A DNA stretch of 64,000 nucleotides from a virus. Below are positions 1-64,000 of the stretch, one piece after another. Position numbers and translations under genes: made by a program. Under the pieces are notes generated by a model. It was not told where the DNA came from, ran no database searches, and saw nothing but the letters and a program-made list of their open reading frames with translations. The number at the start of each line of letters is the position of its first letter. Position 1 is the first letter of the stretch. The stretch is taken from IMG/VR virus record IMGVR_UViG_3300046616_000314, positions 350,616-414,615 of that record; one strand, written 5' to 3'.

Positions 1-177
1 AATCATCGTGTCCACTTCGTTACGCGGGCACTTCAAGACGGTCAGATTGCCTTTCTCATTATATGAGACGAGCAATGGATGCGTAGGATCACCCCGGAAG
101 AATACGACGACCGGAGTGTTGTCATGCGGGATCGGAAGATAGTCACCTTCCTCCACAATTTTATCCAGAAAGCTCAT
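1..177 (-). CDS. Hypothetical protein, C-terminus beyond window
   Basis: The ATG at 177 follows directly on the TAA stop of the gene upstream, and the frame stays open for 59 codons to the window edge. It begins MSFLDKIVEEGDYLPIP. The visible part has several strand-like stretches (VVVFF, LLVSYN) and no motif I recognise. It is the last visible gene of the minus-strand run below gp46. Confidence 0.6.
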   Translation of the reverse strand, partial: MSFLDKIVEEGDYLPIPHDNTPVVVFFRGDPTHPLLVSYNEKGNLTVLKCPRNEVDTMI

Positions 178-480
178 TTAGCCGACCTTAAGTTTTACGA
201 ACGCGGCTTCCTCTTCAGTCGCGCACGGAATTAACAGCAGTGTATCATGTTCTCGGATAGCCACGATAAGTTTTTTACTGTTGCCATTCATATACGTCCA
301 TAGCTTTTCGCTGACGCGATTGACTGGGAATTCGAAAACGACAAAATATGCCTCAAGGTTCAAATCAACCCTGGCGCCGACCGAAGGTACTTCTAAACGA
401 TTTACGTTCGACACGCTTGGGCGCACGTAAGTAGAGTGCCGTGGATTTTCACCAATAAGATCGCGAAGGCATTGCTTCAC
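178..480 (-). CDS. KW-tail family protein, divergent
   Basis: 100 residues. The C-terminus ATEEEAAFVKLKVG is a degenerate form of the family tail (Trp replaced by Val), and the usual WC centre is replaced by LWTYMNGNSKK. Closest to its upstream neighbour: both have a SVSxxNR stretch near residue 22 and an LWxxMN centre, which points to a local duplication. Start ATG overlaps the neighbour's stop by four bases (ATGA). Function unknown. Confidence 0.75.
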   Translation of the reverse strand: MKQCLRDLIGENPRHSTYVRPSVSNVNRLEVPSVGARVDLNLEAYFVVFEFPVNRVSEKLWTYMNGNSKKLIVAIREHDTLLLIPCATEEEAAFVKLKVG

Positions 481-782
481 TGGCTTGCCTTGATTTTCAA
501 GAATGTTGCATCTTCTTCTGATGCGCAGGGGACGTGCAATACCAGCCGGTCATTTGTTGTGACTTCCACAACACAGAATTCATTCATATTATTCATATGC
601 GCCCACAAGTAATCACTAATGAAATTGTCATTAAGATGAAATGTAGCGAAATATCCGGTCGCCGCCAAATTCACCAATCCACTATTAGCACGGGAGAATC
701 TGTTCATATATGATACACTAGGTGTCACATATAAAAGTTCACGCCAATTCTCACTGACAATAGAGCTAAGCTGTTGCATCAT
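477..782 (-). CDS. KW-tail family protein, divergent
   Basis: 101 residues ending CASEEDATFLKIKASQ, so the acidic SEEDA part is intact but KW is lost. Centre LWAHMNNMNE instead of WC. Paralog of the gene just downstream (178-480). ATGA overlaps on both sides put it in one translational unit with its neighbours and gp46. Confidence 0.75.
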   Translation of the reverse strand: MMQQLSSIVSENWRELLYVTPSVSYMNRFSRANSGLVNLAATGYFATFHLNDNFISDYLWAHMNNMNEFCVVEVTTNDRLVLHVPCASEEDATFLKIKASQ

Positions 783-1123
783 CCAAACCTTAGTTTGAAA
801 TCAATCATGGCATCTGTATGCTGACCCAGAAAGTCAACAATTAGCATTGCTTTGCTATGAACTATGTAGCGAGCCCCGTAAATCAAGAAATAATCATTTG
901 TCGTATCGCATAGATAATCAATGATTTTGTCGTGCCGGGGTGTTCTCACGTGGTAGGAGAACGGGAGAATGACTGGATTGTGGACCAGAGCATGATGAGC
1001 CTCTTCGGTTTTATAGTACCGTTCGGCAACCAAGGTCTTGAACGCGCCATAGTCTACAGGCTTTAGGAATTCGAGACGAACCCGTTCCGAATCTTCTCCT
1101 AAAGCCTGTAGCAGGGTCATCAT
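779..1123 (-). CDS. KW-tail-like protein with weak tail
   Basis: 114 residues. Only the last part, MIDFKLRFG, recalls the family tail, and the SEEDA box is replaced by QHTDA. No WC centre. The ATG overlaps the gp46 stop codon (ATGATG, four bases). Family membership rests on the tail and context only. Otherwise unknown. Confidence 0.65.
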   Translation of the reverse strand: MMTLLQALGEDSERVRLEFLKPVDYGAFKTLVAERYYKTEEAHHALVHNPVILPFSYHVRTPRHDKIIDYLCDTTNDYFLIYGARYIVHSKAMLIVDFLGQHTDAMIDFKLRFG

Positions 1124-3183
1124 ATCGAAGCGTCGTCCTCTAGACGGGTGAAGCCGTTTTCCTTCTTCACCAACATAATTCGGTCGATGCGTCCGATCAG
1201 TTCTTCGCGGTGACTGATCAAGAACACGTTCTTGCCACGGTCACGCGCGAGGCTTTTCAAGACCGCTAGCGCACTTTCCACACCGTATTGGTCTAGCCCA
1301 TTATCGATAAGTTCGTCAACGAAAAATAAATTGACGGTATCGTTGAGGCTTTCCCAAACGTCACGGAACGACCAAGATGTTGCCATGATAACACGGTTCA
1401 TTTCGCCGCGCGACAACTGTTCAAAGTCGAAGTCTCGACCCAACATCGTAATATCAACCGAGAGATCGGATTGGAACTTAACTTCGTGCGGTAGACCTAA
1501 CTTGTCGAGATAGTGGTTGACACGTTGGTTCAGGTACGAAAGGTTCTGATCAATGATCTTCTTACGGATGAACGAGTCTTTGGACGTGAGAAGCTTCCAC
1601 AGGAAATCTTGGTGCTGGAACAAGCTCGTATAGTCGTTGATCTTCGCGTAATCAATTTCCTGCAACGTGCCACGCAACGTATCGGCTTGGGTATTAAAGG
1701 GATTTCCCTTTTGACCTTCGACTTCCAATTCCTTCACCAGAGCGTCGAACAGTTGCTTGGCGCGATAAACTTCATCCTTAGAATTGAATAAAGTTTCCGG
1801 CTTGGAGGCTTGGTGATCGTGCGAGAGAACCCGATAGTTCTCCAAGCTTTCCTGATGCGTGCTTAGAGCCAGGACCAACTTTTCCAATGCGGCTTCCTTG
1901 ACCGCAGCCTTTTCAGCAGCTTCGGTTTGACGCTTACCAACTTCCGATTGGAGAGTTTCGATTTCTGTTTGAACAGCATCGATACTTTTTTCCAATGCAA
2001 CAATCGTATCCTGAAGCTTGGTGATTTCAGTATTGTGCTTGGTTTGTTGGGTACGCAAGCGTTCAAGCATGTCTTCTAGGTGTTTAGTATCCTTGAGACC
2101 TTGACCACATGACAAACACGAATGAGCATCCGGGTTGGCTAGATCACTTTCGACCTTAGCTAACTTGGACTGTTCGTGGCTGATAGAATGTTCAATATTG
2201 GTAATGCTATCACGAGTACGCTTTATTTCAGATTTGAGACGTGCGACTTGCGAGGATGCGTCAGCAGATGCTTCTTTGGTATATCGAGAGATATCTGACT
2301 GTAGAGAAACCATTTCGCGACGAAGATGGGAGATTTCCCGCTCCGACTCATCCATACTGACACGATATTCACGTTCTTGCCCCGACCACAACTCAAGGGC
2401 ATCAAACTTGATGATTTCTGAGTCATAGTCGATGTCGCGCATTGTCGCAATCTCGTCTGCCAGCGTTGCTAGCGTACGATCATGGCTACGTTGCCAGGAT
2501 TCAGCTTGGGCAATCGCGGCGCCAATAGCCGTCTCAATCCGAGTGTTGGCTTCGGTATGAGCCTTGATCATTGATTCTTCGTCGCGAATCAAATCCTTGG
2601 TATTGTCGCGTAGGATTTTCAGCGCAGCAGCACGGGTGCTGATTTGCGTGACGCCCAACAGTTCTTCAATGATTTCTCGCTGATCGCTGACCTTCATACG
2701 CAGGAAAGGTTCGGTATAGGTTGTCATGGCAACAATGTGTTGGAACATTGCGCTAGACATGCCGAAGACTTTGTTGATCTCTGCTTGTGTGTGACGGTTC
2801 TCACCCAAGGCGTCATTCTGATCAACCGCATATTTTTGTTCTTTGTTATTCACATAGAACTTCAGAACGTCAGGCTTCTTGCCGCGCTCGATACGATACT
2901 TGACCCCATCCTTTTCAATATCAATCGTCACCAGCATGTTCTTGCCGTTGATGTTATTGATTAGATTGGGGATTTTGATCTTGCTGATTGGCTTACCGAA
3001 GATACCATAGCTGATGGCTTGCGCCAACGTAGTCTTGCCTGCACCGTTCTTAGTGATGCCGCCATTGGTGTCAGTATTATGACCCAGGACGAGTGTAAGA
3101 CCATTCTTATCTAGGTTTACAGCTTGGGTAACGGCACCCGTAGAGAGAAAATTCTTTAGAGTAATATTCGTAATCTTAAGCAT
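1120..3183 (-). CDS. 46: Recombination endonuclease subunit gp46 (SbcC/Rad50-like ATPase)
   Basis: Large ATPase subunit of the gp46/gp47 nuclease that resects DNA ends for recombination-dependent replication and degrades host DNA in T4. 687 residues from ATG 3183; a TTG lies one codon earlier. Visible parts: Walker A ending NGAGKTT (about 46-52), with the T4-like insertion between G34 and N46; two long coiled-coil arms; a zinc hook CLSCGQ near 353 at the arm tip; ABC signature LSRGEMNRV near 588; Walker B LFFVDELIDNGLD near 617; H-loop in LISHREEL. All catalytic motifs are intact. Its partner gp47 lies 33 kb away at 36035-37093, unlike the adjacent pair of T4. Confidence 0.95.
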   Translation of the reverse strand: MLKITNITLKNFLSTGAVTQAVNLDKNGLTLVLGHNTDTNGGITKNGAGKTTLAQAISYGIFGKPISKIKIPNLINNINGKNMLVTIDIEKDGVKYRIERGKKPDVLKFYVNNKEQKYAVDQNDALGENRHTQAEINKVFGMSSAMFQHIVAMTTYTEPFLRMKVSDQREIIEELLGVTQISTRAAALKILRDNTKDLIRDEESMIKAHTEANTRIETAIGAAIAQAESWQRSHDRTLATLADEIATMRDIDYDSEIIKFDALELWSGQEREYRVSMDESEREISHLRREMVSLQSDISRYTKEASADASSQVARLKSEIKRTRDSITNIEHSISHEQSKLAKVESDLANPDAHSCLSCGQGLKDTKHLEDMLERLRTQQTKHNTEITKLQDTIVALEKSIDAVQTEIETLQSEVGKRQTEAAEKAAVKEAALEKLVLALSTHQESLENYRVLSHDHQASKPETLFNSKDEVYRAKQLFDALVKELEVEGQKGNPFNTQADTLRGTLQEIDYAKINDYTSLFQHQDFLWKLLTSKDSFIRKKIIDQNLSYLNQRVNHYLDKLGLPHEVKFQSDLSVDITMLGRDFDFEQLSRGEMNRVIMATSWSFRDVWESLNDTVNLFFVDELIDNGLDQYGVESALAVLKSLARDRGKNVFLISHREELIGRIDRIMLVKKENGFTRLEDDASI

Positions 3184-3226
3184 CAATCACAACTTTTTGT
3201 GCGAACTTATCTGTTCGTCATGGTTA

Positions 3227-3256
3227 ACAATACCCTAATTGCGCTATAAAAGTCAA
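3227..3256 (-). promoter_or_regulatory. Possible sigma70-like promoter for gp46
   Basis: On the minus strand TTGACT (3251-3256) lies 18 bases from TATTGT (3227-3232), about 45 bases before the gp46 start. Spacing is at the long end, so this is tentative. The 3184-3327 intergenic region is divergent and holds nothing else I recognise apart from a TTGACA on the plus strand at 3275. Confidence 0.4.
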
Positions 3257-3327
3257 AATACTTCTGCTATGGGCTTGACATTATCTGAGAGTATGCGAAG
3301 TTAGGAACATAATTTTTGGAGCCATTC

Positions 3328-3669
3328 ATGAGCGGTCTTGAAATCATCCCCGATCTGTTGAAGGTTGACATGAACCGCATCAGGATCGATTGCACCGGTC
3401 AACGCGACACCTTGGCGACGCTGGGCAACCTGATGTTCATGTGCGGTCTCAACGGTATCAACCCCCTAGAACTGGTCATCGTGGATCAAGCTGGGAAGCT
3501 GACTGCTGACCAAACTGTCGGGCTGACGGTTATCCAGCGACCGGACAACGGCTGGTATACGGACGTGTTCTGCGCTCAAGAAGATAAAATTTTTATCATT
3601 CTGGATCGCGCCAACATCGTTCCCGAATTTGTTCGCAATCGCTGCTACAACATTCACGCGGACGGGTAA
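3328..3669 (+). CDS. Hypothetical protein
   Basis: 113 residues from ATG 3328, which has a TTTGGAG ribosome site eight bases before it; a TTG start four codons earlier is less likely. Alternating hydrophobic strands (LELVIVDQ, KIFIILDR) suggest a compact alpha/beta fold. No motif recognised. First gene of a plus-strand series; a TTGACA box at 3275 may drive it, but no good -10 element is visible. Confidence 0.75.
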   Translation: MSGLEIIPDLLKVDMNRIRIDCTGQRDTLATLGNLMFMCGLNGINPLELVIVDQAGKLTADQTVGLTVIQRPDNGWYTDVFCAQEDKIFIILDRANIVPEFVRNRCYNIHADG

Positions 3670-3676
3670 TGCTGAC

Positions 3677-3704
3677 TTGACAGCTAGAGAATAGCTGCTA
3701 GTAT
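3677..3704 (+). promoter_or_regulatory. Sigma70-like promoter
   Basis: TTGACA (3677-3682), 16-base spacer, TAGTAT (3699-3704), followed by a strong TTTTTGGAG ribosome site and ATG at 3733. It shares its layout with several other plus-strand promoters in the window. Confidence 0.7.
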
Positions 3705-3732
3705 TCAGTATATTCTTTTTGGAGATTGTTTC

Positions 3733-3942
3733 ATGCACGACCCCGCGCTGACCAACGTCACTTTTTCTGAAACGTTTGCTGGCTCGGATTTTGCCAAGCA
3801 ACGCGGGCGTGACATCAACACTCTGATTTCCAACAAGATCAAGCTGGGGCATTTCGCACCCGGTCAGAATTTTCTCGACTTCGGCGACGTGATTGCCGAC
3901 CTGATGGCGCAAGCCTACGAAATGGGCAGGGAAGACAATTAA
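3733..3942 (+). CDS. Hypothetical protein
   Basis: 69 residues with an acidic-amphipathic C-terminal helix (DVIADLMAQAYEMG). First gene after a clear promoter and a strong GGAG ribosome site. It stops one base before the MazG-like gene, so the two are probably co-translated. Not recognised. Confidence 0.75.
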   Translation: MHDPALTNVTFSETFAGSDFAKQRGRDINTLISNKIKLGHFAPGQNFLDFGDVIADLMAQAYEMGREDN

Positions 3943-3943
3943 T

Positions 3944-4252
3944 ATGGATTTCATTCAAAACGTTTTCGGTTTCTGTCGCCGGGTCAAGAACGACCGGACC
4001 ATTCTCGACGCCTTCAATCACATGCTGGGCGAGTGCGTCGAACTGAAGGACGAAATCAAGAAGGTCGAAGCCGGTGAAACCGAAGGCGATGACGGCATTG
4101 TCGGCGAAGCTATCGACGTGATGGCTTGCGCCCTGGACATCATCTGGCAGCATCGTCCCGACATCACGTCGGAAGAACTGAACGCCATCATGACCCGCAA
4201 GTGCGAAAAGTGGGAGCGCAAGGTTGCCGAGAAAGCGGCGCAATCCGCATGA
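3944..4252 (+). CDS. MazG-like nucleotide pyrophosphohydrolase
   Basis: 102 residues, one all-alpha MazG-type domain. The family metal-binding signature ExxE...ExxD is visible as E30-x-x-E33 and E55-x-x-D58 (GEAIDV). Enzymes of this family hydrolyse (d)NTPs to monophosphates; phage versions may clean the nucleotide pool or affect ppGpp. The substrate cannot be read from sequence. Its stop overlaps the next start (ATGA). Confidence 0.8.
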   Translation: MDFIQNVFGFCRRVKNDRTILDAFNHMLGECVELKDEIKKVEAGETEGDDGIVGEAIDVMACALDIIWQHRPDITSEELNAIMTRKCEKWERKVAEKAAQSA

Positions 4253-4656
4253 CCTATATGTGGAACGTTGACGGCTTCATGGAGAAGGCGACCGATAAAG
4301 GTTATCTGGTCAACGCCGCGCTCGCGAAGCATTTCGGCTGGACCAAGCCCATCTTGACTGCAAAGTCGGCGCCGGAATACGTCACGACTTCCAACGCGAG
4401 TCCGCGAGGCGCAGCCGTCTTGGTGTACTTCCCCGACCACGCGGGTAACATGCGCAAGCTCGCGTTTGAGTATGACTATTCCAAGATGGTCTTTACTGTT
4501 ATCGAATTCGTTCCTTCCACGGCTACGACGCCCATGACGACGAAGACGTTGATTACTTTTTCGCCCTGGATTTATCCTGGCGAAACCAACTGGTTCATGC
4601 AGCCAAGTCACACCGTCGATATTGGTTGGGTGCTTGAACAGATTTATCCGAGGTAG
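4249..4656 (+). CDS. Hypothetical protein
   Basis: 135 residues beginning MTYMWNVDGFMEKA. ATG 4249 overlaps the MazG-like stop, so I use it rather than the earlier in-frame codons inside that gene. The N-terminal half is helical, the C-terminal half strand-rich (VLVYFPDH, VFTVIEFVPS). Not recognised. Confidence 0.75.
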   Translation: MTYMWNVDGFMEKATDKGYLVNAALAKHFGWTKPILTAKSAPEYVTTSNASPRGAAVLVYFPDHAGNMRKLAFEYDYSKMVFTVIEFVPSTATTPMTTKTLITFSPWIYPGETNWFMQPSHTVDIGWVLEQIYPR

Positions 4657-4659
4657 ATC

Positions 4660-5172
4660 ATGACCGCTGTCTTTATTATCAACAACGACGGTACGCACGA
4701 ATTCCTTGACGGCGTGGAATATACTCCGACGTATGCGCGCTTCCCTGACCGGAGATACTATCGCATCAAGGAAATGCGGACGGCTATCGGAGAACAAGGC
4801 TGGAACGTCTATCGTGGCAAGACCGTGGTTGGGCAAGCCTACCGGGATTCGTGCGCTCAAGGTATCTTCGCGGACAAGTATCACGAATGGCTGTACACCA
4901 CGCATAAGGGCATCGTGGCTCAGAACGAGACCATCAAAGCCACGACCGGGCACTATGATCTCAATTTTAGCCTGTTCCAAATCTTCCTTGGGCGCATCCT
5001 CTGGGGATATAAGGACAAGACCACGGCTGGTGAAAAGATCGACTCTGATCTGTATTTTGCAAAGAGTTTCGCGGACGTTGGACCCACTGACGGGGAAGTT
5101 CATCAGAAGCGTATTCGTGAACGCGATTTGATGCAAAAAATTAAAAATCATTTCGACAATTTCGAGCACTGA
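4660..5172 (+). CDS. Hypothetical protein
   Basis: 170 residues, cytoplasmic in composition, starting three bases after the previous stop. Begins MTAVFIINNDGTHEFLDGVE and ends in a charged helix. No catalytic motif recognised. The long minus-strand frame over this gene is a shadow of its codon bias. Confidence 0.75.
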   Translation: MTAVFIINNDGTHEFLDGVEYTPTYARFPDRRYYRIKEMRTAIGEQGWNVYRGKTVVGQAYRDSCAQGIFADKYHEWLYTTHKGIVAQNETIKATTGHYDLNFSLFQIFLGRILWGYKDKTTAGEKIDSDLYFAKSFADVGPTDGEVHQKRIRERDLMQKIKNHFDNFEH

Positions 5173-5173
5173 C

Positions 5174-5455
5174 ATGGCAGGCGGAACCTACGCGGCTGTA
5201 GAGCCTACGAAAACTTACCCGGTTTACATTCCGTTGGCATGTGATCTTAAGAACTCGGTGTTTCGGAATTACACTTGGGCTGGGTTCTCGTTTGGCGATG
5301 CGACCCATGTTCACCAGTGGTGCATGAGCAAGTTCGGCTATTCTCCGGTCATTTATTTTGCTGATCATGACGACGACTATTGCTTCGATATCCGAATGCA
5401 TTCCGAAGAGGATGTAGCCATGTTTAAACTTAAGTGGTCCGAACTAATGACATGA
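5174..5455 (+). CDS. KW-tail family protein
   Basis: 93 residues, a clear member: centre HQWCMSKFGYSP, tail SEEDVAMFKLKWSELMT with five extra residues after KW. The first of the outlying plus-strand copies. The next copy starts inside its last codons (ATGA) and shares the centre YQWCMKQFGYSP, so the pair arose by tandem duplication. Confidence 0.85.
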   Translation: MAGGTYAAVEPTKTYPVYIPLACDLKNSVFRNYTWAGFSFGDATHVHQWCMSKFGYSPVIYFADHDDDYCFDIRMHSEEDVAMFKLKWSELMT

Positions 5456-5703
5456 CCGGAATTTATACGGCTTATTTTCCAAGTCATGCAAACATTGCGA
5501 AATCATTATTTCGCAACTGGAATAACGAATTGGGGTTCCCTTCGAAAACCCCTGTTTATCAGTGGTGCATGAAACAATTCGGCTATTCTCCCAGAGTGGT
5601 TGCCACCGTAGATGTTACACTGGGAAATAATATCAATTACGGATTTGACGCCGAATTGAAATCAGAAAATGATGCCATGATGTTTAGACTCAAGTGGTGC
5701 TAA
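5452..5703 (+). CDS. KW-tail family protein
   Basis: 83 residues from ATG 5452, whose ATGA overlaps the previous stop; the in-frame GTG upstream is inside the neighbour's tail. Centre YQWCMKQFGYSPRV, tail KSENDAMMFRLKWC. About half identical to the preceding gene by eye. Confidence 0.85.
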   Translation: MTGIYTAYFPSHANIAKSLFRNWNNELGFPSKTPVYQWCMKQFGYSPRVVATVDVTLGNNINYGFDAELKSENDAMMFRLKWC

Positions 5704-5708
5704 ATGTC

Positions 5709-5736
5709 TTGACAGTCTAGTATTCCATGGTATGTT
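5709..5736 (+). promoter_or_regulatory. Sigma70-like promoter
   Basis: TTGACA (5709-5714), 16 bases, TATGTT (5731-5736). It begins within a few bases of the preceding stop. A TATGGAG ribosome site and ATG 5764 follow. Confidence 0.7.
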
Positions 5737-5763
5737 CTCTATATTCTTTATGGAGATCAAGTC

Positions 5764-6276
5764 ATGGAATATCAACGCCTCCCGGCTAAGAACGGCTTCC
5801 TTCTGGTTGATGGCGTTCGTCTGGACGAAATTGATCTCGACAGCTTTAAGTCGTTTCAAACGTTCCACAAATTCTGTGACGATTTCTGGACTGCCTACGA
5901 CGCCCACTATGGCGCCGATGGTATGCAACATGAAGATCAAATCTTCGATCAAGCCTACTGCGCTGCGCTGAACGCGACGCGCCAACGGCTGTCGGCTGAA
6001 CGCGCCGCCCAAGACATCGCTACCGAAATGGCGACTCCGATGAACATCGGTGGTGAGAGCTATAATCGCCTTGCCCGCTGCTCGGTCGCCCATGTTGGCT
6101 GGGAATCGGACAACACCGCCTGGATCGTTGAAAAGGACGGCAAGCGTTTTGTGGCTTCGACCGATCACGGACAACAAGCCCTGTCGAACGAAGACTATCT
6201 GAAGGGCAAGCTCGCGGAATATCAAAAGCTGATCCTCGAAACCGAAGACGCTCTGTGGGTGCTCAATGCCCGCTAA
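5764..6276 (+). CDS. Hypothetical protein
   Basis: 170 residues, acidic. An N-terminal strand pair (NGFLLVDGVRLDEIDL), a helical middle and a final helix. GGAG ribosome site nine bases before ATG. The downstream gene begins inside its last ten bases. No family recognised. Confidence 0.75.
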   Translation: MEYQRLPAKNGFLLVDGVRLDEIDLDSFKSFQTFHKFCDDFWTAYDAHYGADGMQHEDQIFDQAYCAALNATRQRLSAERAAQDIATEMATPMNIGGESYNRLARCSVAHVGWESDNTAWIVEKDGKRFVASTDHGQQALSNEDYLKGKLAEYQKLILETEDALWVLNAR

Positions 6277-6469
6277 GAGCCTCAAGGAACGCATTCTCGA
6301 CGCCGATGTACGCGCCAGCACTTACCTTGGCGACTACAACGAGCTTGTCGAGCGCGGCTATCCCGAGAGCGGTCCCAAGGCTCAAACCTTGTTCCGCAAG
6401 GCTCAATTCTGGCTTGATCGCCATACCCTTCTGACCAATCAGGGCGATAAGCCCGCGCCGAAAGAATAA
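6266..6469 (+). CDS. Hypothetical small protein
   Basis: 67 residues, basic, helical (LKERILDADVRASTYL). Overlaps the upstream gene by 11 bases in another frame and is followed two bases later by the next start, so it belongs to the same operon. Looks like a small phage housekeeping-type protein. Not recognised. Confidence 0.7.
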   Translation: MPAKSLKERILDADVRASTYLGDYNELVERGYPESGPKAQTLFRKAQFWLDRHTLLTNQGDKPAPKE

Positions 6470-6471
6470 TT

Positions 6472-6672
6472 ATGAAGACCTTGACCGCAAACGTCCCCGC
6501 TGATCTTGTCGATAAGATCGCCCGTGTTGAAGGTCTGGTTCGGGCTGCGGATGAATCGCGGCTGGTGTTCCAGCGGCGTTGCCTGATGCTCTATGATATT
6601 TCGATGGGGCGCACCACCTATATCGCCACGCGCAAGCCTACACCCGTAGGGGAAGTGGTGCTAGATGCATAA
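6472..6672 (+). CDS. Hypothetical small protein
   Basis: 66 residues; middle helix DESRLVFQRRCLMLYDISMG. Starts two bases after the previous stop and overlaps the next gene by eight bases. Not recognised. Confidence 0.7.
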   Translation: MKTLTANVPADLVDKIARVEGLVRAADESRLVFQRRCLMLYDISMGRTTYIATRKPTPVGEVVLDA

Positions 6673-6898
6673 ACACAAATGCTTTCGTCAGCGAGAAGCA
6701 ACACTGTTAACTTATGGCGAAGACCTGAGTTTACAGGAAGACGTTGTTGCGTGGATGAAAGCAAATAACGTTCACTTGACCTTCAGTAATGTCGGTGGGC
6801 GTAGTTATGGGCGGGGCGATGATACTGGTGTACCTATCGTCGTCTATACTTTCGAAGATACCGAACAAGCGTTTTTGTTTAGGCTCAAGTGGCTCTGA
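6665..6898 (+). CDS. KW-tail family protein
   Basis: 77 residues. Lacks the WC pair: the centre reads DVVAWMKANNVHLTFS. The tail FEDTEQAFLFRLKWL is typical. Codon use is more AT-rich than in the operon just upstream, as in other family members. Confidence 0.8.
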   Translation: MHKHKCFRQREATLLTYGEDLSLQEDVVAWMKANNVHLTFSNVGGRSYGRGDDTGVPIVVYTFEDTEQAFLFRLKWL

Positions 6899-7149
6899 TG
6901 GCAAAACTCACCTATCTGTCTTGCGAAGACAGAACCATATATGTCTATTCGAATACTATGCAGTGGTGGACACCGCAAATGATGGCGTGGATGAACGAAC
7001 ATAAATTCAAACCATACGCTGCACTGTCGCCCAAATATCCCACGACGGGCTCGCGATTTGGCGAGACGATTCCCTATGATGCCGTTTGTCTTTCGTTTAC
7101 ATTCGAGAACGAAGATCAAATGATGATGTTCAGGATCAAATGGCTATGA
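6898..7149 (+). CDS. KW-tail family protein
   Basis: 83 residues from ATG 6898 (TGATG overlap with the previous stop). Centre MMAWMNEHKFKPYAAL without Cys; tail FENEDQMMMFRIKWL. Resembles the preceding copy in the AWM centre. Confidence 0.8.
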   Translation: MAKLTYLSCEDRTIYVYSNTMQWWTPQMMAWMNEHKFKPYAALSPKYPTTGSRFGETIPYDAVCLSFTFENEDQMMMFRIKWL

Positions 7150-7514
7150 AACCTCCTATGCTTATTGGCATCCATGAATGGCAAAAATTCTGTGAAGAAT
7201 ATGGCGCCGTTGCGTTGATACCCGATGCTATCTGTTCTTCGCAATTCATCATGCGTCGGGAATTGACGAGAATTTCCAACAGTACAAATTTCAAACATTT
7301 TGTAACTCTGGGTCCAACGATCAATCATGGTCGCTATGAAATGTTTGATATTTTTCAAACGTGGCGACCCGAGGGACCATGGGCATATGTTCAAACGCCC
7401 GATTATGATCCCGTTACAAATAAATCGTCAACTGTGTTCAGATTGTACTTTACATCTGAGGAAGATGCTGTAGTATTCAAGATGAAATTTTCATCTTATA
7501 ATTACGGGATTTGA
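7146..7514 (+). CDS. KW-tail family protein, long
   Basis: 122 residues from ATG 7146 (ATGA overlap). Longer middle region (about 45 extra residues) and a C-terminal extension after the tail: TSEEDAVVFKMKFSSYNYGI. N-terminus has WQKFCEEYGAV in place of the WC helix. Confidence 0.8.
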   Translation: MKPPMLIGIHEWQKFCEEYGAVALIPDAICSSQFIMRRELTRISNSTNFKHFVTLGPTINHGRYEMFDIFQTWRPEGPWAYVQTPDYDPVTNKSSTVFRLYFTSEEDAVVFKMKFSSYNYGI

Positions 7515-7516
7515 TC

Positions 7517-7906
7517 ATGCTGTATAAGACTCGTTGGGGTACCCATATCGATCTGTCGAAGATCGTGGCGATCACTGCCGAAACGACCTACAAGTCGGTC
7601 TCTGTCACGGCACAACTACTCAACGAACCGATGAAGTTCCATCTGCAACATGCAGCGGACAATCAATACGGCGAAGACTGCGACAAGCGTGCCCAAGCTC
7701 TTGCCGCCGAAGGCAAGGACAAAAATGAAGCCTACGCCAACTACGCCGTTGGATGCGATGCGCTTCGCATCGAATGGGTCAACGACCTGATGCAAGCCTG
7801 GACCGACTACAAGGCTTCGCGCGCCGCTCGACTCGACGCTTTGCTGACCCGCCTGGACGGCTCGTCGGACAAGGACGCCGTTGCCCTCATCAACGCTCTG
7901 TCGTAA
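7517..7906 (+). CDS. Hypothetical protein
   Basis: 129 residues, ATG 7517 chosen over a TTG two codons earlier. Largely helical, alanine- and aspartate-rich; C-terminal half ARLDALLTRLDGSSDKDAVA. GC-richer than the adjoining family copies. Not recognised. Confidence 0.7.
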   Translation: MLYKTRWGTHIDLSKIVAITAETTYKSVSVTAQLLNEPMKFHLQHAADNQYGEDCDKRAQALAAEGKDKNEAYANYAVGCDALRIEWVNDLMQAWTDYKASRAARLDALLTRLDGSSDKDAVALINALS

Positions 7907-7916
7907 GGTTCAAATC

Positions 7917-8099
7917 ATGATCGGCATCGTTGACACGCTCGCTACCCTGAAGAAGTTCAGTGACAAGCTTGTTGCTGAACGTATCGCCGAAGCTCGCGCC
8001 CAAATGCCCGAGTGGATGGCGGCTTCGTTCTCTGACCAAGATGTCGAGAACTGGATCACCGAACAACGCCTGCGCGCGGCTGTCGTCGCCACGGCGTAA
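7917..8099 (+). CDS. Hypothetical small protein
   Basis: 60 residues, helical (LATLKKFSDKLVAERIAEAR), from ATG 7917. Stop TAA overlaps the next start (TAATG). Not recognised. Confidence 0.7.
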   Translation: MIGIVDTLATLKKFSDKLVAERIAEARAQMPEWMAASFSDQDVENWITEQRLRAAVVATA

Positions 8100-8359
8100 T
8101 GTCTACTGTGGAAATCATAACGACCGATGCGGGTCCGAATGATTGCTTGGTTTACACGACCAAGGTTCATATCGATACCACCAGGGACAAAGTGTATGTC
8201 CCTGGCGCGAATCAGTTGATTCCAGAAATATATGACTTCCTAAATGCGCGTGGCTGTCGTAGTTGGTCGCATCAAAGTAACGGTACTTTTGAAGTACGTT
8301 TCGTCTTCTACAATATGCAAGAAGATGATCTAGTCATGTTCAAACTAAAATTCATTTGA
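8099..8359 (+). CDS. KW-tail family protein
   Basis: 86 residues. Centre IYDFLNARGCRSW without the WC pair; tail NMQEDDLVMFKLKFI. An isolated copy, last in the 6.7-8.4 kb group. Confidence 0.8.
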   Translation: MSTVEIITTDAGPNDCLVYTTKVHIDTTRDKVYVPGANQLIPEIYDFLNARGCRSWSHQSNGTFEVRFVFYNMQEDDLVMFKLKFI

Positions 8360-8384
8360 CAGAATAAAACTCTGTGGTAGCTTA
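8356..8384 (+). promoter_or_regulatory. Possible sigma70-like promoter
   Basis: TTGACA (8356-8361) overlaps the preceding stop; 17 bases on lies TAGCTT (8379-8384), a weak -10 box. A GGAG ribosome site at 8401 precedes ATG 8413. Confidence 0.5.
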
Positions 8385-8412
8385 TGTATATAAGCACTTC
8401 GGAGATTCTTTG

Positions 8413-8565
8413 ATGTCTAAGCAAACGCAAGAGAGCTACGTTGGTCCGCGTCCTGCGGGTCCGCAAGCGCAAGCGTATTGGATTCAGATTACCGAAGCGC
8501 GTTGTAAGGCGGCGTGGTACTCCAAGTACCGCACCTATCGTCAACTCGTGAAGCGGGGCGTCTGA
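8413..8565 (+). CDS. Hypothetical small protein
   Basis: 50 residues, basic, aromatic C-terminus (AWYSKYRTYRQLVKRGV). Start ATG 8413 fits the GGAG site eight bases upstream; the longer frame would run through the promoter. Not recognised. Confidence 0.7.
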   Translation: MSKQTQESYVGPRPAGPQAQAYWIQITEARCKAAWYSKYRTYRQLVKRGV

Positions 8566-8567
8566 TC

Positions 8568-8837
8568 ATGGAAACCAAGCGTTACAGGGCGTTCAAGACT
8601 GCGGGTCAATCCCTGGCGGCTCTGAACCGGGCTATGCTCAAGGGCGAAATCCCCTCGGACAATGCCGAACACAAGCGTCTGACTGATGAGCATATCGCGT
8701 ACGTCGGTTCGTTTGAATACGCGCTGTTGCTCTGCTATGAGCAAATCCAGCGCGGTAATCCGTGGGGCGTGATGACGACTCTCGGTTGGCATATCGAACA
8801 ACGTTTTATCGCCCTTTGTGATGCGGTGAGGAAGTAA
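8568..8837 (+). CDS. Hypothetical protein
   Basis: 89 residues from ATG 8568, two bases after the previous stop. Mostly helical (YALLLCYEQIQRG). Not recognised. Confidence 0.7.
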   Translation: METKRYRAFKTAGQSLAALNRAMLKGEIPSDNAEHKRLTDEHIAYVGSFEYALLLCYEQIQRGNPWGVMTTLGWHIEQRFIALCDAVRK

Positions 8838-8840
8838 GCC

Positions 8841-9707
8841 ATGACCGTCAACATCACCGTCATCGACAAGGACTTTGACTGGTCCAAGGCTCCCGAGCGT
8901 GTGGGCGGAAGCGTGAATTCGTGGTATCAGGATGATCGGAGGTTTTTCGAGAATCCTAAGAGCTTGGCGAAAGCCAAGGCTGTTCTTGAAGCACGCGGCT
9001 TGGACTTCGACATTTTCATCACTCCCGGTAAGCCGCTGGGTAACGGTGATATGGCTAAGATTGGCATCAAGCCGACTGCTGGGCGGACGACCATTGTCTT
9101 CACCAACAACGTGTCGCAGCCGTGGAATTGGAAGCCGCTGAACGCCTGGATCATCTGTCACCGTCTGGGGCATGTCTTCCAAGGCGGGACGACGGCTAAT
9201 GGAATGCCGCATCGGGATCGGTCGGCGTTGCAGGCTATGGATTCTGGCATCCTGAATGCGATTGCTGGCTTGTGGAATGCTGGAACTGTTTCCAACGGTG
9301 GTATGTGCCAGTATACTAAGCACACCAGCAATCTATCATCCATGGGTGCTAGTGATGATCTCATGGTGTTCTCGAATTTTATCTTCACGATGAAGAGTGC
9401 TCGCGAACACGCCATCGCTAACCCGCTGGACATTACGGCGGAATTGTTGGCGCAATTCCTCATCACCGGTTCCGTTAAGTTCAAACGTTTCGAGGAATGG
9501 AATTTCCCCACGAAATTCGAAGTCGATGATCGGGAACTGATTGATAAAATTCGTCGTCCACCCCGTAGGCGCATGATGAGTGCCATGGCGAATCCCGATG
9601 CCAACGTTGACGAAATGAACCGGTTGATATCCGCCACTGAGCAACGTATAAACGAAATTATTCCGCCTGCGATGGAGAGCATCAAGGGCGGCGTCTACCT
9701 CTTCTAA
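8841..9707 (+). CDS. Hypothetical protein with HxxxH metal-site-like motif
   Basis: 288 residues. WIICHRLGHVFQGG puts H107 and H111 in a helix resembling the HExxH zinc site of metallopeptidases, but the catalytic Glu position is Arg, so activity by that mechanism is doubtful. Another conserved-looking part is IDKIRRPPRRRMMSAMAN near 228. No signal peptide. It lies between small unknown genes and the aminoacyl-tRNA-synthetase-like gene. Function open. Confidence 0.7.
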   Translation: MTVNITVIDKDFDWSKAPERVGGSVNSWYQDDRRFFENPKSLAKAKAVLEARGLDFDIFITPGKPLGNGDMAKIGIKPTAGRTTIVFTNNVSQPWNWKPLNAWIICHRLGHVFQGGTTANGMPHRDRSALQAMDSGILNAIAGLWNAGTVSNGGMCQYTKHTSNLSSMGASDDLMVFSNFIFTMKSAREHAIANPLDITAELLAQFLITGSVKFKRFEEWNFPTKFEVDDRELIDKIRRPPRRRMMSAMANPDANVDEMNRLISATEQRINEIIPPAMESIKGGVYLF

Positions 9708-9719
9708 AGTGAGTGCGTC

Positions 9720-10460
9720 ATGCAACCCCTGTTCAACGTCAACGGTCTAATGTTCTGGAATGCGAAGCAGATCAAGCTTCGTAATACATTTAAAGAATAT
9801 TTCGCTGACGGAATGCAAGCCGCACTGATCGCAGCTAACCCGGCTTGGCGTTTCGAGGAAATCGAGGCGCCGTTGCTGACCCCGCGTGATCTTCTGAACG
9901 TGAACTACACCGAAGAAGACATCTGGGTTCAAGGTGGCGAGGAAGCCCGTGAATTGGCTCTACGCCCCGAAACGACCCCTGGCAGCTACGTCTATGCCCA
10001 AAGCCTGTTAAACGGTCACACGGGCTTTAAACCGCCTCTGGTGGTGTGGCAGGCGGGTAAGTCGTTCCGGCGGGAGCAAGATCAAGTCACCAAGAACATG
10101 CGTCTCAAGGAATTCTATCAACAAGAATTCCAATGCATCTTCACGGCTGACACCCTGAACGATTATCACTCGTACATCCTTGAGCCCGTGCGCAAGATGA
10201 TTGGCGACATGATCGGTCTGCCGACTCGTCTGGTGGAATCGGATCGTCTGCCGTCTTACAGTAAGATCACCATGGATGTCGAAGTTGATAACGGCGACAA
10301 GTGGATGGAAGTGTGCAGCATTTCTCTTCGCACGGACTTCCCTGACAAGGCTCGCTTTGCGGGCAAGGGTAGCGTGCAAATTGAAAAAGATTTGCTGGTA
10401 CTTGAAGTCGCGATTGGTCTGGATCGCTGCGTTTACAATTGGGAGCAAGCTCACAAATGA
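9720..10460 (+). CDS. Class II aminoacyl-tRNA synthetase-like core (GlyRS-type)
   Basis: 246 residues with the signatures of the class II catalytic domain as in alpha2 glycyl-tRNA synthetase: LRPETTPG (81-88, compare LRPETAQG), motif 2 FRRE (116-119) followed by RLKEFYQQEFQ, EVCSISLRTD (about 197-206), and motif 3 GLDR (233-236). These residues normally bind ATP and the aminoacyl adenylate. No anticodon-binding domain follows, so it could be a stand-alone aminoacylating or adenylating enzyme, or a binding protein like the mitochondrial polymerase accessory subunit. Stop overlaps the next start (ATGA). Confidence 0.8.
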   Translation: MQPLFNVNGLMFWNAKQIKLRNTFKEYFADGMQAALIAANPAWRFEEIEAPLLTPRDLLNVNYTEEDIWVQGGEEARELALRPETTPGSYVYAQSLLNGHTGFKPPLVVWQAGKSFRREQDQVTKNMRLKEFYQQEFQCIFTADTLNDYHSYILEPVRKMIGDMIGLPTRLVESDRLPSYSKITMDVEVDNGDKWMEVCSISLRTDFPDKARFAGKGSVQIEKDLLVLEVAIGLDRCVYNWEQAHK

Positions 10461-10831
10461 GTAAGAGCGATCATATCAAGGATGCTCTCTGTAATTGGGT
10501 AAAGGCAGCGAGCTATTCGGTTCTTACCAACGTAGTAGACGATTGCGCGCATGACTCTACCGGTAAGCTAGTCCATATTGGGTACGCTTATTCGTCGGGT
10601 GAGCAAGCATCACATTGGAAGCGTCGTTCCAAGCGGGTTCTTCCCGATGGATCGATTGAGCGCATCTTCGCTTTGCAACACGGCATGAAGAAAATCGCAC
10701 CGGGTATGGTTCTGCGCGTGATTCCCGATCATCTACATACGATTGAACACTCGGATGGGTCAGTCGTCGTTTCTGAGATCGATGACAATGCGGCGATGAA
10801 AACCCCTGGCTATCGCCATTCTTGGGAATAG
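10457..10831 (+). CDS. Hypothetical protein
   Basis: 124 residues, starting inside the synthetase-like stop codon, so probably translationally coupled to it. Strand-rich, with KRVLPDGSIERIFALQHGMK. Possibly a partner of the synthetase core, by position only. Not recognised. Confidence 0.65.
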   Translation: MSKSDHIKDALCNWVKAASYSVLTNVVDDCAHDSTGKLVHIGYAYSSGEQASHWKRRSKRVLPDGSIERIFALQHGMKKIAPGMVLRVIPDHLHTIEHSDGSVVVSEIDDNAAMKTPGYRHSWE

Positions 10832-10840
10832 TGTTTAACA

Positions 10841-10868
10841 TTGACAATGAAAAACTCCGTGCTATACA
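10841..10868 (+). promoter_or_regulatory. Sigma70-like promoter inside an inverted repeat
   Basis: TTGACA (10841-10846), 16 bases, TATACA (10863-10868). The spacer and -10 box are part of a long inverted repeat (10850-10891), an arrangement expected of an operator or a cruciform-controlled promoter. Confidence 0.65.
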
Positions 10869-10891
10869 TGAAATATAGTCACGGAGTTTTT
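10850..10891 (+). repeat. Inverted repeat between promoter and start codon
   Basis: Arm AAAAACTCCGTG (10850-10861) is the exact complement of CACGGAGTTTTT (10880-10891). The inner bases CTATA and TATAG also pair, giving about 17 paired positions with one bulge. The right arm ends three bases before ATG 10894 in a T run, so it could also act as a terminator for readthrough from the upstream operon. Confidence 0.75.
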
Positions 10892-10893
10892 TA

Positions 10894-11142
10894 ATGTCTA
10901 ATGACCTGAAGAAATATGATCGTGTGCGAATTTTGCATGGTTCGCAGACCTTTCACGGTCAGGTCGATAGCATTCGCAAGGGCTATTCCAGCCAGTACGC
11001 CGATGATCGGCACTACACCGAAGATCGCCTTCTGATTTCCTTCATGCATGACGGGCAGAAGCGTTTCTTCTATCGGAACGATTTCTACGAGACTGAAGCG
11101 GGCTTGGAAGTTCTCTTCGAAAACGCTCTCAATACGATCTAA
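10894..11142 (+). CDS. Hypothetical protein
   Basis: 82 residues, one likely small beta barrel: KKYDRVRILHGSQTFHGQVDSI resembles the start of SH3/KOW-like folds, and RLLISFMHDGQKRFF adds strands. Single-gene transcription unit behind the inverted-repeat promoter. No Shine-Dalgarno sequence is visible because the hairpin occupies that space. It overlaps the convergent gene by four bases. Confidence 0.7.
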   Translation: MSNDLKKYDRVRILHGSQTFHGQVDSIRKGYSSQYADDRHYTEDRLLISFMHDGQKRFFYRNDFYETEAGLEVLFENALNTI

Positions 11143-11552
11143 ATAAATTTCAGCGAAAAGAATACTGCGCTATCGTGGTCAAAGAAACTGACCCGATAGT
11201 GCATTAACACGTCTCCGTTTTGGGAATGTTCCCGAATCAAACGGATCGACCATTTTCCCGTAATATTTTCATTCGCAACGATTTCGTCAGCGATCTTGAC
11301 GAAAGTATCCGCGAGTTTGAGCGACGAGTTTTCGATCTTGACTTGAACAACATTGCGGCATTCGCCATGCTGAAAATTAGCAAACCGTTCACTTCTTAGA
11401 TTCTTATCATCCCAGGTGATGGATGGATGTTCAAGTCTAAAATAGCTGATAGAGGTTGAATCCGTATGTGGGATTACAAACGCTAGACCTACGCCGTCAC
11501 GTCGAAGTGATCCAGATGCAATACTCTTGAAAGTTTCAGAAGCTATACTCAT
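11139..11552 (-). CDS. KW-tail family protein, lone minus-strand copy
   Basis: 137 residues ending FFDHDSAVFFSLKFI, a divergent tail; no WC centre but a helix KLADTFVKIADEI. The only family gene of opposite strand in the 3-18 kb plus-strand region, with about 80 bases separating it from the next plus-strand promoter. Its N-terminal half is about 60 residues longer than normal. Confidence 0.7.
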   Translation of the reverse strand: MSIASETFKSIASGSLRRDGVGLAFVIPHTDSTSISYFRLEHPSITWDDKNLRSERFANFQHGECRNVVQVKIENSSLKLADTFVKIADEIVANENITGKWSIRLIREHSQNGDVLMHYRVSFFDHDSAVFFSLKFI

Positions 11553-11577
11553 ACTCTAATTTAACACATAATTACTC

Positions 11578-11605
11578 TTGACGAATATTAAAAGCGTGGT
11601 ACTTT
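11578..11605 (+). promoter_or_regulatory. Sigma70-like promoter of the plus-strand array
   Basis: TTGACG (11578-11583), 16 bases, TACTTT (11600-11605), then an AGGA ribosome site before ATG 11635. It is the only recognisable promoter before the plus-strand array, so 23 family genes may depend on it. Confidence 0.6.
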
Positions 11606-11634
11606 ACATTATTCTTTGATGTTTAGGACCCCAC

Positions 11635-12150
11635 ATGGCTAAGATCACCATCAAGACCCGAAGCAAGTACGATTCCATTAAGGAAGTGCTTCGGGATGGT
11701 GTGTTGGTTGCCGAATTCGCGTGGTCGCGTCAAAAGGTCCGTTGCATCGGTCGCCCTGATGAAATCCAATGCAAGGGCACGCTCTACGACATCAAGACGG
11801 CTACGCATTCGAGCCTGAATGGCTTTGCTTGGTTTAGCGATGTCGTCAAGCATATCAACTCCATCTACGACAACCCTGACAAAGTGAAGTTCACGTTCGT
11901 TGGAAATGATTATAGCCGTCGCGAAGGTCGCCGCGACTATAGCCCGGTTTGGAAAGCTATCGGTCTGCATGGCTGGGGTAAGCTTGAAGGCGAAGTGGGT
12001 GAATGGTGCATCCAAAATTTTGGATACGCCCCGGAAACCCGTCCAGATGCGGCAAATACAAATAGGCTTCAGCGCGGCGCCGCCTTCAACTATATCTTCA
12101 TCTTCCGTTGCGATGACGATTTTGTCGCGTTTAAGATGCGGTGGCTCTGA
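11635..12150 (+). CDS. KW-tail family protein with extra N-terminal domain
   Basis: 171 residues. Residues 1-80 form an extra domain (strands FAWSRQKVRCIG, then a helix FSDVVKHINSIYD); the family part follows with GEWCIQNFGYAPET and tail CDDDFVAFKMRWL. First gene behind the array promoter. The extra domain is not recognised. Confidence 0.85.
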   Translation: MAKITIKTRSKYDSIKEVLRDGVLVAEFAWSRQKVRCIGRPDEIQCKGTLYDIKTATHSSLNGFAWFSDVVKHINSIYDNPDKVKFTFVGNDYSRREGRRDYSPVWKAIGLHGWGKLEGEVGEWCIQNFGYAPETRPDAANTNRLQRGAAFNYIFIFRCDDDFVAFKMRWL

Positions 12151-12401
12151 TGGCGACGATCACGGCTCCCATATCTCGCTGTCTTGACGCGGTATATAAA
12201 AGCGTCGGTTGGAACGCCGTATTACCAGATACGGTGGTTGGTCTATGGTGCGTTCAACATTTGGGTTATCTTCCGAGTGTTCAATACAATTCGGGTTTCC
12301 CTTCCGAAAAGAATTGGCAATGCCACGCTGAAATGTTTGTTGAGTTTCGCAGCGAAGATGATGCCGTTGTCTTCAAAATGAAGTGGAGCGGGCGAGGATG
12401 A
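12150..12401 (+). CDS. KW-tail family protein
   Basis: 83 residues from ATG 12150 (TGATG overlap). Centre GLWCVQHLGYLPSV, tail RSEDDAVVFKMKWSGRG with three extra residues after KWS. Confidence 0.85.
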   Translation: MATITAPISRCLDAVYKSVGWNAVLPDTVVGLWCVQHLGYLPSVQYNSGFPSEKNWQCHAEMFVEFRSEDDAVVFKMKWSGRG

Positions 12402-12625
12402 CCATGCTCTACATTCCCTATGACGACACGCACCCGGTGTACAATTCGATCCATTCGGTGATCGGAGGTTTCGCCATGAGATCGACTGGACCTGTCGCCG
12501 AGTGGTGCATGAAAAACATCGGCTATCGTCCCTGGATTTATGCCAGGGGCGGACGCGATTACGGTTTCGAGATCGAGTTTCGTAATGACACGGCGGCTGC
12601 ACTCTTCAAGGTGAAGTGGCTATGA
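12398..12625 (+). CDS. KW-tail family protein
   Basis: 75 residues from ATG 12398 (ATGA overlap). Centre AEWCMKNIGYRPWI; tail RNDTAAALFKVKWL, with the EEDA box changed to DTAAA. Confidence 0.85.
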   Translation: MTMLYIPYDDTHPVYNSIHSVIGGFAMRSTGPVAEWCMKNIGYRPWIYARGGRDYGFEIEFRNDTAAALFKVKWL

Positions 12626-12849
12626 AAATGTTTATTTCCTATGCCGATGCTAAGCGTCATGATTTCTATAATCAAATGGCGGCTAGGGGTGGCTTGCATT
12701 TCATTTTTCTATCGCCGTTGTGGATATGGTGCAATGAAGTTCTAGATTACCAACCATTCATCAGTCTTCGGGTTGGTATTGATTCTGGTTTGGATGTAGA
12801 ATTCCAGACGGACGAAGATGCGCTATTGTTCAGGATGAAATGGCTATGA
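12622..12849 (+). CDS. KW-tail family protein
   Basis: 75 residues; ATG 12622 in ATGA overlap. Centre LWIWCNEVLDYQPFI (LGYYP degraded to LDYQP), tail TDEDALLFRMKWL. Confidence 0.85.
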   Translation: MKMFISYADAKRHDFYNQMAARGGLHFIFLSPLWIWCNEVLDYQPFISLRVGIDSGLDVEFQTDEDALLFRMKWL

Positions 12850-13046
12850 TAACACTCACCGTTTCTCGTGAAAAATATGTCAAAGTCGAAGGCTGGTACG
12901 TCAAGCCATATAAGGGTGATTACTTTTATGTTTGGTGTATTGAAAATCTAGGGTATTATCCAAAGACTTCGGCGTTCCTTGATTCAGTATCCGTTAGTTT
13001 CAAAACCGAGGAAGATGCAGGGGTGTTCACAATAAAATGGCTATGA
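12846..13046 (+). CDS. KW-tail family protein, shortest of block
   Basis: 66 residues, close to a minimal member: VEGWYVKP, then YVWCIENLGYYPKT, one strand, and the tail TEEDAGVFTIKWL. Useful as the core definition of the LGYYP type. Confidence 0.85.
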   Translation: MITLTVSREKYVKVEGWYVKPYKGDYFYVWCIENLGYYPKTSAFLDSVSVSFKTEEDAGVFTIKWL

Positions 13047-13252
13047 TGGTAGTAACGAAAGTTTCGATGACCGAAGCGCAGTATACGAAGTTGCTCGCAC
13101 TTGACGAGAACTGCCGGAATGCGTGCGTCGATTGGTTTCACGATTCGTTGGGCTATCGTCCTTACACACATAGCGAATGGGGTAGCCACATTTTCGAAAT
13201 GACGTTCCTGTCTGAAGAAGATGCGGCATTGTTCAAGATAAAGTTTCTCTGA
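13043..13252 (+). CDS. KW-tail family protein
   Basis: 69 residues. Centre VDWFHDSLGYRPYT with Cys replaced by Phe; tail SEEDAALFKIKFL. Stop TGA overlaps the next ATG (TGATG). Confidence 0.85.
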   Translation: MMVVTKVSMTEAQYTKLLALDENCRNACVDWFHDSLGYRPYTHSEWGSHIFEMTFLSEEDAALFKIKFL

Positions 13253-13848
13253 TGTTGACCTATTATCGTGATCCCATGACGTACAACGTCATCTGGTGCC
13301 ATGAAATCCCCTCGTGCGTGCTTGGGGAAACGCGGGATGTTATCGATATTCAAGTGTTCTTCAATGGACGGTTGGTTCATACCACTCGTACTCAAGTCAA
13401 AAGCTTGAGACGCGCGCAGGCTCAAAAATTCTTTGAAGTTCGCGTGGCTCCGCTTATGTCGGACATCGGTACGCCGTTGACGAAGCGTATCAGCGATATC
13501 GAAGGCTATAACGACCGCGATTGGATCAACCGGGCACGGACCTTCCGCTATTTCGTCCATGTCGTTGCCTGGAACGAAACGGTCATCAAGGAAGAATTCA
13601 AGGTCTGGAAATACGGTGTGTTCCTGCCGATCCACGTGCGCGACACGGAAATCCGTTCGAAGGAAATGGCGGTGATGAACGAGTACGTCGCAGCCCAGTT
13701 CCAAAAAGATGCGGCTGTCGGCTTCACGATCACACAATTTGGTCACACCGAAAATAAAACCGTGGTATACCCTTTTGGTTTCATGAGCGAGGACGATGCC
13801 ATGCTCATGATGCTGAAATTCAATGGTTTTAAGATGATTAAGTTATGA
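13252..13848 (+). CDS. KW-tail-related protein with large N-terminal region
   Basis: 198 residues. The end MSEDDAMLMMLKFNGF recalls the tail but is followed by KMIKL. Residues 1-130 are strand-rich (VIDIQVFFNGRLVHTT, FRYFVHVVAWNE) and GC-richer than the neighbours, as in the non-array genes. There is no WC centre. Possibly an unrelated gene that captured a family 3' end. Confidence 0.7.
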   Translation: MLTYYRDPMTYNVIWCHEIPSCVLGETRDVIDIQVFFNGRLVHTTRTQVKSLRRAQAQKFFEVRVAPLMSDIGTPLTKRISDIEGYNDRDWINRARTFRYFVHVVAWNETVIKEEFKVWKYGVFLPIHVRDTEIRSKEMAVMNEYVAAQFQKDAAVGFTITQFGHTENKTVVYPFGFMSEDDAMLMMLKFNGFKMIKL

Positions 13849-14165
13849 CAGATGGTGAGACAGATTTCCCAGTGAAGGCGACCGCTGATCAGTATTTTCG
13901 GATCGGCGGCTGGTATACCAAAAGTGCCATGGCGCCCGAATTGTTGATGGAACATCCAAATATGGATCAACCATTTCTTGTGTGGTGTCGGGAGGTCTTG
14001 GGTTATTATCCGCACACAGTGGACGTGTGGGAACAACAGTACGATATCTGGGAAAAGACACACGCCAATAACAATATCGATGAGGTTCCGCGTCTTGAAA
14101 TCGGTTATATCGCGTACATGCGGACGGCTGAAGACGCAGTAGAATTCAAGCTGAAGTGGTTGTGA
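13845..14165 (+). CDS. KW-tail family protein
   Basis: 106 residues. IGGWYTKS box, centre LVWCREVLGYYPHT, 30 extra residues before the tail RTAEDAVEFKLKWL. ATGA overlap with the upstream gene. Confidence 0.85.
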   Translation: MTDGETDFPVKATADQYFRIGGWYTKSAMAPELLMEHPNMDQPFLVWCREVLGYYPHTVDVWEQQYDIWEKTHANNNIDEVPRLEIGYIAYMRTAEDAVEFKLKWL

Positions 14166-14440
14166 TGGAACTTCTCGACTACACCACTAAAAATAAACTG
14201 ACCGCGAGCGAAGACACCTACATGGCTATTGACGGCTGGTTCGTCAATTCCATCTTGGGTGATTCCGATACGTTGGAAGACGAGATTTACAACGAAAACA
14301 AATTCGTCATCTGGTGCAGAGACCATTTGGGATACTACCCGTATTCGGTGACACGCGGCGAAGACGACAATGAATGTTATGTTGCGGTCTATTTCAAGAA
14401 AAGAGATCACGCCGCTTTGTTCAGACTACGGTGGCTCTGA
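14165..14440 (+). CDS. KW-tail family protein
   Basis: 91 residues, TGATG start overlap. IDGWFVNS, VIWCRDHLGYYPYS, tail KKRDHAALFRLRWL. Close sister of the next gene: MELLDYTTKNKL and MEILDKATRHKL at the N-termini. Confidence 0.85.
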   Translation: MELLDYTTKNKLTASEDTYMAIDGWFVNSILGDSDTLEDEIYNENKFVIWCRDHLGYYPYSVTRGEDDNECYVAVYFKKRDHAALFRLRWL

Positions 14441-14724
14441 TGGAAATTTTGGACAAGGCAACGCGCCACAAATTGATTGCGCCATATGACAAGTACATGG
14501 CAACCGATGGTTGGTTTGCTAAGACAATCATGGTCCCAAGTATGGAAGGTGTCGAACGATACGACGACGCTCTAGGGATTCCTTTCATCGGGTGGTGTGA
14601 ACAAGAACTGGGTTACTATCCGTACACAAAACTAATTTCCGCACGCGCGACCAATTTTCAACACATGGTGGTCTATTTTAAAAAAGCCGAACACGCTGCC
14701 ATATTCAAATTAAAATGGTGCTAG
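14440..14724 (+). CDS. KW-tail family protein
   Basis: 94 residues. TDGWFAKT, IGWCEQELGYYPYT, tail KKAEHAAIFKLKWC. The N-terminal similarity to its upstream neighbour shows a recent whole-gene duplication. TGATG start overlap. Confidence 0.85.
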   Translation: MEILDKATRHKLIAPYDKYMATDGWFAKTIMVPSMEGVERYDDALGIPFIGWCEQELGYYPYTKLISARATNFQHMVVYFKKAEHAAIFKLKWC

Positions 14725-15006
14725 ATGGATATCATGCTCCATCAAACGCCGCATAGTGTTGACGTATCAACATCACAGTACGTTCAAACGTCTGGTTGGT
14801 ATGTGACCACGTGTTTCAAGCATTGTGGCTATGACGTGTTCCATAATCCTATATATGCAGAACTTAATTCGTATGAATTTGTCAAATGGTGCAAAGAAAA
14901 ACTTGGCTACTATCCTCTCTCCGAAGATTCAAAGACGGAAGAGGTCATAACCACGTATTTCAAAACTGCCGCCGACTTACTTCATTTTCGGTTGAAATGG
15001 CTATGA
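14725..15006 (+). CDS. KW-tail family protein
   Basis: 93 residues; ATG follows the previous TAG directly with no overlap. TSGWYVTT, VKWCKEKLGYYPLS, tail KTAADLLHFRLKWL (acidic box lost). Confidence 0.85.
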   Translation: MDIMLHQTPHSVDVSTSQYVQTSGWYVTTCFKHCGYDVFHNPIYAELNSYEFVKWCKEKLGYYPLSEDSKTEEVITTYFKTAADLLHFRLKWL

Positions 15007-15293
15007 CATTTCCACAAGATCGCCACGTCGATTTGTACGATCCTGCAATCTATACGCATTCAATGTTCTTGACGAACCGCGAGTATGAGAGTGTGGAGGG
15101 ATGGTTCCGCGATCCCGAAGACGCTAGCTATGAGTTTTATGAATGGTGCGTCAGCACCTTGGGGTATTATCCCATCGTCACGCATGATTATCTGTCACCC
15201 GCGAGAAGGCTACGGGCTTCGGGGGTTAAGAGCACGTGCGGAAATTTTAAAAGTGAAGAAGATGCCATTCTGTTTAGGCTGAAATGGCTATGA
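15003..15293 (+). CDS. KW-tail family protein
   Basis: 96 residues from ATG 15003 (ATGA overlap); the longer frame is inside the upstream gene. VEGWFRDP, YEWCVSTLGYYPIV, tail KSEEDAILFRLKWL. Confidence 0.85.
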   Translation: MTFPQDRHVDLYDPAIYTHSMFLTNREYESVEGWFRDPEDASYEFYEWCVSTLGYYPIVTHDYLSPARRLRASGVKSTCGNFKSEEDAILFRLKWL

Positions 15294-15568
15294 AAAAAAC
15301 CAACAGCATGTCTTCCACGGTATTAGGCAACGATGTCGTGTATTTTGAGACACCGGGTTGGTACACCGAATGCGACCTTGCGTCGTATTCAGAAGAAAAT
15401 AATATGAAACGCTATTACCACGTGATCGACACCAAGTATGAATACGTGCGTTGGTGTCTCGACCACCTTGGCTACTATCCAACTACTCGTCTGAGCGATA
15501 CCAACGAATTCATCATCTATTTGGATAGTGATGAAGACGCTACTCTATTCAAGTTGAAATGGTTATGA
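15290..15568 (+). CDS. KW-tail family protein
   Basis: 92 residues, ATGA start overlap. TPGWYTEC, VRWCLDHLGYYPTT, tail DSDEDATLFKLKWL. Confidence 0.85.
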   Translation: MKKTNSMSSTVLGNDVVYFETPGWYTECDLASYSEENNMKRYYHVIDTKYEYVRWCLDHLGYYPTTRLSDTNEFIIYLDSDEDATLFKLKWL

Positions 15569-15834
15569 AATATATTCAGCTACGCAAACCTACCAAGCAT
15601 TGTCTTACGGCAAAATACCATCAGTACATTTTGACTGATGGATGGTTCACGTACGAAATTGCCATAGATGTCGGGCGCGAGCACGCTGAGCTTCATCCCT
15701 TTGTACAATGGTGCTTTGTTAATCTAGGGTACTATCCGTATTCTGAAGACTCCCGCGCGCATGTCGAAGATTTGATAAACATCTATTTTCGATCCCAAGC
15801 CGACGCCGCTATGTTCAAGATGAAGTGGCTCTAG
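15565..15834 (+). CDS. KW-tail family protein
   Basis: 89 residues, ATGA overlap. TDGWFTYE, VQWCFVNLGYYPYS, tail RSQADAAMFKMKWL. Confidence 0.85.
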   Translation: MKYIQLRKPTKHCLTAKYHQYILTDGWFTYEIAIDVGREHAELHPFVQWCFVNLGYYPYSEDSRAHVEDLINIYFRSQADAAMFKMKWL

Positions 15835-15835
15835 A

Positions 15836-16057
15836 ATGGGCTACATCATGACCATCCCGCGCCTAGAATACGAAGACGTTCCCGGCTGGTACGTCAATCC
15901 TAATTTGCTTGTGGGCGAATATCGGGAATGGTGTGATCTTCATCTTGGTTATTATCCGTTCACCGAACATAGTGATATTGGTGACGTGGATGGAAAAACG
16001 TACGTCATGTTTGAGTCTGAAGAAGATTCACTTTTGTTCAAGTTGAAATGGTTATGA
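15836..16057 (+). CDS. KW-tail family protein
   Basis: 73 residues; ATG 15836 one base after the previous TAG, with a second ATG four codons on. VPGWYVNP, REWCDLHLGYYPFT, tail SEEDSLLFKLKWL. Confidence 0.85.
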   Translation: MGYIMTIPRLEYEDVPGWYVNPNLLVGEYREWCDLHLGYYPFTEHSDIGDVDGKTYVMFESEEDSLLFKLKWL

Positions 16058-16290
16058 AGACTTACCCAGTATCGATATGGAAGTATTACGATACTGACGG
16101 TTGGTTGATAACCGAAACCCGTGATGAGATATTGCCGGATATTGTTCTGCATTCAGAATACCATGAATGGTGCATGAAACATCTTGGCTATTACCCAATG
16201 ACGTTATATACTGATTCGTCAGACGATTATGTTGACGTGGAATTTGAAACGGACGACCACGCGGCATTGTTTATATTGAAGTGGGGATAA
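16054..16290 (+). CDS. KW-tail family protein
   Basis: 78 residues, ATGA overlap. TDGWLITE, HEWCMKHLGYYPMT, tail ETDDHAALFILKWG. Confidence 0.85.
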   Translation: MKTYPVSIWKYYDTDGWLITETRDEILPDIVLHSEYHEWCMKHLGYYPMTLYTDSSDDYVDVEFETDDHAALFILKWG

Positions 16291-16562
16291 TGCCGCCTAT
16301 CGACGTGACATACATTCACCGAGACCTTCCGCATCTTATGGTGTGGAAGAAGGCGGATGATATCACCCGTGGCGGCGGAATAAGCACGGAATTTGTCATG
16401 TCCGATTATTTCCGCCAATGGTGCATGGAAAACGTCGGCTATCTTCCCGAAGTGTGGATGGATAACCTTCGACTACGTAATTCGATGGATGAGCATTTCT
16501 GGGTGAAGTTCATCTTCGATGATCCAGAGCACGCTATGTTGTTCAGGTTCAAATTCCAATGA
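16290..16562 (+). CDS. KW-tail family protein
   Basis: 90 residues; TAATG overlap chosen as start. No GWY box. Centre RQWCMENVGYLPEV, tail DDPEHAMLFRFKFQ. Confidence 0.85.
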   Translation: MPPIDVTYIHRDLPHLMVWKKADDITRGGGISTEFVMSDYFRQWCMENVGYLPEVWMDNLRLRNSMDEHFWVKFIFDDPEHAMLFRFKFQ

Positions 16563-16813
16563 CCCGCAACGAAACGATCTACTTCAACCCAGAGCAAACG
16601 CCGTTTCGGTATAGCCGTAAGCGGGCTCTTGTCATTGGGCTAGCCAGCCACAATGCATCGCGGTTTGGGCACCTTACAGATGAAGCCAATGCCATTACGA
16701 AATGGATGGATACCAATGGCATCATGTGGTGGTGGCGTGGGATGCTGGGGAATTACACCACGATTGGAATTTATGAAAAAGACTTTCCTTATTTCAAATT
16801 GAAATGGCTATGA
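16559..16813 (+). CDS. KW-tail family protein, degenerate
   Basis: 84 residues. Centre TKWMDTNGIMWWW has no Cys or LGYYP, and the acidic box is reduced to YEKDFPYFKLKWL. N-terminus RKRALVIGLASHNASR is unique in the block. Confidence 0.8.
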   Translation: MTRNETIYFNPEQTPFRYSRKRALVIGLASHNASRFGHLTDEANAITKWMDTNGIMWWWRGMLGNYTTIGIYEKDFPYFKLKWL

Positions 16814-17043
16814 CCGAACTAGTGATCGAATATGACACCTTCATGGATGTCGATGGCTGGTTCATCGACCCACGGTATCGGCGTAACGATCCGTTCACGT
16901 CATGGTGCATGGAAAATCTTGGCTATTATCCCAAGGCAGAAATGCGCTCTACGGCACCGCCGACCGAGAGTTATTCTACCGGAGTGGTTGGACATTTCCT
17001 AAGCGACGATCATGCCGCCATGTTCAAGTTGAAATGGCTATGA
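16810..17043 (+). CDS. KW-tail family protein
   Basis: 77 residues, ATGA overlap. VDGWFIDP, TSWCMENLGYYPKA, tail LSDDHAAMFKLKWL. Confidence 0.85.
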   Translation: MTELVIEYDTFMDVDGWFIDPRYRRNDPFTSWCMENLGYYPKAEMRSTAPPTESYSTGVVGHFLSDDHAAMFKLKWL

Positions 17044-17264
17044 TTACTGTCCCGGTTGAATATCACGTGTATTATGAGATTGAAGGCTGGTACGTCAATC
17101 AACATGAGCCGGATACTGAGGACGACGCCCATTTTAGCAAATGGTGTATGAACACTCTTGGTTATTATCCATGGATTCACTACTCACGAAGCGGCTTCGG
17201 TGAGCTTACCGCAAATTTCGAGACTGCCGAAGACGCAGCAGTATTCAGGTTGAAATGGCTATGA
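17040..17264 (+). CDS. KW-tail family protein
   Basis: 74 residues, ATGA overlap. IEGWYVNQ, SKWCMNTLGYYPWI, tail ETAEDAAVFRLKWL. Confidence 0.85.
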   Translation: MITVPVEYHVYYEIEGWYVNQHEPDTEDDAHFSKWCMNTLGYYPWIHYSRSGFGELTANFETAEDAAVFRLKWL

Positions 17265-17491
17265 CCAGTATTCTCGTTCGGTATGGGACCTATGCACGAG
17301 TCGATGGCTGGTACATGGATTGGGAATTTTCAAAGCCCGAAGAGGCTTTTGTACTCTGGTGCGATAAGCATCTAGGTTATTATCCCAAAACTACATCTGT
17401 TCGCAACACATTGAATGGCAGTACGGAATTTGTTAGAGTAGAATTAGAAAACGATGACCATGCAATGTTGTTCAAGTTGAAGTGGCTATGA
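17261..17491 (+). CDS. KW-tail family protein
   Basis: 76 residues, ATGA overlap. VDGWYMDW, VLWCDKHLGYYPKT, tail ENDDHAMLFKLKWL. Confidence 0.85.
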   Translation: MTSILVRYGTYARVDGWYMDWEFSKPEEAFVLWCDKHLGYYPKTTSVRNTLNGSTEFVRVELENDDHAMLFKLKWL

Positions 17492-17859
17492 GAATTCGTC
17501 AGCTTTCCTTCCCGGTTGTGAACAGCAAAGAGGTTGTCACCTTCTATTTTGCTGCGATCCCCACGCGCCTAATCTTCGGCGACGTGAACGCCCAGGATTG
17601 GTTGAGACAGAACTGTGGGTTTTGTAATACTGAACTGATTTTCAATCCCGTTGAGCGTGCCATTCGTAAAGACTTCTACGAAAGCAATGTCATGTGGGGT
17701 TTGATTATAGACGCAAACGATACAGAAACATCGGGCTATGGGCGTATGTTCTATAAATTGTGTGAGCCTGATATGTCCGAATATCTCACGCGCAGTTATT
17801 GCATTTGGTTTCGGCGCGAAGAAGATGCGGCAATGTTCAAGATGAAATATCATGGATAG
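17488..17859 (+). CDS. KW-tail family protein, long divergent
   Basis: 123 residues. Centre QDWLRQNCGFCNTEL, 40 extra residues, tail RREEDAAMFKMKYHG. No GWY box. Overlaps the next gene by eight bases. Confidence 0.8.
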   Translation: MRIRQLSFPVVNSKEVVTFYFAAIPTRLIFGDVNAQDWLRQNCGFCNTELIFNPVERAIRKDFYESNVMWGLIIDANDTETSGYGRMFYKLCEPDMSEYLTRSYCIWFRREEDAAMFKMKYHG

Positions 17860-18379
17860 AATTACGATCATGGGTCCGACCGAGACCCACGAGCTTTCCG
17901 GGTATTCCCTGAATCACGCGATTGCCTATGTCTCCAATTTCATATCGCTTCGCGAACACGTTATCAAATGGTTGAACACCTATCAGATCAACGTGACCGT
18001 TCAAGTTATCGCTTCGCAGCAATACAACGCCAAGAAAGAGCGGCTTGATGCACGTAACCAAGGCTATGACAAAATCGGACGTAAGATCATCTTGCGTTTC
18101 GAGCGTGATTCCGAAGCGTTGCTATTCTGGTATCACCATGATCTGAAACACACGGTTCATTTTTGCGACAAGTTGGGTCAGCACATTCATTATGGTGATC
18201 GCCGGTATTATTTCACCGCACATATTGAAGACTGGATTGCGGAAAATGATATCCTTGTCCCGCTGATTGATCGAACAGCGAAGACATTTCAAGAAGGCGT
18301 GACCGAAGTCGGATATCACTATGATATCTGGTTTGCTAAGGACGAACATGCTACAATGTTTAAATTGAAATGGGGCTGA
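17852..18379 (+). CDS. Double KW-tail family protein
   Basis: 175 residues that read as two family units fused: unit 1 has HVIKWLNTYQINVTV and the degenerate tail ERDSEALLFWYHH (about 90-102); unit 2 has EDWIAENDILVPLI and tail AKDEHATMFKLKWG. Fusion needs only loss of a stop at a junction. Last family gene of the plus block. Confidence 0.85.
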   Translation: MDRITIMGPTETHELSGYSLNHAIAYVSNFISLREHVIKWLNTYQINVTVQVIASQQYNAKKERLDARNQGYDKIGRKIILRFERDSEALLFWYHHDLKHTVHFCDKLGQHIHYGDRRYYFTAHIEDWIAENDILVPLIDRTAKTFQEGVTEVGYHYDIWFAKDEHATMFKLKWG

Positions 18380-18381
18380 AG

Positions 18382-18696
18382 ATGTTCGTTGATTACGAAA
18401 AAATCGGCACGTACTTGATGATTATGGCTGGCATTGGGATGCTGTTCCTTGTGCCTCTCATCTTCATCGCAGGCGACCAATCCTTTGACGATGCCGTTGC
18501 AAAGCAAATGGTCGTTGATCGCGGCTACACCAGTGTTCGAATCGACCAACCGGCGCCTATGCAATGCGCTGGACGCTATCAGACCAACTCACGCTATTTT
18601 GTGGCGAAGCGTACAGATGGACGATGGGCACGGGGTGTATTATGCGCCGGAACGTTCAATCAGAACGTCGATGTCAAAGAATACAAAGTCTACTAG
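18382..18696 (+). CDS. Small membrane-anchored protein
   Basis: 104 residues from ATG 18382, right after the array's last stop; an ATG four codons earlier overlaps that gene. One clear membrane segment, LMIMAGIGMLFLVPLIFIAG (about 11-30), then a polar domain with two Cys (MQCAGRY, VLCAGTF) that could pair if exported. Last gene before the convergence point. Confidence 0.75.
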   Translation: MFVDYEKIGTYLMIMAGIGMLFLVPLIFIAGDQSFDDAVAKQMVVDRGYTSVRIDQPAPMQCAGRYQTNSRYFVAKRTDGRWARGVLCAGTFNQNVDVKEYKVY

Positions 18697-18908
18697 CCGT
18701 ACTTCAGCTTCAGCATAGCCGCTGCATCTTCGTTCTTATGATACATCTGTATTCTGAGCATTCGGGGATCGCCGAAGCTATAGCCCCAACGTGTTCCAAA
18801 ATTTGACGCCATGAACTGATATAGTTCATCGGTCAACATGAAATCGTCTGCATTGCCTGCCATTGGCAAATACACGGTGTGGAAACACTCGTCAGTAGCG
18901 GTTTTCAT
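18693..18908 (-). CDS. KW-tail family protein
   Basis: 71 residues from ATG 18908, which makes the ATGA overlap (an earlier ATG at 18920 is inside the neighbour). Centre LYQFMASNFGTRWGYS, tail KNEDAAAMLKLKYG. Sister of 19261-19494 (LYMYMSQTFELAWSYS). Last gene of the minus block; overlaps the convergent gene by four bases. Confidence 0.8.
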   Translation of the reverse strand: MKTATDECFHTVYLPMAGNADDFMLTDELYQFMASNFGTRWGYSFGDPRMLRIQMYHKNEDAAAMLKLKYG

Positions 18909-19261
18909 TGCGTAACCCATAGTAAGCGCATAAGCGTCATATCTTCTTCACTAGTGAAGAAAAACCGATGTAGTTTCGGATGAATCGGGTCTTCAGCCAT
19001 GATGAAATACGTCCAAGGCTGAAACGTAATCTTTTTCGGGACAATATTCAACATATTATCGAGAAAGCTTTTGTTGCTGGTATGGTATTCGATATCAAAC
19101 GTGAATAGTTCTTTGTGTTCAAGCATGTCATTAATATACGACATGATCCAATCTATGTTTTCATTCGTGGCGGTAATGTAATGGAAGCTCAAGCGTCGCA
19201 AACCTTGTTCGGCGGCGCGAGCATATACTTCATCAAGGTCTTTGGAGGTTATTTTAGGCAT
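18905..19261 (-). CDS. KW-tail family protein
   Basis: 118 residues. Helix NIDWIMSYINDML in place of WC; tail TSEEDMTLMRLLWVTQ, where the KW has moved to LLW. The start abuts the upstream stop with a one-base overlap. Confidence 0.8.
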   Translation of the reverse strand: MPKITSKDLDEVYARAAEQGLRRLSFHYITATNENIDWIMSYINDMLEHKELFTFDIEYHTSNKSFLDNMLNIVPKKITFQPWTYFIMAEDPIHPKLHRFFFTSEEDMTLMRLLWVTQ

Positions 19262-19494
19262 CAGCCGAACTTCATCTTTACAAGCGCAATGTCATCATCC
19301 GTGCCCGCAAAAGTGCTGATGGTGATGATTTTGGTCAAAGGATTCATCGAATAGCTCCAAGCTAATTCGAACGTTTGGCTCATATACATATACAGTTCGT
19401 AAGACAAGAACATGGTTCTGCTATGCCGAGTGTCGGTTGTGCGCTCACTGAACGCCAGTTCGATCTTACGGGTATTGATAATGTGATACTTCAT
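19261..19494 (-). CDS. KW-tail family protein
   Basis: 77 residues, tail GTDDDIALVKMKFG. N-terminus MKYHIINTRKIELAF; ATGA overlap. Pairs with 18693-18908 by its centre. Confidence 0.8.
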   Translation of the reverse strand: MKYHIINTRKIELAFSERTTDTRHSRTMFLSYELYMYMSQTFELAWSYSMNPLTKIITISTFAGTDDDIALVKMKFG

Positions 19495-19733
19495 AGGAAT
19501 TTCAGCTTGAATAGCATCGCGATCTCTTCATCATTGAAGTTGATGATGAAACGTTTGCGGTTCGACAATAGCAATCCCGTCACGAATTGAAACCCTGGTG
19601 GGGCAATGCCGTGGTCGTTGAACCATTCCAGCACGTGCGGACGGTATTCCCAACGCGCAGACGGTCCAACGATGAAAATCTTATCATCGGTGTCTGACGC
19701 CCATTTGCGGGCTGATTCGTGAATGACCTTCAT
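19491..19733 (-). CDS. KW-tail family protein
   Basis: 80 residues from ATG 19733 (ATGA overlap). Centre LEWFNDHGIAPPGF, Cys replaced by Phe; tail NDEEIAMLFKLKFL. Confidence 0.85.
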   Translation of the reverse strand: MKVIHESARKWASDTDDKIFIVGPSARWEYRPHVLEWFNDHGIAPPGFQFVTGLLLSNRKRFIINFNDEEIAMLFKLKFL

Positions 19734-19945
19734 AGCCATTTCATCTTGAATGCAACGGCTTCTTCACTCGATAAGAATTCGAGGACGATCATGTCTTTGG
19801 TGGCACTTTTAGTGATAGATGGAAGGCTGATGCCATTGGCATTGCACCATTGCTTCACTTCGCCCGAAAGTCTCGCCTGCCACGAATTGTAGTAGACGAT
19901 TTCTTTGGCGGCGGGCAAATGATAGGAAAAGGCGATTGTCTTCAT
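19730..19945 (-). CDS. KW-tail family protein
   Basis: 71 residues. Centre KQWCNANGISLPSI, tail SSEEAVAFKMKWL. Near the minimal NxIxxP type. Confidence 0.85.
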   Translation of the reverse strand: MKTIAFSYHLPAAKEIVYYNSWQARLSGEVKQWCNANGISLPSITKSATKDMIVLEFLSSEEAVAFKMKWL

Positions 19946-20175
19946 AGGAATTTCAGCTTGAACATGGCTGCATCGTCCTCACTAGCGAACGTCAACACAA
20001 AGCCGTTTGCAGTCTTACCAGTATACCGAAGTTCTCGAAAACAAATCAATTTAATTCCGGCGGCGAGAAGTTGCGTTCTCCCCTCCCTGGTAAGACGGCG
20101 ATTGTAGGACCCATGTTCGACGCTCAAAAAAGTGAATTCAATGAACTGCGAATATGTAACAGTAAGGTCGCTCAT
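19942..20175 (-). CDS. KW-tail family protein
   Basis: 77 residues from ATG 20175 (ATGA overlap). Centre RTQLLAAGIKLICF lacks WC; tail ASEDDAAMFKLKFL. Confidence 0.8.
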   Translation of the reverse strand: MSDLTVTYSQFIEFTFLSVEHGSYNRRLTREGRTQLLAAGIKLICFRELRYTGKTANGFVLTFASEDDAAMFKLKFL

Positions 20176-20420
20176 GACCATTTCATCTTGAACATCATGG
20201 CATCCTCATCCGTATAAAATGAGAATACGTACATATAGGACAACACCACTTCGCCGGGAAAGTGTGCAGCGTTGAATGCTGTCGTGTTGATACGCGGTTC
20301 TCGCGCCAAATTCTTTCCACACCAGATGCGAATGTCTTTGCGCAAAACATCGTGATCGTGCGATTGGATATTAATGTAATCGCGAATGTTGTACGGGTGG
20401 ATATAGACACAATTACTCAT
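20172..20420 (-). CDS. KW-tail family protein
   Basis: 82 residues from ATG 20420. Centre IRIWCGKNLAREPRI, tail YTDEDAMMFKMKWS. Confidence 0.85.
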   Translation of the reverse strand: MSNCVYIHPYNIRDYINIQSHDHDVLRKDIRIWCGKNLAREPRINTTAFNAAHFPGEVVLSYMYVFSFYTDEDAMMFKMKWS

Positions 20421-21103
20421 GACGCCCATTTCATCTTGTAGATAAGGCGGGCTTCGTCCGTGGGGAGGAAGAGGAAGTTTTCTTTGCTATTCCAATTCCA
20501 AATGAATTCGCATTTGTGTTGGATGATGAGATCGTAAAGGGCGCCGTCGAACGCTTTGTCAGGCGTATTATATTCCGACTGTTCCTTGATCCAACTCGAC
20601 GTACACCGGGTTGGGTCTAGTAGCGGCGTGGGGACGTATTCGAAGCCGATTCTATTCCACGTGTATTGCCCTGGACGTTCACCGTAGCCGAGACGTTGAA
20701 CAAGATCGTAGGTCAGGTGAACATACGTTTCACCAAATGCTTCATCGTATTTTGCCAAGAAGGCGCACTGATCCGGTGTGACCGGATTGGCGAATTCAAG
20801 ATGGAAAATGGTGACGTGTTTTGGATTCTTGCGGTTCAGGGGACGATTGATGTTCGTCCGACGCAGCAACGGCAATTGCCCGAAGTGTTCAAGAAACCAC
20901 GCTTGATAATCGGGTGCGATCTGCGACCAATACCAATTGGTGCTCCCGATGTCGATTCGTTCGTCGTCATGCCCGGCATGTTCACCGAACCAGAAAGCGG
21001 CGAGATTATTCGAGATAAGAATCTCTACCGTAGGCTTAACTTCAGGCAAGCGCGTATGATTGCTGCCTACCTTGATGACCGTGATATTGGTAAGTTTTCC
21101 CAT
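20417..21103 (-). CDS. Double KW-tail family protein, longest copy
   Basis: 228 residues. Unit 1: YQAWFLEHFGQLPLL then FANPVTPDQCAFLAKY, a decayed tail. Unit 2: YDLIIQHKCEFIW with tail PTDEARLIYKMKWAS. Preceded by a 32-base gap holding an imperfect hairpin, so it may have its own control. Confidence 0.8.
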   Translation of the reverse strand: MGKLTNITVIKVGSNHTRLPEVKPTVEILISNNLAAFWFGEHAGHDDERIDIGSTNWYWSQIAPDYQAWFLEHFGQLPLLRRTNINRPLNRKNPKHVTIFHLEFANPVTPDQCAFLAKYDEAFGETYVHLTYDLVQRLGYGERPGQYTWNRIGFEYVPTPLLDPTRCTSSWIKEQSEYNTPDKAFDGALYDLIIQHKCEFIWNWNSKENFLFLPTDEARLIYKMKWAS

Positions 21104-21105
21104 GC

Positions 21106-21137
21106 GTAGACAATAAACGAAAATACGTTCGTTGTCT
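21106..21137 (-). other. Imperfect hairpin between two array genes
   Basis: On the minus strand TAGACAACGAACG and CGTTTATTGTCTA pair over about 13 positions with one mismatch, around a TATTTT loop. No T run follows, so an RNA-processing or attenuation role is more likely than termination. It lies in one of the few true gaps in the array. Confidence 0.5.
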
Positions 21138-21465
21138 AGTGCAAGTATACGTGCAAGAACTTCATCTTGAACATCGCCGCCATGTCTTCATCGGGAAAAG
21201 GAATGACGTATGTAATAGGGTGCTTTACTTTAGTACCATTGATTCGAGCCAACTGGTCTGCAAAGGCTGTCTCGCCCGTATCGGGTTCTTCGATGCCCAG
21301 TGATGCCAGAACCTCTTCGGACTGTTCTGGGGGCACTTCAGCAATCTCTACACCCCGTTCGTCGCACCATTCTTGCACGGTGCGATAAAGCTCGCGACGT
21401 TTCGCCCAACCGTTGAAGTGGGTCAGCTTGAATACTTGTTCTTCTGTGAGATAGAGATAAAACAT
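21136..21465 (-). CDS. KW-tail family protein with acidic insertion
   Basis: 109 residues. Centre QEWCDERGVEIAEV, then a 30-residue acidic insertion (SEEVLASLGIEEPDTGE), tail PDEDMAAMFKMKFLHVYLH with four extra residues. TATAAATA lies five bases before the start. Confidence 0.85.
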   Translation of the reverse strand: MFYLYLTEEQVFKLTHFNGWAKRRELYRTVQEWCDERGVEIAEVPPEQSEEVLASLGIEEPDTGETAFADQLARINGTKVKHPITYVIPFPDEDMAAMFKMKFLHVYLH

Positions 21466-21469
21466 GAGA

Positions 21470-21477
21470 TATTTATA
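21470..21477 (-). promoter_or_regulatory. Exact match to T4 late promoter box
   Basis: TATAAATA on the minus strand, four bases before ATG 21465. It includes the stop codon context of the upstream gene (CTA TAA), so it may be chance; the short distance to the start also argues against it. Confidence 0.3.
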
Positions 21478-21733
21478 GCCATTTCAATTTGAACAATGTC
21501 GCGTCATCTTCAGATTGGAATTCAATACTGTAGCTATTGATAGTTTTGTCTTCGGGGTCTTCATCAGACCAATTAAGGTGCGTGGTGATCTTGATGTCAT
21601 ATCCCAGGTTGTCGAGACACCATTCACAAACTTCTTTGCCATGGATAGCAGGACGATAGTCGCGACCAATATAGCTCCATTCACAGAGTAAGGTGTAGCC
21701 CTTCTCTTTGGTCAAATGCAATCGCGAAGTCAT
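21473..21733 (-). CDS. KW-tail family protein
   Basis: 86 residues, start 21733 by ATGA overlap. Centre CEWCLDNLGYDIKI, close to the plus-block type; tail QSEDDATLFKLKWL. Confidence 0.85.
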   Translation of the reverse strand: MTSRLHLTKEKGYTLLCEWSYIGRDYRPAIHGKEVCEWCLDNLGYDIKITTHLNWSDEDPEDKTINSYSIEFQSEDDATLFKLKWL

Positions 21734-22050
21734 AGCCATTTCATCTTGAACATCAGTAGATCGGCTGCGGTCTTGAATTTCAAAGAATAGTAATGGGTGG
21801 CGTCCGAATGTTTGGGAGCTTTGTGACGCAGAAATAGCGGAACAAGTTCTAGATTTTGATCACACCATTCTTCAATATTTGCGGCTAGTCTATAGCTATT
21901 GCACAAACGGTTGCCGACCATGCGAAAAACAAAATAGTCTCGCCAGTTCGCGCTTGGAACATCGATGGTAATTTTGTTTCGCACTGATATTGGCACCTTG
22001 ATTACGTGCTTCAGGTCTGATGCGCGAAGGTTTCTGGGATACTCAGTCAT
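21730..22050 (-). CDS. KW-tail family protein
   Basis: 106 residues. Centre EEWCDQNLELVPLF, tail KTAADLLMFKMKWL. Longer N-terminal region (MTEYPRNLRASDLKHVIKVP). Confidence 0.85.
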   Translation of the reverse strand: MTEYPRNLRASDLKHVIKVPISVRNKITIDVPSANWRDYFVFRMVGNRLCNSYRLAANIEEWCDQNLELVPLFLRHKAPKHSDATHYYSLKFKTAADLLMFKMKWL

Positions 22051-22316
22051 AGAAATTTCAACTTGAACTGGACCAATTGTTCGTCAGTGGAATCAGGCAA
22101 ACAAATCAGCCATTCGTTACCAATCATTCCGCTATTACACGTGATGTACGGAAGGGGATCGAACCCGGCGATCTTACACCATTCGATTTCATCTGGCTTG
22201 GTGATGTTGTACTCAAGTTCTTTCCCCTTCAGAACCGAGACACCATAGGGCGACCACGTTGCGAAACGAGTGAGCAACTGAGTAATGTCGATGTCGATAT
22301 AGCGATCTTGTTTCAT
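22047..22316 (-). CDS. KW-tail family protein
   Basis: 89 residues. Centre IEWCKIAGFDPLPY, tail STDEQLVQFKLKFL (acidic box altered). ATGA overlap. Confidence 0.85.
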   Translation of the reverse strand: MKQDRYIDIDITQLLTRFATWSPYGVSVLKGKELEYNITKPDEIEWCKIAGFDPLPYITCNSGMIGNEWLICLPDSTDEQLVQFKLKFL

Positions 22317-22564
22317 AGCCACTTCAACTTGAACAGGGTCGCATCTTCTTCAGATCGAAATACCAGCTTGAGTTTTCCTACGTCTGGTTGATCAGCTTCT
22401 TGAATCCGGGGCGTAGCAATCTTGTTTTCAACACACCATTTTTTGATAGGAGGTACCCAACGGTATATGAAATATGGATTCCCCTCACTGGGATGATAAT
22501 CAGGATTATGCTCTGAAAGGGTCAGAGGAATCAATGCGATATATTGACAAACGAGTGCAGTCAT
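22313..22564 (-). CDS. KW-tail family protein
   Basis: 83 residues. Centre KKWCVENKIATPRI, tail RSEEDATLFKLKWL: a consensus member of the NxIxxP type. Confidence 0.85.
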   Translation of the reverse strand: MTALVCQYIALIPLTLSEHNPDYHPSEGNPYFIYRWVPPIKKWCVENKIATPRIQEADQPDVGKLKLVFRSEEDATLFKLKWL

Positions 22565-22779
22565 AGCCACTTCATCTTGAACATCAACGCGGTTTCTTCG
22601 TCATCGAACACCAGTCGGAATTCTTCGTCGTCCCAGGACAGAGCGGGCATGGTAATCTTGTTGGTGGCGCACCATGACGCGACTTGCGGTCTCCAATTAC
22701 ACACATAGTTACCGTCTTGTGGGTAAGCGTCGATAACCAATTTAAATATCTGCATTTGTGGATAAAGATATTCAGTCAT
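22561..22779 (-). CDS. KW-tail family protein
   Basis: 72 residues. Centre ASWCATNKITMPAL, tail DDEETALMFKMKWL. ATGA overlaps both sides. Confidence 0.85.
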   Translation of the reverse strand: MTEYLYPQMQIFKLVIDAYPQDGNYVCNWRPQVASWCATNKITMPALSWDDEEFRLVFDDEETALMFKMKWL

Positions 22780-22994
22780 AGCCACTTCAGCTTGAATAAC
22801 GTTGCGTCTTCATCGTTGCGATATCCTATCCGAAACTCTTGATCGTCTATTATGCTTTGGCGCAAGTATGGGATGATGATATCGTTGGCGATACACCACT
22901 TACTGACAGCCTCGTGCCAATACCACATGCCTGAAGGTCTATTACAGCGGCATAGGTCTTTCAGTTGCGTGTATGTGTAGTAGATGAGGATCAT
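22776..22994 (-). CDS. KW-tail family protein
   Basis: 72 residues. Centre SKWCIANDIIIPYL, tail RNDEDATLFKLKWL. Layout equal to the neighbour at 22561, suggesting shared recent ancestry. Confidence 0.85.
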   Translation of the reverse strand: MILIYYTYTQLKDLCRCNRPSGMWYWHEAVSKWCIANDIIIPYLRQSIIDDQEFRIGYRNDEDATLFKLKWL

Positions 22995-23218
22995 CGCCAT
23001 TTCAGTTTGAAGAGTGCCGCTTCTTCTTCGGTGTCGATAAACATATCATGAACCCAATCTGTAATATAGCCCACACGACTATAAATTGGACAAGAATCTA
23101 TATTATATACTATGCGATTATCGAAGCACCATTTCTCCATTTCGGGAAGCAACTCCCATTCATTCCAATCAAATTGGGTGACTTCGCGGTCGTATAGACT
23201 GATACGGGTACGGACCAT
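22991..23218 (-). CDS. KW-tail family protein
   Basis: 75 residues from ATG 23218 (TGATG overlap with the CPIC microprotein). Centre EKWCFDNRIVYNID, tail DTEEEAALFKLKWR. Confidence 0.85.
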   Translation of the reverse strand: MVRTRISLYDREVTQFDWNEWELLPEMEKWCFDNRIVYNIDSCPIYSRVGYITDWVHDMFIDTEEEAALFKLKWR

Positions 23219-23373
23219 CACACACCGGGTATGTGTCTAGAGTGATATTCCCGTTGATAATCGCTACACTGATCAAAATAGCCCGTCATGCAGATGGGAC
23301 ATTCGGGTTGATAATGTTCCTCTTCTTGCGAAGACCCTTGCCACCAATTCCAGATAGCCTTGAGAATTTTCAT
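23218..23373 (-). CDS. Hidden 51-residue CPIC microprotein
   Basis: ATG 23373 overlaps the upstream family stop (ATGA) and the TGA overlaps the next ATG, so it is fully spliced into the cassette chain. Sequence starts MKILKAIWNWWQGSSQ and contains CPICMTGYFDQC: CxxC plus a further Cys and several His (EEEHYQ, YHSRH), a possible small zinc-binding knuckle. No KW tail. Not a family member. Confidence 0.75.
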   Translation of the reverse strand: MKILKAIWNWWQGSSQEEEHYQPECPICMTGYFDQCSDYQREYHSRHIPGV

Positions 23374-23624
23374 AGCCATTTGAACCTAAACATCACGGCA
23401 TCTTCGGGAGATTTGAACAGATAGCCGATATGTCTCGATGGGTGAGCCGCATTAGTGAACTCAGGGAAATATCCTAGACTATCCACGCACCATTCATAGA
23501 TGGTTTCTTCAAACGCTATGTATGCATCGGGACCGGCTGTCTTGTTATTACTATGCCACGTCAATAGGTCGCGGATGCCTTCAAAGACAACATGACAATC
23601 AATGATTTCGAAATTATAGGTCAT
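23370..23624 (-). CDS. KW-tail family protein
   Basis: 84 residues from ATG 23624. Centre YEWCVDSLGYFPEF (plus-block type within the minus block), tail KSPEDAVMFRFKWL. Confidence 0.85.
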   Translation of the reverse strand: MTYNFEIIDCHVVFEGIRDLLTWHSNNKTAGPDAYIAFEETIYEWCVDSLGYFPEFTNAAHPSRHIGYLFKSPEDAVMFRFKWL

Positions 23625-23902
23625 AGCCACTTCAGCTTGAATAGCATCGCAGTCTCTTCGTCACATTCCAGATGGACATAACCAATAACGGTTTCCGGCT
23701 GTGGATGATCCGCAAGCGCGCCCGTGATAAAGAATTCTTCTATAATAAAGAGAATGGGTGCATTGCCGATGCCGTTCTTTTTGCACCATCGTATTTGGGA
23801 TAAATTCTGTAAAACATAGCCACGATCTACCGTATCCCAAAGATATTCGGAACAGCGTTCAAGACCAAAGATTTCGTAATAGGTCATCGGAAGTTTCGTC
23901 AT
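23621..23902 (-). CDS. KW-tail family protein
   Basis: 93 residues. YVLQNLSQIRWCKKNGIGNAP and tail CDEETAMLFKLKWL. Recent duplicate of the next upstream gene, which has the same order of motifs (SGYALRNQGQLEWC). Confidence 0.85.
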   Translation of the reverse strand: MTKLPMTYYEIFGLERCSEYLWDTVDRGYVLQNLSQIRWCKKNGIGNAPILFIIEEFFITGALADHPQPETVIGYVHLECDEETAMLFKLKWL

Positions 23903-24156
23903 AGGAACTTCATCTTAAACATCATCGCAACTTCCATGTCGTTGGTACCTATATAGACATAGGCGACAAAATTATCCCTTCGGTACATTTCTGTATCAAC
24001 GATCAACTCCGGTGGTCCTATGATGCCATTCTTATAGCACCATTCCAACTGACCCTGGTTGCGCAAAGCATACCCGGATATTGTGTTCTCCCAAAGCCAG
24101 TCTTCGAATTTACGGGATACAAAAACTTCATCATATGTTACGGCTATTTTGATCAT
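23899..24156 (-). CDS. KW-tail family protein
   Basis: 85 residues. Centre LEWCYKNGIIGPPEL, tail NDMEVAMMFKMKFL. Duplicate partner of 23621-23902: both have MTYYEIF/VTYDEVF at the N-terminus. Confidence 0.85.
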   Translation of the reverse strand: MIKIAVTYDEVFVSRKFEDWLWENTISGYALRNQGQLEWCYKNGIIGPPELIVDTEMYRRDNFVAYVYIGTNDMEVAMMFKMKFL

Positions 24157-24404
24157 AGCCATTTCATCTTGAACAAAATGAAGTCTTCTTCAGTCCCGCC
24201 AGGGAACACCAATATCCATTCACCGGTTGGTATCGAATGCAAATGAGGACGGGCGATTTTATGCTCTCTAAACCAATTCAATTCGGGATGACGCACGGGC
24301 GCGAATGGTCGATCACCTGTTCGCCCATGGCGAGGCGCCATATGATCGCGCTCCCAATGCCCGATCTTATCCATGACAACTTCGTGGGGGATTGGAAAAT
24401 CCAT
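24153..24404 (-). CDS. KW-tail family protein
   Basis: 83 residues from ATG 24404 (TGATG overlap). Centre LNWFREHKIARPHL (Cys to Phe), tail GTEEDFILFKMKWL. Confidence 0.85.
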   Translation of the reverse strand: MDFPIPHEVVMDKIGHWERDHMAPRHGRTGDRPFAPVRHPELNWFREHKIARPHLHSIPTGEWILVFPGGTEEDFILFKMKWL

Positions 24405-24631
24405 CAACAAAACTTCAGTTTAAAAGCGATAGCTTGTTCTTCGGTGCAATCCAACGTTATGCTCCAAATCGAGGTTTGCATATCGCAGGTAGCCAATATC
24501 GTATCAAAAATTTCGTTCTTCGTACACCATTGTTTGATGTCGGCTCTGTCGATGATATAGGCTGTCAAATTATCATTCCAGTAATACACACCGCGCAGAA
24601 CATCATTGGTGTGTTGAACATGAATATTCAT
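24404..24631 (-). CDS. KW-tail family protein
   Basis: 75 residues. Centre KQWCTKNEIFDTIL, tail CTEEQAIAFKLKFC. Confidence 0.85.
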   Translation of the reverse strand: MNIHVQHTNDVLRGVYYWNDNLTAYIIDRADIKQWCTKNEIFDTILATCDMQTSIWSITLDCTEEQAIAFKLKFC

Positions 24632-24903
24632 AGCCATTTAATTCGCAACAACAGCAGTTGATCTTCGGTTGCATCTTCCCAGAATAAAACCCAAGAATCG
24701 GGGTCCGAACGTAGATAAAACAAACACGGTATCGTGGGTGGTCCTTGTAGCTTACACCATTCAAGAATGTCGTCATCATTCAACGGATAGGCGGTGCGAG
24801 CATCAGGAAACAAACTTTGAACATACGTGGTAGTATCGTCATTCCGATACCAACCACGCCCCATATTGGCGACCTGATGATGGGTAAAATTTGCTATAGC
24901 CAT
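24628..24903 (-). CDS. KW-tail family protein
   Basis: 91 residues. Here the ATGA is lost (ATAG), so the start must be ATG 24903 inside the upstream KW codons, a 10-base overlap. Centre LEWCKLQGPPTIPC, tail ATEDQLLLLRIKWL. Confidence 0.8.
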   Translation of the reverse strand: MAIANFTHHQVANMGRGWYRNDDTTTYVQSLFPDARTAYPLNDDDILEWCKLQGPPTIPCLFYLRSDPDSWVLFWEDATEDQLLLLRIKWL

Positions 24904-25145
24904 TTCAGTTTGAACACCGTTGCTTGTTCATCGTCATAGAATCTCAAGAAATATCGAATACGATATTTTACACCACCTTTGATAGGACAGGGTGTTAAAA
25001 ATTCTTGCTCGCGATCAATGTCAGGAATGACAATAGTATTTTTCACACACCATGTGTTGATAGCCCGGCTTAAAGTCGTCGTGGTGTTATTGCCATGAGT
25101 CAGCATCATGAGTTTATAGAATGAAACCTCTATTCTCACATCCAT
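24894..25145 (-). CDS. KW-tail family protein
   Basis: 83 residues from ATG 25145; GTG 25139, which overlaps the upstream stop as GTGA, is an alternative. Centre NTWCVKNTIVIPDI, tail YDDEQATVFKLKWL. Confidence 0.8.
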   Translation of the reverse strand: MDVRIEVSFYKLMMLTHGNNTTTTLSRAINTWCVKNTIVIPDIDREQEFLTPCPIKGGVKYRIRYFLRFYDDEQATVFKLKWL

Positions 25146-25399
25146 TTGAGTTTAAACGCCGTAGCGTCTTCCTCTGTCTCGAATGATGCGAAGTATCTGC
25201 GATTGGTTACGGACCAATTAGGCTCAAGCATGACAAGCGGAGGCTTGGACAGATTTAATGCACACCATGCCTCAATATGAGGATGAAATTCGGTTCGCAG
25301 TCTAAGCGGATGCCCCGACATCTGGCTATTGATCAGATTTCGATACTCAGGCGTTGGATAAGGATAGGTGTGACAATCGACCATTATACTTACAGCCAT
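25136..25399 (-). CDS. KW-tail family protein
   Basis: 87 residues, ATG 25399 within the neighbour's KW codons (10-base overlap). Centre EAWCALNLSKPPLV, tail ETEEDATAFKLKWM. Confidence 0.8.
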   Translation of the reverse strand: MAVSIMVDCHTYPYPTPEYRNLINSQMSGHPLRLRTEFHPHIEAWCALNLSKPPLVMLEPNWSVTNRRYFASFETEEDATAFKLKWM

Positions 25400-25644
25400 T
25401 TGAGACTAAACGCCAAAGCGTCTTCCCCACTGGCAAATGTGCCGTAGAAATTGATCATGTATGATCTAGAATCTTGGCTATTATCCCACACGGTTTCGAC
25501 TTCGGGCAATGCCGAAATATGTTCTTTGCACCATTCTTCAACGGGTCGTATGAGACCTCGCGCGGGAGCCGTTACAGTGGTTCTTACAACCCCAGTGTAT
25601 TTGAAGCCATCTTCGGGGTAATGGGTATCGATAAGAATTCTCAT
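25390..25644 (-). CDS. KW-tail family protein
   Basis: 84 residues. Centre EEWCKEHISALPEV, tail ASGEDALAFSLKWL. ATGA overlap. Confidence 0.85.
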   Translation of the reverse strand: MRILIDTHYPEDGFKYTGVVRTTVTAPARGLIRPVEEWCKEHISALPEVETVWDNSQDSRSYMINFYGTFASGEDALAFSLKWL

Positions 25645-25919
25645 GATGCCCATTTCAGTTTGAATAGAGTGGCGTCTTCTTCATTTTTAAAACAACTGAC
25701 TACTTGATCGTCACGACTGACTTTCGTTAAATTTCCAGCCATAATATAAAACGTCGGCGGAATATAACCCAAGTTCGCATGACACCATTTGTCATACGCG
25801 GAGCCATAGTTTTCGGTATGACCTTCGGGATAGCGGTCGCGCCAAGTGGCATACCATCCTTCGGTCTCATAGAATGCATCTATGGAGAATTCACATTCGT
25901 ATGGAAAATCTATAGCCAT
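25641..25919 (-). CDS. KW-tail family protein, plus-block type
   Basis: 92 residues. Has the GWY box (TEGWYATW) and YDKWCHANLGYIPPT otherwise typical of the plus block; tail KNEEDATLFKLKWAS. Evidence of exchange between the two blocks. Confidence 0.85.
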   Translation of the reverse strand: MAIDFPYECEFSIDAFYETEGWYATWRDRYPEGHTENYGSAYDKWCHANLGYIPPTFYIMAGNLTKVSRDDQVVSCFKNEEDATLFKLKWAS

Positions 25920-26179
25920 TTGAGCTTGAACGAAATCATTTCTTCTTCAGAATAAAATGTTAGCACGAACGCAGGCGAATTAACATATTCTTCATTCGAG
26001 AGGTTGTTCCGACGTGGATGGAATGATGACAACGGAGGATGCGAAAGATATTTCAGACACCAGTGTTTGATGTCTGGTCGCAGTATCAAATTTCCACCGG
26101 CAAGTTCATACGCCAGAGAGTCTTTGTCCCACAAAGCCAAGGACTCTTTGACCGTGATAGTAATGGTGCTCATGATCAT
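25910..26179 (-). CDS. KW-tail family protein
   Basis: 89 residues from ATG 26179; a second ATG two codons later is possible. Centre KHWCLKYLSHPPLS, tail YSEEEMISFKLKWL. Confidence 0.85.
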   Translation of the reverse strand: MIMSTITITVKESLALWDKDSLAYELAGGNLILRPDIKHWCLKYLSHPPLSSFHPRRNNLSNEEYVNSPAFVLTFYSEEEMISFKLKWL

Positions 26180-26436
26180 AACCACTTCAATTTGAAAGCC
26201 AGGGCGTCTTCGTCGTGTTCGAAATGAAGTCTAACTTTCCACTTTAATTTTCCAGATGATAGAGCATCACCATCAGGGCGTTCCAGGCATTCAACATACG
26301 GGAATTTTTGTAACGCCTTTTCACACCACTGGCGTACAATATACACTAGAATCCAATCATCACGCATGGTGGGAATTACCAACTGGAATGGCGTTCGGTT
26401 GACGATTCCAGACCCGTATTCGTATTCAATAACCAT
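26176..26436 (-). CDS. KW-tail family protein
   Basis: 86 residues, TAATG overlap start. Centre RQWCEKALQKFPYV, tail EHDEDALAFKLKWL. Confidence 0.85.
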   Translation of the reverse strand: MVIEYEYGSGIVNRTPFQLVIPTMRDDWILVYIVRQWCEKALQKFPYVECLERPDGDALSSGKLKWKVRLHFEHDEDALAFKLKWL

Positions 26437-26696
26437 TACAGCCACTTCAATTTGAAGACTAGGGCATCTTCATCGGATACGAAATCTATAGAGTATTCCC
26501 ATTGCCCAAAACGAGAACCAACGAAATCCACAACAGGTAGAGCAATGGCGTTATCTTCACACCATTGAGCGACTTCGGGCGAGAGTGTCATATCATCGAC
26601 AAGCCGATCACCCGACAGCACGTTCAATTTAATGACCGGCTTATAATCCGCTGACAGGATATCCCCGATGCCTACGAGATAGGTAATCGTTGTCAT
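26436..26696 (-). CDS. KW-tail family protein
   Basis: 86 residues from ATG 26696. Centre AQWCEDNAIALPVV, tail VSDEDALVFKLKWL. Confidence 0.85.
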   Translation of the reverse strand: MTTITYLVGIGDILSADYKPVIKLNVLSGDRLVDDMTLSPEVAQWCEDNAIALPVVDFVGSRFGQWEYSIDFVSDEDALVFKLKWL

Positions 26697-26923
26697 GTCA
26701 GCCACTTCAATGCGAATACGGTCGCATCTTCATCTGATTTGAATTCAAGATAGAACGTATCGTCACCACCGAATCTTCCGGCGTATTCCACTTTGGGAAG
26801 CATGGACAGATGTTTGTGACACCAGTGTCGTGCATCGTCGGTAAGCATCCACTTGCCGCCGAAACGATCAACGAGCCATTTTACCATTGCTGGTTTTGGC
26901 AAAATGTATTCGAGAACGATCAT
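26693..26923 (-). CDS. KW-tail family protein
   Basis: 76 residues from ATG 26923. Centre RHWCHKHLSMLPKV, tail KSDEDATVFALKWLT with one extra residue. Confidence 0.85.
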   Translation of the reverse strand: MIVLEYILPKPAMVKWLVDRFGGKWMLTDDARHWCHKHLSMLPKVEYAGRFGGDDTFYLEFKSDEDATVFALKWLT

Positions 26924-27174
26924 AGCCATTTCAACTTGAACGCGGTACAATCTTCGTCTGTTTCAAATCTAAGTTCAACAACCCACGATTCTGGTTTGAT
27001 GAACTTTAATTGTTCCGCGCGAGGAATTGCAGATAGATGCTTAGCCGCCCAATCTTTTGCTTTCGGCATTAATTCCCATACCATGGGATTACCACTGGTG
27101 TCCGATGGACTAACGAGACCGTCGTACTGAAGACTTATCAATTGATCAAATGTTAAAGTTAGAAGAATGTTCAT
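26920..27174 (-). CDS. KW-tail family protein
   Basis: 84 residues. Centre KDWAAKHLSAIPRA (Cys to Ala), tail ETDEDCTAFKLKWL. The HLSxxP centre links it with 26693 and 29489. Confidence 0.85.
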   Translation of the reverse strand: MNILLTLTFDQLISLQYDGLVSPSDTSGNPMVWELMPKAKDWAAKHLSAIPRAEQLKFIKPESWVVELRFETDEDCTAFKLKWL

Positions 27175-27410
27175 AGCCATTTCAACTTAAAAAGTACGGC
27201 GTTCTCTTCGGTATTGAAATACGCAATGTAATGCGTTCCTGCCGAAAATTCAGGACGATACGAACGAAGATCAACGAGACCTTCCTTTCTCCATTCAACC
27301 ACCGGGTCTCGATCTTGCGCATTAATGAGGCTGCTTCCGAAGGCTTTTTGAATCTTCGGAGGTTGGTCGTTTCTAATGGAGCGTACCCAAGATACCTGAA
27401 ATGGAGTCAT
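27171..27410 (-). CDS. KW-tail family protein
   Basis: 79 residues. QPPKIQKAFGSSLI near residue 15, centre VEWRKEGLVDLRSY without Cys, tail NTEENAVLFKLKWL. Recent duplicate of the next upstream gene. Confidence 0.85.
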   Translation of the reverse strand: MTPFQVSWVRSIRNDQPPKIQKAFGSSLINAQDRDPVVEWRKEGLVDLRSYRPEFSAGTHYIAYFNTEENAVLFKLKWL

Positions 27411-27640
27411 AGCCACTTCATCCGAAATAGCAGGGCGTTCTCTTCAGTATCGAAATAGGCGGTATACTCTCTACCATTGGAGCCATGCAGCCCGGCGGAT
27501 ATAGTGATAAGACCCTGCCATTCGTCCTTGGGTTCACGTGTGCGCGCAATATCAGTCGAAATGATCGTGCTACCGAAGACTGCTTGAATCTTCGGAGGTT
27601 GTTGGTTTGAACTCGTGCGCCGCCACTTTACCGGGATCAT
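27407..27640 (-). CDS. KW-tail family protein
   Basis: 77 residues. QPPKIQAVFGSTII, centre DEWQGLITISAGL, tail DTEENALLFRMKWL. Together with 27171-27410 and 33769-34041 (QPQRIYEYFGDTL) it defines a QP-x-I-x-x-x-FG subgroup. Confidence 0.85.
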   Translation of the reverse strand: MIPVKWRRTSSNQQPPKIQAVFGSTIISTDIARTREPKDEWQGLITISAGLHGSNGREYTAYFDTEENALLFRMKWL

Positions 27641-27912
27641 AACCATTTCATCCGAAATAGGAGAGCGTCGTCTTCAGATTCAAATCTAAAATATACCCAA
27701 GCGCGATGATCATTACCCGCGATTTTAACGGGTGACGATGCTCCGCGTTCTTTGAACGCTTGATACTGAAGAGATACAATCACACCCGTAGCATCGCACC
27801 ATTTCTGCACGGGTGGATCAAACATCACCGTCCATTGACCAAAACCGGTGAATGACACAAGGTTTTGTTTTCTGAAGTCTTGATAGAATTCAGTAATACA
27901 TGCACCAGTCAT
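27637..27912 (-). CDS. KW-tail family protein
   Basis: 91 residues. Centre QKWCDATGVIVSLQ, tail ESEDDALLFRMKWL. Confidence 0.85.
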   Translation of the reverse strand: MTGACITEFYQDFRKQNLVSFTGFGQWTVMFDPPVQKWCDATGVIVSLQYQAFKERGASSPVKIAGNDHRAWVYFRFESEDDALLFRMKWL

Positions 27913-28169
27913 AACCACTTAATCCTAAACATAGTGGCGTCATCATCCGACAGGAAATTGATTTGGAATTGATCAATGGTTGAAGTCACGATAGGGGAAT
28001 ATCCAAAGTTATCCATCGACCATGCTTGAATACTGTCAAGCAATTTCAACTGCCAAATTGTATTGGTGTTATTGTGGTCGCCCCACTCGGCAATATCCCG
28101 ATAGGGTTGAGCCTCTAGCGGATAGCCTACTTTCACATGAAGGATGATCGAATACATCGTTACATCCAC
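27909..28169 (-). CDS. KW-tail family protein
   Basis: 86 residues from ATG 28169; ATG 28157, just after the upstream stop, would give 82. Centre QAWSMDNFGYSPIV (Cys to Ser), tail LSDDDATMFRIKWL. Confidence 0.8.
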   Translation of the reverse strand: MDVTMYSIILHVKVGYPLEAQPYRDIAEWGDHNNTNTIWQLKLLDSIQAWSMDNFGYSPIVTSTIDQFQINFLSDDDATMFRIKWL

Positions 28170-28717
28170 TTCAGCTTAAAATGAGACGCTTCTTCTTCAG
28201 ATGCGAAATAGATAATCACGTCGGTCGAGCCGAATGTAGATTGCATGGTGCGGTGATCTAGAATGAGAATGACGGGCGGAACCACGTCTTGTTCGAAACA
28301 CCATTCCAGAGTCTTCAGTTTCAAACGCATCTGCCAGGGGACAGCCGGGCTATCGAGGAACGTCGATTCGATGAGGTACTTGGGCGTCGTATATTGCATA
28401 GAGATATGCGCGCCATGGTTCAGGATGAACTTCTTGGCGTCATCGACCTTATGGAAGATCATGGCGCCCTGCCCGTCTAAATTGACGATGGGGTTGACGG
28501 CTCTTAGCCCTGCGTTGGGTCTGACAGAGAAATTTCTGTTGATGGTGATGTCACAGACCATTTCGTGTTGGTTCAACCAATGCACGACGGATTGTGTGAC
28601 ATCCGCATCGTATTCGTTGCCGTTCTTGCCTTCGAAGACAAAGCAGCTAGAAACAATCCCTAGTTCGAAATTGAAACTAGGGTCATCGCGTGCTGTAATA
28701 ACGGTCTTCACGATCAT
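28160..28717 (-). CDS. Double KW-tail family protein
   Basis: 185 residues. Unit 1: VVHWLNQHEMVCDI and the worn tail HKVDDAKKFILNHG. Unit 2: LEWCFEQDVVPPVI and tail ASEEEASHFKLKWM. The unit-1 wear matches the other doubles, so inner tails are released from the constraint on terminal ones. Confidence 0.85.
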   Translation of the reverse strand: MIVKTVITARDDPSFNFELGIVSSCFVFEGKNGNEYDADVTQSVVHWLNQHEMVCDITINRNFSVRPNAGLRAVNPIVNLDGQGAMIFHKVDDAKKFILNHGAHISMQYTTPKYLIESTFLDSPAVPWQMRLKLKTLEWCFEQDVVPPVILILDHRTMQSTFGSTDVIIYFASEEEASHFKLKWM

Positions 28718-28723
28718 GCGCCC

Positions 28724-28751
28724 ATTTTAGCACATGACGAGAATATCTCAA
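28724..28751 (-). promoter_or_regulatory. Possible sigma70-like promoter inside the array
   Basis: Minus strand TTGAGA (28746-28751), 16 bases, TAAAAT (28724-28729), just before ATG 28717. It lies in a 30-base gap after gene 28748-28942 and could split the minus array into two transcription units. Confidence 0.5.
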
Positions 28752-28942
28752 AGGAATTTTAGTCTGAAGAGTATAGCGTCTTCTTCATCTTCGAAGATGA
28801 AGACATAACCTAACGGACTTGTACTAAAGGAAACGTATTGTTTAGATTTCAACCACTCTCTGACTTCGGTAGCGAAAATGTATCCGGCTGCATTATAGTG
28901 AGCGATGGTCAAACACTCTTCATGCGTCAGGTAAACATTCAT
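28748..28942 (-). CDS. KW-tail family protein, shortest copy
   Basis: 64 residues. REWLKSKQYVSFS replaces the WC centre; tail EDEEDAILFRLKFL. N-terminus MNVYLTHEECLTIAHYN resembles 21136-21465 (LTEEQVFKLTHFN). Confidence 0.85.
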   Translation of the reverse strand: MNVYLTHEECLTIAHYNAAGYIFATEVREWLKSKQYVSFSTSPLGYVFIFEDEEDAILFRLKFL

Positions 28943-29214
28943 AAGAACTTCAACTTGAACAGCATAAGCATTTCATCTGAGATTTGCTCAAAAGCAAAAC
29001 GAGCTTTCCATTCCGCTGCGACGCTATCAGTCACATAGGATACAATGAGCGGCGGGATCGGGATGTTGTGCTTGTTGAACCAATCGAAAATTATACCAGA
29101 ATCGATGCGATATAGCTTAATATGTTCCGCGCCTTTTCTTTCACTGTGAAGCAAGGTGGCACGACTCTTGAAGTGCGTAAAAGCCTTATCCCAAGTCATT
29201 TCAACTTCAGTCAT
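28939..29214 (-). CDS. KW-tail family protein
   Basis: 91 residues from ATG 29214. Centre FDWFNKHNIPIPPL, tail ISDEMLMLFKLKFL. Sister of the next upstream gene in the N-terminal half. Confidence 0.85.
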   Translation of the reverse strand: MTEVEMTWDKAFTHFKSRATLLHSERKGAEHIKLYRIDSGIIFDWFNKHNIPIPPLIVSYVTDSVAAEWKARFAFEQISDEMLMLFKLKFL

Positions 29215-29489
29215 GACCATTTCAACTTAAACAGTGTGATGAATTCGTCGGTAGCGGCATCATCGAAAACAATTTTACCTTGCCATCCTGGCGAATCCAA
29301 TGACATATCTCTAGGATGAAACACGATTAATTCTTGGATGGGGAAGCCGTGATGAGTACACCAGTTTGTAATTTCACCTGACACTACCCGATAGCATAAT
29401 GTCCAACGGTCACTTTTACTCTCCGTTTTCAACATTACCTCATGTTGGAAATAATGCACAAGCCTATGATATGGCATTTCAATATGCAT
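29211..29489 (-). CDS. KW-tail family protein
   Basis: 92 residues, TAATG overlap. Centre TNWCTHHGFPIQEL, tail ATDEFITLFKLKWS; both this and 28939-29214 have W-x-x-K/R-F after the centre. Confidence 0.85.
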   Translation of the reverse strand: MHIEMPYHRLVHYFQHEVMLKTESKSDRWTLCYRVVSGEITNWCTHHGFPIQELIVFHPRDMSLDSPGWQGKIVFDDAATDEFITLFKLKWS

Positions 29490-29722
29490 TAGAGCCACTT
29501 CATCTTAAAGAGTAGGGCGTCGTCTTCGTTATCGAAATACAAAACGTAATCGCGAGAACGCGAGCCCTTTTCAAAAGCAAGGACTATTTCAAATTCTGGC
29601 GCCTTGGTTAGATGCTTGGCGTTCCACTCTTCGACTTCGGCGCAGAATTGCCATGTCGTACCGCTATAGCGAACGAGGTATTTGTCGAACTGATTAAGGG
29701 TGCAAAAGACTTCAGTCAGCAT
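29489..29722 (-). CDS. KW-tail family protein
   Basis: 77 residues from ATG 29722, placed by overlap with the upstream stop; longer frames use codons inside that gene. Centre EEWNAKHLTKAPEF (Cys to Asn), tail DNEDDALLFKMKWL. Confidence 0.8.
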   Translation of the reverse strand: MLTEVFCTLNQFDKYLVRYSGTTWQFCAEVEEWNAKHLTKAPEFEIVLAFEKGSRSRDYVLYFDNEDDALLFKMKWL

Positions 29723-29958
29723 TACCATTCCAGGGCGGATGAGCCCCATTTCATTTTGAAGGTAACGGCATCTTCTTCACGATAGAAACAGATGTCGAAG
29801 GTCGTCCACCCCATCTTCTCGATTTTGAATTCTTTGATTTCGGCATTGCGAAACCATTCCCGAATCTCTTCACGAAATTCAGGAAGCCCATGCCGGATGG
29901 GATACTTGAACAAAAATTGTGTATCGGTGTTGACCGGGACTCGTGTGATCTCAACCAT
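29722..29958 (-). CDS. KW-tail family protein with extended tail
   Basis: 78 residues. Centre REWFRNAEIKEFKI, tail REEDAVTFKMKWGSSALEW: six residues added after KWG. It overlaps its upstream neighbour by eight bases (ATGGTTGA). Confidence 0.85.
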   Translation of the reverse strand: MVEITRVPVNTDTQFLFKYPIRHGLPEFREEIREWFRNAEIKEFKIEKMGWTTFDICFYREEDAVTFKMKWGSSALEW

Positions 29959-30205
29959 TGGTATGCCATTTCAATTCGTAAAGAACCATGTCTTCATCCG
30001 TGGCGAACGTGACATCGATCCACGTTTGGGATCGCTGCTTAGGACGCTGACCGCTATTCGCCCAGTTAAGTCGTTGCATGGCGGTCAACGGAATCAATTC
30101 GGAAACAGCCTCAAAGAGTGGTGATTCGGACAAATGATCCCGGCACCATTCCCGAACTTCATCCCAGGTTTCCACGGGGGTCCGAAATGTTCTAATCTTA
30201 GTCAT
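29951..30205 (-). CDS. KW-tail family protein
   Basis: 84 residues. Centre REWCRDHLSESPLF, tail ATDEDMVLYELKWHTNG. One base separates it from the upstream stop. Confidence 0.85.
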   Translation of the reverse strand: MTKIRTFRTPVETWDEVREWCRDHLSESPLFEAVSELIPLTAMQRLNWANSGQRPKQRSQTWIDVTFATDEDMVLYELKWHTNG

Positions 30206-30206
30206 C

Positions 30207-30416
30207 TTAGCCCCATTTCAATTTGAATAGTGTTTGGTCTTCAATATTATGAATAACGATATACGTCACCATAGTCCATCGACCATCGCGGCGAACATAA
30301 TCTGGCATCATACACCAATTACCAGAGAGACACCGATGGCACCAATCGCCACATGCGTTGTAGACCGCATGGGAAATTTCGAACTTGTCGTCGGTCCAAT
30401 CTCCAACTTGGATCAT
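30207..30416 (-). CDS. KW-tail family protein, Cys-rich
   Basis: 69 residues. GDWCHRCLSGNWCMMP has three Cys where others have one, plus an upstream NACG, a possible metal site. Tail HNIEDQTLFKLKWG. Confidence 0.85.
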   Translation of the reverse strand: MIQVGDWTDDKFEISHAVYNACGDWCHRCLSGNWCMMPDYVRRDGRWTMVTYIVIHNIEDQTLFKLKWG

Positions 30417-30619
30417 CCGAATTTCATCTTGAACAACATGGCATCTTCGTCACTGTCGAAAATGACATAATACGCTCTATATTTTCCGGTGGGACCAAGC
30501 ACGAGATCATCATAAAAATACGACCGCTTCAGATTTTGTTTTGTCCAATACCTAGACGCCCAAAAGGTCGCTTGGGTGATTTCATAGCGATTGGCGAAAT
30601 GTCCGTTGCTTAGTTTCAT
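30413..30619 (-). CDS. KW-tail family protein
   Basis: 68 residues from ATG 30619. Centre SRYWTKQNLKRSYF without Cys, tail DSDEDAMLFKMKFG. Confidence 0.8.
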   Translation of the reverse strand: MKLSNGHFANRYEITQATFWASRYWTKQNLKRSYFYDDLVLGPTGKYRAYYVIFDSDEDAMLFKMKFG

Positions 30620-31113
30620 GCCCCGCACCACTTTATTTTGTATTTCGCGGCTTCGATTTCATCAACGAAATCGATATGCAGTTCGACCATTTCGGGTTGA
30701 TTGGGAACCACATTCGTTCGTTTGATATGGTAGCCCTTCTTGACTTCTTTTTTACACCATTCGCGAACGTGTTCAGGAAAACGCCAATCCGTATCAATGT
30801 ATTTCTTTACATCGAAATTATGGCAAGTAATCACCAAGGTATGATACTTGATGAATGCTTCTTTGAATTCGTTCGCGTGTTCACGGGTCTTGAATGTTAT
30901 TTCGTAATGGGCGAGCACCGTGCGTTTTTTATCCGACACTAGGTTATGATCGACCGTGGTACTTGTGCGAAGAGTACAGGGATAACCCGAATTGGCGATC
31001 CAATCGCGAACAGCCGGAAGCAACTCGCCCTTTTTGTTGAAGAAGAACGCTTCATGCAAAATATAATCAACGACATAACGATTGCCGTGAAAATTTACGC
31101 AGATTCTATGCAT
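30616..31113 (-). CDS. Double KW-tail family protein
   Basis: 165 residues. Unit 1: VRDWIANSGYPCTL and worn tail KTREHANEFKEAFI (about 74-87). Unit 2: REWCKKEVKKGYHI and tail DEIEAAKYKIKWCGA. Overlaps the upstream gene by eight bases. Confidence 0.85.
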   Translation of the reverse strand: MHRICVNFHGNRYVVDYILHEAFFFNKKGELLPAVRDWIANSGYPCTLRTSTTVDHNLVSDKKRTVLAHYEITFKTREHANEFKEAFIKYHTLVITCHNFDVKKYIDTDWRFPEHVREWCKKEVKKGYHIKRTNVVPNQPEMVELHIDFVDEIEAAKYKIKWCGA

Positions 31114-31396
31114 TATGCCATTTCAGTTTGAACATGACCATTTCGTCTTCTTTTTCGAAACAGACACAGATATATCCAGGGTACGAACCGTTCGTACCAT
31201 ATGCGACAATTTCGTATTTTGCCAGGATATTTTCGTCAAACCACGCTTGGGTCTCGGGGTTCAGGCGCAATTGATAGGGATCGACCATTTCGTGCAATTG
31301 TTCGCGCGACACACCGATTGTAATCTCGTACGGTAATCGTTGTTGAGCCGATCTCATCCGTTGATCGCTCATCGTTCTAGAAGATGCCACTTTCAT
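31106..31396 (-). CDS. KW-tail family protein
   Basis: 96 residues with a polar 20-residue N-terminal lead (SSRTMSDQRMRSAQQ) not seen in others; an internal ATG may be the true start. Centre QAWFDENILAKYEI, tail EKEDEMVMFKLKWHNA. Confidence 0.8.
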   Translation of the reverse strand: MKVASSRTMSDQRMRSAQQRLPYEITIGVSREQLHEMVDPYQLRLNPETQAWFDENILAKYEIVAYGTNGSYPGYICVCFEKEDEMVMFKLKWHNA

Positions 31397-31397
31397 A

Positions 31398-31676
31398 CTA
31401 GCCCCATTTCAGTTTGAAGATGGTGGCGTGGTCCTCACGATCAAATTCGATAATAAGATAAGATGGGGTGTCATCTGGTGAACGGCTAAGCATGTCAGCC
31501 GAAAAGGCGCCATAACCTTTCATCAAATAGGCATGACTCTCAATCCCGTTGGCACGCATCCATTCACCGATGGCTCCCGTGAATTTAAATCCTCCGACAG
31601 CATACATCATGTCACGAGTCATCGCGTTGATAATCGAGGCGGGTTGATGGAGTGTGACGCGATGAGCTTTGCGCAT
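31398..31676 (-). CDS. KW-tail family protein
   Basis: 92 residues. Centre GEWMRANGIESHAY (Cys to Met), tail DREDHATIFKLKWG. Start directly follows the upstream TAA. Confidence 0.85.
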   Translation of the reverse strand: MRKAHRVTLHQPASIINAMTRDMMYAVGGFKFTGAIGEWMRANGIESHAYLMKGYGAFSADMLSRSPDDTPSYLIIEFDREDHATIFKLKWG

Positions 31677-31973
31677 TTAGAGCCACTTCATCTTGAACAT
31701 CAGAAATTTTTCATCATCATCAAACGGACGCTCGAAACGCAAGATGAGAGAAAACGGAACCGGTGTTGGAGACGCCATATCAAGTGCTGGCTTAGGAATA
31801 CCGTTGTCAGCGCACCATTGAGCAACTTCATCACGAACTTGAACCAAGTCCTCATGACGCAATGCCAAACCACTACTGGTGGTCTTCAACATTACGAGCA
31901 TCCGAAGTGCGGGAATCCAATCTTCGGGACCTATGGCTTTTGCACGGTCTTCCGTTATAACGATTTCCATCAT
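31677..31973 (-). CDS. KW-tail family protein
   Basis: 98 residues from ATG 31973. Centre AQWCADNGIPKPAL, tail FDDDEKFLMFKMKWL. Confidence 0.85.
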   Translation of the reverse strand: MMEIVITEDRAKAIGPEDWIPALRMLVMLKTTSSGLALRHEDLVQVRDEVAQWCADNGIPKPALDMASPTPVPFSLILRFERPFDDDEKFLMFKMKWL

Positions 31974-32221
31974 CAGAGCCACTTCATTTTGAACATCAGG
32001 GCATTCTCATCGGATTGGAAAGTTAGTTCGTACATAGTTCTAACCCCAGATGGGTTTTCCAGTATGATACGCGATTTAATAATCCGAGGTAGTTCAATAT
32101 CATTTTCTGCACACCATGCCCATACGTCATCGGACAATCCGACGTAATGATAGGGCGTACCTTTTACGCTCTGCCATTTCAGCAAGTGTTCGGACCAAGA
32201 TATTGAGAGCTTGTTATGCAT
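31973..32221 (-). CDS. KW-tail family protein
   Basis: 82 residues. Centre WAWCAENDIELPRI, tail QSDENALMFKMKWL. First family gene downstream of the plus-strand microprotein insertion, so here the chain of overlaps is broken. Confidence 0.85.
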   Translation of the reverse strand: MHNKLSISWSEHLLKWQSVKGTPYHYVGLSDDVWAWCAENDIELPRIIKSRIILENPSGVRTMYELTFQSDENALMFKMKWL

Positions 32222-32265
32222 TAGACTAAGTAGTTGTGTGGCATTGTGTCACCTAGGAGATTATC

Positions 32266-32412
32266 ATGGCTCTATTATTTGCAGTTCTGGTTCTTGCTGG
32301 CTTTGGTTTTTGGTGGTTGGCGACTTGGCCCGTCGCATACGCCGAGCGTATTGCTAAGGGTTTATTCTTTTTCGCAGCCCTTGTGTGGTTCTTTACTAAG
32401 GTAACGATTTAA
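32266..32412 (+). CDS. Plus-strand 48-residue membrane microprotein within the minus array
   Basis: ATG 32266 follows a strong AGGAGA ribosome site. Two hydrophobic segments, LLFAVLVLAGFGFWWLAT (3-20) and GLFFFAALVWFF (32-43), flank a short Arg/Lys-containing loop: a two-helix inner-membrane hairpin. Such proteins can be holins, antiholins or membrane-acting inhibitors. Opposite in strand to the array around it and bounded downstream by a perfect 12-bp inverted repeat, so it looks like a separate insertion. No good promoter recognised. Confidence 0.75.
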   Translation: MALLFAVLVLAGFGFWWLATWPVAYAERIAKGLFFFAALVWFFTKVTI

Positions 32413-32419
32413 TAATACT

Positions 32420-32457
32420 ATCGTCGTTCTCTTTCAATCCAGACGGAGAACGACGAT
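32420..32457. terminator. Hairpin between convergent genes
   Basis: ATCGTCGTTCTC (32420-32431) is exactly complementary to GAGAACGACGAT (32446-32457); the last base belongs to the stop codon of the minus-strand gene. Flanks are AT-rich but have no long T run, so termination strength in either direction is uncertain. Confidence 0.6.
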
Positions 32458-32708
32458 CACAACCATTTCATCTTAAACATTAGAGCATCTTCGTCTGATT
32501 TGAAATGTAATAAAATATCCGTCCAATGGGCTGATCCGCCGTTGGGTTCGACGCGGCATCGCCCGATCATTTTAATTTTTGGCAGGGTTATGTGTTTCTC
32601 ACACCATGGGCGGATATCATCAGCGATGAACGGTGTGCTAAGAGCTTTGAATCTCTTGTAGCAAAACCATTGGATCACATGATGATTTGAATGCACCGTT
32701 ATAATCAT
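32457..32708 (-). CDS. KW-tail family protein
   Basis: 83 residues from ATG 32708 (ATGA overlap); longer frames run inside the neighbour. Centre RPWCEKHITLPKIK, tail KSDEDALMFKMKWL. Confidence 0.85.
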   Translation of the reverse strand: MIITVHSNHHVIQWFCYKRFKALSTPFIADDIRPWCEKHITLPKIKMIGRCRVEPNGGSAHWTDILLHFKSDEDALMFKMKWL

Positions 32709-32968
32709 TGCCATTTCAACTTGAATAGAGTCGCGTCTTCTTCTGATTTGAAGAACACTTCGCATATCATATGATCTGACCTTCGGTTCTTTATAAAAGC
32801 ACAATCAACACTTACGTAACGATCTGCGCGTCTAAATTTGGGGAATTCCATCCCCTGTTCTTCCATCCAAGCTTCAACGTTGGGATGCCATTTGGCTTGG
32901 TCCGCAACCGAAGTCTTCTCCGGTGTGAACAGGAAAATATGCGAATACCAAATAACGTCTGTCTTCAT
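32705..32968 (-). CDS. KW-tail family protein
   Basis: 87 residues. Centre EAWMEEQGMEFPKF (Cys to Met), tail KSEEDATLFKLKWQ. Confidence 0.85.
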   Translation of the reverse strand: MKTDVIWYSHIFLFTPEKTSVADQAKWHPNVEAWMEEQGMEFPKFRRADRYVSVDCAFIKNRRSDHMICEVFFKSEEDATLFKLKWQ

Positions 32969-33240
32969 TGCCATTTCAATTTAAACAAAGCGGCATCTTC
33001 TTCGGATGCGAAGAATAGTTCATAGACAGCATGATTAGCCGCCTTACCATCCCTACCAGTAAGGGTTCGGATACGAGGCGAGCGTTTTATGAATGGAACG
33101 AACATTTCATTCGTTTTACACCATGCCAATGCTTCATCGGTAAGCTGTACTCTGAAATTCGAATCGTCGGCTTTACTACGGGTCCATTCGAAAATTTCGT
33201 TGGTCCAATAGATATCGGTTTGCCAGAATTCAGCTTTCAC
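32965..33240 (-). CDS. KW-tail family protein, GTG start
   Basis: 91 residues if begun at GTG 33240, which fits family length and overlaps the upstream gene by 11 bases; the longer frame from 33378 lies mostly inside that gene. Centre LAWCKTNEMFVPFI, tail ASEEDAALFKLKWQ. Confidence 0.75.
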   Translation of the reverse strand: MKAEFWQTDIYWTNEIFEWTRSKADDSNFRVQLTDEALAWCKTNEMFVPFIKRSPRIRTLTGRDGKAANHAVYELFFASEEDAALFKLKWQ

Positions 33241-33430
33241 TAGGCGAGGCGTCCTTGCCGATCCGAGCCTTGCCAGCCTGAACTTTCTTGCGTCCAGCTT
33301 GCGATAAGGCACCTTCGAATGTTTCGAAGCGTGACGGGACTTTCGCATTGGGATGTTGCCAGATGATCCACGAACCATCGGCTTGTTTCAGTTCAATGCG
33401 CCAGAGGCGTTCAACTTGATCGGTCATCAT
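33230..33430 (-). CDS. Small basic protein, not KW-tail
   Basis: 66 residues. N-terminal strands VERLWRIELKQADGSWIIWQ then a basic helix SQAGRKKVQAGKARIG. No KW tail. Could bind nucleic acid by charge. Preceded by a 30-base gap with a GAGAACG ribosome-site-like stretch, so translation probably starts afresh here. Confidence 0.65.
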   Translation of the reverse strand: MMTDQVERLWRIELKQADGSWIIWQHPNAKVPSRFETFEGALSQAGRKKVQAGKARIGKDASPSES

Positions 33431-33460
33431 CGTTCTCGAAACGTGGCTGATTCCGATATT

Positions 33461-33772
33461 TTACATCCATTTCAGCTTGAATGCAACGGCGGCATCTTCA
33501 CTGTCGAATTCAACTACGTATTCTACGTCAATGAAGCCTCCATCATCGACTTCAACCCGTCTAGCAAAACCCTTGGTGGCGCCATCCGAAGTAAATGCTT
33601 CCATAACTTCGGAACGAAAATTCCAATAACCATTGGCGAGTGTCCCTTGACACAATGACATTCCAAATTCTTGAATGCGACCGGGGTGGGTATAACGAGC
33701 GGCGGACAGCACGCGATTCAAGCCCAGTGGATCAATAAACGAGCGACGGAACCATGAAACGCGATATGTCAT
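33461..33772 (-). CDS. KW-tail family protein
   Basis: 103 residues from ATG 33772. N-terminus MTYRVSWFRRSF resembles 33769-34041 (MTHTLTWFRAVR) and 27171-27410 (VSWVRSI). WC absent: SEVMEAFTSDGATKG. Tail DSEDAAVAFKLKWM. Confidence 0.85.
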   Translation of the reverse strand: MTYRVSWFRRSFIDPLGLNRVLSAARYTHPGRIQEFGMSLCQGTLANGYWNFRSEVMEAFTSDGATKGFARRVEVDDGGFIDVEYVVEFDSEDAAVAFKLKWM

Positions 33773-34041
33773 AGCCACTTCAACTTGAATGCAACCATGT
33801 CTTCTTCAGTCTCAAAATCGACATCGTATCTTGCAAAATTTTGACCGGGGACACCAAGGCTTGCACGCATGGCAATTGCGCCGTCCATTTTGAATAGTTC
33901 TAAGACAACGGGACGAATCATCCATTCATCGCCAACGTCTTTACCCTTTGGGGATAAGCAAAGGGTATCTCCGAAGTATTCATAAATTCGTTGTGGTTGA
34001 TGGTCGCGAACGGCTCGAAACCATGTAAGTGTATGTGTCAT
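33769..34041 (-). CDS. KW-tail family protein
   Basis: 90 residues. QPQRIYEYFGDTL places it with the copies at 27.2-27.6 kb although 6 kb away. VLELFKMDGAIAMRA replaces WC. Tail ETEEDMVAFKLKWL. Confidence 0.85.
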   Translation of the reverse strand: MTHTLTWFRAVRDHQPQRIYEYFGDTLCLSPKGKDVGDEWMIRPVVLELFKMDGAIAMRASLGVPGQNFARYDVDFETEEDMVAFKLKWL

Positions 34042-34289
34042 AACCATTTCAGCTTAAATGCTACAGCGTCTTCATCGCACGCAAAATCAAGTGTTATCGC
34101 GATAACACTTCGATCATTATTTGCCCAAGCTGCATGAATAAACTTTATTTCTTTGAAATTAATATTCTTGAACGCCCATGTCTTAAAATCGTCAGACCAT
34201 ATAGGATTATGTCTCCCCGCGCCGTCTGTATCCAACCGGACGTAGATTTCTAGGACTTTGGGGTATGGAATATAAAATATGCTTGTCAT
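34038..34289 (-). CDS. KW-tail family protein
   Basis: 83 residues. Centre KTWAFKNINFKEIK (Cys to Phe), tail ACDEDAVAFKLKWL. Confidence 0.85.
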   Translation of the reverse strand: MTSIFYIPYPKVLEIYVRLDTDGAGRHNPIWSDDFKTWAFKNINFKEIKFIHAAWANNDRSVIAITLDFACDEDAVAFKLKWL

Positions 34290-34802
34290 AGCCATTTCAA
34301 CTTAAATGCAACCATGTCCTCTGGGGTAACAAAACACATATCCATTTCCGTAGTCTTCATACTATTATCGTTGAAGAATGCGGGCGGCGTGAGTTTGTGT
34401 TCTTCACACCATGCGACCATAGCAAGGCTGAGTTGTAGATACGATCCACCATGCCACATTATGGGATCGTATTTCCCCTTAGTTTGATATCGAACGGTGG
34501 CGCGAATTTTATTTTCTTCGATAAAACGTTTCGCTAGTTCAACACTATCAAATGTGAAGTCACATGAATATCGACTTTCTAGTAAACTTATCCTGTCTGG
34601 TGTGGTGATCGTATTCGGAGAACGCGACAGATCGCCATCGCAAAGACGTTTCGTTTTGATAACACCAGAACCGGCAGAGGTTCGTTATCTCGACTTCAGA
34701 GGGCGCACGGAAATGTGGGCGATAGATCAGACGCGCTTCTTCACGGGGTTTCTTGATTGTCCCCACACGGCGCCGAAAATTGTTTGCGAAAATTCCGATC
34801 AT
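34286..34802 (-). pseudogene. Double KW-tail gene broken by a frameshift
   Basis: From ATG 34802 (ATGA overlap) one frame runs MIGIFANNFRRRV... through FWCYQN and stops at 34560. The frame one base on, open from 34684, encodes RYSCDFTFDSVELAKRF (a worn inner tail), then MVAWCEEHKLTPPAF and the tail TPEDMVAFKLKWL, ending at 34286. Joined they give a normal two-unit member of about 170 residues. The shift most likely lies in the AAAA run at 34654-34657. It may be a real mutation, an assembly error or a programmed +1 shift. No start codon in the second frame gives a normal-length protein. Confidence 0.75.
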
Positions 34803-35059
34803 AGCCATTTCAGCCTAAAGAGTGTCGCGGCTTCCGTTGAAGTGAATATGAGACGCCAGTGAGGTTTCTTATCCAGGGATCGGAAGGCTTCGGTAACGTG
34901 CAATGCCGGGTGGTTGATACTATTTTTCATGCACCAAACTTTGACGGCGTAATTCATTGCGTAGTGGCTACCACCGAGACAATGGTATTCGCCGTGTCTA
35001 TTCAATAACACGATCTTATCGACTTGATCGGGTGTTATCTCAAAGCTCACGTAAGCCAC
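34799..35059 (-). CDS. KW-tail family protein
   Basis: 86 residues. Centre KVWCMKNSINHPAL, tail TSTEAATLFRLKWL. N-terminus ITPDQVDKIVLLN. One base after the upstream stop. Confidence 0.85.
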   Translation of the reverse strand: MAYVSFEITPDQVDKIVLLNRHGEYHCLGGSHYAMNYAVKVWCMKNSINHPALHVTEAFRSLDKKPHWRLIFTSTEAATLFRLKWL

Positions 35060-35060
35060 G

Positions 35061-35369
35061 TCACAACCATTTCAATTTGAAAGCGACTAGATCATCCTCG
35101 GTCTTGAAACCAATGAACCAATGATAACGTTCGCCATTCGGATAGGGCACACCGCCTCCATGGTGTGACAACAGAGGTTCTACCATATTTTGGTCGGAAC
35201 ACCATGCTATAATATCGTCGCGAATTCGTTCGCAGACCAAACCGATGCGTTGACGACAGCCATTCTCATCTTGCCAAGCTATATCATCCCACTTCCAATA
35301 ACTCACGGGATGATTGAAACGAGAATCAACTTCAGTCAATTCTTCGCCAGAATAAAATTTCAAAACCAT
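35061..35369 (-). CDS. KW-tail family protein
   Basis: 102 residues. The ATGA junction is TTGA here, so either ATG 35369 (10-base overlap) or TTG 35363. Centre IAWCSDQNMVEPLL, tail KTEDDLVAFKLKWL; long N-terminal region. Confidence 0.8.
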   Translation of the reverse strand: MVLKFYSGEELTEVDSRFNHPVSYWKWDDIAWQDENGCRQRIGLVCERIRDDIIAWCSDQNMVEPLLSHHGGGVPYPNGERYHWFIGFKTEDDLVAFKLKWL

Positions 35370-35587
35370 TTCAATTTGAAAAGAGTTGCATGAGTTTCAT
35401 CCGCAAATTCGAATCCATAATGACCTAAGTAATTCACCGAGTTAGGATTTATGTCATTGATCTTAAGCCATTGTGCAAATGGTTCAGCCCATGTGTAATT
35501 ATAAGACGGCGGCTCGTAATGGAAAATATCATTCAAATTAAGAGAATAACTAGCGGCGACTTTATACGTATTGTTCGTCAAAACCAT
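35360..35587 (-). CDS. KW-tail family protein
   Basis: 75 residues. Centre AQWLKINDINPNSV, tail ADETHATLFKLKWF. Same TTGA junction as its neighbour; ends in KWF like the next upstream copy, marking a local duplication. Confidence 0.8.
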   Translation of the reverse strand: MVLTNNTYKVAASYSLNLNDIFHYEPPSYNYTWAEPFAQWLKINDINPNSVNYLGHYGFEFADETHATLFKLKWF

Positions 35588-35865
35588 TTCAGTTTAAAAA
35601 GGGTTGCTGCGGTTTCTGATGGGAAGTCCAGCGTCATCCATGATGGACAACCATCCGAATGTCTTTTTTCAATATCGAGCATTCCACAAGACTGAAAAAA
35701 CACGTTGGACGAATCAAGGTTATTGAATCTGAACCACTCGACTACATGATCTGCCCAAATAGGCACAAATACCCCAGGATCGGTTTCTTGAATCCCACGG
35801 TACAGTTTGCGCATATTCGCTAGGTCAAGATAGCCGGTGATTCTATACACTGGTTGGTTCAGCAA
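35578..35865 (-). CDS. KW-tail family protein, first of minus array
   Basis: 95 residues. Centre VEWFRFNNLDSSNV, tail PSETAATLFKLKWF. Overlaps the non-family gene upstream by 23 bases. Most upstream copy of the block, so the array is read through from the gp47/methyltransferase operon unless an unseen promoter exists. Confidence 0.8.
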   Translation of the reverse strand: MLNQPVYRITGYLDLANMRKLYRGIQETDPGVFVPIWADHVVEWFRFNNLDSSNVFFQSCGMLDIEKRHSDGCPSWMTLDFPSETAATLFKLKWF

Positions 35866-36025
35866 TCAGACCAAGGATTTTAGCGGGGAAATCTTTGGTG
35901 TTCCACATATGCTCAGTACCGCAAGTGGTCCAGCAATCACCATCCCAGTTGGCGACCATCATTTCAGGATACTTGGAGTCAGGACCCCAAATAACCCAAT
36001 AATAACCCTCTACGTACTTTGCCAT
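35843..36025 (-). CDS. Small Trp-rich protein
   Basis: 60 residues, YYWVIWGPDSKYPEMMVANW then a Cys pair (DGDCWTTCGTE). Five Trp in 60 residues suggest a compact beta domain. Sits between gp47 and the array. The pattern recalls small phage proteins that start with a YYWV strand, but I cannot name the family. Confidence 0.65.
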   Translation of the reverse strand: MAKYVEGYYWVIWGPDSKYPEMMVANWDGDCWTTCGTEHMWNTKDFPAKILGLIAEPTSV

Positions 36026-36034
36026 ATCTAGTCC

Positions 36035-37093
36035 TTAGAAGTTCGGCAGGCTCTTGTAGATTTCCACCAACTTGTCGGGCTTCAGACCGATGCTTGTCAC
36101 CGACTTCAAACCTTCGACCACGATCTGATCCACCGATTGGAACACCACTTCCCCGCCGAAGTCCTGATTGGCTTCTTGCTTCGTCTGGTGCGCCAGTTCG
36201 ACTTTTCGTAAACCATAGTCGTTGACGAATTTATCCTTGATATATTGGGCTTCTTCCCAGGTGATGTCAAGGTCGATGAACACACGAGCCGTCATCTTCT
36301 GCTTAAGCATACGGTTAGCAGAGGCGGGATCAATCAGTTCCGACAGCTTCATATTGCTGAACAACGGTTGGTCGTCCCAAGCCTTGAAGAAAGGTTCCTT
36401 ACCCCATTCAAGGAACATCATGCCGCGATCAGTGTCACCAGCATCAGCGAAGTTATACGGGAACTGATTGCCGATATAGACAACCTTGTCCTTTGCTTGA
36501 CGGAAGTGGAAGTGACCCGAGAACACGTATTCAATACCGGGAGCATCCTTGATATCATCCGATGTAATGCCCGAACCATGGGTAGGCATTTCGATCTTGG
36601 CGTTCATTAGGAAGCCAGGAAGTTCCAAGTGCCCAAAGACATAGCGCGACTTCAGCGACTTAAGTGTCTTATACTCATCGCCAACCAGCCAGGGGAGGAT
36701 GGTGATCGCGTTCTTGCCTTCACCAAATGTGGTTGGCTTAATGATGGGCGTGATGTTCTTGATATGGCGCGACCACGACGTTGACGACACGTCTCGCTTG
36801 TCACGGTAATAAAGGTCATGGTTGCCGGTGATAGCGTACACATTGTCGAATTCCTCCGACAGCCGTTCCAGACCACGCAACGAATAGTCCATGGTCGAGA
36901 CATTCAGGCTGAACCGATTGTCGTGCCAATCACCACCTAGAACGATGGTATCGGCACCCCAGGTTTTGGCTTGATCGATAAACCATTCCAAGAAATCCAG
37001 ATTGTCTTGGTTGGCTTGATGGCTATTGCCTGACCGACCATAGTGTTGATCGGTAAACATTGCGAGTTTTTTAAAAGGGGGAGTCGCGCTCAT
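36035..37093 (-). CDS. 47: Recombination endonuclease subunit gp47 (SbcD/Mre11-like)
   Basis: Metallophosphoesterase subunit of the gp46/gp47 nuclease. 352 residues from ATG 37093; the longer frame begins inside the upstream gene. Two-metal site motifs are complete: D15-x-H17 (TDQHYG), GGD 53-55, GNHD 90-93, FGHLELPG and SGHFHFRQ. These hold the manganese ions that cut DNA ends. Separated from gp46 by the entire KW-tail array and the 3-11 kb cluster. Confidence 0.93.
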   Translation of the reverse strand: MSATPPFKKLAMFTDQHYGRSGNSHQANQDNLDFLEWFIDQAKTWGADTIVLGGDWHDNRFSLNVSTMDYSLRGLERLSEEFDNVYAITGNHDLYYRDKRDVSSTSWSRHIKNITPIIKPTTFGEGKNAITILPWLVGDEYKTLKSLKSRYVFGHLELPGFLMNAKIEMPTHGSGITSDDIKDAPGIEYVFSGHFHFRQAKDKVVYIGNQFPYNFADAGDTDRGMMFLEWGKEPFFKAWDDQPLFSNMKLSELIDPASANRMLKQKMTARVFIDLDITWEEAQYIKDKFVNDYGLRKVELAHQTKQEANQDFGGEVVFQSVDQIVVEGLKSVTSIGLKPDKLVEIYKSLPNF

Positions 37094-37094
37094 A

Positions 37095-37541
37095 CTATTT
37101 CCAAATACATAAAATACAATAACCTTCCGACAGGTAATATCCACGCTCTAGTAAAGCAGTAATCGCCGGATGTTCAGAGAGATAACCTTTGGCTGCATCA
37201 TCAGAGATTGCCGCCATCAACGCAGGTACGTCATCGGGGCTTTCAATGAATGAGAAAATTTCAGGTTCGTCCGTTACTAATTTAACCATAATATCATGGT
37301 CGAGCACCGGATCGCCATATTTTGTTAACCGCATTATCCGATGTTTGTGTTCGGCAGGAATGTTGTAGCCAACAATCGCCCCGTCCTCATGGCGCAATAG
37401 ATCGGCGTTGCGTTCCAACTCTCGTATCAGCATGTCAACATGACCCGCTGCGCTACTGGATAGAACCTGCAAATCTTGCCAAGATGCTTTACCGAACACG
37501 CTGATCAGAGATACGAGGGTTTTGACGACTCTACTGGTCAC
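37095..37541 (-). CDS. Hypothetical protein
   Basis: 148 residues. N-terminal half (TLVSLISVFGKASWQDLQVL) could be a helix-turn-helix-like bundle followed by RELERNADLLRHEDGAIVGY, which resembles winged-helix wings. C-terminus ends in CILCIWK. Overlaps the methyltransferase stop by 11 bases and ends one base before gp47. Not recognised. Confidence 0.7.
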   Translation of the reverse strand: MTSRVVKTLVSLISVFGKASWQDLQVLSSSAAGHVDMLIRELERNADLLRHEDGAIVGYNIPAEHKHRIMRLTKYGDPVLDHDIMVKLVTDEPEIFSFIESPDDVPALMAAISDDAAKGYLSEHPAITALLERGYYLSEGYCILCIWK

Positions 37542-38457
37542 GCAACACCTTCAGCATTTGTTGTGCGACAGCACGAATCATCGGCACGGGAACCGAGTTA
37601 CCCGTTTGCTTCTTGATCGCCGAATAGGGCACAACGATCTTATAATCAGCCGGGAAACCCTGTAGGTTCAATAGTTCCCGAGACGATGGGCGACGAGTGC
37701 CGTTGACCAAGATGTAATTGTAAGAAGCCGTAGCTCTCAGAGCCACCGAATACGGCAGGACTGAGATATTTCCGCTCTTATTCTCGTGCCAGATGGACGG
37801 ATAGAACGGAACAGACTTCAAACGTGCGCTACGCTTGGCTAGAATGTGCTCAGAAGCCTTTAAAGAGGGATCATGGTCCGCACCAGCCTCTAGGACCGTT
37901 TCAAGCCCTGGTGGGCTTCCTAGGGGCTCTGGGAAGGCAAAGGGCACGTCATCTTTGAAGCCGACGATGATTGTACGCTCACGTTTCTGCGCACACCCGA
38001 AGTCCAGGGCGTTTAGAACGGTCGAATGGACGTGGTAGCCGAGCCCTTGGAGGGTTTGTTCGATAACCGCGAACGTCTTGCCGCCATCGTGCGTCTTGAG
38101 GTTCTTGACGTTCTCTAGGAGGAAGGCTTTGGGCTGTTTTTCTTGGATGATGCGGGCGACATCGAAAAACAATGTGCCACGGGTATCATTGAAGCCCAAC
38201 ATCTTCCCGGCGCCTGAGAAGGCTTGACACGGGAAGCCGCCAACGAGAATATCGTGATCGGGGATTGTCTTTTCGTCAATCTGCGTGATGTCGCCATGGG
38301 GCTTGTCACCGAAGTTGGCTTCGTAGGTTTTTTGTGCGGCAGCATCCCATTCGGATGTAAAGACGCACTCACCACCTAGTTCTTGAAAGGGGATACGAAT
38401 GCCCCCGATGCCTGCGAATAGATCAATGAATTTAAAATCGTTCCAATTGCTTGACAT
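37531..38457 (-). CDS. DNA (cytosine-5) methyltransferase
   Basis: Transfers a methyl group from S-adenosylmethionine to C5 of cytosine in a short target. 308 residues with all main motifs in order: I FAGIGG (14-19), IV PCQ with catalytic Cys77, VI ENV (about 118-120), VIII QKRERT (about 159), target region with SIWHENKSGNISVLPYS, IX RELLNLQGFP, X GNSVPVP. It probably protects phage DNA from host restriction, or from the phage's own HaeIII-like enzyme at 55.9 kb; the target site cannot be read off. Confidence 0.92.
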   Translation of the reverse strand: MSSNWNDFKFIDLFAGIGGIRIPFQELGGECVFTSEWDAAAQKTYEANFGDKPHGDITQIDEKTIPDHDILVGGFPCQAFSGAGKMLGFNDTRGTLFFDVARIIQEKQPKAFLLENVKNLKTHDGGKTFAVIEQTLQGLGYHVHSTVLNALDFGCAQKRERTIIVGFKDDVPFAFPEPLGSPPGLETVLEAGADHDPSLKASEHILAKRSARLKSVPFYPSIWHENKSGNISVLPYSVALRATASYNYILVNGTRRPSSRELLNLQGFPADYKIVVPYSAIKKQTGNSVPVPMIRAVAQQMLKVLRDQ

Positions 38458-38478
38458 ATACTGAGTTTCTATTAGTAT
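38451..38478 (+). promoter_or_regulatory. Sigma70-like promoter, divergent region
   Basis: TTGACA (38451-38456), 16 bases, TAGTAT (38473-38478) on the plus strand, overlapping the start of the C5 methyltransferase on the other strand. Drives the 38.6-40.2 kb group. On the minus strand TTGCAG lies 17 bases from TTAATA within 38500-38535, a weaker candidate for the methyltransferase. Confidence 0.55.
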
Positions 38479-38555
38479 AAAAATGTATCACTATGAATGA
38501 CCTGATATTAACGTAAATGGGTCGTTAACTGCAATATTTTTCGGGATTAACGCGC

Positions 38556-38909
38556 GTGGATAAAGCCGATTACGATAAGTTGCTACAGCGCGCGATTGCC
38601 GAAACGGGGTTCATCGATCATGTCCATTGTCGCCACGCGACCGAGCGCATGGCAATTGAATTGCTCACGTCATACATAGAAGAGAAATTCGGGTTGACGT
38701 ATTTCCTCGAAATTCCGTACACATTCAGCGACCGGACTTATGGTGTTAATTTTGCCACCCGGTTTGAAAAATACATCAATCGTCCTGCCCGGCTTCAAGG
38801 GCGTTGGATGTATACCCCGATCCAGAAATCCCCCTTTAGTCGAACCGAGGCTCATTTGTTTTCTTTCGAGAACGAAGAAGATATGGTTCTTTTCAAGATG
38901 GTGTGGTGA
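38556..38909 (+). CDS. KW-tail family protein, VW subtype
   Basis: 117 residues from GTG 38556. Supported as start by alignment with the next gene: DKADYDKLLQRAIAETGFIDH and TDEEFDDLMYRARSSGFINH. Tail ENEEDMVLFKMVW, with Val before Trp and no residue after. No WC centre. About 60 bases of leader after the promoter. Confidence 0.8.
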   Translation: MDKADYDKLLQRAIAETGFIDHVHCRHATERMAIELLTSYIEEKFGLTYFLEIPYTFSDRTYGVNFATRFEKYINRPARLQGRWMYTPIQKSPFSRTEAHLFSFENEEDMVLFKMVW

Positions 38910-39268
38910 TGGGTCGTATGACTGACGAAGAATTTGACGACCTGATGTACAGAGCCCGAAGCTCTGGCTTTATCAATCATTATACCAAGAATAGGACTGC
39001 TATTCCGCTTAGGAATGTTGAGAAAGAAGAGATTGCTCTTACTAAGGCGTATGAATTCACACACTTTATTGTGATTCCATACGAGCATGATCCGTCGTTC
39101 AATTTCTTAAATCGATTTGCGCGTTATATTGATCGCCTAAGTCGCATTGAAGATGCGTGGACTTTTGGTCCCATTATACGAGACGGCGCGATCCAAGGGA
39201 TTGCCATCGCTCATTTGTTTGCCTTCCGTAGTGAGGAAGACATGATTCAATTCAGGTTGGTGTGGTGA
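38909..39268 (+). CDS. KW-tail family protein, VW subtype
   Basis: 119 residues from ATG 38909 (TGATG overlap). Tail RSEEDMIQFRLVW. Paralog of its neighbour along the full length, including YxHxxxFxFxxRFxRYIxR in the middle. Confidence 0.85.
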   Translation: MGRMTDEEFDDLMYRARSSGFINHYTKNRTAIPLRNVEKEEIALTKAYEFTHFIVIPYEHDPSFNFLNRFARYIDRLSRIEDAWTFGPIIRDGAIQGIAIAHLFAFRSEEDMIQFRLVW

Positions 39269-39543
39269 TGCTGATATTCATTGACGAAACCAAACCTTTC
39301 TGGGAAGGGCTAGAAAACGATGCAGCCGAAGACGAAGAAGGCTCGTACCCTTGGTTGAAGCCAGATGTTGAATCTTGGATGAAAGCCAAAGGCATTCCTG
39401 TCGAATGGTTCAGTAAAGGCTTAAATTTTTGGTGGGCATTGAAATTCGGCAATGACGAAGACGCCATGCTTTTCAAATTGACTTATCCTATCGGAACATA
39501 TTTTGAAAATGATCCGCGCCACAAAGCGGATTGGGACCGTTAA
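39268..39543 (+). CDS. KW-tail-related protein, YP subtype
   Basis: 91 residues from ATG 39268. MLIFIDETKPFW start, ESWMKAKGIPVEWF centre, then NDEDAMLFKLTYPIGTYFEND: the tail is not terminal but continues about 20 residues. One of four YP-subtype copies in the window. Confidence 0.85.
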   Translation: MLIFIDETKPFWEGLENDAAEDEEGSYPWLKPDVESWMKAKGIPVEWFSKGLNFWWALKFGNDEDAMLFKLTYPIGTYFENDPRHKADWDR

Positions 39544-39785
39544 TGCTACTCTTCGTAGACAACGGCGAGCTTGGCGAATGGACAGAGCCAAACCAGCAGG
39601 TTCCAAATTTCGCGCCTCATGTTTCAGCATGGATGACATCGGTGGACATCCATGATGTCGAATGGCTAGACAAAGGACCGGACTTCCTTTGGGCTCTCGT
39701 TTTCAAGAACGATGAGGATGCCATCATGTTCAAGATGCGCTATCCTGATCACACCTTTTTCGAAGACCATGAATTTAAATGGTAA
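39543..39785 (+). CDS. KW-tail-related protein, YP subtype
   Basis: 80 residues. MLLFVDNGELGEW, VSAWMTSVDIHDVEW, NDEDAIMFKMRYPDHTFFED. TAATG overlap. Shares WLDKGPDFLWAL with the next gene (WFDKGPAYLWAV). Confidence 0.85.
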   Translation: MLLFVDNGELGEWTEPNQQVPNFAPHVSAWMTSVDIHDVEWLDKGPDFLWALVFKNDEDAIMFKMRYPDHTFFEDHEFKW

Positions 39786-39789
39786 CGCA

Positions 39790-40158
39790 ATGCTGATCTT
39801 TATCGACAACGACAACGAAATGTATACGTGGGGCGGTAGCGGTGCTAGCGTTAACGCTTATCAAAATTATGCCCCGCCCGCTTTTGTTCCGCGTGTTCAG
39901 GAATGGTTGGACCTGCATGGCATTGTCATTGAGGGATGGTTTGACAAAGGACCGGCGTACCTTTGGGCTGTCCAATTCAAGAACGATGAAGAAGCCATGA
40001 TGTTCAAATTGTATTTTAATGATGAGACACGTTTCGAGAACGATACTCGTTCGATTTCAAACGAAGCCTATTTGAACCTAGACGCTAATCATCCAATGTA
40101 TGCCACACCGCCTCGGCTGTATCCGCATCCATGTTCGGATCATCGTGGAAGCCAATAA
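39790..40158 (+). CDS. KW-tail-related protein, YP subtype, long
   Basis: 122 residues from ATG 39790. MLIFIDNDNEMYTW, QEWLDLHGIVIEGW, NDEEAMMFKLYFNDETRFEND, then 37 polar residues. The last 74 bases overlap the convergent zinc-ribbon gene, so the extension may be readthrough of a lost stop. Confidence 0.8.
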   Translation: MLIFIDNDNEMYTWGGSGASVNAYQNYAPPAFVPRVQEWLDLHGIVIEGWFDKGPAYLWAVQFKNDEEAMMFKLYFNDETRFENDTRSISNEAYLNLDANHPMYATPPRLYPHPCSDHRGSQ

Positions 40159-40363
40159 TATTTTTTTGTTTGTGGCGCGTGGGGATGTAAACGCATCCGC
40201 ATGACGAACAAATGTTTGCGTCGATGATCGCTGGAATGATATCAGGAGCGACTTCCGCGATCTCTTCCAATTGAGAATGATGAATTTTGTCCTGACGATT
40301 TAAGGTCGGGCGTTCACATTCACGGTTGGGACAGGGTTTGTTCTGTTTGCTTCTATGCGCCAT
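40085..40363 (-). CDS. Small zinc-ribbon-like protein
   Basis: 92 residues. CPNREC (11-16) and CSSCGC (about 52-57) form two Cys knuckles as in zinc ribbons, with a helical middle. Paralog of 47409-47615, which has CPSDC and CFYCGC at the same places. CTAAATAT lies just upstream. Confidence 0.75.
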   Translation of the reverse strand: MAHRSKQNKPCPNRECERPTLNRQDKIHHSQLEEIAEVAPDIIPAIIDANICSSCGCVYIPTRHKQKNIIGFHDDPNMDADTAEAVWHTLDD

Positions 40364-40366
40364 ACG

Positions 40367-40374
40367 ATATTTAG
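40367..40374 (-). promoter_or_regulatory. Late-promoter-like box CTAAATAT
   Basis: Minus-strand CTAAATAT three bases before ATG 40363. Similar boxes stand before 41185-42060, 42084-43880 and 44032-44517. T4 late promoters use TATAAATA with gp55, and a gp55 homolog is present. The short distance to the start codon is unusual. Confidence 0.4.
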
Positions 40375-40748
40375 ATTCGCATCAGCACCTTGGCTGGATC
40401 AACGAGCATCGTTTCGCCAAGAGCGGCGTATCCGTTCAATCCCAATTCCGACATTTCATTGGCGACTTGTCGTTCATCGGCGTGCAATCGTCCGCGACCT
40501 GTCATCATATAAGTATGCAGTCGCCCGCGATGAAAATCGACAAGCTCTACGTCGTGCTTGACTTCGAAAGTCAAGATGCACGCGATCAGATGGCGATCAT
40601 TGAGATTGTTGCGGCGTGCCATAAGCTGCGCGATGATATGGTTTGGAGCGAACCACGATTTCTCTCTAGGATATTCGAACGGGGTTCTTGAGAGCGTGCC
40701 GTGATAGAGCAACGTCCCGGCTCGTAGAATGGTCTTCTCGAATTGCAT
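40371..40748 (-). CDS. Putative small ADP-ribosyltransferase-fold protein
   Basis: 125 residues. TLLYHGTLSRTP near residue 12 followed by SWFAPNHIIAQLMAR matches the start of ADP-ribosyltransferase-like folds (H-G-T, then F-x-A and a helix). A C-terminal ETMLVDP could supply the catalytic Glu. Such enzymes move ADP-ribose from NAD to proteins or nucleic acids. The fold call is tentative, but two neighbours share YHGT/LWRG signatures. Confidence 0.55.
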   Translation of the reverse strand: MQFEKTILRAGTLLYHGTLSRTPFEYPREKSWFAPNHIIAQLMARRNNLNDRHLIACILTFEVKHDVELVDFHRGRLHTYMMTGRGRLHADERQVANEMSELGLNGYAALGETMLVDPAKVLMRI

Positions 40749-41149
40749 TAATTGTAGTGCGCCGCAAATTCTTCGACCTTCTCCAAGGTCGCATTGCCCT
40801 TTAGCTCAACGTCAACCTTAAAACCATTGGCGAGATCGACACGATTTATGGCGCCCGCATAGTTGGCATCGGGAAACAGTCTCACCACGGTCTCAGTACG
40901 CTCATCAAACTGGGGATGACCGATCTTGAGGAATGATCCGAAGATACGGAAGCCGTTGGGCGTATCAACGTCGAAATCGAACGTCACCATCAAGGTTTCG
41001 TAATTGACTGTCGTCTTGAAGCAGACGCCATGAAGATCGCTCTTGAAAGCGTAGAACGGGCATTCGTCATACATGGGTTCAGGATCAAACTTGGCATCGA
41101 AGCCAAAAATTGAAACCAATTTTGCCATTTGACGTGCGGTAATCTTCAT
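40748..41149 (-). CDS. Hypothetical protein
   Basis: 133 residues, strand-rich (VCFKTTVNYETLMVTFDFDVD, GFKVDVELKG). Ends on the start of the neighbouring transferase-like gene. Could be its partner or immunity protein by position only. Not recognised. Confidence 0.7.
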   Translation of the reverse strand: MKITARQMAKLVSIFGFDAKFDPEPMYDECPFYAFKSDLHGVCFKTTVNYETLMVTFDFDVDTPNGFRIFGSFLKIGHPQFDERTETVVRLFPDANYAGAINRVDLANGFKVDVELKGNATLEKVEEFAAHYN

Positions 41150-41184
41150 ACGACGAAAATAACACGTCGGAGGGATTTGTCAAA

Positions 41185-42060
41185 TCACCAATCGTCGTCA
41201 GGATCGATTTCGAGATATTCTATTTGATACGGAATGTTTAATTTTTGAGCCCATTCCACAACGCCTTCGGCGGGATCGCGTAGGATAATCAACTCAACTG
41301 TTTTGTTGTTGAGCGGAAGTTCTTTGGCAACAATAACTTCCTCACTCTCCGTAGTCTGTGAGACGCGCGAGAAACCACGGTCATTATACGGAACCATTTG
41401 ATATCGTGCGGCAATGTTTTGTTGGTTCAAAACAAAAATGACGGCGGCACTACCGGGTCCGTCTTCATTGCTGTAGTTCAAACGCTCATCGCGCGAGACG
41501 CTAATACCCAGGCGGTTTTTGCCATTGATGCTGTATATCCGTCCAGCCTTGAGCACGCCGCTCTTAGCGATCATGTAGGCGCCTTCTGACGATGTACCAT
41601 GATACACCGGGGCACTACGGCTCTCGTTGATTGTTCCAGGGGTCCGAGGCAAACGAACACCATCGGTCTCATGGTCAGGATCAAATTCGAAACCGAACTT
41701 CGTATACCATTTAATTAATTGTTGTTCTGACATGGCTTGGTCATTCAAGTCTGCCAGTTTATCGATACCACGATCATCGTCGTCATAGTGATCGAAGCGA
41801 AGATCATAATGCAATGGATGAGCGGTAAGGGTTAGCTTTACGCCAAGTTGATCGGCTACAGAGCAAAGCTCTTGCATTTTTTGATTGCCATAGCCTTGCT
41901 TACGGTTTTCTTCCGACCATAGTTGATCCAGACTTACCGTTGTGGGGTCGCGAACAGTGAGGTCCAAACTGATATTCTTATCACCGCGCACTTGTGCGAC
42001 AAGTTGGCTCGCCGGGTTCTGCGCGTTCTCGATAAGGTTGATGACAGTTCGAATGTCCAT
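41185..42060 (-). CDS. GNAT-like plus ADP-ribosyltransferase-like fusion with capsid-targeting-like N-terminus
   Basis: 291 residues. N-terminus MDIRTVINLIEN resembles T4 capsid-targeting peptides and has L-I-E, the (I/L)-x-E cleavage consensus of T4 prohead protease. Residues 53-140 resemble a GNAT acetyltransferase: QGYGNQKMQELCSVAD then LIKWYTKFGFEFD. Residues 150-245 resemble an ADP-ribosyltransferase: VYHGTSSEGA, RLGISVSRDE and EEVIVAKEL with possible catalytic Glu. If injected it would act on the host like T4 Alt (inference). Divergent from 42084-43880. Confidence 0.65.
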   Translation of the reverse strand: MDIRTVINLIENAQNPASQLVAQVRGDKNISLDLTVRDPTTVSLDQLWSEENRKQGYGNQKMQELCSVADQLGVKLTLTAHPLHYDLRFDHYDDDDRGIDKLADLNDQAMSEQQLIKWYTKFGFEFDPDHETDGVRLPRTPGTINESRSAPVYHGTSSEGAYMIAKSGVLKAGRIYSINGKNRLGISVSRDERLNYSNEDGPGSAAVIFVLNQQNIAARYQMVPYNDRGFSRVSQTTESEEVIVAKELPLNNKTVELIILRDPAEGVVEWAQKLNIPYQIEYLEIDPDDDW

Positions 42061-42063
42061 ATG

Positions 42064-42080
42064 TATATTTACCTAAATAT
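42064..42080. promoter_or_regulatory. Divergent late-promoter-like boxes
   Basis: Plus strand CTAAATAT (42073-42080) faces ATG 42084; minus strand TAAATATA (42071-42064) faces ATG 42060. Both transferase-like virion candidates may thus be switched on late from the same 23-base gap. Confidence 0.45.
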
Positions 42081-42083
42081 TCG

Positions 42084-43880
42084 ATGCGCGAATTCATGAA
42101 AATCGTAGAGTCTGCTGAATACGACCAATGGTCTCCTGACCGTGGCATTGATGATTTCGTCCGCGAAGAATTTAGCACGGGTGGATGCGGTTATCTGGCA
42201 CTGGCTCTACATGAATTAACCGGTTGGGGCATTCGTGCCGAAATCGATGTTCCCCGCGATCAATACGAGCGCGTTGGCGGCGGGATCGAACATATTTGGG
42301 TAGAGAACCCACAATACCATGCTGTAGACATTAATGGCGTTCACACAAGCGGGTTTGCTCAAACGAAATACAGTGATCCCAATAATCTTGGAGACGTTGT
42401 AAAAATCGATCCCGATTATCTGCTGCATACATCAAACGATAAAGAAATGATGCAATGGGCTCGCGATCTAGTACGATTATTCCCAAAGCATTTTGGTTTG
42501 AAGGTAAATGAAAGTATCGAAAGTGGAGAGGGATTTTCAGTAAGCCCAGAGTCCGCCAAGAAAATTCTGTCTAGCTTCTATCTGCAACGCGGAACAAAGA
42601 TCGGCAAGAACACACGCTTATGGCGCGGTGTATCTGCTGATAGCGGGTCTGGGATGGCGACCTACGGGACTGGATTCTATTTCACCGCCGATAGGAAGCG
42701 CGCGAAAATATATGGAGACGTGGTAGAGATTGACCGCTCGAATCTCCCCCTGAACCCGTTCAGATTCAACACCAACAATGACTATGAGGTTTGGCTTTAC
42801 GAAACAGGTGAAACGCTTGGTTATGACGATCCCCGAGCGTTCGCAAATGCCTACCAAGACGTTAGATTTTTGGTTCAGGCTATCGATCCTTACGCAGACG
42901 GAATCCAAGTCATGACCGGATCAGATGCGATGTTCGTCCGCTATCCTACCCTCAATATCACAGAGAATGCGCCTTACGAGCCGGGGGCAATGCGTAACTT
43001 CATGAACATCTTGGAAGGCGATATGCCCCAACTGTACATCCGCTTCGGTGATCTACCGGAGGGCGGACGTTCCAAGATTGGTGCGGCTCCGAACTGGTAT
43101 AAAGCCCAGGCTCAAAAAGATACGCATGAAGCAGGCATTTCGGTTCTGCCCGTTTCGTTCGATGATGAAATGAACCGTTGGGCGATCTCGGCAAACAACT
43201 ACGCCACTCTTGATGCGCTATTCCATTACAAACGTCCCGCCTATCTAGTCTATGGCGAGCATGTCACCGATGAAGATGGCTACGATCAATACGGTATGGA
43301 CGATGAGCCATTGCTTAAGAATGTTAAGATCATCAAGCAACTACAATACGATGAGCTTTGGGTTCCGGCTTGGGGCAAAGACCCGTTGCCAGAAGAGTAT
43401 CTAGAGGCGCGCGAGGATAATTTATCAGAAACCCATGAACAAATTTTTGAATTGTTCGGATCACCAACATCTTTCCGTGTGATCGATCCAAAAATCGTTC
43501 CAATACAGAATGTGTGTGCTGCATATTGCTTTGCAGTAGGAGAGACAGAGTACATAGTATACATGACGCGGGAGGACGAAGATGACTACGTTTGTAGCTT
43601 CGGCGAAGTGCTCTGGTATAACAGCGAAGGGCGTGCAAAACTCAGTTATGATACTGACGACCAAGGTAGTCCGTTTAAGGTCTACAGCGGCGTTAAAAAT
43701 GCCTTCCTGTCGTTCATACGCGATTTTGAACCGGAGACCATTAGCTTTGGGGGCTATAATGATAAACAAAATCACCTTTATCGAGCGATCCTGAGTAAGC
43801 CAAAGAATCTTCCGCCGGGCTATTCGTTTGCCGGGAGGGTGTTCGACATGCTGATGATACAGAGAAATACTCGCGCCTAA
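42084..43880 (+). CDS. Polyvalent protein with ADP-ribosyltransferase-like domain and two capsid-targeting-like peptides
   Basis: 598 residues. MREFMKIVES at 1-10 and MRNFMNILEG at 303-312 look like T4 capsid-targeting sequences with prohead-protease consensus I-x-E, so the chain may be two virion proteins fused. Residues about 30-120: GGCGYLALALHELTGWG and HIWVE, resembling papain-like or toxin-maturation folds (Cys, His). Residues 180-290: TRLWRGV, GTGFYFTADRKRAKIYG and LPLNPF, an ADP-ribosyltransferase-like domain. Residues 313-430 (LYIRFGDLPEGGRSKIG) and 450-598 not recognised. Probably packaged and injected (inference). Confidence 0.65.
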   Translation: MREFMKIVESAEYDQWSPDRGIDDFVREEFSTGGCGYLALALHELTGWGIRAEIDVPRDQYERVGGGIEHIWVENPQYHAVDINGVHTSGFAQTKYSDPNNLGDVVKIDPDYLLHTSNDKEMMQWARDLVRLFPKHFGLKVNESIESGEGFSVSPESAKKILSSFYLQRGTKIGKNTRLWRGVSADSGSGMATYGTGFYFTADRKRAKIYGDVVEIDRSNLPLNPFRFNTNNDYEVWLYETGETLGYDDPRAFANAYQDVRFLVQAIDPYADGIQVMTGSDAMFVRYPTLNITENAPYEPGAMRNFMNILEGDMPQLYIRFGDLPEGGRSKIGAAPNWYKAQAQKDTHEAGISVLPVSFDDEMNRWAISANNYATLDALFHYKRPAYLVYGEHVTDEDGYDQYGMDDEPLLKNVKIIKQLQYDELWVPAWGKDPLPEEYLEAREDNLSETHEQIFELFGSPTSFRVIDPKIVPIQNVCAAYCFAVGETEYIVYMTREDEDDYVCSFGEVLWYNSEGRAKLSYDTDDQGSPFKVYSGVKNAFLSFIRDFEPETISFGGYNDKQNHLYRAILSKPKNLPPGYSFAGRVFDMLMIQRNTRA

Positions 43881-43970
43881 TTCCATTATCGGAAATAAAA
43901 TTGCGTTCCCGGTACCTGATTTACGCAAGCCTCGGTAGTTAACTTCACTGAACGCATTCACTAAATCTAC

Positions 43971-43978
43971 CTAAATAT
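43971..43978 (+). promoter_or_regulatory. Late-promoter-like box CTAAATAT
   Basis: Same box, followed by TTGATGCG, as at 42073 (CTAAATATTCGATGCG). It precedes the hairpin at 43985 and the tail-fibre operon. The 43881-43970 stretch before it holds nothing else I recognise. Confidence 0.45.
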
Positions 43979-43984
43979 TGATGC

Positions 43985-44015
43985 GCCCAAACGTGTACTG
44001 TTTGGGCTATTTTTA
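43985..44015 (+). terminator. Rho-independent terminator or 5-prime leader hairpin
   Basis: GCCCAAAC (43985-43992), 7-base loop, GTTTGGGC (44000-44007), then TATTTTTAT. By form a terminator for the gene upstream. If the box at 43971 is a promoter, the same hairpin would instead sit at the 5-prime end of the fibre mRNA. Confidence 0.8.
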
Positions 44016-44031
44016 TGAGGTAAACATAGTA

Positions 44032-44517
44032 ATGGCAGTTCATATTAACGGGACCTTTAGGGGTCCAGTTCCTATTTCCTTCCCAAATCAAGAAGGAAAT
44101 GAAGGAAAGGTGTTGATGACGGATGGAGCAAGCCTGTATTGGGCAAATTCCACGTCATCCGATTCGGGGGAAGAACTTCCTCCTATTACTAACATGGGCG
44201 GCAGAGTCCTCAAGACAGATGGCGAAACTATTTTTTGGTCCATCAACACAGGCGGTTCAGCACCGATCAATCTAGGCATGGGGTCTTCGGACGATGTTCT
44301 AGAAGCTTACTACCACTACGACGAAAACGGTCGCATCGATTACACAATTGAAACAATCTTCGGCGACGAAAAACGTTCAGAGTTTACCTACAACGAGCTT
44401 GGTCTAATCGAAACGCTTTACGTTACGTTTCAAGGCAAGACTAGAACTGAAACCTACACATATACCGAAAATGGTAAGGTCGAAAGCATGACCGCCGTTA
44501 ACACCGGAGGGGAATAA
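44032..44517 (+). CDS. Tail-fibre-like structural protein
   Basis: 161 residues from ATG 44032, with GAGG nine bases before; an upstream frame from 43978 would pass through the hairpin. Two repeats typical of phage fibre knobs, GKVLMTDGASLYW and GRVLKTDGETIFW, then a YD-type repeat region (YHYDENGRIDYTIE, FTYNELGLIETLY, YTYTENGKVESM). Probably a fibre or adhesin attachment segment for the next gene. Confidence 0.8.
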   Translation: MAVHINGTFRGPVPISFPNQEGNEGKVLMTDGASLYWANSTSSDSGEELPPITNMGGRVLKTDGETIFWSINTGGSAPINLGMGSSDDVLEAYYHYDENGRIDYTIETIFGDEKRSEFTYNELGLIETLYVTFQGKTRTETYTYTENGKVESMTAVNTGGE

Positions 44518-44520
44518 TAA

Positions 44521-46761
44521 ATGAGCTTCGATCCAATTACATTTAGTTCTATCGCAATGAACAAGCCGCCGGTTGGTTCTTTCTTGCGCGTAATGACTAA
44601 TTTCTCACACACTAACTACGTTGACACTAACCAACGTATCGACGTTACTCAATACCCAATGCTAGCCGATCAAGTTGCCGGTGGTTTCCAAGGTGATTAC
44701 TTCAAGTCGGTTTCGTTCCCTTCTCTAGATTCGCAAGCTCCTGCATCGTTCGCTAACTTGGGCGACATGGCGTGTTCCTATACCACAGGCGGTCACACCT
44801 ATTTCATTTTTGCGAGCACGACTACACTGAAGATGTATCGTACTATTGGTTCTACGATTGACACCGGTGTCGAATTTGTTCAAGACATCACCAATCCCTC
44901 TGCTTTGGCTCCTAATGCTCTAGTCTTCTCAGTTGCAAACGGACACGTCTTTATTTCGGGAACTACACAGAACGCCAACGTATACCGTTATGACATTACT
45001 GTTGGTCCGTCTTCCATGACCACGATTACTCTGAATCTTTCCAGAACATGGAGATTTGTCTACGGAAGTGGTCGCTTGGTTGCTTATGCAACTTCGATTG
45101 GTAGCGTCCTGTCCACAACGGGCAACGTTCAGGTCAGCTTGGACAACGGAGCCACATGGACCAATCACACCGCCCTGGCGGCTCTGTCCACCGTTACGTC
45201 AAGCATGGCGTACGGCAACGGTTTCTTCGTCGTTGTAACACAAGGTACTGGCGCGGCAACCAACACCGCGCGTTCGACTGATGGTCTGACATGGGTTGCT
45301 GGTTCGGGAGCCCCTGCGGGTGCTCTGTCGTCGGTTTCATTCAATCCTACGAATAATCTTTTCACAATTTATTCCATGACTAACGTGATCGCGGCTTATC
45401 GTTCGTCCAGTGCTGCGGCTCCTACCACTTGGGTCGTTTGTTCGGGCAACACGTCCAACGGTTATCTCTACGGCGATTGTACTCCGAACGGTGTGACGAT
45501 TGCTCACGGTAAGTCTCCGTACGTTAACTCGTTCTATACCTCGCTTGACAACGTTACGTTTGCGGCTGGTTTTCTTGGAAACGGATACAATGCTGCGATG
45601 TATGATCGCGGTTTTGCTATGATTGGCGAAACGTTCGTGATGTTCGGATCGAGCATTTCGGGAGCGTTGACCGCTGGTCCATCGCTGCGCGTCTATTACA
45701 AGTATTCAAATGACTATGGCGTGACTTGGACTGATGGTGGTTTCGTTGATCAGTACGCTTATACAACACAGAACTATCTCTATCCCTGCATTGGTTCGGA
45801 TACGAGCAAGATCGTAATGTTTGAGAACCAAGCTGCTATGGGTTCGGATACAGTTTGGATGCCGCGTTGGTCAGGTATCGTCAGCAATGACGGTGGCACC
45901 ACGTGGGAAAATATGTCCATCGAGACCCCGGAACTTGTTAACTGGGGCGGTGTATTCGCGACTACCGATGGCAAGTTCGTTGCTTGGGGTCGCCGTCACA
46001 CAAACAACCTTGTGTACGTTGCGACATCTACTGATGGTGCGATCTGGATTGTTGTTCAGAACGGTACTTTCGTCAGCCCAACACCAACTGGTTCGATGGC
46101 GATTGGAACGAATGGCAACATGATGTTCACACAATCCAACTCGACAAATACTGTAGCGATCTCGTCTGACTATGGCGCAACTTGGACTTCCAAGACTGTT
46201 CCGGCATCGGCACTCTATAAGGCTGCGTTTTTCGGTAATGTTGCTGTTGCACTTAACACGGCAACAGGATCGTACTATTCAACTAATGGTGGTACTTCAT
46301 GGTCGCTTTGTGCCATGACGGTCATCGGGGCTTCGACTATCGCTGGCTATGCTGCTAACAGCACGTATGGTCTGGTGACGTTGACCAACAGCAACATTTG
46401 TTTCGTCACGAGCGATGGTATCTCTTGGATTCAAAAGACCCTTCCGACGACGATGGGTGGCGTAAGCCCGACTGTTGTCAACGATTGGTTCATGATCCCG
46501 ACCGGTGGTGGCACGTACTATCGCACGCAAGACTTCCTGTCGTGGGAACTGGCTTATATCAATGCAGACGTGAGCAATTTGGGTGCGTACACGGTCATGA
46601 ATAGCAATCCGAACAATTCGTCGGGTGCGATCCATGGTCCGACACTTGGTGCGTCTACGGGTACGTTCTGGGTGGCTGATACTGAAGTGACGAACATGCG
46701 TCGCATTCCGTATGTGGCGCCCGACCTAGCTAATACAAAGTACGTCGTGGTGGCGCGCTAA
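44521..46761 (+). CDS. Large Asp-box beta-propeller tail protein (receptor-binding candidate)
   Basis: 746 residues. At least eight Asp-box repeats S-x-D-x-G-x-T-W (SLDNGATW, STDGLTW, SNDYGVTW, SNDGGTTW, STDGAIW, SSDYGATW, STNGGTSW, TSDGISW), the mark of sialidase/BNR-type propellers, each followed by a strand. The N-terminal 60 residues (MNKPPVGSFLRVMTN) probably attach to the fibre. Very Ser/Thr/Gly-rich, as usual in surface adhesins. No catalytic sialidase residues recognised, so binding of host surface sugars is more likely than cleavage. Ends at a clear terminator. Confidence 0.8.
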   Translation: MSFDPITFSSIAMNKPPVGSFLRVMTNFSHTNYVDTNQRIDVTQYPMLADQVAGGFQGDYFKSVSFPSLDSQAPASFANLGDMACSYTTGGHTYFIFASTTTLKMYRTIGSTIDTGVEFVQDITNPSALAPNALVFSVANGHVFISGTTQNANVYRYDITVGPSSMTTITLNLSRTWRFVYGSGRLVAYATSIGSVLSTTGNVQVSLDNGATWTNHTALAALSTVTSSMAYGNGFFVVVTQGTGAATNTARSTDGLTWVAGSGAPAGALSSVSFNPTNNLFTIYSMTNVIAAYRSSSAAAPTTWVVCSGNTSNGYLYGDCTPNGVTIAHGKSPYVNSFYTSLDNVTFAAGFLGNGYNAAMYDRGFAMIGETFVMFGSSISGALTAGPSLRVYYKYSNDYGVTWTDGGFVDQYAYTTQNYLYPCIGSDTSKIVMFENQAAMGSDTVWMPRWSGIVSNDGGTTWENMSIETPELVNWGGVFATTDGKFVAWGRRHTNNLVYVATSTDGAIWIVVQNGTFVSPTPTGSMAIGTNGNMMFTQSNSTNTVAISSDYGATWTSKTVPASALYKAAFFGNVAVALNTATGSYYSTNGGTSWSLCAMTVIGASTIAGYAANSTYGLVTLTNSNICFVTSDGISWIQKTLPTTMGGVSPTVVNDWFMIPTGGGTYYRTQDFLSWELAYINADVSNLGAYTVMNSNPNNSSGAIHGPTLGASTGTFWVADTEVTNMRRIPYVAPDLANTKYVVVAR

Positions 46762-46767
46762 AGGATT

Positions 46768-46797
46768 TGGGGGAGGCAATGCCTCCCCCATTATTCT
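46768..46797 (+). terminator. Rho-independent terminator after fibre operon
   Basis: TGGGGGAGGC (46768-46777), loop AAT, GCCTCCCCCA (46781-46790), then TTATTCT. A perfect 10-bp GC-rich stem seven bases after the stop; the T run is short. Confidence 0.85.
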
Positions 46798-46806
46798 GTA
46801 GAAAAT

Positions 46807-47412
46807 TTAAAATTGATGGCGGGTTTGAACAAACTTCCCGTTTGAATAAAGGCGAATAGCAGTAATCATTCCGCCGACATGCGGCTCTTTACGTTCATCG
46901 TTTTCTAGATCAATTTTGATCTGTTGTATACCTTTGATCGCCCGAATTTCCGGGTCAGAGCGGGATGATTTTACAGACGGCGGTGATGGAAGGAAATGAT
47001 GTTGTTTTTGAGTGAGGACATCTTTATCCCATCCATGGGTATTGTTCTGTACGAACTGAAGCCCGGTGCTAATCCCATCTAGAAATCCAACAAGTCCGAA
47101 TGTTGACTTCGATGTAGGAATAGGTAAATTATTTGTTAAAAACAAATTATTATACGCCACAAGAGCATTGGGAAGTGCAATTTCGAGGGCTGAAATCATT
47201 TCAGCCATATTAGTCGGGTAGCTATGTTCATAGATCAAATATCGAAGTAAATTGAAAAAGACTCCGTTGCCGTAGGCGGTAATAACACAATTTGAAACGG
47301 GTTCATGCCAATACTTAGCGGCTTGTTGATCGCGTCTTTGTGGCGTGTTTACCTGTGTGTCCATTACGACGTGAATGCATTGATCAGATAGGAAAATCGC
47401 GGCGGCAGTCAT
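46807..47412 (-). CDS. Hypothetical protein, possibly Ntn-hydrolase/proteasome-like
   Basis: 201 residues from ATG 47412 (ATGA overlap). AAIFLSDQCIHVVMDTQVN near the N-terminus resembles the first strands of proteasome beta/HslV-like proteins, and ITAYGNGVFFNLLRYL continues like that fold. There is no N-terminal catalytic Thr immediately after Met-Thr-Ala that I can be sure of. C-terminus basic. Tentative. Confidence 0.6.
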   Translation of the reverse strand: MTAAAIFLSDQCIHVVMDTQVNTPQRRDQQAAKYWHEPVSNCVITAYGNGVFFNLLRYLIYEHSYPTNMAEMISALEIALPNALVAYNNLFLTNNLPIPTSKSTFGLVGFLDGISTGLQFVQNNTHGWDKDVLTQKQHHFLPSPPSVKSSRSDPEIRAIKGIQQIKIDLENDERKEPHVGGMITAIRLYSNGKFVQTRHQF

Positions 47413-47615
47413 TTGGGAACCCAGCCTTCTGTGCCCATGGGTGCAGAATAATAACCTTTGATTTCCCCATCGACGTGAACACATCCGCAGTAGAAACACC
47501 GTAGGGCATTATCAGTCCACGATGAGTTAATTTCGGATTTGACAGTTTCGTCCAGCCGCCGCTGGCGACCTACCGAATTGCCTGAACAGTCGCTAGGACA
47601 TTTATTCAAGTACAT
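47409..47615 (-). CDS. Small zinc-ribbon-like protein
   Basis: 68 residues. CPSDC (6-10) and CFYCGC (about 40-45), paralogous to 40085-40363. Overlaps the next gene's start. Both copies flank the fibre/transferase region. Confidence 0.7.
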   Translation of the reverse strand: MYLNKCPSDCSGNSVGRQRRLDETVKSEINSSWTDNALRCFYCGCVHVDGEIKGYYSAPMGTEGWVPK

Positions 47616-47637
47616 AATTTTTCTCTATTTTATTAAA

Positions 47638-47835
47638 CTACCAAAAATTTGTGTCATCGTTCGTACGGTCAATACCAGATCGACGGCTATTGTAAGACCG
47701 ACTATTGGAACGTCGTTCGGCACGATCAGCGGCTTTGTTTTGTAGTCGCGTAGCCCAATGACCATGGTAATATTCGCGTTCAGCCTCTTCAGCTATTTCA
47801 CTGAAGAACCGCCAGATGGCTCGAAAAAATTTCAT
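47638..47835 (-). CDS. Small basic protein
   Basis: 65 residues from ATG 47835. N-terminal amphipathic helix MKFFRAIWRFFSEIAEEAE, then an Arg/Asn/Ser-rich tail. Might associate with membrane or nucleic acid. Not recognised. Confidence 0.6.
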   Translation of the reverse strand: MKFFRAIWRFFSEIAEEAEREYYHGHWATRLQNKAADRAERRSNSRSYNSRRSGIDRTNDDTNFW

Positions 47836-47858
47836 AACATCAATGTACCGTAGACCGT

Positions 47859-47887
47859 TTGCCTGTTGCAATATTTTTCGGTATGAT
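47859..47887 (+). promoter_or_regulatory. Sigma70-like promoter
   Basis: TTGCCT (47859-47864), 17 bases, TATGAT (47882-47887), seven bases before ATG 47894: the mRNA would be nearly leaderless. The GCAATATTTTTCGG stretch in the spacer also occurs before the GTG-start gene at 38556. Confidence 0.55.
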
Positions 47888-47893
47888 CCCGCC

Positions 47894-48163
47894 ATGATTC
47901 ATTTGTTCCTAACCGATGTAAACCTGTGGGATTGGTACAGCGAGGTCTATAGCATCGCGCACGCCCCCATTGACGATATCCCGGTATTCGTAAAGCCCGT
48001 GCGCGATTGGCTGGCTTCCGTTCAGATGCCTACGCCCAAGTTCGTCAATCTCGGAAATGATTCTTTTTGGGCAATCGAATTCGAAAATGAGAATGATGCG
48101 GCTATGTTTAGGATGAAATATCCAAATGATACTTCGTTCAGTATTTCGAGCTTGACAACCTAA
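47894..48163 (+). CDS. KW-tail-related protein, YP subtype
   Basis: 89 residues from ATG 47894. MIHLFLTDVNLWDW, VRDWLASVQMPTPKF, ENENDAAMFRMKYPNDTSF. Same layout as the copies at 39.3-40.2 kb. Confidence 0.8.
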   Translation: MIHLFLTDVNLWDWYSEVYSIAHAPIDDIPVFVKPVRDWLASVQMPTPKFVNLGNDSFWAIEFENENDAAMFRMKYPNDTSFSISSLTT

Positions 48164-48179
48164 GTATCTAAGCTATAGT
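48152..48179 (+). promoter_or_regulatory. Sigma70-like promoter
   Basis: TTGACA (48152-48157), 16 bases, TATAGT (48174-48179); -35 box overlaps the preceding stop. TTTGGAG ribosome site follows before ATG 48209. Confidence 0.7.
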
Positions 48180-48208
48180 GATCATATTCTTTGATGTCTT
48201 TGGAGACT

Positions 48209-48484
48209 ATGATGATCCCCAACGTGACCCGCATTCGTGGTACTGTCCTTCGCGACGCCCCTGGTGGCAACGACTACATCGAAGTCACGGTTGAAGGCGT
48301 GTTCCTGTTCCGCACGGACGATCCTTCGGAACACATTCAAGACATCGTGATCCGCACGGATGCGGGCGAGACCGTCTACATCGATGAGCAAGAAGCTCGC
48401 GTGGTCACGCACACCGTTGACGGTGCAACGGGCGTGTTCGATACCCAAACCGAAACCGCCTTCGCCGAAGTGGAGGCGTGGTAA
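48209..48484 (+). CDS. Hypothetical protein
   Basis: 91 residues from ATG 48209; a second ATG follows at once. All-beta look (VTRIRGTVLRDA, YIEVTVEGVFLFRTD, DIVIRTDAGETVYI). GC-rich like other non-array accessory genes. Not recognised. Confidence 0.7.
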   Translation: MMIPNVTRIRGTVLRDAPGGNDYIEVTVEGVFLFRTDDPSEHIQDIVIRTDAGETVYIDEQEARVVTHTVDGATGVFDTQTETAFAEVEAW

Positions 48485-48687
48485 TGTCGAACATCATTCG
48501 CCCCGTCTTCGGTAAGACCGATATCGCTCCGGTGGAAGAGTGCGGGACCGTCCTGCAATTCCCAGTGCTGAACCAAGCGGAAGAAGACCTGTACGAAGCC
48601 CTGCGCAAGGATGCGTTGGAAGGTACGGGTATGTGGGAAACGTCGTCCTTTGCGCAACTGTCGCAAAATCTCTGGGGCGATGCATGA
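48484..48687 (+). CDS. Hypothetical small protein
   Basis: 67 residues, acidic, TAATG overlap start. Helix NQAEEDLYEALRKDALEG. Not recognised. Confidence 0.7.
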   Translation: MSNIIRPVFGKTDIAPVEECGTVLQFPVLNQAEEDLYEALRKDALEGTGMWETSSFAQLSQNLWGDA

Positions 48688-49037
48688 GCCCGCAATTCAC
48701 TCTCGATTCGATGCTGTTCGATTTCGACGGCAATGATCTGGTCGGCGGCAATGCCCTGGCTCATACGTTGAAGATCGCTCGCAAGGAATGCCAGCGGCGG
48801 AACATGGCTGACGTGAAGGTCGAACCCGTTATCGTGGATTCGATCACTCGCCGTTGGGTTCAGGGTGACGAGCCCGTTTTGCTGAAGCGGGTTCAGGCGT
48901 TGGTCGTTACCGATCAGCACGACATTCGCAACACGTTCATCATTCGGTGGGGCGCCCTGAAGGCGTCGGAAAGCATTTTCAAAACCATTGCAGAAGTCGA
49001 ACGCGAAGAAACGTTCGAACTTGGAGGATACGCATGA
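48684..49037 (+). CDS. Hypothetical protein
   Basis: 117 residues from ATG 48684 (ATGA). DFDGNDLVGGNALAHTLKIARK then strands VKVEPVIVDSITRRWVQ. Not recognised. The start codons further upstream are inside the neighbour. Confidence 0.7.
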   Translation: MSPQFTLDSMLFDFDGNDLVGGNALAHTLKIARKECQRRNMADVKVEPVIVDSITRRWVQGDEPVLLKRVQALVVTDQHDIRNTFIIRWGALKASESIFKTIAEVEREETFELGGYA

Positions 49038-49213
49038 ATCACTGGTCCGAAATTCGCTATGGTCTGCTGACCCGCGATCAAGAAATCGACGGCTTCTTTG
49101 TTGTCGGCTATGCTTCCGCGCTCCAAGGTGTGAGCGATGGTAAGCGCGTTCGTGGTCTCAAGGGCGCGCACATGAACTACAACCGGTACGGAGCGAAACG
49201 TGCAAGTTATTAA
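49034..49213 (+). CDS. Hypothetical small protein
   Basis: 59 residues from ATG 49034 (ATGA). Contains DGFFVVGYASALQGVSDGK; basic C-terminus. Overlaps the next gene by 14 bases. Confidence 0.65.
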   Translation: MNHWSEIRYGLLTRDQEIDGFFVVGYASALQGVSDGKRVRGLKGAHMNYNRYGAKRASY

Positions 49214-49505
49214 GACCGGCTATCTCTATTTCCGCCAGCCTCATCGTAGCGATTTCGATCAGCGCGCTTGGACAATCGATATCAATCAGGCTGCGCGCTT
49301 CGATGACGCTACGGCTGCTGAAATCGTGCGCCACTGGTCGGAAGGTCCCCTGGACAAGAACAAGCAAGGCGAACTGGTTCCCAAGTATCCCAAATGGAGT
49401 ATTGCACTCCAAGGTGTAAGCACGAGTGTTTCTAATCCGGTTGTGTTCGAACTGATCGACGTGACCGATGGGCGGGTCTATACGCTTTTGGAACGGATGC
49501 TCTGA
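49200..49505 (+). CDS. Hypothetical protein, GTG start
   Basis: 101 residues from GTG 49200. Strand-rich with RAWTIDINQAARFDDATAAEIV, resembling small phage proteins that read a bound parameter, but not assignable. TGATG overlap with the next gene. Confidence 0.65.
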   Translation: MQVIKTGYLYFRQPHRSDFDQRAWTIDINQAARFDDATAAEIVRHWSEGPLDKNKQGELVPKYPKWSIALQGVSTSVSNPVVFELIDVTDGRVYTLLERML

Positions 49506-49651
49506 TGGAAAAGATTCCTTTCCCGACATTCGAAGAATGGCTGAAGCTGCAACCGGCTGACAAGCAAGGTGACTTGCTTGCGGCTAAGAATTCGTACTTC
49601 ACGCAATGGGGCATCGCTGTCCATAAAGCCAAGGGCTATTGGTGGGCGTGA
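49505..49651 (+). CDS. Hypothetical 48-residue protein
   Basis: ATG 49505 overlaps the previous TGA; stop overlaps the next GTG. MEKIPFPTFEEWLKLQPADK, C-terminus KAKGYWWA. Found by its position in the overlap chain and codon use. Not recognised. Confidence 0.6.
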   Translation: MEKIPFPTFEEWLKLQPADKQGDLLAAKNSYFTQWGIAVHKAKGYWWA

Positions 49652-50013
49652 CTACTCAAACCATTGGTCATGAAAGTAGTTTGGTCTATGATCAATCTAT
49701 GGCGGTTGTTTTTGTTGAGCGCAAAATAGCCAATAAATTTTTCATGGATTACGAGGTTAGTGACGGCACAATTGGTCGATCTGTCGTTGTAGAACCAACG
49801 ACTGATATCATTATTCCCCCGCGACATTTTCCTGGCACGTCTCGTTTTCTGGCAATAGTAAAAGATATGCCATACAAGTTGTTCATCTTGAACGACGTGG
49901 AAATGTATAAGCCGCTCAACAATCATTACCTTCTTCGGGTCGGTGAAGAAGATATGGTTCTTCTGAAGCTTCAAGGCTCAATCGAAACGGTTGAACTAAA
50001 CGTCACTATATAA
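49648..50013 (+). CDS. KW-tail-like protein, divergent
   Basis: 121 residues from GTG 49648 (GTGA overlap). RVGEEDMVLLKLQGS near the C-terminus keeps the acidic box and KL of the tail, followed by 12 residues. Its AT-rich codon use differs from the operon before it and matches the array. Confidence 0.6.
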   Translation: MTTQTIGHESSLVYDQSMAVVFVERKIANKFFMDYEVSDGTIGRSVVVEPTTDIIIPPRHFPGTSRFLAIVKDMPYKLFILNDVEMYKPLNNHYLLRVGEEDMVLLKLQGSIETVELNVTI

Positions 50014-50017
50014 ATGC

Positions 50018-50045
50018 TTGACAATACTTGTCCCCATGATATGTT
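50018..50045 (+). promoter_or_regulatory. Sigma70-like promoter
   Basis: TTGACA (50018-50023), 16 bases, TATGTT (50040-50045), then ATGGAGATTGG with the GGAG acting as ribosome site. Confidence 0.7.
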
Positions 50046-50057
50046 GTAAGCATATTC

Positions 50058-50840
50058 ATGGAGATTGGTTCATTGGTCCCTCAACACCTTCATTTCGCCC
50101 TGTACGTTCTGGATTGCTATTCCGTTTGGGCTAGCGATACGAAGGCGTGGGCAAAACTCGGCAAGGGTCCGATTGAACTGGAACTGGCTCACGTTGATGA
50201 ACTGGTTGCTCTGGGCTTGGGCGAGTATCGCCCGGTCAACGACGAAGGCAATCGCCGCGTCTCGACCATCCGCACGTCGGAACCCCTGCGCAATGCGTTC
50301 GTGGAAACGTTCAGCACCAATCCCGTCCCCACGCATCCTGGCTTCTGGTCCATCGGTGACTGGACGATGGAGACGGTGAAAAACTACGAAACGGATACGA
50401 CCTATCAGGTTCCGTGTCTGATGAGCGAGTATAGCGAGAAGCTGTACGTTCATAGCGGCGGCAATCAATACATGCTGCATTCGAAGTACAAGAAGGGCGT
50501 GCGCGAAACTTCGGGCGCCTACTGTGATGCATTCTTCCTGGCGACGCTGCGTTGCGTGATCTATCACGAAGTGTATTCCGCCGGGCATTCGTACGTGAAG
50601 CGCATCGACGGTCAACGTGGCTATAACTACACGCTGTCGTCGTGGTCGCTGTATGCGATGATTCGGTTTGGTCTGATCGTCGTGACCCAAGAATATCAAA
50701 AGGACGTTGGTCCTGAAATGTATGGTCCGACCGATCTGGGCGTTGAGTTTTACAAGAAAGCTCTGCCCTATCTGGAACACATGCACAATCGCAAGTATTG
50801 GGATCAAATCGCTGACAAGATGGATTGGAACGATGAATAA
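50058..50840 (+). CDS. Hypothetical protein
   Basis: 260 residues from ATG 50058, or 255 from TTG 50073; in sister units the GGAG is the ribosome site and translation begins eight or nine bases later, which favours the TTG. N-terminal helical region with EPLRNAFVETF; C-terminal half with YAMIRFGLIVVTQ and GPTDLGVEFYKKALPYLE resembles winged-helix-like helices. Not recognised. The long minus-strand frames over it are shadows. Confidence 0.75.
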   Translation: MEIGSLVPQHLHFALYVLDCYSVWASDTKAWAKLGKGPIELELAHVDELVALGLGEYRPVNDEGNRRVSTIRTSEPLRNAFVETFSTNPVPTHPGFWSIGDWTMETVKNYETDTTYQVPCLMSEYSEKLYVHSGGNQYMLHSKYKKGVRETSGAYCDAFFLATLRCVIYHEVYSAGHSYVKRIDGQRGYNYTLSSWSLYAMIRFGLIVVTQEYQKDVGPEMYGPTDLGVEFYKKALPYLEHMHNRKYWDQIADKMDWNDE

Positions 50841-51063
50841 TCTCGAAAAGCGGGTTCCAGTCACGTTCTTGGAAAGCATGATCAACATTATCATGTTCGT
50901 CGGGATCGTTCCGGGGATGTTGTTCCTGATGATGACGATGATCGTTCAAATCACGCATCTGGGCGTGTACCCCATCTACATCGTGGTCGGCATGTATTAT
51001 GTGTCGGTCATGTTCCGCTCGTTGATGCATTACCTGCACTTCGGCTTGACGAGGTTGCCGTAA
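50833..51063 (+). CDS. Two-helix membrane protein
   Basis: 76 residues from ATG 50833, overlapping the previous gene by eight bases. Membrane segments about 15-38 (IIMFVGIVPGMLFLMMTMIV) and 47-62 (YIVVGMYYVSVMF). Size and topology are compatible with a holin or an inner-membrane regulator; no lysin is next to it. Confidence 0.7.
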   Translation: MNNLEKRVPVTFLESMINIIMFVGIVPGMLFLMMTMIVQITHLGVYPIYIVVGMYYVSVMFRSLMHYLHFGLTRLP

Positions 51064-51464
51064 TGTATTTGTTCGATGATCTTTCCGACAGCACGCTTTC
51101 CAATTGTCGCCACCAAATTGAAATGTGGTGTGACATGCATGGCGTCAACATGCGTCGGCAAATGATCGTGACGAGACAACGAACCTCCGCGCCGAACTTT
51201 CGTTATTTCTTCGATAGCGAAGAGGATTTCATGCTGTTCTGGCTGGTATGGGGTAATCTGTCCAAGCGTAATATCATAGCGTTCATTGACGAGAGTCGTC
51301 GTCGGTGGCACGGCTGGAATACTGACTTCGACATCATTCATTTCTATGAAGCGTTCTGCCAGATGTCTACGGAAGAGGCTACTATTTGGCATCAGCAAGT
51401 TCGTGAAGTCGTCGCAGCCAATCAAGACGAATTCAATCGCTTCCATCTGAAGGGATCGGAATAG
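51063..51464 (+). CDS. KW-tail domain with C-terminal extension
   Basis: 133 residues. Residues 1-63 are a compact family unit: IEMWCDMHGVNMRR and tail DSEEDFMLFWLVWG. They are followed by a 70-residue helical region (IIAFIDESRRRWHGWN, EEATIWHQQVREVVAANQ) not seen elsewhere. A rare case of the tail used as a linker to a new domain. Confidence 0.8.
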   Translation: MYLFDDLSDSTLSNCRHQIEMWCDMHGVNMRRQMIVTRQRTSAPNFRYFFDSEEDFMLFWLVWGNLSKRNIIAFIDESRRRWHGWNTDFDIIHFYEAFCQMSTEEATIWHQQVREVVAANQDEFNRFHLKGSE

Positions 51465-51468
51465 ATTA

Positions 51469-51801
51469 ATGTTTAGTTTCGATCATTTCAAACGCGATCT
51501 TCGCATCATGCTTTCTTTCCGTCATGCCTTGACCTTCAAGGATGCGGAAGATGAAGCCGACGATTGGCTGAAATGGAGTTACCTCGTTGATAAGGCTGCG
51601 GGCATTAGCATGTTCGTCGTGTCGCCCCATGTCGCCGAATGGTGCAAGGCTCACGATATTTCCGAACCGATCCCGATTGCGTATGCTTCTCGCACAATGG
51701 TAGTCGGCGGAAAGAAGCCCACGTATCGCGAGCGTTATCATTACGCAATTCATTTCAAGAAACCCGAACATCTGGTTCAGTTTCGGATGAAATGGCTATG
51801 A
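51469..51801 (+). CDS. KW-tail family protein
   Basis: 110 residues. Centre AEWCKAHDISEPIP, tail KKPEHLVQFRMKWL. N-terminal 45 residues longer than average. Confidence 0.85.
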   Translation: MFSFDHFKRDLRIMLSFRHALTFKDAEDEADDWLKWSYLVDKAAGISMFVVSPHVAEWCKAHDISEPIPIAYASRTMVVGGKKPTYRERYHYAIHFKKPEHLVQFRMKWL

Positions 51802-52118
51802 ATCCTATCGCAATTAAAAGATTCGTTCGGATTATCAAAACCCGTTTTTGGCGTCGATATACTCTGGATTGTTCTTATCAATCGAACCACAACGATTCCA
51901 CGTTGGTCAAACGATGGGACAAAATTATTCGTGTCGTCAAACATCCAAAGGTACTCACCGAACTTTATCTAATAGAAGAGGTTGCTGCTTGGTGTAAAGA
52001 ACATCGTATGGCAGAACCTTTTCCCGATCTTGAGTACGACGACGATGACAATTATCTCTACATCATTCGTTTTAAGAAAGCGGCGGATGTAATTCAGTTT
52101 CGGATGAAATGGCTATGA
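51798..52118 (+). CDS. KW-tail family protein
   Basis: 106 residues from ATG 51798 (ATGA). Centre AAWCKEHRMAEPFP, tail KKAADVIQFRMKWL; duplicate of its upstream neighbour by centre and tail. Basic N-terminus (KRFVRIIKTRFWRR). Confidence 0.85.
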   Translation: MNPIAIKRFVRIIKTRFWRRYTLDCSYQSNHNDSTLVKRWDKIIRVVKHPKVLTELYLIEEVAAWCKEHRMAEPFPDLEYDDDDNYLYIIRFKKAADVIQFRMKWL

Positions 52119-52333
52119 TTCAAAAACTGGATCATGACAATTATCCTGTCGTGTTGCTTGTCACCGGAGATTGGTTCAGAGCCTATAATTCGGGTGCCGC
52201 TGGTTGGGAAATGGATGATTGGCTGGACGCCAATGGGATCGATTTCTATTGTGAGTTTGAACGTGGCGTGGGTTATGTCGCCCGATTCCGCAATGAAGAA
52301 ATGGCGATGATGTTCAAGTTGAAATATCTATGA
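52115..52333 (+). CDS. KW-tail family protein
   Basis: 72 residues. DDWLDANGIDFYCEF replaces the WC centre, tail NEEMAMMFKLKYL. Sister of 52628-52852 (DAWAEANDIMFYCRF). Confidence 0.85.
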   Translation: MIQKLDHDNYPVVLLVTGDWFRAYNSGAAGWEMDDWLDANGIDFYCEFERGVGYVARFRNEEMAMMFKLKYL

Positions 52334-52626
52334 AGTGGGAAAAAGCCAATTATTCAGGGATAGAGACCTTTCGTCTCTTTGTCCCCAAAGACAGCTTCAA
52401 CCGGAATTGGAATTTGGGTTGGCGTGGGTCAGGGACCGAATTGTACAAGCACGGAAGACTTCAAGACAAAGACATCTATGATAAACGTGTGTTTGGTTCT
52501 CCATACTACAACTGGTGTATGTCGGAACTTGGGTATTATCCGCATTGCTGGGGCGATGCTTGGACCTATTCTATTTTTCTAGAAACCGAAGAACACGTGG
52601 TTCTTTTCCAACTTAAGTGGTGTTGA
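52330..52626 (+). CDS. KW-tail family protein
   Basis: 98 residues. YNWCMSELGYYPHC, a plus-block type centre; tail ETEEHVVLFQLKWC. ATGA overlap. Confidence 0.85.
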   Translation: MKWEKANYSGIETFRLFVPKDSFNRNWNLGWRGSGTELYKHGRLQDKDIYDKRVFGSPYYNWCMSELGYYPHCWGDAWTYSIFLETEEHVVLFQLKWC

Positions 52627-52627
52627 C

Positions 52628-52852
52628 ATGATGTCTTTGAAAATACCACCTATCGAGGAACGCGGCGCGTTATCGGTTTGGATTCCGATTGAGCATGAAC
52701 ACTATGTTCTGTTCATGCGAGGAGAAATGGACGCATGGGCGGAAGCAAACGACATTATGTTCTATTGTCGCTTCGAAACTTTCAGTGAGCAATATATTGT
52801 TTGCTTAAAGAATGACGAAGATGCCACACTGTTTAAATTGAAGTGGTGTTGA
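52628..52852 (+). CDS. KW-tail family protein
   Basis: 74 residues. DAWAEANDIMFYCRF, tail KNDEDATLFKLKWC. Ends in KWC like the upstream copy; the following TTGACA promoter begins within its last codons. Confidence 0.85.
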   Translation: MMSLKIPPIEERGALSVWIPIEHEHYVLFMRGEMDAWAEANDIMFYCRFETFSEQYIVCLKNDEDATLFKLKWC

Positions 52853-52876
52853 CAATCCAAGTATTCATAGTATAGT
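52849..52876 (+). promoter_or_regulatory. Sigma70-like promoter
   Basis: TTGACA (52849-52854) overlaps the previous stop codon; 16 bases; TATAGT (52871-52876). AGGAG ribosome site before ATG 52908. Spacer contains AAGTATTCATAG, close to AGTATTCAG at the 3677 promoter. Confidence 0.75.
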
Positions 52877-52907
52877 GCTACTATTCTTTGATTCCTAGGA
52901 GCACCGA

Positions 52908-53090
52908 ATGTCCGTTAAGGCTCGCTACGAAATTACCGTTCTGGTCGGTCGCAAGATCGAAGAACGCATCTTCCTGGCTGACTACAACGAAGCCATGACG
53001 AAGATGGATTCGCTCGAAATCGAATTTCCGAACAAGCAATTCGAATTCACCGATCACAAGCTGTTCGGCGGCAAGTGGAAGGGCGAATAA
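52908..53090 (+). CDS. Hypothetical small protein
   Basis: 60 residues. Strand VKARYEITVLVGRK, helix DYNEAMTKMDSLEIEF, strand KQFEFTDHKLF: looks like a small alpha/beta fold. Not recognised. TAATG overlap with the next gene. Confidence 0.7.
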   Translation: MSVKARYEITVLVGRKIEERIFLADYNEAMTKMDSLEIEFPNKQFEFTDHKLFGGKWKGE

Positions 53091-53269
53091 TGATTACCGA
53101 AGCTCTGACCCCTGAACAAGCTGCGGCGGCGCAAGCCTGCTATCGCGAACTGATTCGCTTGATGGCGGACATCGGTGAACCGCCGAAGCTCATTCAGGCA
53201 CAAGCCTCGTACGGGATGCTTCCCGAGAATAAATCGTGGGCTGAAATCTTCCGCGAAGGTTGTCGCTAA
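53090..53269 (+). CDS. Hypothetical small protein
   Basis: 59 residues, helical, Ala/Gln-rich (LTPEQAAAAQACYRELIRLM). Not recognised. The start is set by the TAATG overlap. Confidence 0.65.
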   Translation: MITEALTPEQAAAAQACYRELIRLMADIGEPPKLIQAQASYGMLPENKSWAEIFREGCR

Positions 53270-53271
53270 CG

Positions 53272-53556
53272 ATGATCCTCCAAAGCGGAATCATTTTTAA
53301 TTGGAATATGGATTCTCTTATCCAGGCGTCCATTGCTAATTTTAAAATCCCCGAGAAAGATCGGCGGCGGGGTGAAGGCACTCGCCTGTACAACGAATGG
53401 GAGGCTGCACTTCCTGAGACGGTAGAAATCGTTGAGCTATGGACGCCAGACTACGAAGGGTTGGCATTCTGGAAATCAGTAGGTTACACGCCCAAGAATC
53501 CAGATATCGAAATTGATGAAGAATTCGGAGTTGTTCTGATTAAGAGACTCCGATGA
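53272..53556 (+). CDS. Truncated GNAT acetyltransferase-like protein
   Basis: 94 residues from ATG 53272. RRRGEGTRLYNEWEAALP is the acetyl-CoA-binding motif A (R/Q-x-x-G-x-G/A) and LAFWKSVGYT the motif B end of GNAT enzymes. The usual N-terminal 60-70 residues of the fold are shortened, so activity is uncertain. Confidence 0.7.
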   Translation: MILQSGIIFNWNMDSLIQASIANFKIPEKDRRRGEGTRLYNEWEAALPETVEIVELWTPDYEGLAFWKSVGYTPKNPDIEIDEEFGVVLIKRLR

Positions 53557-53846
53557 GCCTCATCATAAACCACATGCGGAGTCGTATAGAGCTTCAAGGA
53601 CCGCATACGGGCGAGTACATGCTTGAGGTTCTAGGCGACTACAGAGACAAGATTTATCGCGACCGCGAATGTCTCCGATCCAGGGTATTCACATGGTGCG
53701 TGGATCGCTTGGGCTATGCGCCTACGCTTACTGATCGCAACGAGAACGTTGCGAAGATGCACTTCAAATCCCCAGAAGATATTATGGTGTTCCGGCTGAA
53801 ATGGGGTCTTGGACCTAGCGCGGCGATGGCGGACTATACCGCTTGA
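53553..53846 (+). CDS. KW-tail family protein with extension
   Basis: 97 residues. FTWCVDRLGYAPTL, tail KSPEDIMVFRLKWG followed by 13 residues (LGPSAAMADYTA). ATGA overlap with the GNAT-like gene, one of few cases where a family copy is coupled to an enzyme gene. Confidence 0.85.
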   Translation: MSLIINHMRSRIELQGPHTGEYMLEVLGDYRDKIYRDRECLRSRVFTWCVDRLGYAPTLTDRNENVAKMHFKSPEDIMVFRLKWGLGPSAAMADYTA

Positions 53847-53870
53847 CAATACTCAAATCTACTGTAAGAT
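53843..53870 (+). promoter_or_regulatory. Sigma70-like promoter
   Basis: TTGACA (53843-53848) overlapping the preceding stop, 16 bases, TAAGAT (53865-53870), then CAGGGG before ATG 53900. Confidence 0.65.
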
Positions 53871-53899
53871 ACGAGTATTGATTTTCGCAGGGGTTTGTC

Positions 53900-54100
53900 A
53901 TGATTCTTCGCTCCAAGTCGTTTGAAATGAATGAACCGATTTCTGATGCGTTCATTGAGCGTAGTCATTTCGGTGTCGTCCTGATCAACATCAATAGCGA
54001 TGACCCCGCTGGCAACAAGTACGAATATGTCATCACGGGTGACAGTTCGGAATACGATCAAAATGAAATCGACGTGATCGCGAAGTTCGTGCTTGGCTAA
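53900..54100 (+). CDS. Hypothetical small protein
   Basis: 66 residues, acidic. Strands FGVVLININSD and YEYVITGD. TAATG overlap with the following family gene. Not recognised. Confidence 0.7.
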   Translation: MILRSKSFEMNEPISDAFIERSHFGVVLININSDDPAGNKYEYVITGDSSEYDQNEIDVIAKFVLG

Positions 54101-54438
54101 TGAAACAAATTCTCGGCGCCTTGCGTAATCAAACGCCTAAGTTTTTGCTCTACCGCGTTCTGTTGGAAGAGAGCGATGGCGGCTATGCCAACCATAACTT
54201 ATTTGCCGATCAGCCCTTGCACGAATTTGTGGTGGCTAGTGGAACGCTAGGCAACCATGATCGGCGCGGAACTACTGTTGTGGGCGAATGGTGCATGACG
54301 AATTTCGGCTACATGCCGACTGTTGTCATGCATGGCGGGGATGTTACGAAATCCAGTGATATCGTGCTACGCGAACACGCCATCATCTTCAACGAGGAAG
54401 ACCATGGCGTGTTGTTTCAGTTTAGGTGGAGAGTTTAA
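54100..54438 (+). CDS. KW-tail family protein
   Basis: 112 residues. GEWCMTNFGYMPTV, tail NEEDHGVLFQFRWRV. Last plus-strand copy before the minus-strand methylase operon, with a four-base convergent overlap. Confidence 0.85.
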   Translation: MKQILGALRNQTPKFLLYRVLLEESDGGYANHNLFADQPLHEFVVASGTLGNHDRRGTTVVGEWCMTNFGYMPTVVMHGGDVTKSSDIVLREHAIIFNEEDHGVLFQFRWRV

Positions 54439-54623
54439 AAGCGGGTCGTCCGACCACGCATAATAACCCAAAAAACCCAAATGAAGAACGGTTCAGCCGC
54501 AACATCGACGGCATCGATACGGAAGCTATTGTTCCATACGTTCAGCCCATTCTCACGGGCGATGTACCATAGCGGAAACGCCAGCACGACAGACAGCAAT
54601 AAAAAGAAAGTGGTTTTTGACAT
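54435..54623 (-). CDS. Small membrane protein
   Basis: 62 residues from ATG 54623, two bases after the upstream stop. Membrane segments TTFFLLLSVVLAFPLWYIA (about 4-22) and FFIWVFWVIM (about 46-55). Function open; T4-like phages carry many such proteins. Confidence 0.65.
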   Translation of the reverse strand: MSKTTFFLLLSVVLAFPLWYIARENGLNVWNNSFRIDAVDVAAEPFFIWVFWVIMRGRTTRF

Positions 54624-54624
54624 C

Positions 54625-54894
54625 TTAGACTCGGTTCTTACCAATGTGGAAGCCATCGCACATGGCGCATTTGTAGGGGCGGAACTTCCCGCCATGTTTC
54701 TTTTCCATAGACACGGCAGCTTTCTCCGCACTCTTCAGGCTACCATAGGCGACCTTCGGTTTACCAGAGCCTTGCGCAATATGGGAATTCTTGTGGAACA
54801 GTCCCCAGGCATTTCGCGTGATGACGAAATTGCGGAACATCCGACTTAGGGGAAGCTGATACTTCAGAGCAAGAATTATATTTCGAATTTTCAT
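54625..54894 (-). CDS. Small Cys/His zinc-binding-like protein
   Basis: 89 residues from ATG 54894. C-terminal KCAMCDGFHIGK: CxxC plus His as in the short zinc knuckles of many phage proteins. N-terminal half basic and helical. ATGA overlap with the KW-tail gene upstream. Confidence 0.7.
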   Translation of the reverse strand: MKIRNIILALKYQLPLSRMFRNFVITRNAWGLFHKNSHIAQGSGKPKVAYGSLKSAEKAAVSMEKKHGGKFRPYKCAMCDGFHIGKNRV

Positions 54895-55130
54895 TTTTGC
54901 CATTTCAACTTGAAGAGGGCTGCATCATGATTGTTCTGAAATAGCACTTGCCATGTACGATATCCAGCATCATCCAAGAAATGCGTACACGTGATAGCAT
55001 GGACATCGTAAATTTCGTTGGCGATACACCAGTCAATGATGTCTTCTTTCGTGCCTTGCTCGCGCAGAATAATGACACTACACGTGAAGCCAGGATAGTC
55101 TAATGGATCAACAACGTCTTCGAAATGCAT
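54891..55130 (-). CDS. KW-tail family protein
   Basis: 79 residues. Centre IDWCIANEIYDVHA, tail QNNHDAALFKLKWQK. The only minus-strand copy to the right of the array; it lies directly downstream of dam. Confidence 0.85.
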   Translation of the reverse strand: MHFEDVVDPLDYPGFTCSVIILREQGTKEDIIDWCIANEIYDVHAITCTHFLDDAGYRTWQVLFQNNHDAALFKLKWQK

Positions 55131-55133
55131 GTG

Positions 55134-55928
55134 TTAGATAAGTCCGTTGGTCGCCACGCTAGAAGCAAGGTTCTTGCTGAAGATCAACACTTCCTTAGCC
55201 GATTTGTCCTTCGACATTCCATACGCCCACTGGGGCTCGACCTGCGGAAATTCGGCGTACATATCTAGGATTTCTTTCCCATTATTATATGACATGACCC
55301 AGTTGTCGCGATCCTTCACTAGATCGAACAAAGCCGCATGGTCGAACCCCCGGTGTGTATCACCGCGATTGCCGTAGAGATTGTTCTTGTCTTCGTCCAA
55401 CAGGTAGGGAGGATCGAGGTACAAGAACGCATCCGGGTTCTGAGCAATCGAGTCGCGGAAGTCCATCAGTTCGACAGTGAAATTGTCAACCTTGAAGTCC
55501 TTCAGATAGTCGATATTAGATACGTTAAATCGTTGACCGGCAGACATGCCGCCCGACATCGTAGAGCCACTGAACGACGAACGATTGAGCACATAGAACG
55601 TGGCGCCCTTCTCGAAATCATCGGTCATGGTGGGGTTGGTCTTCTGAAGCGTCTTGAAGACATCCTTGGTGATCGGATGGTACTTCATCACTTCGGTATG
55701 CAGAGCCTTGTTATCCTTCAGGAGGGCATTCCAGAAACACACCAAGGGCTCAAACACGTCATAAGCCTTCACTTCCATACCTTGGGCTGCACACGCCAGT
55801 TCAACCGATCCACCGCCCAAAAATGGCGAACACAGTTTCTTAGTGTCGCGCGGGATGTACGAGAGGATGATGTCAACAGCGCGGCTCTTGCCGCCAGGGT
55901 AACGAAGGGGAGACTTGATCTTACGCAC
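55134..55928 (-). CDS. dam: DNA adenine methyltransferase (Dam-like)
   Basis: 264 residues, D12-class N6-adenine methylase: LRYPGGKSR (8-16) and PFLGGGSVEL (35-44) bind S-adenosylmethionine, AYDVFEPLVCFWNAL continues the fold, and DPPY (about 173-176) is the catalytic motif. The family usually methylates GATC; GATC is common in this window by eye. Overlaps the restriction-enzyme gene by eight bases, so the two are co-expressed. Confidence 0.92.
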   Translation of the reverse strand: MRKIKSPLRYPGGKSRAVDIILSYIPRDTKKLCSPFLGGGSVELACAAQGMEVKAYDVFEPLVCFWNALLKDNKALHTEVMKYHPITKDVFKTLQKTNPTMTDDFEKGATFYVLNRSSFSGSTMSGGMSAGQRFNVSNIDYLKDFKVDNFTVELMDFRDSIAQNPDAFLYLDPPYLLDEDKNNLYGNRGDTHRGFDHAALFDLVKDRDNWVMSYNNGKEILDMYAEFPQVEPQWAYGMSKDKSAKEVLIFSKNLASSVATNGLI

Positions 55929-56796
55929 TAGGAAGAATATCTTTCAAAATAAATTCAGGGTATTCAACAAAAATAATATTCGACTTCAGTTGGGGGCTCG
56001 ATTTCATTCTTGTGTCACCGTTCTTCACGCGGACCTGTAAATGACAGGCGTGTCCCGTGTTGGTGAGCAATTTGAAATTGAACTTGTTGGCTTGCGTCTT
56101 GCCCCGCATCGGCAGGGTTTCGATGTCAACCACGTCAACGAAATTGAGTTTGTCTAAGACCGTATAATCCTCAACATAGCAACCCTTTTTCGAAATTGCG
56201 AATTTAAAATAGGGTTCGCTACCAAAAATAAATTTGCCTAGGGTGTTAGCTAACTTGGCGCGATCTTCGCTCTCGTTGATCAGATTTACCGAAGAACTAA
56301 CCCACTCGTCATAAGCATTGTACTTGCCGCCCCAAGATGAGAATCGACGTTCATCCGTGGGGAACTGATCATAAAGGCTGCGGATACTCGCGCCTTGATC
56401 GGGGTTGACACCATAAACTTTGGTGAAGTCGTAATTGCGATGGGTTCGATTACTTTTCAGTTCGGGATTGTTGTGCTTGCACGAGATACCGAACCACTTG
56501 TCACCTTCGGCAACGATGTCGCGGGGATCACCCTTTGCGCCAGCCATGTCGCTATTGAAGGCGAAGAATTCTGGTAGGGGTCGCCCTTCCGAACGCTTCA
56601 CGTAATCCACAACATAGTTCAGAGCAATCTCATCCATATGATTGTAGAGGGTCGGTGCATCTAAACGTAATTCGCCGTGTGCGCTTTGATTAGCGAAATA
56701 CGAGGGATTTTGCGTGAATGAAATTCCAGTGACGCTCGTTAGATGATGAGCAACAAGAAATTCGAATGCTTTGCCGTTACGGACTTGTGTAGCCAT
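55921..56796 (-). CDS. HaeIII-like type II restriction endonuclease
   Basis: 291 residues from ATG 56796. GDPRDIV (89-95) followed by WFGISCKHN (101-109) matches, from memory, the D...(x)K nuclease core of HaeIII (GDVRDIL ... SIKHN), with a following HR-x-x-DF segment and an FGSEPYFKF segment at corresponding places. HaeIII cuts GGCC. A phage could use it against host or rival DNA. A cognate methylase is not next to it: the neighbour is Dam, while the C5 methylase lies at 37.5 kb. Its start is just downstream of a terminator, so its own promoter is unclear. Confidence 0.75.
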   Translation of the reverse strand: MATQVRNGKAFEFLVAHHLTSVTGISFTQNPSYFANQSAHGELRLDAPTLYNHMDEIALNYVVDYVKRSEGRPLPEFFAFNSDMAGAKGDPRDIVAEGDKWFGISCKHNNPELKSNRTHRNYDFTKVYGVNPDQGASIRSLYDQFPTDERRFSSWGGKYNAYDEWVSSSVNLINESEDRAKLANTLGKFIFGSEPYFKFAISKKGCYVEDYTVLDKLNFVDVVDIETLPMRGKTQANKFNFKLLTNTGHACHLQVRVKNGDTRMKSSPQLKSNIIFVEYPEFILKDILPSA

Positions 56797-56805
56797 GGTG
56801 AATGT

Positions 56806-56842
56806 TAAAAACAAAATGGGGATCACCAACTAAGTGATCCCC
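56806..56842 (-). terminator. Rho-independent terminator of the sigma-factor operon
   Basis: On the minus strand GGGGATCAC, 7-base loop, GTGATCCCC, then ATTTTGTTTTT. Stem at 56818-56842, T run at 56806-56816. It ends transcription from the gp55-like operon just before the restriction-enzyme gene. Confidence 0.85.
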
Positions 56843-56912
56843 AGATTTGTTCCGGTTCCTTAATTTGTTAACCATGTATAACAAAGGCTAGGAACCATAT
56901 GCATTATTAAAA

Positions 56913-57236
56913 TTACAGTGACTCGTAATTTTCTTTCAGCCACTCGATAACAGCATTGAAATCATTCGAAGAATCGCTAAGTTCAGCGAGCTTTAAAACC
57001 TCTTCTTCCGACTTGATTTTGCATCGTTTCATGGCGTCTTTGCTCATCACCAAAGGTGAGCCTGCCCACGTATAACCGTGAAGGTCGCTTTGAACCCAGG
57101 CTTCCTTGTCTAGGAAATCGAGCAACACTCCAAGAGCGCAGAAATGGTCATCGTGGTCGCGCAAACCACACTTACCATGTTTGTATTCACCGGATTCAAG
57201 ACGTTCGATCCACTTAAGGGCGGTTCCGCGATTCAT
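56913..57236 (-). CDS. Conserved small phage protein, unknown function
   Basis: 107 residues. WIERLESGEYKHGKCGLRD then HFCALGVLLDFLDKEAW is a pattern I know from hypothetical phage proteins (L-x-S-G-x-Y-x-Q ... C-x-L-G-V-L). ATGA overlap with gp55-like gene's stop, so co-translated with it. Its 70-base downstream gap leads to the terminator. Confidence 0.7.
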   Translation of the reverse strand: MNRGTALKWIERLESGEYKHGKCGLRDHDDHFCALGVLLDFLDKEAWVQSDLHGYTWAGSPLVMSKDAMKRCKIKSEEEVLKLAELSDSSNDFNAVIEWLKENYESL

Positions 57237-58087
57237 GCTGCTAGATCGTCCGACTTCGAAACCAGCGGGGGAGCCTTGGGCTTACGACCACGGGTAGACT
57301 TGGCGCCTTCCGGTAGACGATACTCAAGTTCGTTCTCGACCTGTCGGGTGTACGACGGGGTTGCGCCAGCCATGATGAGAAGGTCATCGCGGATGTTCTG
57401 GTTCTTCTTTTCGAGGTTCAGAATGCGGGTGAAGCAATTCTTGATGACGGTGGTATAGAAAGCGAACGGGTTGTCCGACTTGCTCTCGTCAAACTGAAGA
57501 CCGATTTGCGCAAGCTGAAGGTGGGCTTGGCTACGCATTTCGTCTACATACGTATAACCGCGCCAGTTGCCGCGACGCGAGTAGCGTTCGACCAGCAACA
57601 TCATCATCATGGCAAGGCGATTGTTGATCTTGCCGTTGTCGGTGCAGAAGTGACCGTTTTCAATGCCGCCCTTCCAATGCGAACGCAGCACTTCCTTCAG
57701 ACCGTCTTCAGTCATGATGTAGTGCTTGAAGGGTGGGAAACCTGCCTTGACGTAAAGCTTGTCGCCAACGACCTTGCTCTTACGTGATTTAATAGGGTCT
57801 TCTGGAATGTGTTCGTAAGTCATAACCCGGAACACGAGGCTTTCGGTGGTGATGGTGTTAATGTCGATTGAGGGTTTGCCACGAGGCGATGCCTTCTTAG
57901 CCTTTACCTTGTCAATCAGTTCTTGTGTGATCTCACTCTTGTCTAAAACAATGATGTCATGGTTGGAATGCGCTTCATCAACGAAAGAACAAAATGACTT
58001 CTTGCTTTCGTGAATAGCTGCTAACAACTCTTTGTTATTGATATACTTGATTTTTGCACTTTGTGCAACTGCTGGGGTAATGCTCAT
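57233..58087 (-). CDS. 55: Late-transcription sigma factor (gp55-like)
   Basis: 284 residues from ATG 58087, with AGGA before it. The core GYTYVDEMRSQAHLQLAQIG and NPFAFYTTVIKNCFTRILN matches sigma region 2 as in T4 gp55 and its cyanophage relatives, which direct RNA polymerase to TATAAATA late promoters together with the sliding clamp. The N-terminal 110 residues are longer than in T4 gp55 (185 residues), and the basic C-terminus (STRGRKPKAPP) may contact DNA or polymerase. Confidence 0.8.
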   Translation of the reverse strand: MSITPAVAQSAKIKYINNKELLAAIHESKKSFCSFVDEAHSNHDIIVLDKSEITQELIDKVKAKKASPRGKPSIDINTITTESLVFRVMTYEHIPEDPIKSRKSKVVGDKLYVKAGFPPFKHYIMTEDGLKEVLRSHWKGGIENGHFCTDNGKINNRLAMMMMLLVERYSRRGNWRGYTYVDEMRSQAHLQLAQIGLQFDESKSDNPFAFYTTVIKNCFTRILNLEKKNQNIRDDLLIMAGATPSYTRQVENELEYRLPEGAKSTRGRKPKAPPLVSKSDDLAA

Positions 58088-58254
58088 ATAGTTAATATAT
58101 CCTATCTTAATTCTAATACGCAATTTTTATTATTCAAAAACACTTGAAATAGTGAAATTAATACAGTAACATGGAAGAATCTGGTCTCCACTAGCGATTT
58201 AGATTGCCTATTTCGTCTCAGATCGTGTATGGTTAACTCCTACTTTAATGCATT

Positions 58255-58262
58255 CATAAATA
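58255..58262 (+). promoter_or_regulatory. Late-promoter-like box CATAAATA
   Basis: Before the nucleotidyltransferase and baseplate genes, in the 138-base gap from the divergent gp55-like gene. One mismatch to the T4 late box TATAAATA. Transcription would start about 58268, making ATG 58274 the first usable start codon. I see nothing else in this gap beyond a weak TTGAAA/TAACAT pair. Confidence 0.45.
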
Positions 58263-58789
58263 TGAGTATGGCTATGCGCGTTATTTTTACCTATGTGCGA
58301 ATGAATCCAGTGACGGTTGGACACGACCGTTTGGTGGGTGAGATCGTGCGACAAGCGAAGGCAAGTGGATCGTCTGCTTATCTTTACCTGTCGCAATCAC
58401 ATGATGCTGACCGCAATCCATTGAACCCGGAATACAAGCTTGGAGTGATCCAAAAGCGGTATCCAGGCGTCACGGTTAAACTTGCTAAGAACGTATTCGA
58501 GGCAGGACAAGACATGGCGTCTGAGGGTTTTAAGGAAGCTGTCATGGTGGTCGGAGCCGACCGCTATGAGTCATTTGGTCAGTCGCTTTCTAAGTACGTA
58601 GGGACGGAAGTCCTGCCCTTGGAAAAGATTGATGTCGAATTCATTACACGTGGCGAAGAAGAAGCAAGTGCAACTAAAGCACGTCTCGCCGCGCTGAATG
58701 GTGACATTGAAGGTTTCGCTGCACTCGTTGGGTCTAACGAAGTGCATGAACTGTATGAAGCTGTTCGGGAGGGTATGGGAGCAAAGTAA
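58262..58789 (+). CDS. Cytidylyltransferase-like / NMN adenylyltransferase-like protein
   Basis: 175 residues from ATG 58262; ATG 58274 (MRVIFTYVR) may be the true start. RVIFTYVRMNPVTVGHDRL is the first strand and nucleotide-binding loop of this superfamily (H/T-x-G-H), and VVGADRYESF the following strand. The SKxR-type end is replaced by ATKAR. Members join NTP to NMN, phosphopantetheine or similar; here NAD salvage is plausible, but the substrate cannot be read. Confidence 0.75.
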   Translation: MSMAMRVIFTYVRMNPVTVGHDRLVGEIVRQAKASGSSAYLYLSQSHDADRNPLNPEYKLGVIQKRYPGVTVKLAKNVFEAGQDMASEGFKEAVMVVGADRYESFGQSLSKYVGTEVLPLEKIDVEFITRGEEEASATKARLAALNGDIEGFAALVGSNEVHELYEAVREGMGAK

Positions 58790-58792
58790 TAT

Positions 58793-59947
58793 ATGGCTGG
58801 CAATGTAACACCGATTACGACAAGTGGTGTTGAAGTTATTACAGGCGTTCAAGTTGGTGATGTTGATACAACACCTTCAAAAGTCGCGCTGGCAGTTTCG
58901 TCCTATAACTTGAAAGACGCTGATGGCAAGACTGCATTTGTCAATAGCGTTCAAGCAAAAGAAACCCCTGGCTTCAACAAAGCATTCAATGATGCTTTGG
59001 GTATCAAAAAGAATACAAGCGTAGCGTATACGTCGGTTGAATTAACTTCGGCAACGATTGCCACTCCCGCCAATCTCCAAGGCATTACTGCACCAAAGGC
59101 GGGTGGTGATTTCATGGCGGCTGGCGACATGCGTCAGCGCATCACGGGCATCACCGTTGCGCAGCCCGGTTCAGATTTTGTTGCGGCAGGTAGCCTTAAT
59201 CCTACGATGGATTTGCAAGGTATCAGCGGGACACAACCCGGATCGGATTTCGTAGCCGCTGGATCATTTGCCCAACCTAATTTCACCGCGTATTCCAACA
59301 CGTCTAACGACATCCGCGTTCGCCTATGTGCCCAGGTGGGTCAAGAGTCGCGCGTCTATGGTGACGACACACCTGACAATCTGATGTCGATCATGCATCC
59401 GAAGGCGCATGGCACGAATGGTCTGTTGTTCCCGTACACGCCGACGATCAGCGTTACCCAGGCTGTTGACTACAAGGAAGCTGGTCCTCTGGTTCACACC
59501 AATGCCGACATCCAAGCCTATAGCCGTACACCGAGCGTGACCTTCAGTGTCACAGGCAAGTTCACCATTCAGAACCAACGCGAGGGACGCTATGCGCTCG
59601 CGGTTCTGCATTTCCTCCGTACCGTTTCGAAGATGTATTTCGGTGAACAAGACAAGGCAAATGGTCTGGCAGGCTTGCCGCCGCCCGTGTTGGTGTTCAA
59701 CGCTTACGGCAATTATATGTTTAACAATCTCCCGGTCATCCTGAAGTCGCATAGCTACACATTGAACGACACGGTTGACATGGTTGACGTGCAAACAGCC
59801 GGTGGCATTGCCCGCATTCCGGCATTGTTTGAAATCAGCATGGATTTGGCTGTTCAACAATCGCCATCGAAACTCCGCAAAGAATTCAGCCTTGATGCTT
59901 TCCGCACTGGTGATCTGATGCGCAATAACAAGTCAGGGTGGATTTAA
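58793..59947 (+). CDS. Baseplate/tail-tube structural protein (gp48/gp54-like)
   Basis: 384 residues. The C-terminal 230 residues (FPYTPTISVTQAVDYKEAG, TVSKMYFGEQDK, PPVLVFNAYGNYMFNNLPV, SFTLNDTVD-like KSHSYTLNDTVD) look like the T4-type tail-tube initiator/cap proteins of cyanophages. The N-terminal half holds three imperfect copies of a 19-residue unit with GSDFVAAGS (about 95-159), not expected in that family. Starts the baseplate operon; TAATGA overlap with the gp53-like gene. Confidence 0.8.
   Translation: MAGNVTPITTSGVEVITGVQVGDVDTTPSKVALAVSSYNLKDADGKTAFVNSVQAKETPGFNKAFNDALGIKKNTSVAYTSVELTSATIATPANLQGITAPKAGGDFMAAGDMRQRITGITVAQPGSDFVAAGSLNPTMDLQGISGTQPGSDFVAAGSFAQPNFTAYSNTSNDIRVRLCAQVGQESRVYGDDTPDNLMSIMHPKAHGTNGLLFPYTPTISVTQAVDYKEAGPLVHTNADIQAYSRTPSVTFSVTGKFTIQNQREGRYALAVLHFLRTVSKMYFGEQDKANGLAGLPPPVLVFNAYGNYMFNNLPVILKSHSYTLNDTVDMVDVQTAGGIARIPALFEISMDLAVQQSPSKLRKEFSLDAFRTGDLMRNNKSGWI
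59075..59269 (+). repeat. Three-copy in-frame repeat in baseplate protein
   Basis: Units LQGITAPKAGGDFMAAGDM, ITGITVAQPGSDFVAAGSL and LQGISGTQPGSDFVAAGSF at residues 95, 117 and 141, spaced 22 and 24 residues. DNA copies have diverged at third positions, so the duplication is not recent. Confidence 0.8.
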
Positions 59948-60252
59948 TGAGCAAGTATACTTACGCGGCGTCTTCGCCCTACGCAACTACATCCCAAACC
60001 AATTGGTACATCGGTTACTATGCTCCGCGCGCGATCCCGCCTGCTGCGGACGACAAACCGTTCACGGTTCTGCCTAAGCACGACACCAAGCCGACTGTTT
60101 TGAGCAATGATCTTTACGGTACGCCCGCTCTTTGGTGGGTGTTCGCCGTTCGCAATCGTAACCTGATAAAAGACCCGGTTTGGGACTTGAAAGAAGGTTT
60201 GGAAATTATTGTCCCCTCATTGGCGACACTCAAGAAAGCACTTGGCATATGA
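59947..60252 (+). CDS. 53: Baseplate wedge protein (gp53-like)
   Basis: 101 residues from ATG 59947. NDLYGTPALWWVFAVRNRNLIKDPVWDLKEG followed by LEIIVPS is the typical gp53/LysM-like baseplate core (YG-x-x-x-LWW-x-x-x-x-x-N ... PG/EG-x-x-I-x-x-P). Much shorter than T4 gp53 but like the cyanophage form. Four-base overlap with the next gene. Confidence 0.85.
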   Translation: MSKYTYAASSPYATTSQTNWYIGYYAPRAIPPAADDKPFTVLPKHDTKPTVLSNDLYGTPALWWVFAVRNRNLIKDPVWDLKEGLEIIVPSLATLKKALGI

Positions 60253-62684
60253 CGATTAAAGACGATCAAGAGAAACAAACGTTACTCCGTCCCTACGTCC
60301 CCCAATCGAATAGCGCGGCTCTGACACATAACTGGAATACGCTCTCAAGCTTTGAGGAACCAACACCCTTGAAGCAATCTGAGACGCATCGGTATGAAGC
60401 CTTGGTTAGTAAAGACCAATTGGCTGTCTTAGATGCAAAGGCAGTTGTTCCACAAACGCAATCAACTTATGTAACTCAAGCGGATGCCGTTGTTGAGAAT
60501 ACATCGGATATGCTTCGCGCTGAATTGGAAACCGAAGAAGGTTTCATTGAAAACATTCTTAGCCGTTATCCGAGCTATGCTTACAAGTTCCGTTTGTTTA
60601 TGACAAACGAGATCGATATTGCTTTGAGAGCAAAGACCGGCACTGAAGCTAATCTGTATAATGCTCTAGATGAATTGAACCAATACACGTTGGCTGAAAG
60701 CGGCGTGACGGCTGGCTTTAATATCAAGAGCGTTGAAATGAATACGGCGGCTGGTCCGAACTTCCGAACCCGCAATTCGTATCTTACTGAAATCAAGATG
60801 GAAGTGAATGAGCCGAAGGGTTCAAGCTTCACGGAAGTCTTGAGCAATGCGGCAGAGCGTTTGAGAATTTCGAATTATCGCTTGTTCTGGTACTATCTGG
60901 AACTTACATTCATTTCGTATAATGATGACGGTTCGATCAACGAATCTCCATTGGAAGATTTGAACCTTCCTAATGGTGGTCGTTGGATTTGGCAGATTGA
61001 CATCAATAAGTTGGATGCTCGCGTTGACGAAAGCGGGTCCAACTATACGCTATCCTGTCGTCCACATAGCATGACCGCATTCAATGACAACTTCCTAGGT
61101 ACACCAGACAACTTGACGGTTGAGGGTAGCACTATTGGTGATCTGTTCGCCGACATGAGCAAGAAACTGACCCAGGCTTATACTCGCCGCTACGCTGGTG
61201 AAATTTATAAGTTTAAGATTGTCAATCGGGGTATCGAAGGCAAAGACATCGATATGAACACCTTCAAGGTTCAGCCTGACAAGGATGTCGATAACATTCG
61301 TGCTTTGTCGATGGTTGCCAATAAGAAGAATATTCCTTCGGCATCTATTCCCAAGGGAACAACGGTTTCTGACTTCATTGATTTCGCATTCATCCACTCG
61401 GAAGATGCACAAAAAATCATGCTGGATACGTCTTCGCCGGTTAACTTGGAAGACTCGGACGGCACGTTCAATGGCAAGGGTTATCGAGCTTCGGTCATCT
61501 TCCGAATTGAAACCGATGTTGTGGTTACAGGTTTCGACCCGATTACCAACACCTACATGAAGGAAATCACCTACAACGTTTGGGGCTACAAGACTAAGGC
61601 TGCGTTGTTGAGCCGTTCACAGGGCGACAACATTATCAAGTCGCCGAAGGTTGCTGTTGATATGGTCAAAGCCATTAAAGCAGACGGTGGAATGAAAAAG
61701 AAATATGACTTCATGTACACTGGCATGAACACCGAAGTCTTGCGTTTCGATTTCAATTACAACATGGCATTCAGTGTCGTCTTGGGTAACATCGCCGGTT
61801 GGCGCCAAGGCTACGATCAAGTTGCGGTTCACGCCAAGGTCGCGCCCAATGGAACCAACATCAAGGCTGGTGGCAGTCAATCGGGTGAAGTCAACGAATT
61901 GACGGTTGACCAAGTAGCCAAGCAAATTGATGATTTGAAACGAGATCGCGCCACGGCAGAAGCTAATTCGCAATTGACGGATGCACAACGCCAAACCGTC
62001 TTTGCACAAATTGATGCGCGGTCACGTCGTCTTCAAACTCGCGCCGATCTACTTCGTAAAAATTATAACGATGCGAAGGTTTCGCAATTAGAAGCCGACA
62101 TTCGCGATGGTTCAACAAACGCTTATAGCGAAGACACATTCGGGGAAGACTACGTTCCTACCTATGACTCTACGCTGAAGATTTCTTATCAGTCTCAGAC
62201 CGATGAATCTACCAACGCTCAAGGAACGGGTTTCTTGGGTCACTGGCATCGCGGCGAGAGCTTGACGGGTTCGTTGTTCAACCAATTGTATCAGCCGATG
62301 AACAACGCAATGTTCAAGATCAGCATTGATATTCGCGGCGATCCTTATTGGTTGGGAGCTTCGAACTTGGATCGTCGTGCATTGTTGAATGGGCTGACCT
62401 TGAAGCAATCGCAACATGCTGATCTCAAGGCTTTGCCGACTTTCGTTCAACATGACACGGCGTTTGCTTTGAACTTCCGCTTCCCCGCTCGTATCGATCC
62501 CGAAACTCAAATCCCAGAAATCCGCAAGGACGATTCGTTTAACGGTGTTTACGTTGTGACGATGATCAAAAGCGTATTCTCGGATGGGGCTTTCACACAA
62601 ACACTAGACGCTTACAAACTTCCTTTGGTCAACATGGTTGGTCAGAGCAATCCTAAGACGACAGACGCCGGTACAATTCAATGA
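60249..62684 (+). CDS. Baseplate hub structural protein
   Basis: 811 residues from ATG 60249 (ATGA overlap). Strand-rich with hub-like stretches LRISNYRLFWYYLELTFISY, NLTVEGSTIGDLFADMSKKL and DKDVDNIRALSMVANKKN. A coiled-coil insertion at about 555-635 (VAKQIDDLKRDRATAEANSQL ...) and a C-terminal beta region (MFKISIDIRGDPYWLG, RIDPETQIPEIR ... NGVYVVTMIKSVFSDGAFTQTL) typical of proteins next to gp5. The family is assigned by position between gp53-like and gp5-like genes and by this C-terminus. Confidence 0.75.
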   Translation: MTIKDDQEKQTLLRPYVPQSNSAALTHNWNTLSSFEEPTPLKQSETHRYEALVSKDQLAVLDAKAVVPQTQSTYVTQADAVVENTSDMLRAELETEEGFIENILSRYPSYAYKFRLFMTNEIDIALRAKTGTEANLYNALDELNQYTLAESGVTAGFNIKSVEMNTAAGPNFRTRNSYLTEIKMEVNEPKGSSFTEVLSNAAERLRISNYRLFWYYLELTFISYNDDGSINESPLEDLNLPNGGRWIWQIDINKLDARVDESGSNYTLSCRPHSMTAFNDNFLGTPDNLTVEGSTIGDLFADMSKKLTQAYTRRYAGEIYKFKIVNRGIEGKDIDMNTFKVQPDKDVDNIRALSMVANKKNIPSASIPKGTTVSDFIDFAFIHSEDAQKIMLDTSSPVNLEDSDGTFNGKGYRASVIFRIETDVVVTGFDPITNTYMKEITYNVWGYKTKAALLSRSQGDNIIKSPKVAVDMVKAIKADGGMKKKYDFMYTGMNTEVLRFDFNYNMAFSVVLGNIAGWRQGYDQVAVHAKVAPNGTNIKAGGSQSGEVNELTVDQVAKQIDDLKRDRATAEANSQLTDAQRQTVFAQIDARSRRLQTRADLLRKNYNDAKVSQLEADIRDGSTNAYSEDTFGEDYVPTYDSTLKISYQSQTDESTNAQGTGFLGHWHRGESLTGSLFNQLYQPMNNAMFKISIDIRGDPYWLGASNLDRRALLNGLTLKQSQHADLKALPTFVQHDTAFALNFRFPARIDPETQIPEIRKDDSFNGVYVVTMIKSVFSDGAFTQTLDAYKLPLVNMVGQSNPKTTDAGTIQ

Positions 62685-64000
62685 GTATGAACCTTAATAA
62701 AACGCCGCCCGGTTTTAAGCCTAATGCTGGTGCATTAGGTCGGGTGGTTGACAACACAACCTATGTTGGTTTCGTAAAATATAATCAAGATGTTCAGCGC
62801 ATGGGGCGTCTTGGCGTCTACATTCCTGAATTGGGTGGTGATCCTCGTGACCCCGAAAGCTGGTTCACGGTGTCGTATGCTTCGCCCTTTGCGGGCGCGA
62901 CTTCTGCGCACAAAACGGTCAAAGATTCGAAGACCATGGACGGTTCACAAACCTCCTATGGTATGTGGATGGTTCCGCCCGATCTTGAAAACGAAGTGCT
63001 CGTTACGTTCGTAAATGGCAACACGGCGCGTGGTTTCTGGTTTGCCTGTGTTTGGCAGCAGAACATGAACCACATGGTTCCAGGCTTGGCTTCGAATATT
63101 ACGACTGAGCCACCGGATAAGCAAACCCAGTGTGGCTCTCTGCCTCCGGTCACGGAATATAATAAAAATAGCACGGTCAATGCTGACGAACCACAACGCC
63201 CGGTGTTCGCACCCCTGGCGACGGGACTATCTAAACAAGGATTGTTTAGTGATCTTGAACGCGGGGTGTCTTCCACTTCGGCACGTCGTGAGGCTCCGTC
63301 TCACGTGTTCGGTTTCCTGACCCCTCGCGGCAACAGCATCCACGTCGATGACAATCCGGTCAACGAATTCATCCGTATGCGTACACGTTCGGGCGCGCAA
63401 GTGCTTGTCCATGAGACGACAGGTTATGTGTATATCAATTCTAAGGACGGTAATTCGTGGATCGAAGTTTCTGACGTTGGTATCGATATCTATAGCGCGG
63501 GTGCAGTCAGTGTTCGCACCGAAGGTACCTTGAACCTTCACGCCGATAAAGATGTAAATCTTGAAGCCGATGGTAATTTGAATTTGCGTGCGGGTAAGAA
63601 TATTACCATGCAAGCCCCTGGCACGATGAACGTTCTCACCAACGGTGGTCTGATCTTGGAGACCGGTGGTAAGGCAAGCATCAATGCAGGTAGCGATGTC
63701 TTGTTCGCTTCGGGTGGTGCATTGCGTCTTGGCGCCGCTGGCGACATTTCTCAAGCCTCTGGGGGCATGAATGTGCGGTCGGCATCAGTGATCCACGACA
63801 ACACGTCTACGGCGGCTCCTGCCCCCTCTCCTGCGGCTCCTACGCTACCTACGGCGACTACGGTTGCCTCAACAACAGGAAGCCCGCCTTGCTACGCTGA
63901 AGCGTCTCGTCAATCGATCACCAATCGTTTCCCGTCTCACGAACCTTGGGGCGGACACCCTAAGCGCGGTATTGCCATTCCTGAAACGCATGATGCGATT
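62681..64000 (+). CDS. 5: Baseplate central spike/lysozyme gp5-like, C-terminus beyond window
   Basis: 440 residues visible. Residues 20-110 form the N-terminal OB fold of T4 gp5/VgrG proteins (VVDNTTYVGFVKYNQDVQRMGRLGVYIPELGG). Residues 190-345 cover FLTPRGNSIHVDDNP and VYINSKDGNSWIEVSDVGIDIYS, running into the repetitive DVNLEADGNLNLRAGKN beta-prism of the needle. The Pro/Ala-rich linker (APAPSPAAPTLP) then leads into PCYAEASRQSITNRFPSHEPWGGHP, the start of a further C-terminal domain, perhaps a peptidoglycan hydrolase. Starts in ATGA overlap with the hub gene. Confidence 0.88.
   Translation, partial: MSMNLNKTPPGFKPNAGALGRVVDNTTYVGFVKYNQDVQRMGRLGVYIPELGGDPRDPESWFTVSYASPFAGATSAHKTVKDSKTMDGSQTSYGMWMVPPDLENEVLVTFVNGNTARGFWFACVWQQNMNHMVPGLASNITTEPPDKQTQCGSLPPVTEYNKNSTVNADEPQRPVFAPLATGLSKQGLFSDLERGVSSTSARREAPSHVFGFLTPRGNSIHVDDNPVNEFIRMRTRSGAQVLVHETTGYVYINSKDGNSWIEVSDVGIDIYSAGAVSVRTEGTLNLHADKDVNLEADGNLNLRAGKNITMQAPGTMNVLTNGGLILETGGKASINAGSDVLFASGGALRLGAAGDISQASGGMNVRSASVIHDNTSTAAPAPSPAAPTLPTATTVASTTGSPPCYAEASRQSITNRFPSHEPWGGHPKRGIAIPETHDAI

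Follow-up and report, generated by a model that had tools for sequence, protein, structure and literature searches.

Translationally coupled overlapping genes show stop/start overlaps of the ATGA and TGATG types. The genes described here have the same overlap types; however, the overlapping codons belong to a protein tail that is shared between the genes. The mosaicism of phage genomes has been explained both by short sequences that steer exchange and by selection (PMC3233612), and it has long been asked whether gene-edge sequences steer it or selection alone sorts it. As in mosaicism directed by boundary sequences, modules at the present loci appear to be swapped as whole genes with edges at gene junctions. 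However, the junction here is a coding tail that seems to be kept as protein, with exact identity over only 6-12 bases. In mycobacteriophage Island3, the neighbouring genes 67 and 68 share ~18 C-terminal residues, and recombination there was proposed to add or remove one gene (PMC3029335). Island3 is a single case with ~50 bp of DNA similarity (PMC3029335), whereas the family described here comprises hundreds of genes with diverged DNA. It accounts for a large share of the small genes in some of the biggest phages known, is common to several jumbo phages, and has no recognised counterpart in Pfam or PHROGs. Since a single genome supplies hundreds of gene edges that can be compared, and relatives exist at many distances, the question of steering or selection becomes countable.

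The window, the whole stretch of 64,000 bases that was analysed, corresponds to bases 350616-414615 of a 561,116-base virus record of a jumbo phage (~561 kb). The record is probably complete, because its two ends overlap over 187 bases (99.5%). With an SbcC-like protein as the yardstick, Sinorhizobium phage Phosso (40%) and Agrobacterium phage Atu_ph07 (38.5%) come closest among cultured phages; a DNA search of the plus-strand array against a cultured phage collection gave no match. An IMG/VR search with one window member and a tblastn search with the alignment confirmed no relative, and no close relative of the window's phage was found. Thus, relatives from other lineages with the same family were compared, using tail-carrying IMG/VR contigs recovered with degenerate DNA patterns of the tail. 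The tail is present in many IMG/VR contigs, including records of 608, 524, 465 and 462 kb. Phosso also carries the family (23 hits), but with fewer members than the window's phage and with other tail residues (FKLRW and FKLTW); in the regions read, its tail-genes are annotated as hypothetical. No tail-genes were found in the 25 kb around the RlmN-like gene of one Caulobacter and one Brevundimonas jumbo phage.

Positions 11635-18379 of the plus strand hold 23 consecutive genes with FKLKWL-like tails, 22 of which meet the next member at a stop/start overlap or no more than a base from it, a layout that the sequence-only reading had described. The first gene (11635-12150) ends in VAFKMRWL, with the next ATG at 12150, and is followed by genes at 12150-12401 (FKMKWSGRG), 12398-12625 (FKVKWL), 12622-12849 (FRMKWL, with an in-frame upstream ATG at 12616), 12846-13046 (FTIKWL) and 13043-13252 (FKIKFL). 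The seventh gene (13252-13848) is longer and has the extended tail MMLKFNGFKMIKL. The central part of the array consists of genes at 13845-14165 (FKLKWL), 14165-14440 (FRLRWL), 14440-14724 (FKLKWC), 14725-15006 and 15003-15293 (both FRLKWL), 15290-15568 (FKLKWL), 15565-15834 (FKMKWL), 15836-16057 (FKLKWL), 16054-16290 (FILKWG) and 16290-16562 (FRFKFQ). The remaining genes lie at 16559-16813 (FKLKWL), 16810-17043 (FKLKWL, modelled below from an upstream ATG at 16804), 17040-17264 (FRLKWL), 17261-17491 (FKLKWL), 17488-17859 (FKMKYHG) and 17852-18379 (FKLKWG), the last of which is followed by a gene that is not a tail-gene. At the 22 junctions, the offset of the next start relative to the stop's end ranges from -8 to +1; ATGA (-4) is the commonest arrangement, followed by TGATG or TAATG (-1). 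Among 156 member-to-member junctions in the sampled genome, 98 lie at -4 and 21 at -1. Stop and start overlap as they do in translationally coupled overlapping genes.

The tail family is far larger than the sequence-only reading had reported, with 101 members in the window and 232 in the sampled ~270 kb (slightly less than half of the genome), a density that does not extrapolate to the whole genome because the sampled half was picked for having hits. Membership was defined by a profile built on the final 18 residues, counted up to the tryptophan; the counts depend on the threshold, the scores are bimodal, and none of 599 shuffled tails reached the threshold. The consensus is F-x-[ST]-[DE]-[DE]-[DH]-A-x-[LM]-F-[KR]-[LM]-K-W, in which constancy is highest for the basic and W/F residues close to the end. 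Searches of Pfam and PHROGs gave no convincing match for any member tested, and a limited literature collection yielded no report on the tail letters or on a tail family in jumbo phages. The AlphaFold2 model of the member at 16804-17043 is confident (pLDDT 89.5) and predicts the order strand-helix-helix-strand-strand-helix, in which the tail forms the last strand and the C-terminal helix, the latter modelled with confidence. An unrelated, single-copy member of nine other jumbo-phage contigs was predicted with the same order of elements in its C-terminal part, with less confidence overall (pLDDT 71.9). This is the order of a type I KH domain, found in the predicted models of both members. One structure search placed KH domains on top, with a best E of 0.11 and TM-scores below 0.5 for the KH domains listed, and a second search gave no significant match. 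Since neither search was significant, no biochemical function is claimed.

On the minus strand, positions 18693-35865 hold an array of further tail-genes (over 50). The sequence-only reading had taken two of these as plus-block copies and had related members at 27.2 and 33.8 kb, as signs of shuffling. The member at 25641-25946 (minus strand, stop-to-stop frame) is indeed of plus-block type, its best body partner being the plus-block gene that ends at 16290. The genome-start array, by contrast, holds the best partner of the member at 23370-23660 (minus strand, stop-to-stop frame), whose body is of the WC-LGYxP kind. Only a weak relation links the members 6 kb apart (27171 with 33769, E 7e-5); another pair at ~6 kb, 26693 with 32457, is in the same order. 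When the tails are left out, 184 of the 232 bodies lack a partner at E below 1e-5; the others fall into 13 clusters, of which the two largest have 18 members (mainly from the plus block) and 8 members (from the genome start). The nearest body partner is adjacent in 32 of 93 cases compared with 2.0 expected, and the genome-start array retains old tandem registers.

Comparisons of the tails at the DNA level showed that the description of a nearly identical word of about 20 bases was overstated. Over the last 18 coding bases of the 23 plus-array genes, the mean agreement is 11.1 of 18; 25 of the 253 gene pairs reach 16 of 18, and a single pair agrees at every base. Around the stop, the median length of the longest exact run in register is 6, and an exact run of 20 bases occurs in 1 of the 253 pairs. 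It had also been proposed that the C-terminal conservation is partly selection on DNA, a claim to be given up if synonymous sites in the tail were as diverged as elsewhere in the gene. In 31 orthologue pairs of two relatives, G021 and G022, amino-acid identity is 90% in the tail and 57% in the body, and codon identity at identical residues is 0.50 in the tail and 0.51 in the body, so the proposal falls by its own test. A single-copy orthologue ending in DAMMFKLRW, which has no overlapping next gene, keeps DAMMFKLR invariant in nine phages, and its tail codons vary about as much as those elsewhere in the gene, a comparison of few codons at loci found with a pattern that fixed the residues and left most synonymous bases free. 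Tails without a close downstream gene still carry the motif. When codons were permuted among members with residue and position fixed, the observed pairwise tail similarity was 0.491 compared with 0.485 +/- 0.003 after permutation. The only distance class clearly above permutation is that of neighbours under 400 bp (0.542 vs. 0.483), which matches the prediction of tandem duplication. DNA matches of 55-79 bp from tail to tail between unrelated bodies had raised the possibility of gene conversion; this reading was dropped because the permutation test gave no excess. Junction DNA conserved beyond the needs of the protein was thus not found in the synonymous sites, the haplotypes or the DAMMFKLRW orthologue. 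As judged from these comparisons, conservation of the tail acts at the protein level.

Comparisons of gene order in the relatives showed gain, loss and replacement of whole genes, with block edges at tail/ATG junctions, within an order that is mostly colinear. Between G021 and G022, orthologues that lie outside clusters largely follow the same order, and most of the turnover falls in one cluster. In the arrays of G030 and G031 (~75% DNA identity), most orthologues keep their order, the exceptions being one additional gene and one slot with a replacement. This degree of colinearity suggests that the shuffling is slow. At an RlmN-like gene in six relatives, islands of ~0.5 to 1.3 kb hold different tail-genes between the same flanks; the order of the tail-genes is apparently different in two of the six, and the affinities of the first gene conflict with those of the flanks. 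Of the divergent blocks in the pair G028/G027 (98.6% identical), one opens within the RlmN-like gene and closes in a tail, where identity resumes at CATGGCTATGA; another begins directly behind a tail stop and reaches the following tail, where identity resumes at CGCTGGATGTGA. In the pair G035/G036 (93-97%), a block extends from the stop of the upstream gene to CTATGA and holds genes X-Y in one phage and W-X' in the other; several synonymous sites distinguish the tail of Y from that of X'.

All three divergent blocks in the tail-gene arrays of these two close pairs end within 25 bases of a tail stop, and the exact shared runs at the edges are ~6-12 bases with an imperfect match over ~20. Five close pairs together have 11 blocks with 22 edges, of which 4 are located at tail stops compared with 0.8% of positions (P 2.7e-5 under random placement, computed after the pattern was seen). 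The downstream edges within arrays are at tails in 3 of 3 cases (P 9e-4, likewise computed after the pattern was seen). Other blocks in the same pairs lie away from tail-genes, for example a 1-kb insertion with one gene in G035/G036, and G029/G027 and G037/G038 showed no divergent block. The edge evidence consists of three informative blocks in two pairs, which are metagenome contigs of other lineages than the window's phage. Exchange of whole genes with edges at gene junctions was found in these relatives, not in the window's phage. On this evidence, the exchange unit in the relatives is the whole gene with its own tail, and its edge is the stop/start overlap. The proposed in-frame exchange of cassettes is thus seen in other jumbo phages with the same family, and turnover at cassette edges is supported by the sequence comparisons; the part that had the tail conserved as DNA was not supported.

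The reading we favour, with a probability of about 0.68, is that each junction marks where one member of a very large family of small proteins ends; the tail of these proteins is kept at the protein level, and in close relatives of another lineage their genes turn over whole, with edges at the tails. The members would share a C-terminal strand and an amphipathic helix, while the bodies diverge until most are unalignable, and the tail would be kept because the protein needs it. The ATGA/TGATG packing would be that usual for co-translated phage operons. With the next ATG as its end, each gene would form a self-contained unit, and whole genes with their own tails could thus be inserted, lost or replaced, and the relatives suggest the same turnover in the window's phage. 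The proteins may act via something that reads the shared tail. The exchange would need little homology and would be sorted by selection for an intact frame, tail and start. Ordinary homologous recombination, as it is commonly described, needs longer matches than about 6-12 exact bases. With exact runs of only this length, either imperfect tail matches help the exchange or random exchanges are filtered by selection. The present data do not separate the two; selection after untargeted exchange is tentatively put ahead of steering by short homology, because the tail DNA shows no extra conservation. That the C-terminal helix doubles as a modular cassette edge, with short imperfect tail matches steering in-frame exchange among hundreds of single-domain genes, appears unlikely.

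Ordinary phage operons would account for much of the same evidence and have close to an even chance: overlaps would serve translational coupling, arrays would grow by tandem duplication, and edges would fall at gene ends since broken genes are lost. The excess of adjacent body partners, the old tandem registers at the genome start and the pairing of coupled tails with the 16S rRNA end (z -6.9) agree with this, and phage modules commonly have their edges at gene ends (PMC3233612). However, ordinary operons leave one tail common to unalignable bodies unexplained, and this explanation overlaps with the favoured one. The tail could instead be a sorting, docking or turnover signal more than a structural helix. 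The persistence of the tail on 184 of 232 bodies without a recognisable partner and the constancy of the basic and W/F residues near the end are consistent with such a role, which nevertheless seems rather doubtful, as the models put the tail inside a folded domain and no partner is known. A tail word that is a recombination site, partly selected as DNA, with homologous exchange between junctions driving the shuffling, is improbable. It would explain the edges at tails (4 of 22) and the codon bias at -3 and -2; however, the synonymous sites of the tail are as diverged as elsewhere, K at -1 follows ordinary codon use, no tail haplotypes are shared beyond immediate neighbours, exact runs at the edges are short, and the tails of G021 and G022 all lack AAATGG. 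Selection on the tail DNA as a recombination site is thus not supported by the comparisons. Misjoining of contigs at short tail words is hardly credible even with all close pairs being metagenome contigs, since both alleles are intact genes and the usual assembly words are longer than the exact runs at the edges.

Beyond the codon usage of the bodies, the tails favour AAG/AGG at -3, TTG/CTG at -2 and CTA at +1, the last because of the ATGA overlap; K at -1 is the core of the word. Coupled tails pair with the 16S rRNA end more strongly than synonymous-random tails, and the few uncoupled tails show an effect of similar size (-0.44 vs. -0.55). Selection on start sites is therefore no more than a plausible source of the bias at -3 and -2. 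An in-frame upstream ATG in AAATGG was rejected as the cause, since the bias hardly differs between tails with AAA, with AAG or without W.

In the minus-strand block of the window, the tail-genes (small genes whose proteins share the common C-terminal tail) at 26693, 27171 and 27407 and those at 32457, 33461 and 33769 are connected by two subgroup relations, with order and strand kept at a spacing of ~6 kb. By sequence comparison, the two sets are perhaps the products of an old segmental duplication. Close to the start of the 561-kb phage record, eight related tail-genes are arrayed on the minus strand in a regular register of ~240 bases (L098 562-2253), and this array, judged from its sequences, is an old tandem expansion.

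A second dense array, of 25 tail-genes within 8.4 kb, is located on a different contig (G039, L205, 154 kb). Two further tail-genes are found on a contig, possibly from a phage or prophage, that is filed under a bacterial genome, that of Novosphingobium guangzhouense SA925 (NZ_LYMM01000033.1, L186). G035, from another lineage with the family, carries a 1-kb insertion (46862-47855; L239-L241) that is absent from its close relative G036. The single gene of the insertion (46921-47835) resembles a homing endonuclease gene, by eye only.

Over 187 bases, the 561-kb record has overlapping ends with 99.5% identity (L098 1-187 and L111 19814-20000), and the record is therefore probably complete, being circular or terminally redundant. 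Other genes of the window include a C-5 cytosine DNA methyltransferase at 37531-38457 (Pfam PF00145, E 5.2e-90) and a class II aminoacyl-tRNA synthetase-like gene at 9720-10460 (PF00587, E 7.9e-10). A gene annotated as histidyl-tRNA synthetase is present in the cultured Sinorhizobium phage Phosso, in a region that also holds tail-genes.

Follow-up and report, generated by a model that had tools for sequence, protein, structure and literature searches.

The locus considered here raises the question of whether a phage can carry a restriction enzyme and remain unharmed by it because its own genome has lost the sites that the enzyme cuts. A gene resembling that of HaeIII, which cleaves GGCC, lies in a 64-kb window, the whole stretch of DNA that was analysed, which corresponds to bases 350616-414615 of a phage record of 561,116 bp. 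The sequence-only reading had noticed a single GGCC in this window where roughly two hundred would be expected by composition, and had proposed that such a loss would allow the phage to keep an active GGCC cutter with no need for methylation and to turn it on the DNA of hosts or competing phages. In its stronger form, this reading makes the phage's own enzyme the driver of the loss. The counts were made in the window and in a sample composed of the window and ten 20-kb stretches (L002-L011) spread along the record, together 264 kb or 47% of it. The window indeed contains one copy:

32327..32330, no strand assigned, the sole GGCC of the window, in the context TTGGCCCG, outside the called open reading frames

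The computed expectation is 199 copies from base composition, 167 from a first-order and 185 from a second-order Markov model. With an observed/expected ratio of 0.005 GGCC is the lowest of the 256 tetramers in the window, the next being AGCT with 0.72. Beyond the window the count does not approach expectation either: 12 copies were observed versus 798 expected in the 264-kb sample (log10 of the Poisson probability about -320), and each 20-kb stretch was depleted, with 0-2 copies versus 52-74. As shuffling of synonymous codons in 295 open reading frames of at least 100 amino acids yielded 599 +/- 23.5 GGCC versus 9 observed, codon and protein composition do not explain the scarcity. Chance or composition as its cause is ruled out by the Markov models of orders 0-2 together with the codon shuffling. 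GGCC is thus far below both compositional and codon-based expectation, and its scarcity is stronger than had first been stated. A sum of several six-base sites containing GGCC was rejected as an alternative to GGCC itself, as almost every combination of flanks is close to zero, some that relatives of the phage keep among them. Extrapolated from the 12 copies in 47% of the record, probably about 25 GGCC sites are left genome-wide. None of the 12 residual sites reads CGGCC at either flank (24 positions; P = 1.7e-4 from NGGC composition). Residual GTAC sites in a related phage record, G001, are flank-biased as well.

The gene and its surroundings are arranged as follows:

54891..55130, minus strand, small open reading frame with a C-terminus of the F-K-L-K-W type (seen in the translation), downstream of the adenine methyltransferase gene
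55134..55928, minus strand, D12-class (Dam-like) N6-adenine DNA methyltransferase; its gene shares 8 bp with the 3' end of the nuclease gene
55921..56796, minus strand, HaeIII-family restriction endonuclease-like gene, 291 amino acids, ATG at 56796
56817..56843, minus strand, terminator-like hairpin followed by a T tract (consensus scan and sequence)
56913..57236, minus strand, small open reading frame between sigma factor and nuclease (PHROG 18067, E 3.5e-12, no function given)
57233..58123, minus strand, late-transcription sigma factor, a core gene beside the cargo region (PHROG 12791, E 3e-81)

The nuclease matches the Pfam family RE_HaeIII (PF09556) with 33.4 bits, above the cut-off of 25 (E 3.6e-8), over profile positions 1-161 of 298, and the Type II restriction endonuclease model of PADLOC (REase_II) with an E of 2.6e-7; searches of NCBIfam, PHROGs and the PDB gave no match. 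The peptides GDPRDIV and WFGISCKHN, on which the likeness to HaeIII had originally been based, are both present and align with the family-invariant core GD.RD ... G.S.KHN. In an alignment of six sequences D83, G86, G89, D90, R92, D93, G103, S105, K107, H108, and N109 are invariant, and these residues presumably act in catalysis. Comparison with five family members by hhalign extended over 277 columns with a probability of 98.3 and covered both halves of the protein. The identity to these members is 19-21%, whereas they share 33-46% among themselves. The N-terminal half is 24-30% identical to the five relatives (29-53% among the five) and the C-terminal half 14-15% (33-43% among the five). An AlphaFold2 model built with 5 sequences had a mean pLDDT of 37.8. 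Judged from these alignments the nuclease is a real but distant member of the HaeIII family, and its specificity is not readable from family membership. Peptide-pattern searches in viral and genome contigs and tblastn searches in phages retrieved no relatives of the nuclease. Weak tblastn matches were obtained to two plasmid proteins with a HaeIII-family annotation, and an alignment with these two led to four viral HaeIII-family loci.

The assigned ATG matches the N-terminus of the family, and a longer frame starting with TTG (to 56829) would begin inside the terminator-like hairpin. This hairpin, which ends about 20 bp upstream of the ATG and leaves scant room for a separate nuclease promoter, is what speaks for the view that the nuclease gene is cargo, either inactive or neutral, and that GGCC was lost through host avoidance only. 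The consensus scan found 3 terminators versus 3.0 in shuffled sequences, a count which is not significant. As the frame of 291 amino acids is intact and the family-invariant D, K, H, and N residues are kept, such an inactive gene appears very improbable. With regard to the neighbouring genes, the late sigma factor gene of Agrobacterium phage Atu_ph07 lies beside gp46/gp47-like genes. The small open reading frames ending in F-K-L-K-W-like sequences encode a family of small proteins that has expanded greatly, with 98 of the 503 open reading frames in the 264-kb sample (median 93 amino acids), 57 of these in the window. Elsewhere this ending was found in 11 of 302 open reading frames of G001, 4 of 346 of the related record G002, and 6 of 222 of Sinorhizobium phage Phosso, and in none of those sampled from Atu_ph07 and the related records G013 and G015.

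The immediate partner of the nuclease gene is a methyltransferase of the adenine class. Its product gave 101.7 bits with Pfam MethyltransfD12, an E of 6.9e-50 with the PADLOC model MTase_II and a match to PHROG 56 (DNA methyltransferase); no other D12 match occurs in the record, and searches of genome contigs with peptide patterns retrieved no relatives of the enzyme. As GGCC has no A, this enzyme cannot protect GGCC. A second methyltransferase was found 17 kb from the nuclease:

37531..38457, minus strand, C5-cytosine DNA methyltransferase (PF00145, E 6e-77)

It is the one C5 match in the record. In the PDB it is closest to M.HhaI, with 249 bits versus 129 bits for the HaeIII methyltransferase, and it lacks the recognition region with an MSRN motif which is common to five aligned partner methyltransferases of HaeIII-family nucleases. 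The C5 enzyme as a protector of GGCC thus finds no support, and the phage record yielded no recognisable methyltransferase of the GGCC type. In six of six other HaeIII-family loci (two plasmids and four viral contigs) the nuclease gene adjoins a C5 methyltransferase gene, unlike the gene studied here, beside which no C5 methyltransferase with the HaeIII-type recognition region but one of the D12 adenine class is found.

These observations lead to an explanation in which nuclease and adenine methyltransferase are an ordinary restriction-modification pair with a target that contains A, the likeness to HaeIII and a host-caused purge of GGCC having come together by coincidence. The pairing with an adenine methyltransferase suggests an A in the cognate site of the nuclease, and the 8-bp overlap of the two genes, the divergence of the C-terminal half of the nuclease, and the cytosine methyltransferases at all the other loci point in the same direction. 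However, neighbouring genes often overlap in this region, which makes the coupling weak evidence, and the profile alignment covers the whole nuclease protein. We regard such a pair as a possibility to be taken seriously, to which the data from related phages described below also apply.

The purge reaches far beyond GGCC, a breadth which had been missed in the sequence-only reading, and its scale is the striking result. Nineteen palindromic hexamers which do not contain GGCC have 0 copies in the 264-kb sample versus 984 expected, and 0 versus 768 in coding sequence by codon shuffling; examples are CGATCG (0/155), ACGCGT (0/73), GACGTC (0/68), GTCGAC (0/65), and CCGCGG (0/64). The RGATCY set is wholly absent from the sample. 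The other 41 palindromic hexamers without GGCC reach at least 0.5 of the codon-shuffle expectation. A further 19 gapped 3+3 palindromes, at gaps 1 and 3-7, have observed/expected ratios below 0.2, including GGTNACC, CCTNAGG, GACN3GTC, and CAGN3CTG to CAGN7CTG. As no non-palindromic 3+3 pair with gaps of 2-14 was below 0.2, it is restriction-type palindromes that are specifically purged. An overall scarcity of palindromes or hairpins was rejected as an explanation because the 41 hexamers are retained and because gapped palindromes are purged at particular spacings only. Several of the purged motifs correspond to the sites of BstEII, Bsu36I, PvuI, SalI, and other known enzymes. Asymmetric hexamers are lost too (CATCTC 0/104, CACCTC 0/54, CTCCAG 1/49). 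None of the 5-mers with more than 15 expected copies was below 0.4, and among the 4-mer palindromes GGCC alone is strongly purged in this phage. The five consecutive spacings CAGN3CTG, CAGN4CTG, CAGN5CTG, CAGN6CTG, and CAGN7CTG, all purged, misfit one ordinary enzyme. Sites of the AGCGCY type are purged in the 264-kb sample (AGCGCT 0/43, AGCGCC 4/132) and GGCGCC is enriched (135/100).

The ten other stretches were searched with PADLOC using the 102 longest of their 117 proteins of at least 150 amino acids, and no restriction enzyme was found, so that the hexamer purge is not explained by the phage nucleases found here. Matches among these 102 proteins were to the IetA, AbiEi, TRIP13, NYN, and DolB models.

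Related phages were reached via the large terminase and a gp46-like protein. The large terminase is 57-58% identical to those of Sinorhizobium phage Phosso and Agrobacterium phage Atu_ph07 and up to 65% identical to those of IMG/VR contigs. Eighteen relatives were testable for GGCC: G001-G006, G011-G019, and the cultured phages Phosso, Atu_ph07, and PA5oct. Excluded were L069 and L070, with fewer than 10 GGCC expected, and the apparent duplicates L060 (of L061), L064 (identical to G002), and L071 (identical to G015); the apparently near-identical L059 and L066 were both kept as they stem from different records (G012 and G017). The hexamers CGATCG, CCGCGG, AGATCT, GGATCC, GCCGGC, and CTGCAG are at 0 in the phage studied here, in G001, in G002, and in Atu_ph07, and G001 and G002 further share zero counts for GACGTC, GTCGAC, CTCGAG, and others. 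The number of hexamers at zero is 14 of 57 testable ones in Atu_ph07, 4 of 64 in Phosso, and 25 of 56 in G015. G001 and Atu_ph07 have no or almost no copies of hexamers with CCWGG, which are not among the purged hexamers of this phage. G001 purges GGCGCA (0/150), TGCGCA (0/43), and AGCGCT (0/44), yet keeps GGCGCC (177/128). The C5 enzyme of this phage as the reason for the retention of GGCGCC found no support, as G001 keeps GGCGCC with no match to the enzyme in a search run without a positive control. GANTC is at about half of its dinucleotide-based expectation (0.41-0.51) in this record, G001, and G002, and at 0.70 in Atu_ph07, which may be a vestige of hosts that methylate GANTC.

GGCC itself is kept in most relatives, with 400/406 in Phosso, 1203/1342 in G001, 883/963 in G002, and 138/186 in Atu_ph07. 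Other 4-mers are purged instead: GTAC in G001 (33/341), G011, G012, G013 (0/104), and G016, and TGCA in G015 (21/147). In 39 kb sampled from the 78-kb contig of G018, a distant relative (L067, L072; gp46-like protein 40% identical), GATC stands at 0/121.5 and GGCC at 0/24. No Type II restriction endonuclease was detected among 120 of the 130 G001 proteins of at least 170 amino acids, a set that represents roughly half of G001. To judge from fragments and half-genomes, a 4-mer purge with no matching phage enzyme is usual in this group.

In this phage the GGCC purge and the HaeIII-family gene occur together. RE_HaeIII was found in 0 of 20 relative records searched (9 + 11), many of these fragments, and GGCC is below 0.1 of expectation in 2 of the 18 testable relatives, G018 (0/24) and G006 (0/11.6). 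Both of these relatives are AT-rich fragments with no HaeIII gene found, in G018 on the whole 78-kb contig. A purge of GGCC without the gene is what would be expected if the nuclease belonged to an ordinary pair with an A-containing target, but as only these two among 18 show it, that explanation needs a coincidence.

The same data bear on the claim that the phage's own cutter drove the loss. In its favour, GGCC is the one 4-mer palindrome purged here, the sole gene-bearing phage is also the sole one above 0.44 G+C with a GGCC purge, and a GGCC-type methyltransferase was not recognised in the record, its lone C5 enzyme being devoid of the HaeIII-type recognition region. A link between enzyme and site loss is hence plausible, but it comes from a single phage. 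Against this stands the completeness of the losses. A lethal self-cutter predicts that GGCC should be the cleanest site, and the reverse was found: GGCC is leakier (12/798) than the 19 hexamers (0/984), which are cleaner despite about twice the number of one-mutation neighbours (21,751 versus 12,069). In addition, the approximately 25 residual sites count against an active unprotected cutter, since such a cutter would hit them. The 4-mer purges of the relatives are comparably complete or leaky, from GTAC at 33/341 in G001 to 0/104 in G013, and that of G001 occurred with no Type II restriction endonuclease among its 120 proteins searched. What stands of the original proposal is a HaeIII-family gene in a genome with near-zero GGCC and no recognised GGCC methyltransferase. 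What does not stand is the gene as the sole or proven cause: dozens of other motifs were lost with no phage nuclease found for them, similar hexamers are purged in relatives that lack the gene, some of which have lost another 4-mer, G018 purges GGCC itself, and the enzyme is diverged, with 14-15% identity in its C-terminal half, and has an adenine methyltransferase as partner. A loss driven by the phage's own enzyme therefore seems unlikely.

The explanation which we tentatively prefer, giving it a little less than an even chance, is that host restriction drove the purge and that the near-absence of GGCC lets the phage carry a HaeIII-type cutter cheaply; the pair with an A-containing target ranks nearly as likely. 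According to the host-restriction explanation the phage would belong to a megaphage group, related by sequence to Phosso and Atu_ph07, whose members escape host restriction through site loss, and GGCC would have been purged most likely because the hosts carry HaeIII-type (GGCC) restriction systems. The distant HaeIII-family endonuclease would be carried together with the adenine methyltransferase as cargo beside core genes. In a nearly GGCC-free genome a GGCC-type cutter would do little self-damage even without a cognate cytosine methyltransferase, and its targets would be the chromosomes of hosts or co-infecting DNA. Since the phage has no recognised methyltransferase of the GGCC type, site loss could take the place of methylation, and it may protect the phage from the enzymes of its hosts as much as from its own nuclease. 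That the putative GGCC cutter is active without cognate methylation against host or rival DNA, the genome being guarded only by the near-lack of targets as part of a broader strategy of shedding dozens of restriction-type motifs, is a stronger proposition and for the present a doubtful one.

If the nuclease cuts GGCC, it would represent a viral restriction enzyme made safe via site loss and not via methylation. Nineteen palindromic hexamers at zero and nineteen gapped palindromes nearly absent in the sampled half of the genome constitute an unusually sharp record of the restriction systems met by this lineage. As the lists differ between relatives they could fingerprint host range, and purge lists of phages could reveal environmental restriction repertoires from sequence alone.

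Among known systems the HaeIII family (PF09556) is closest to the nuclease, with a significant Pfam match, the GD.RD...G.S.KHN core and a full-length profile alignment in common. The differences are an identity of only 19-21%, the adjoining adenine methyltransferase, and the location in a 561-kb phage record. The plasmid and viral restriction-modification loci of the same nuclease family (L020, L021, L031-L034) differ in that each adjoins a C5 methyltransferase, five of which, when aligned, share the region lacking in the C5 enzyme of the phage; in the four viral loci GGCC observed/expected is 11/31, 9/17, 13/22, and 2/20. Chloroviruses are likewise large viruses with Type II-like endonucleases, which according to the available part of one article are packaged, are thought to degrade host DNA, and are encoded next to companion methyltransferases (PMC7019647). 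The phage described here differs from that account in having no recognised GGCC-type companion and in that the sites themselves are missing. A survey of jumbo phages discusses, in its accessible portion, methylases and other DNA modification (PMC7824862). The open-licence literature yielded no report of a purge this broad in this phage group, nor of a HaeIII-family enzyme in a phage whose genome has lost GGCC. Avoidance of recognition sites by phages, by contrast, is well documented in the sections available of two articles (Rusinov et al. 2018, PMC6286503; PMC12707154). The near-complete loss of palindromic Type II sites found here resembles the avoidance described in that portion of PMC6286503, and it differs from it in that dozens of motifs are gone from one very large genome and in that the losses include asymmetric hexamers and gapped palindromes.
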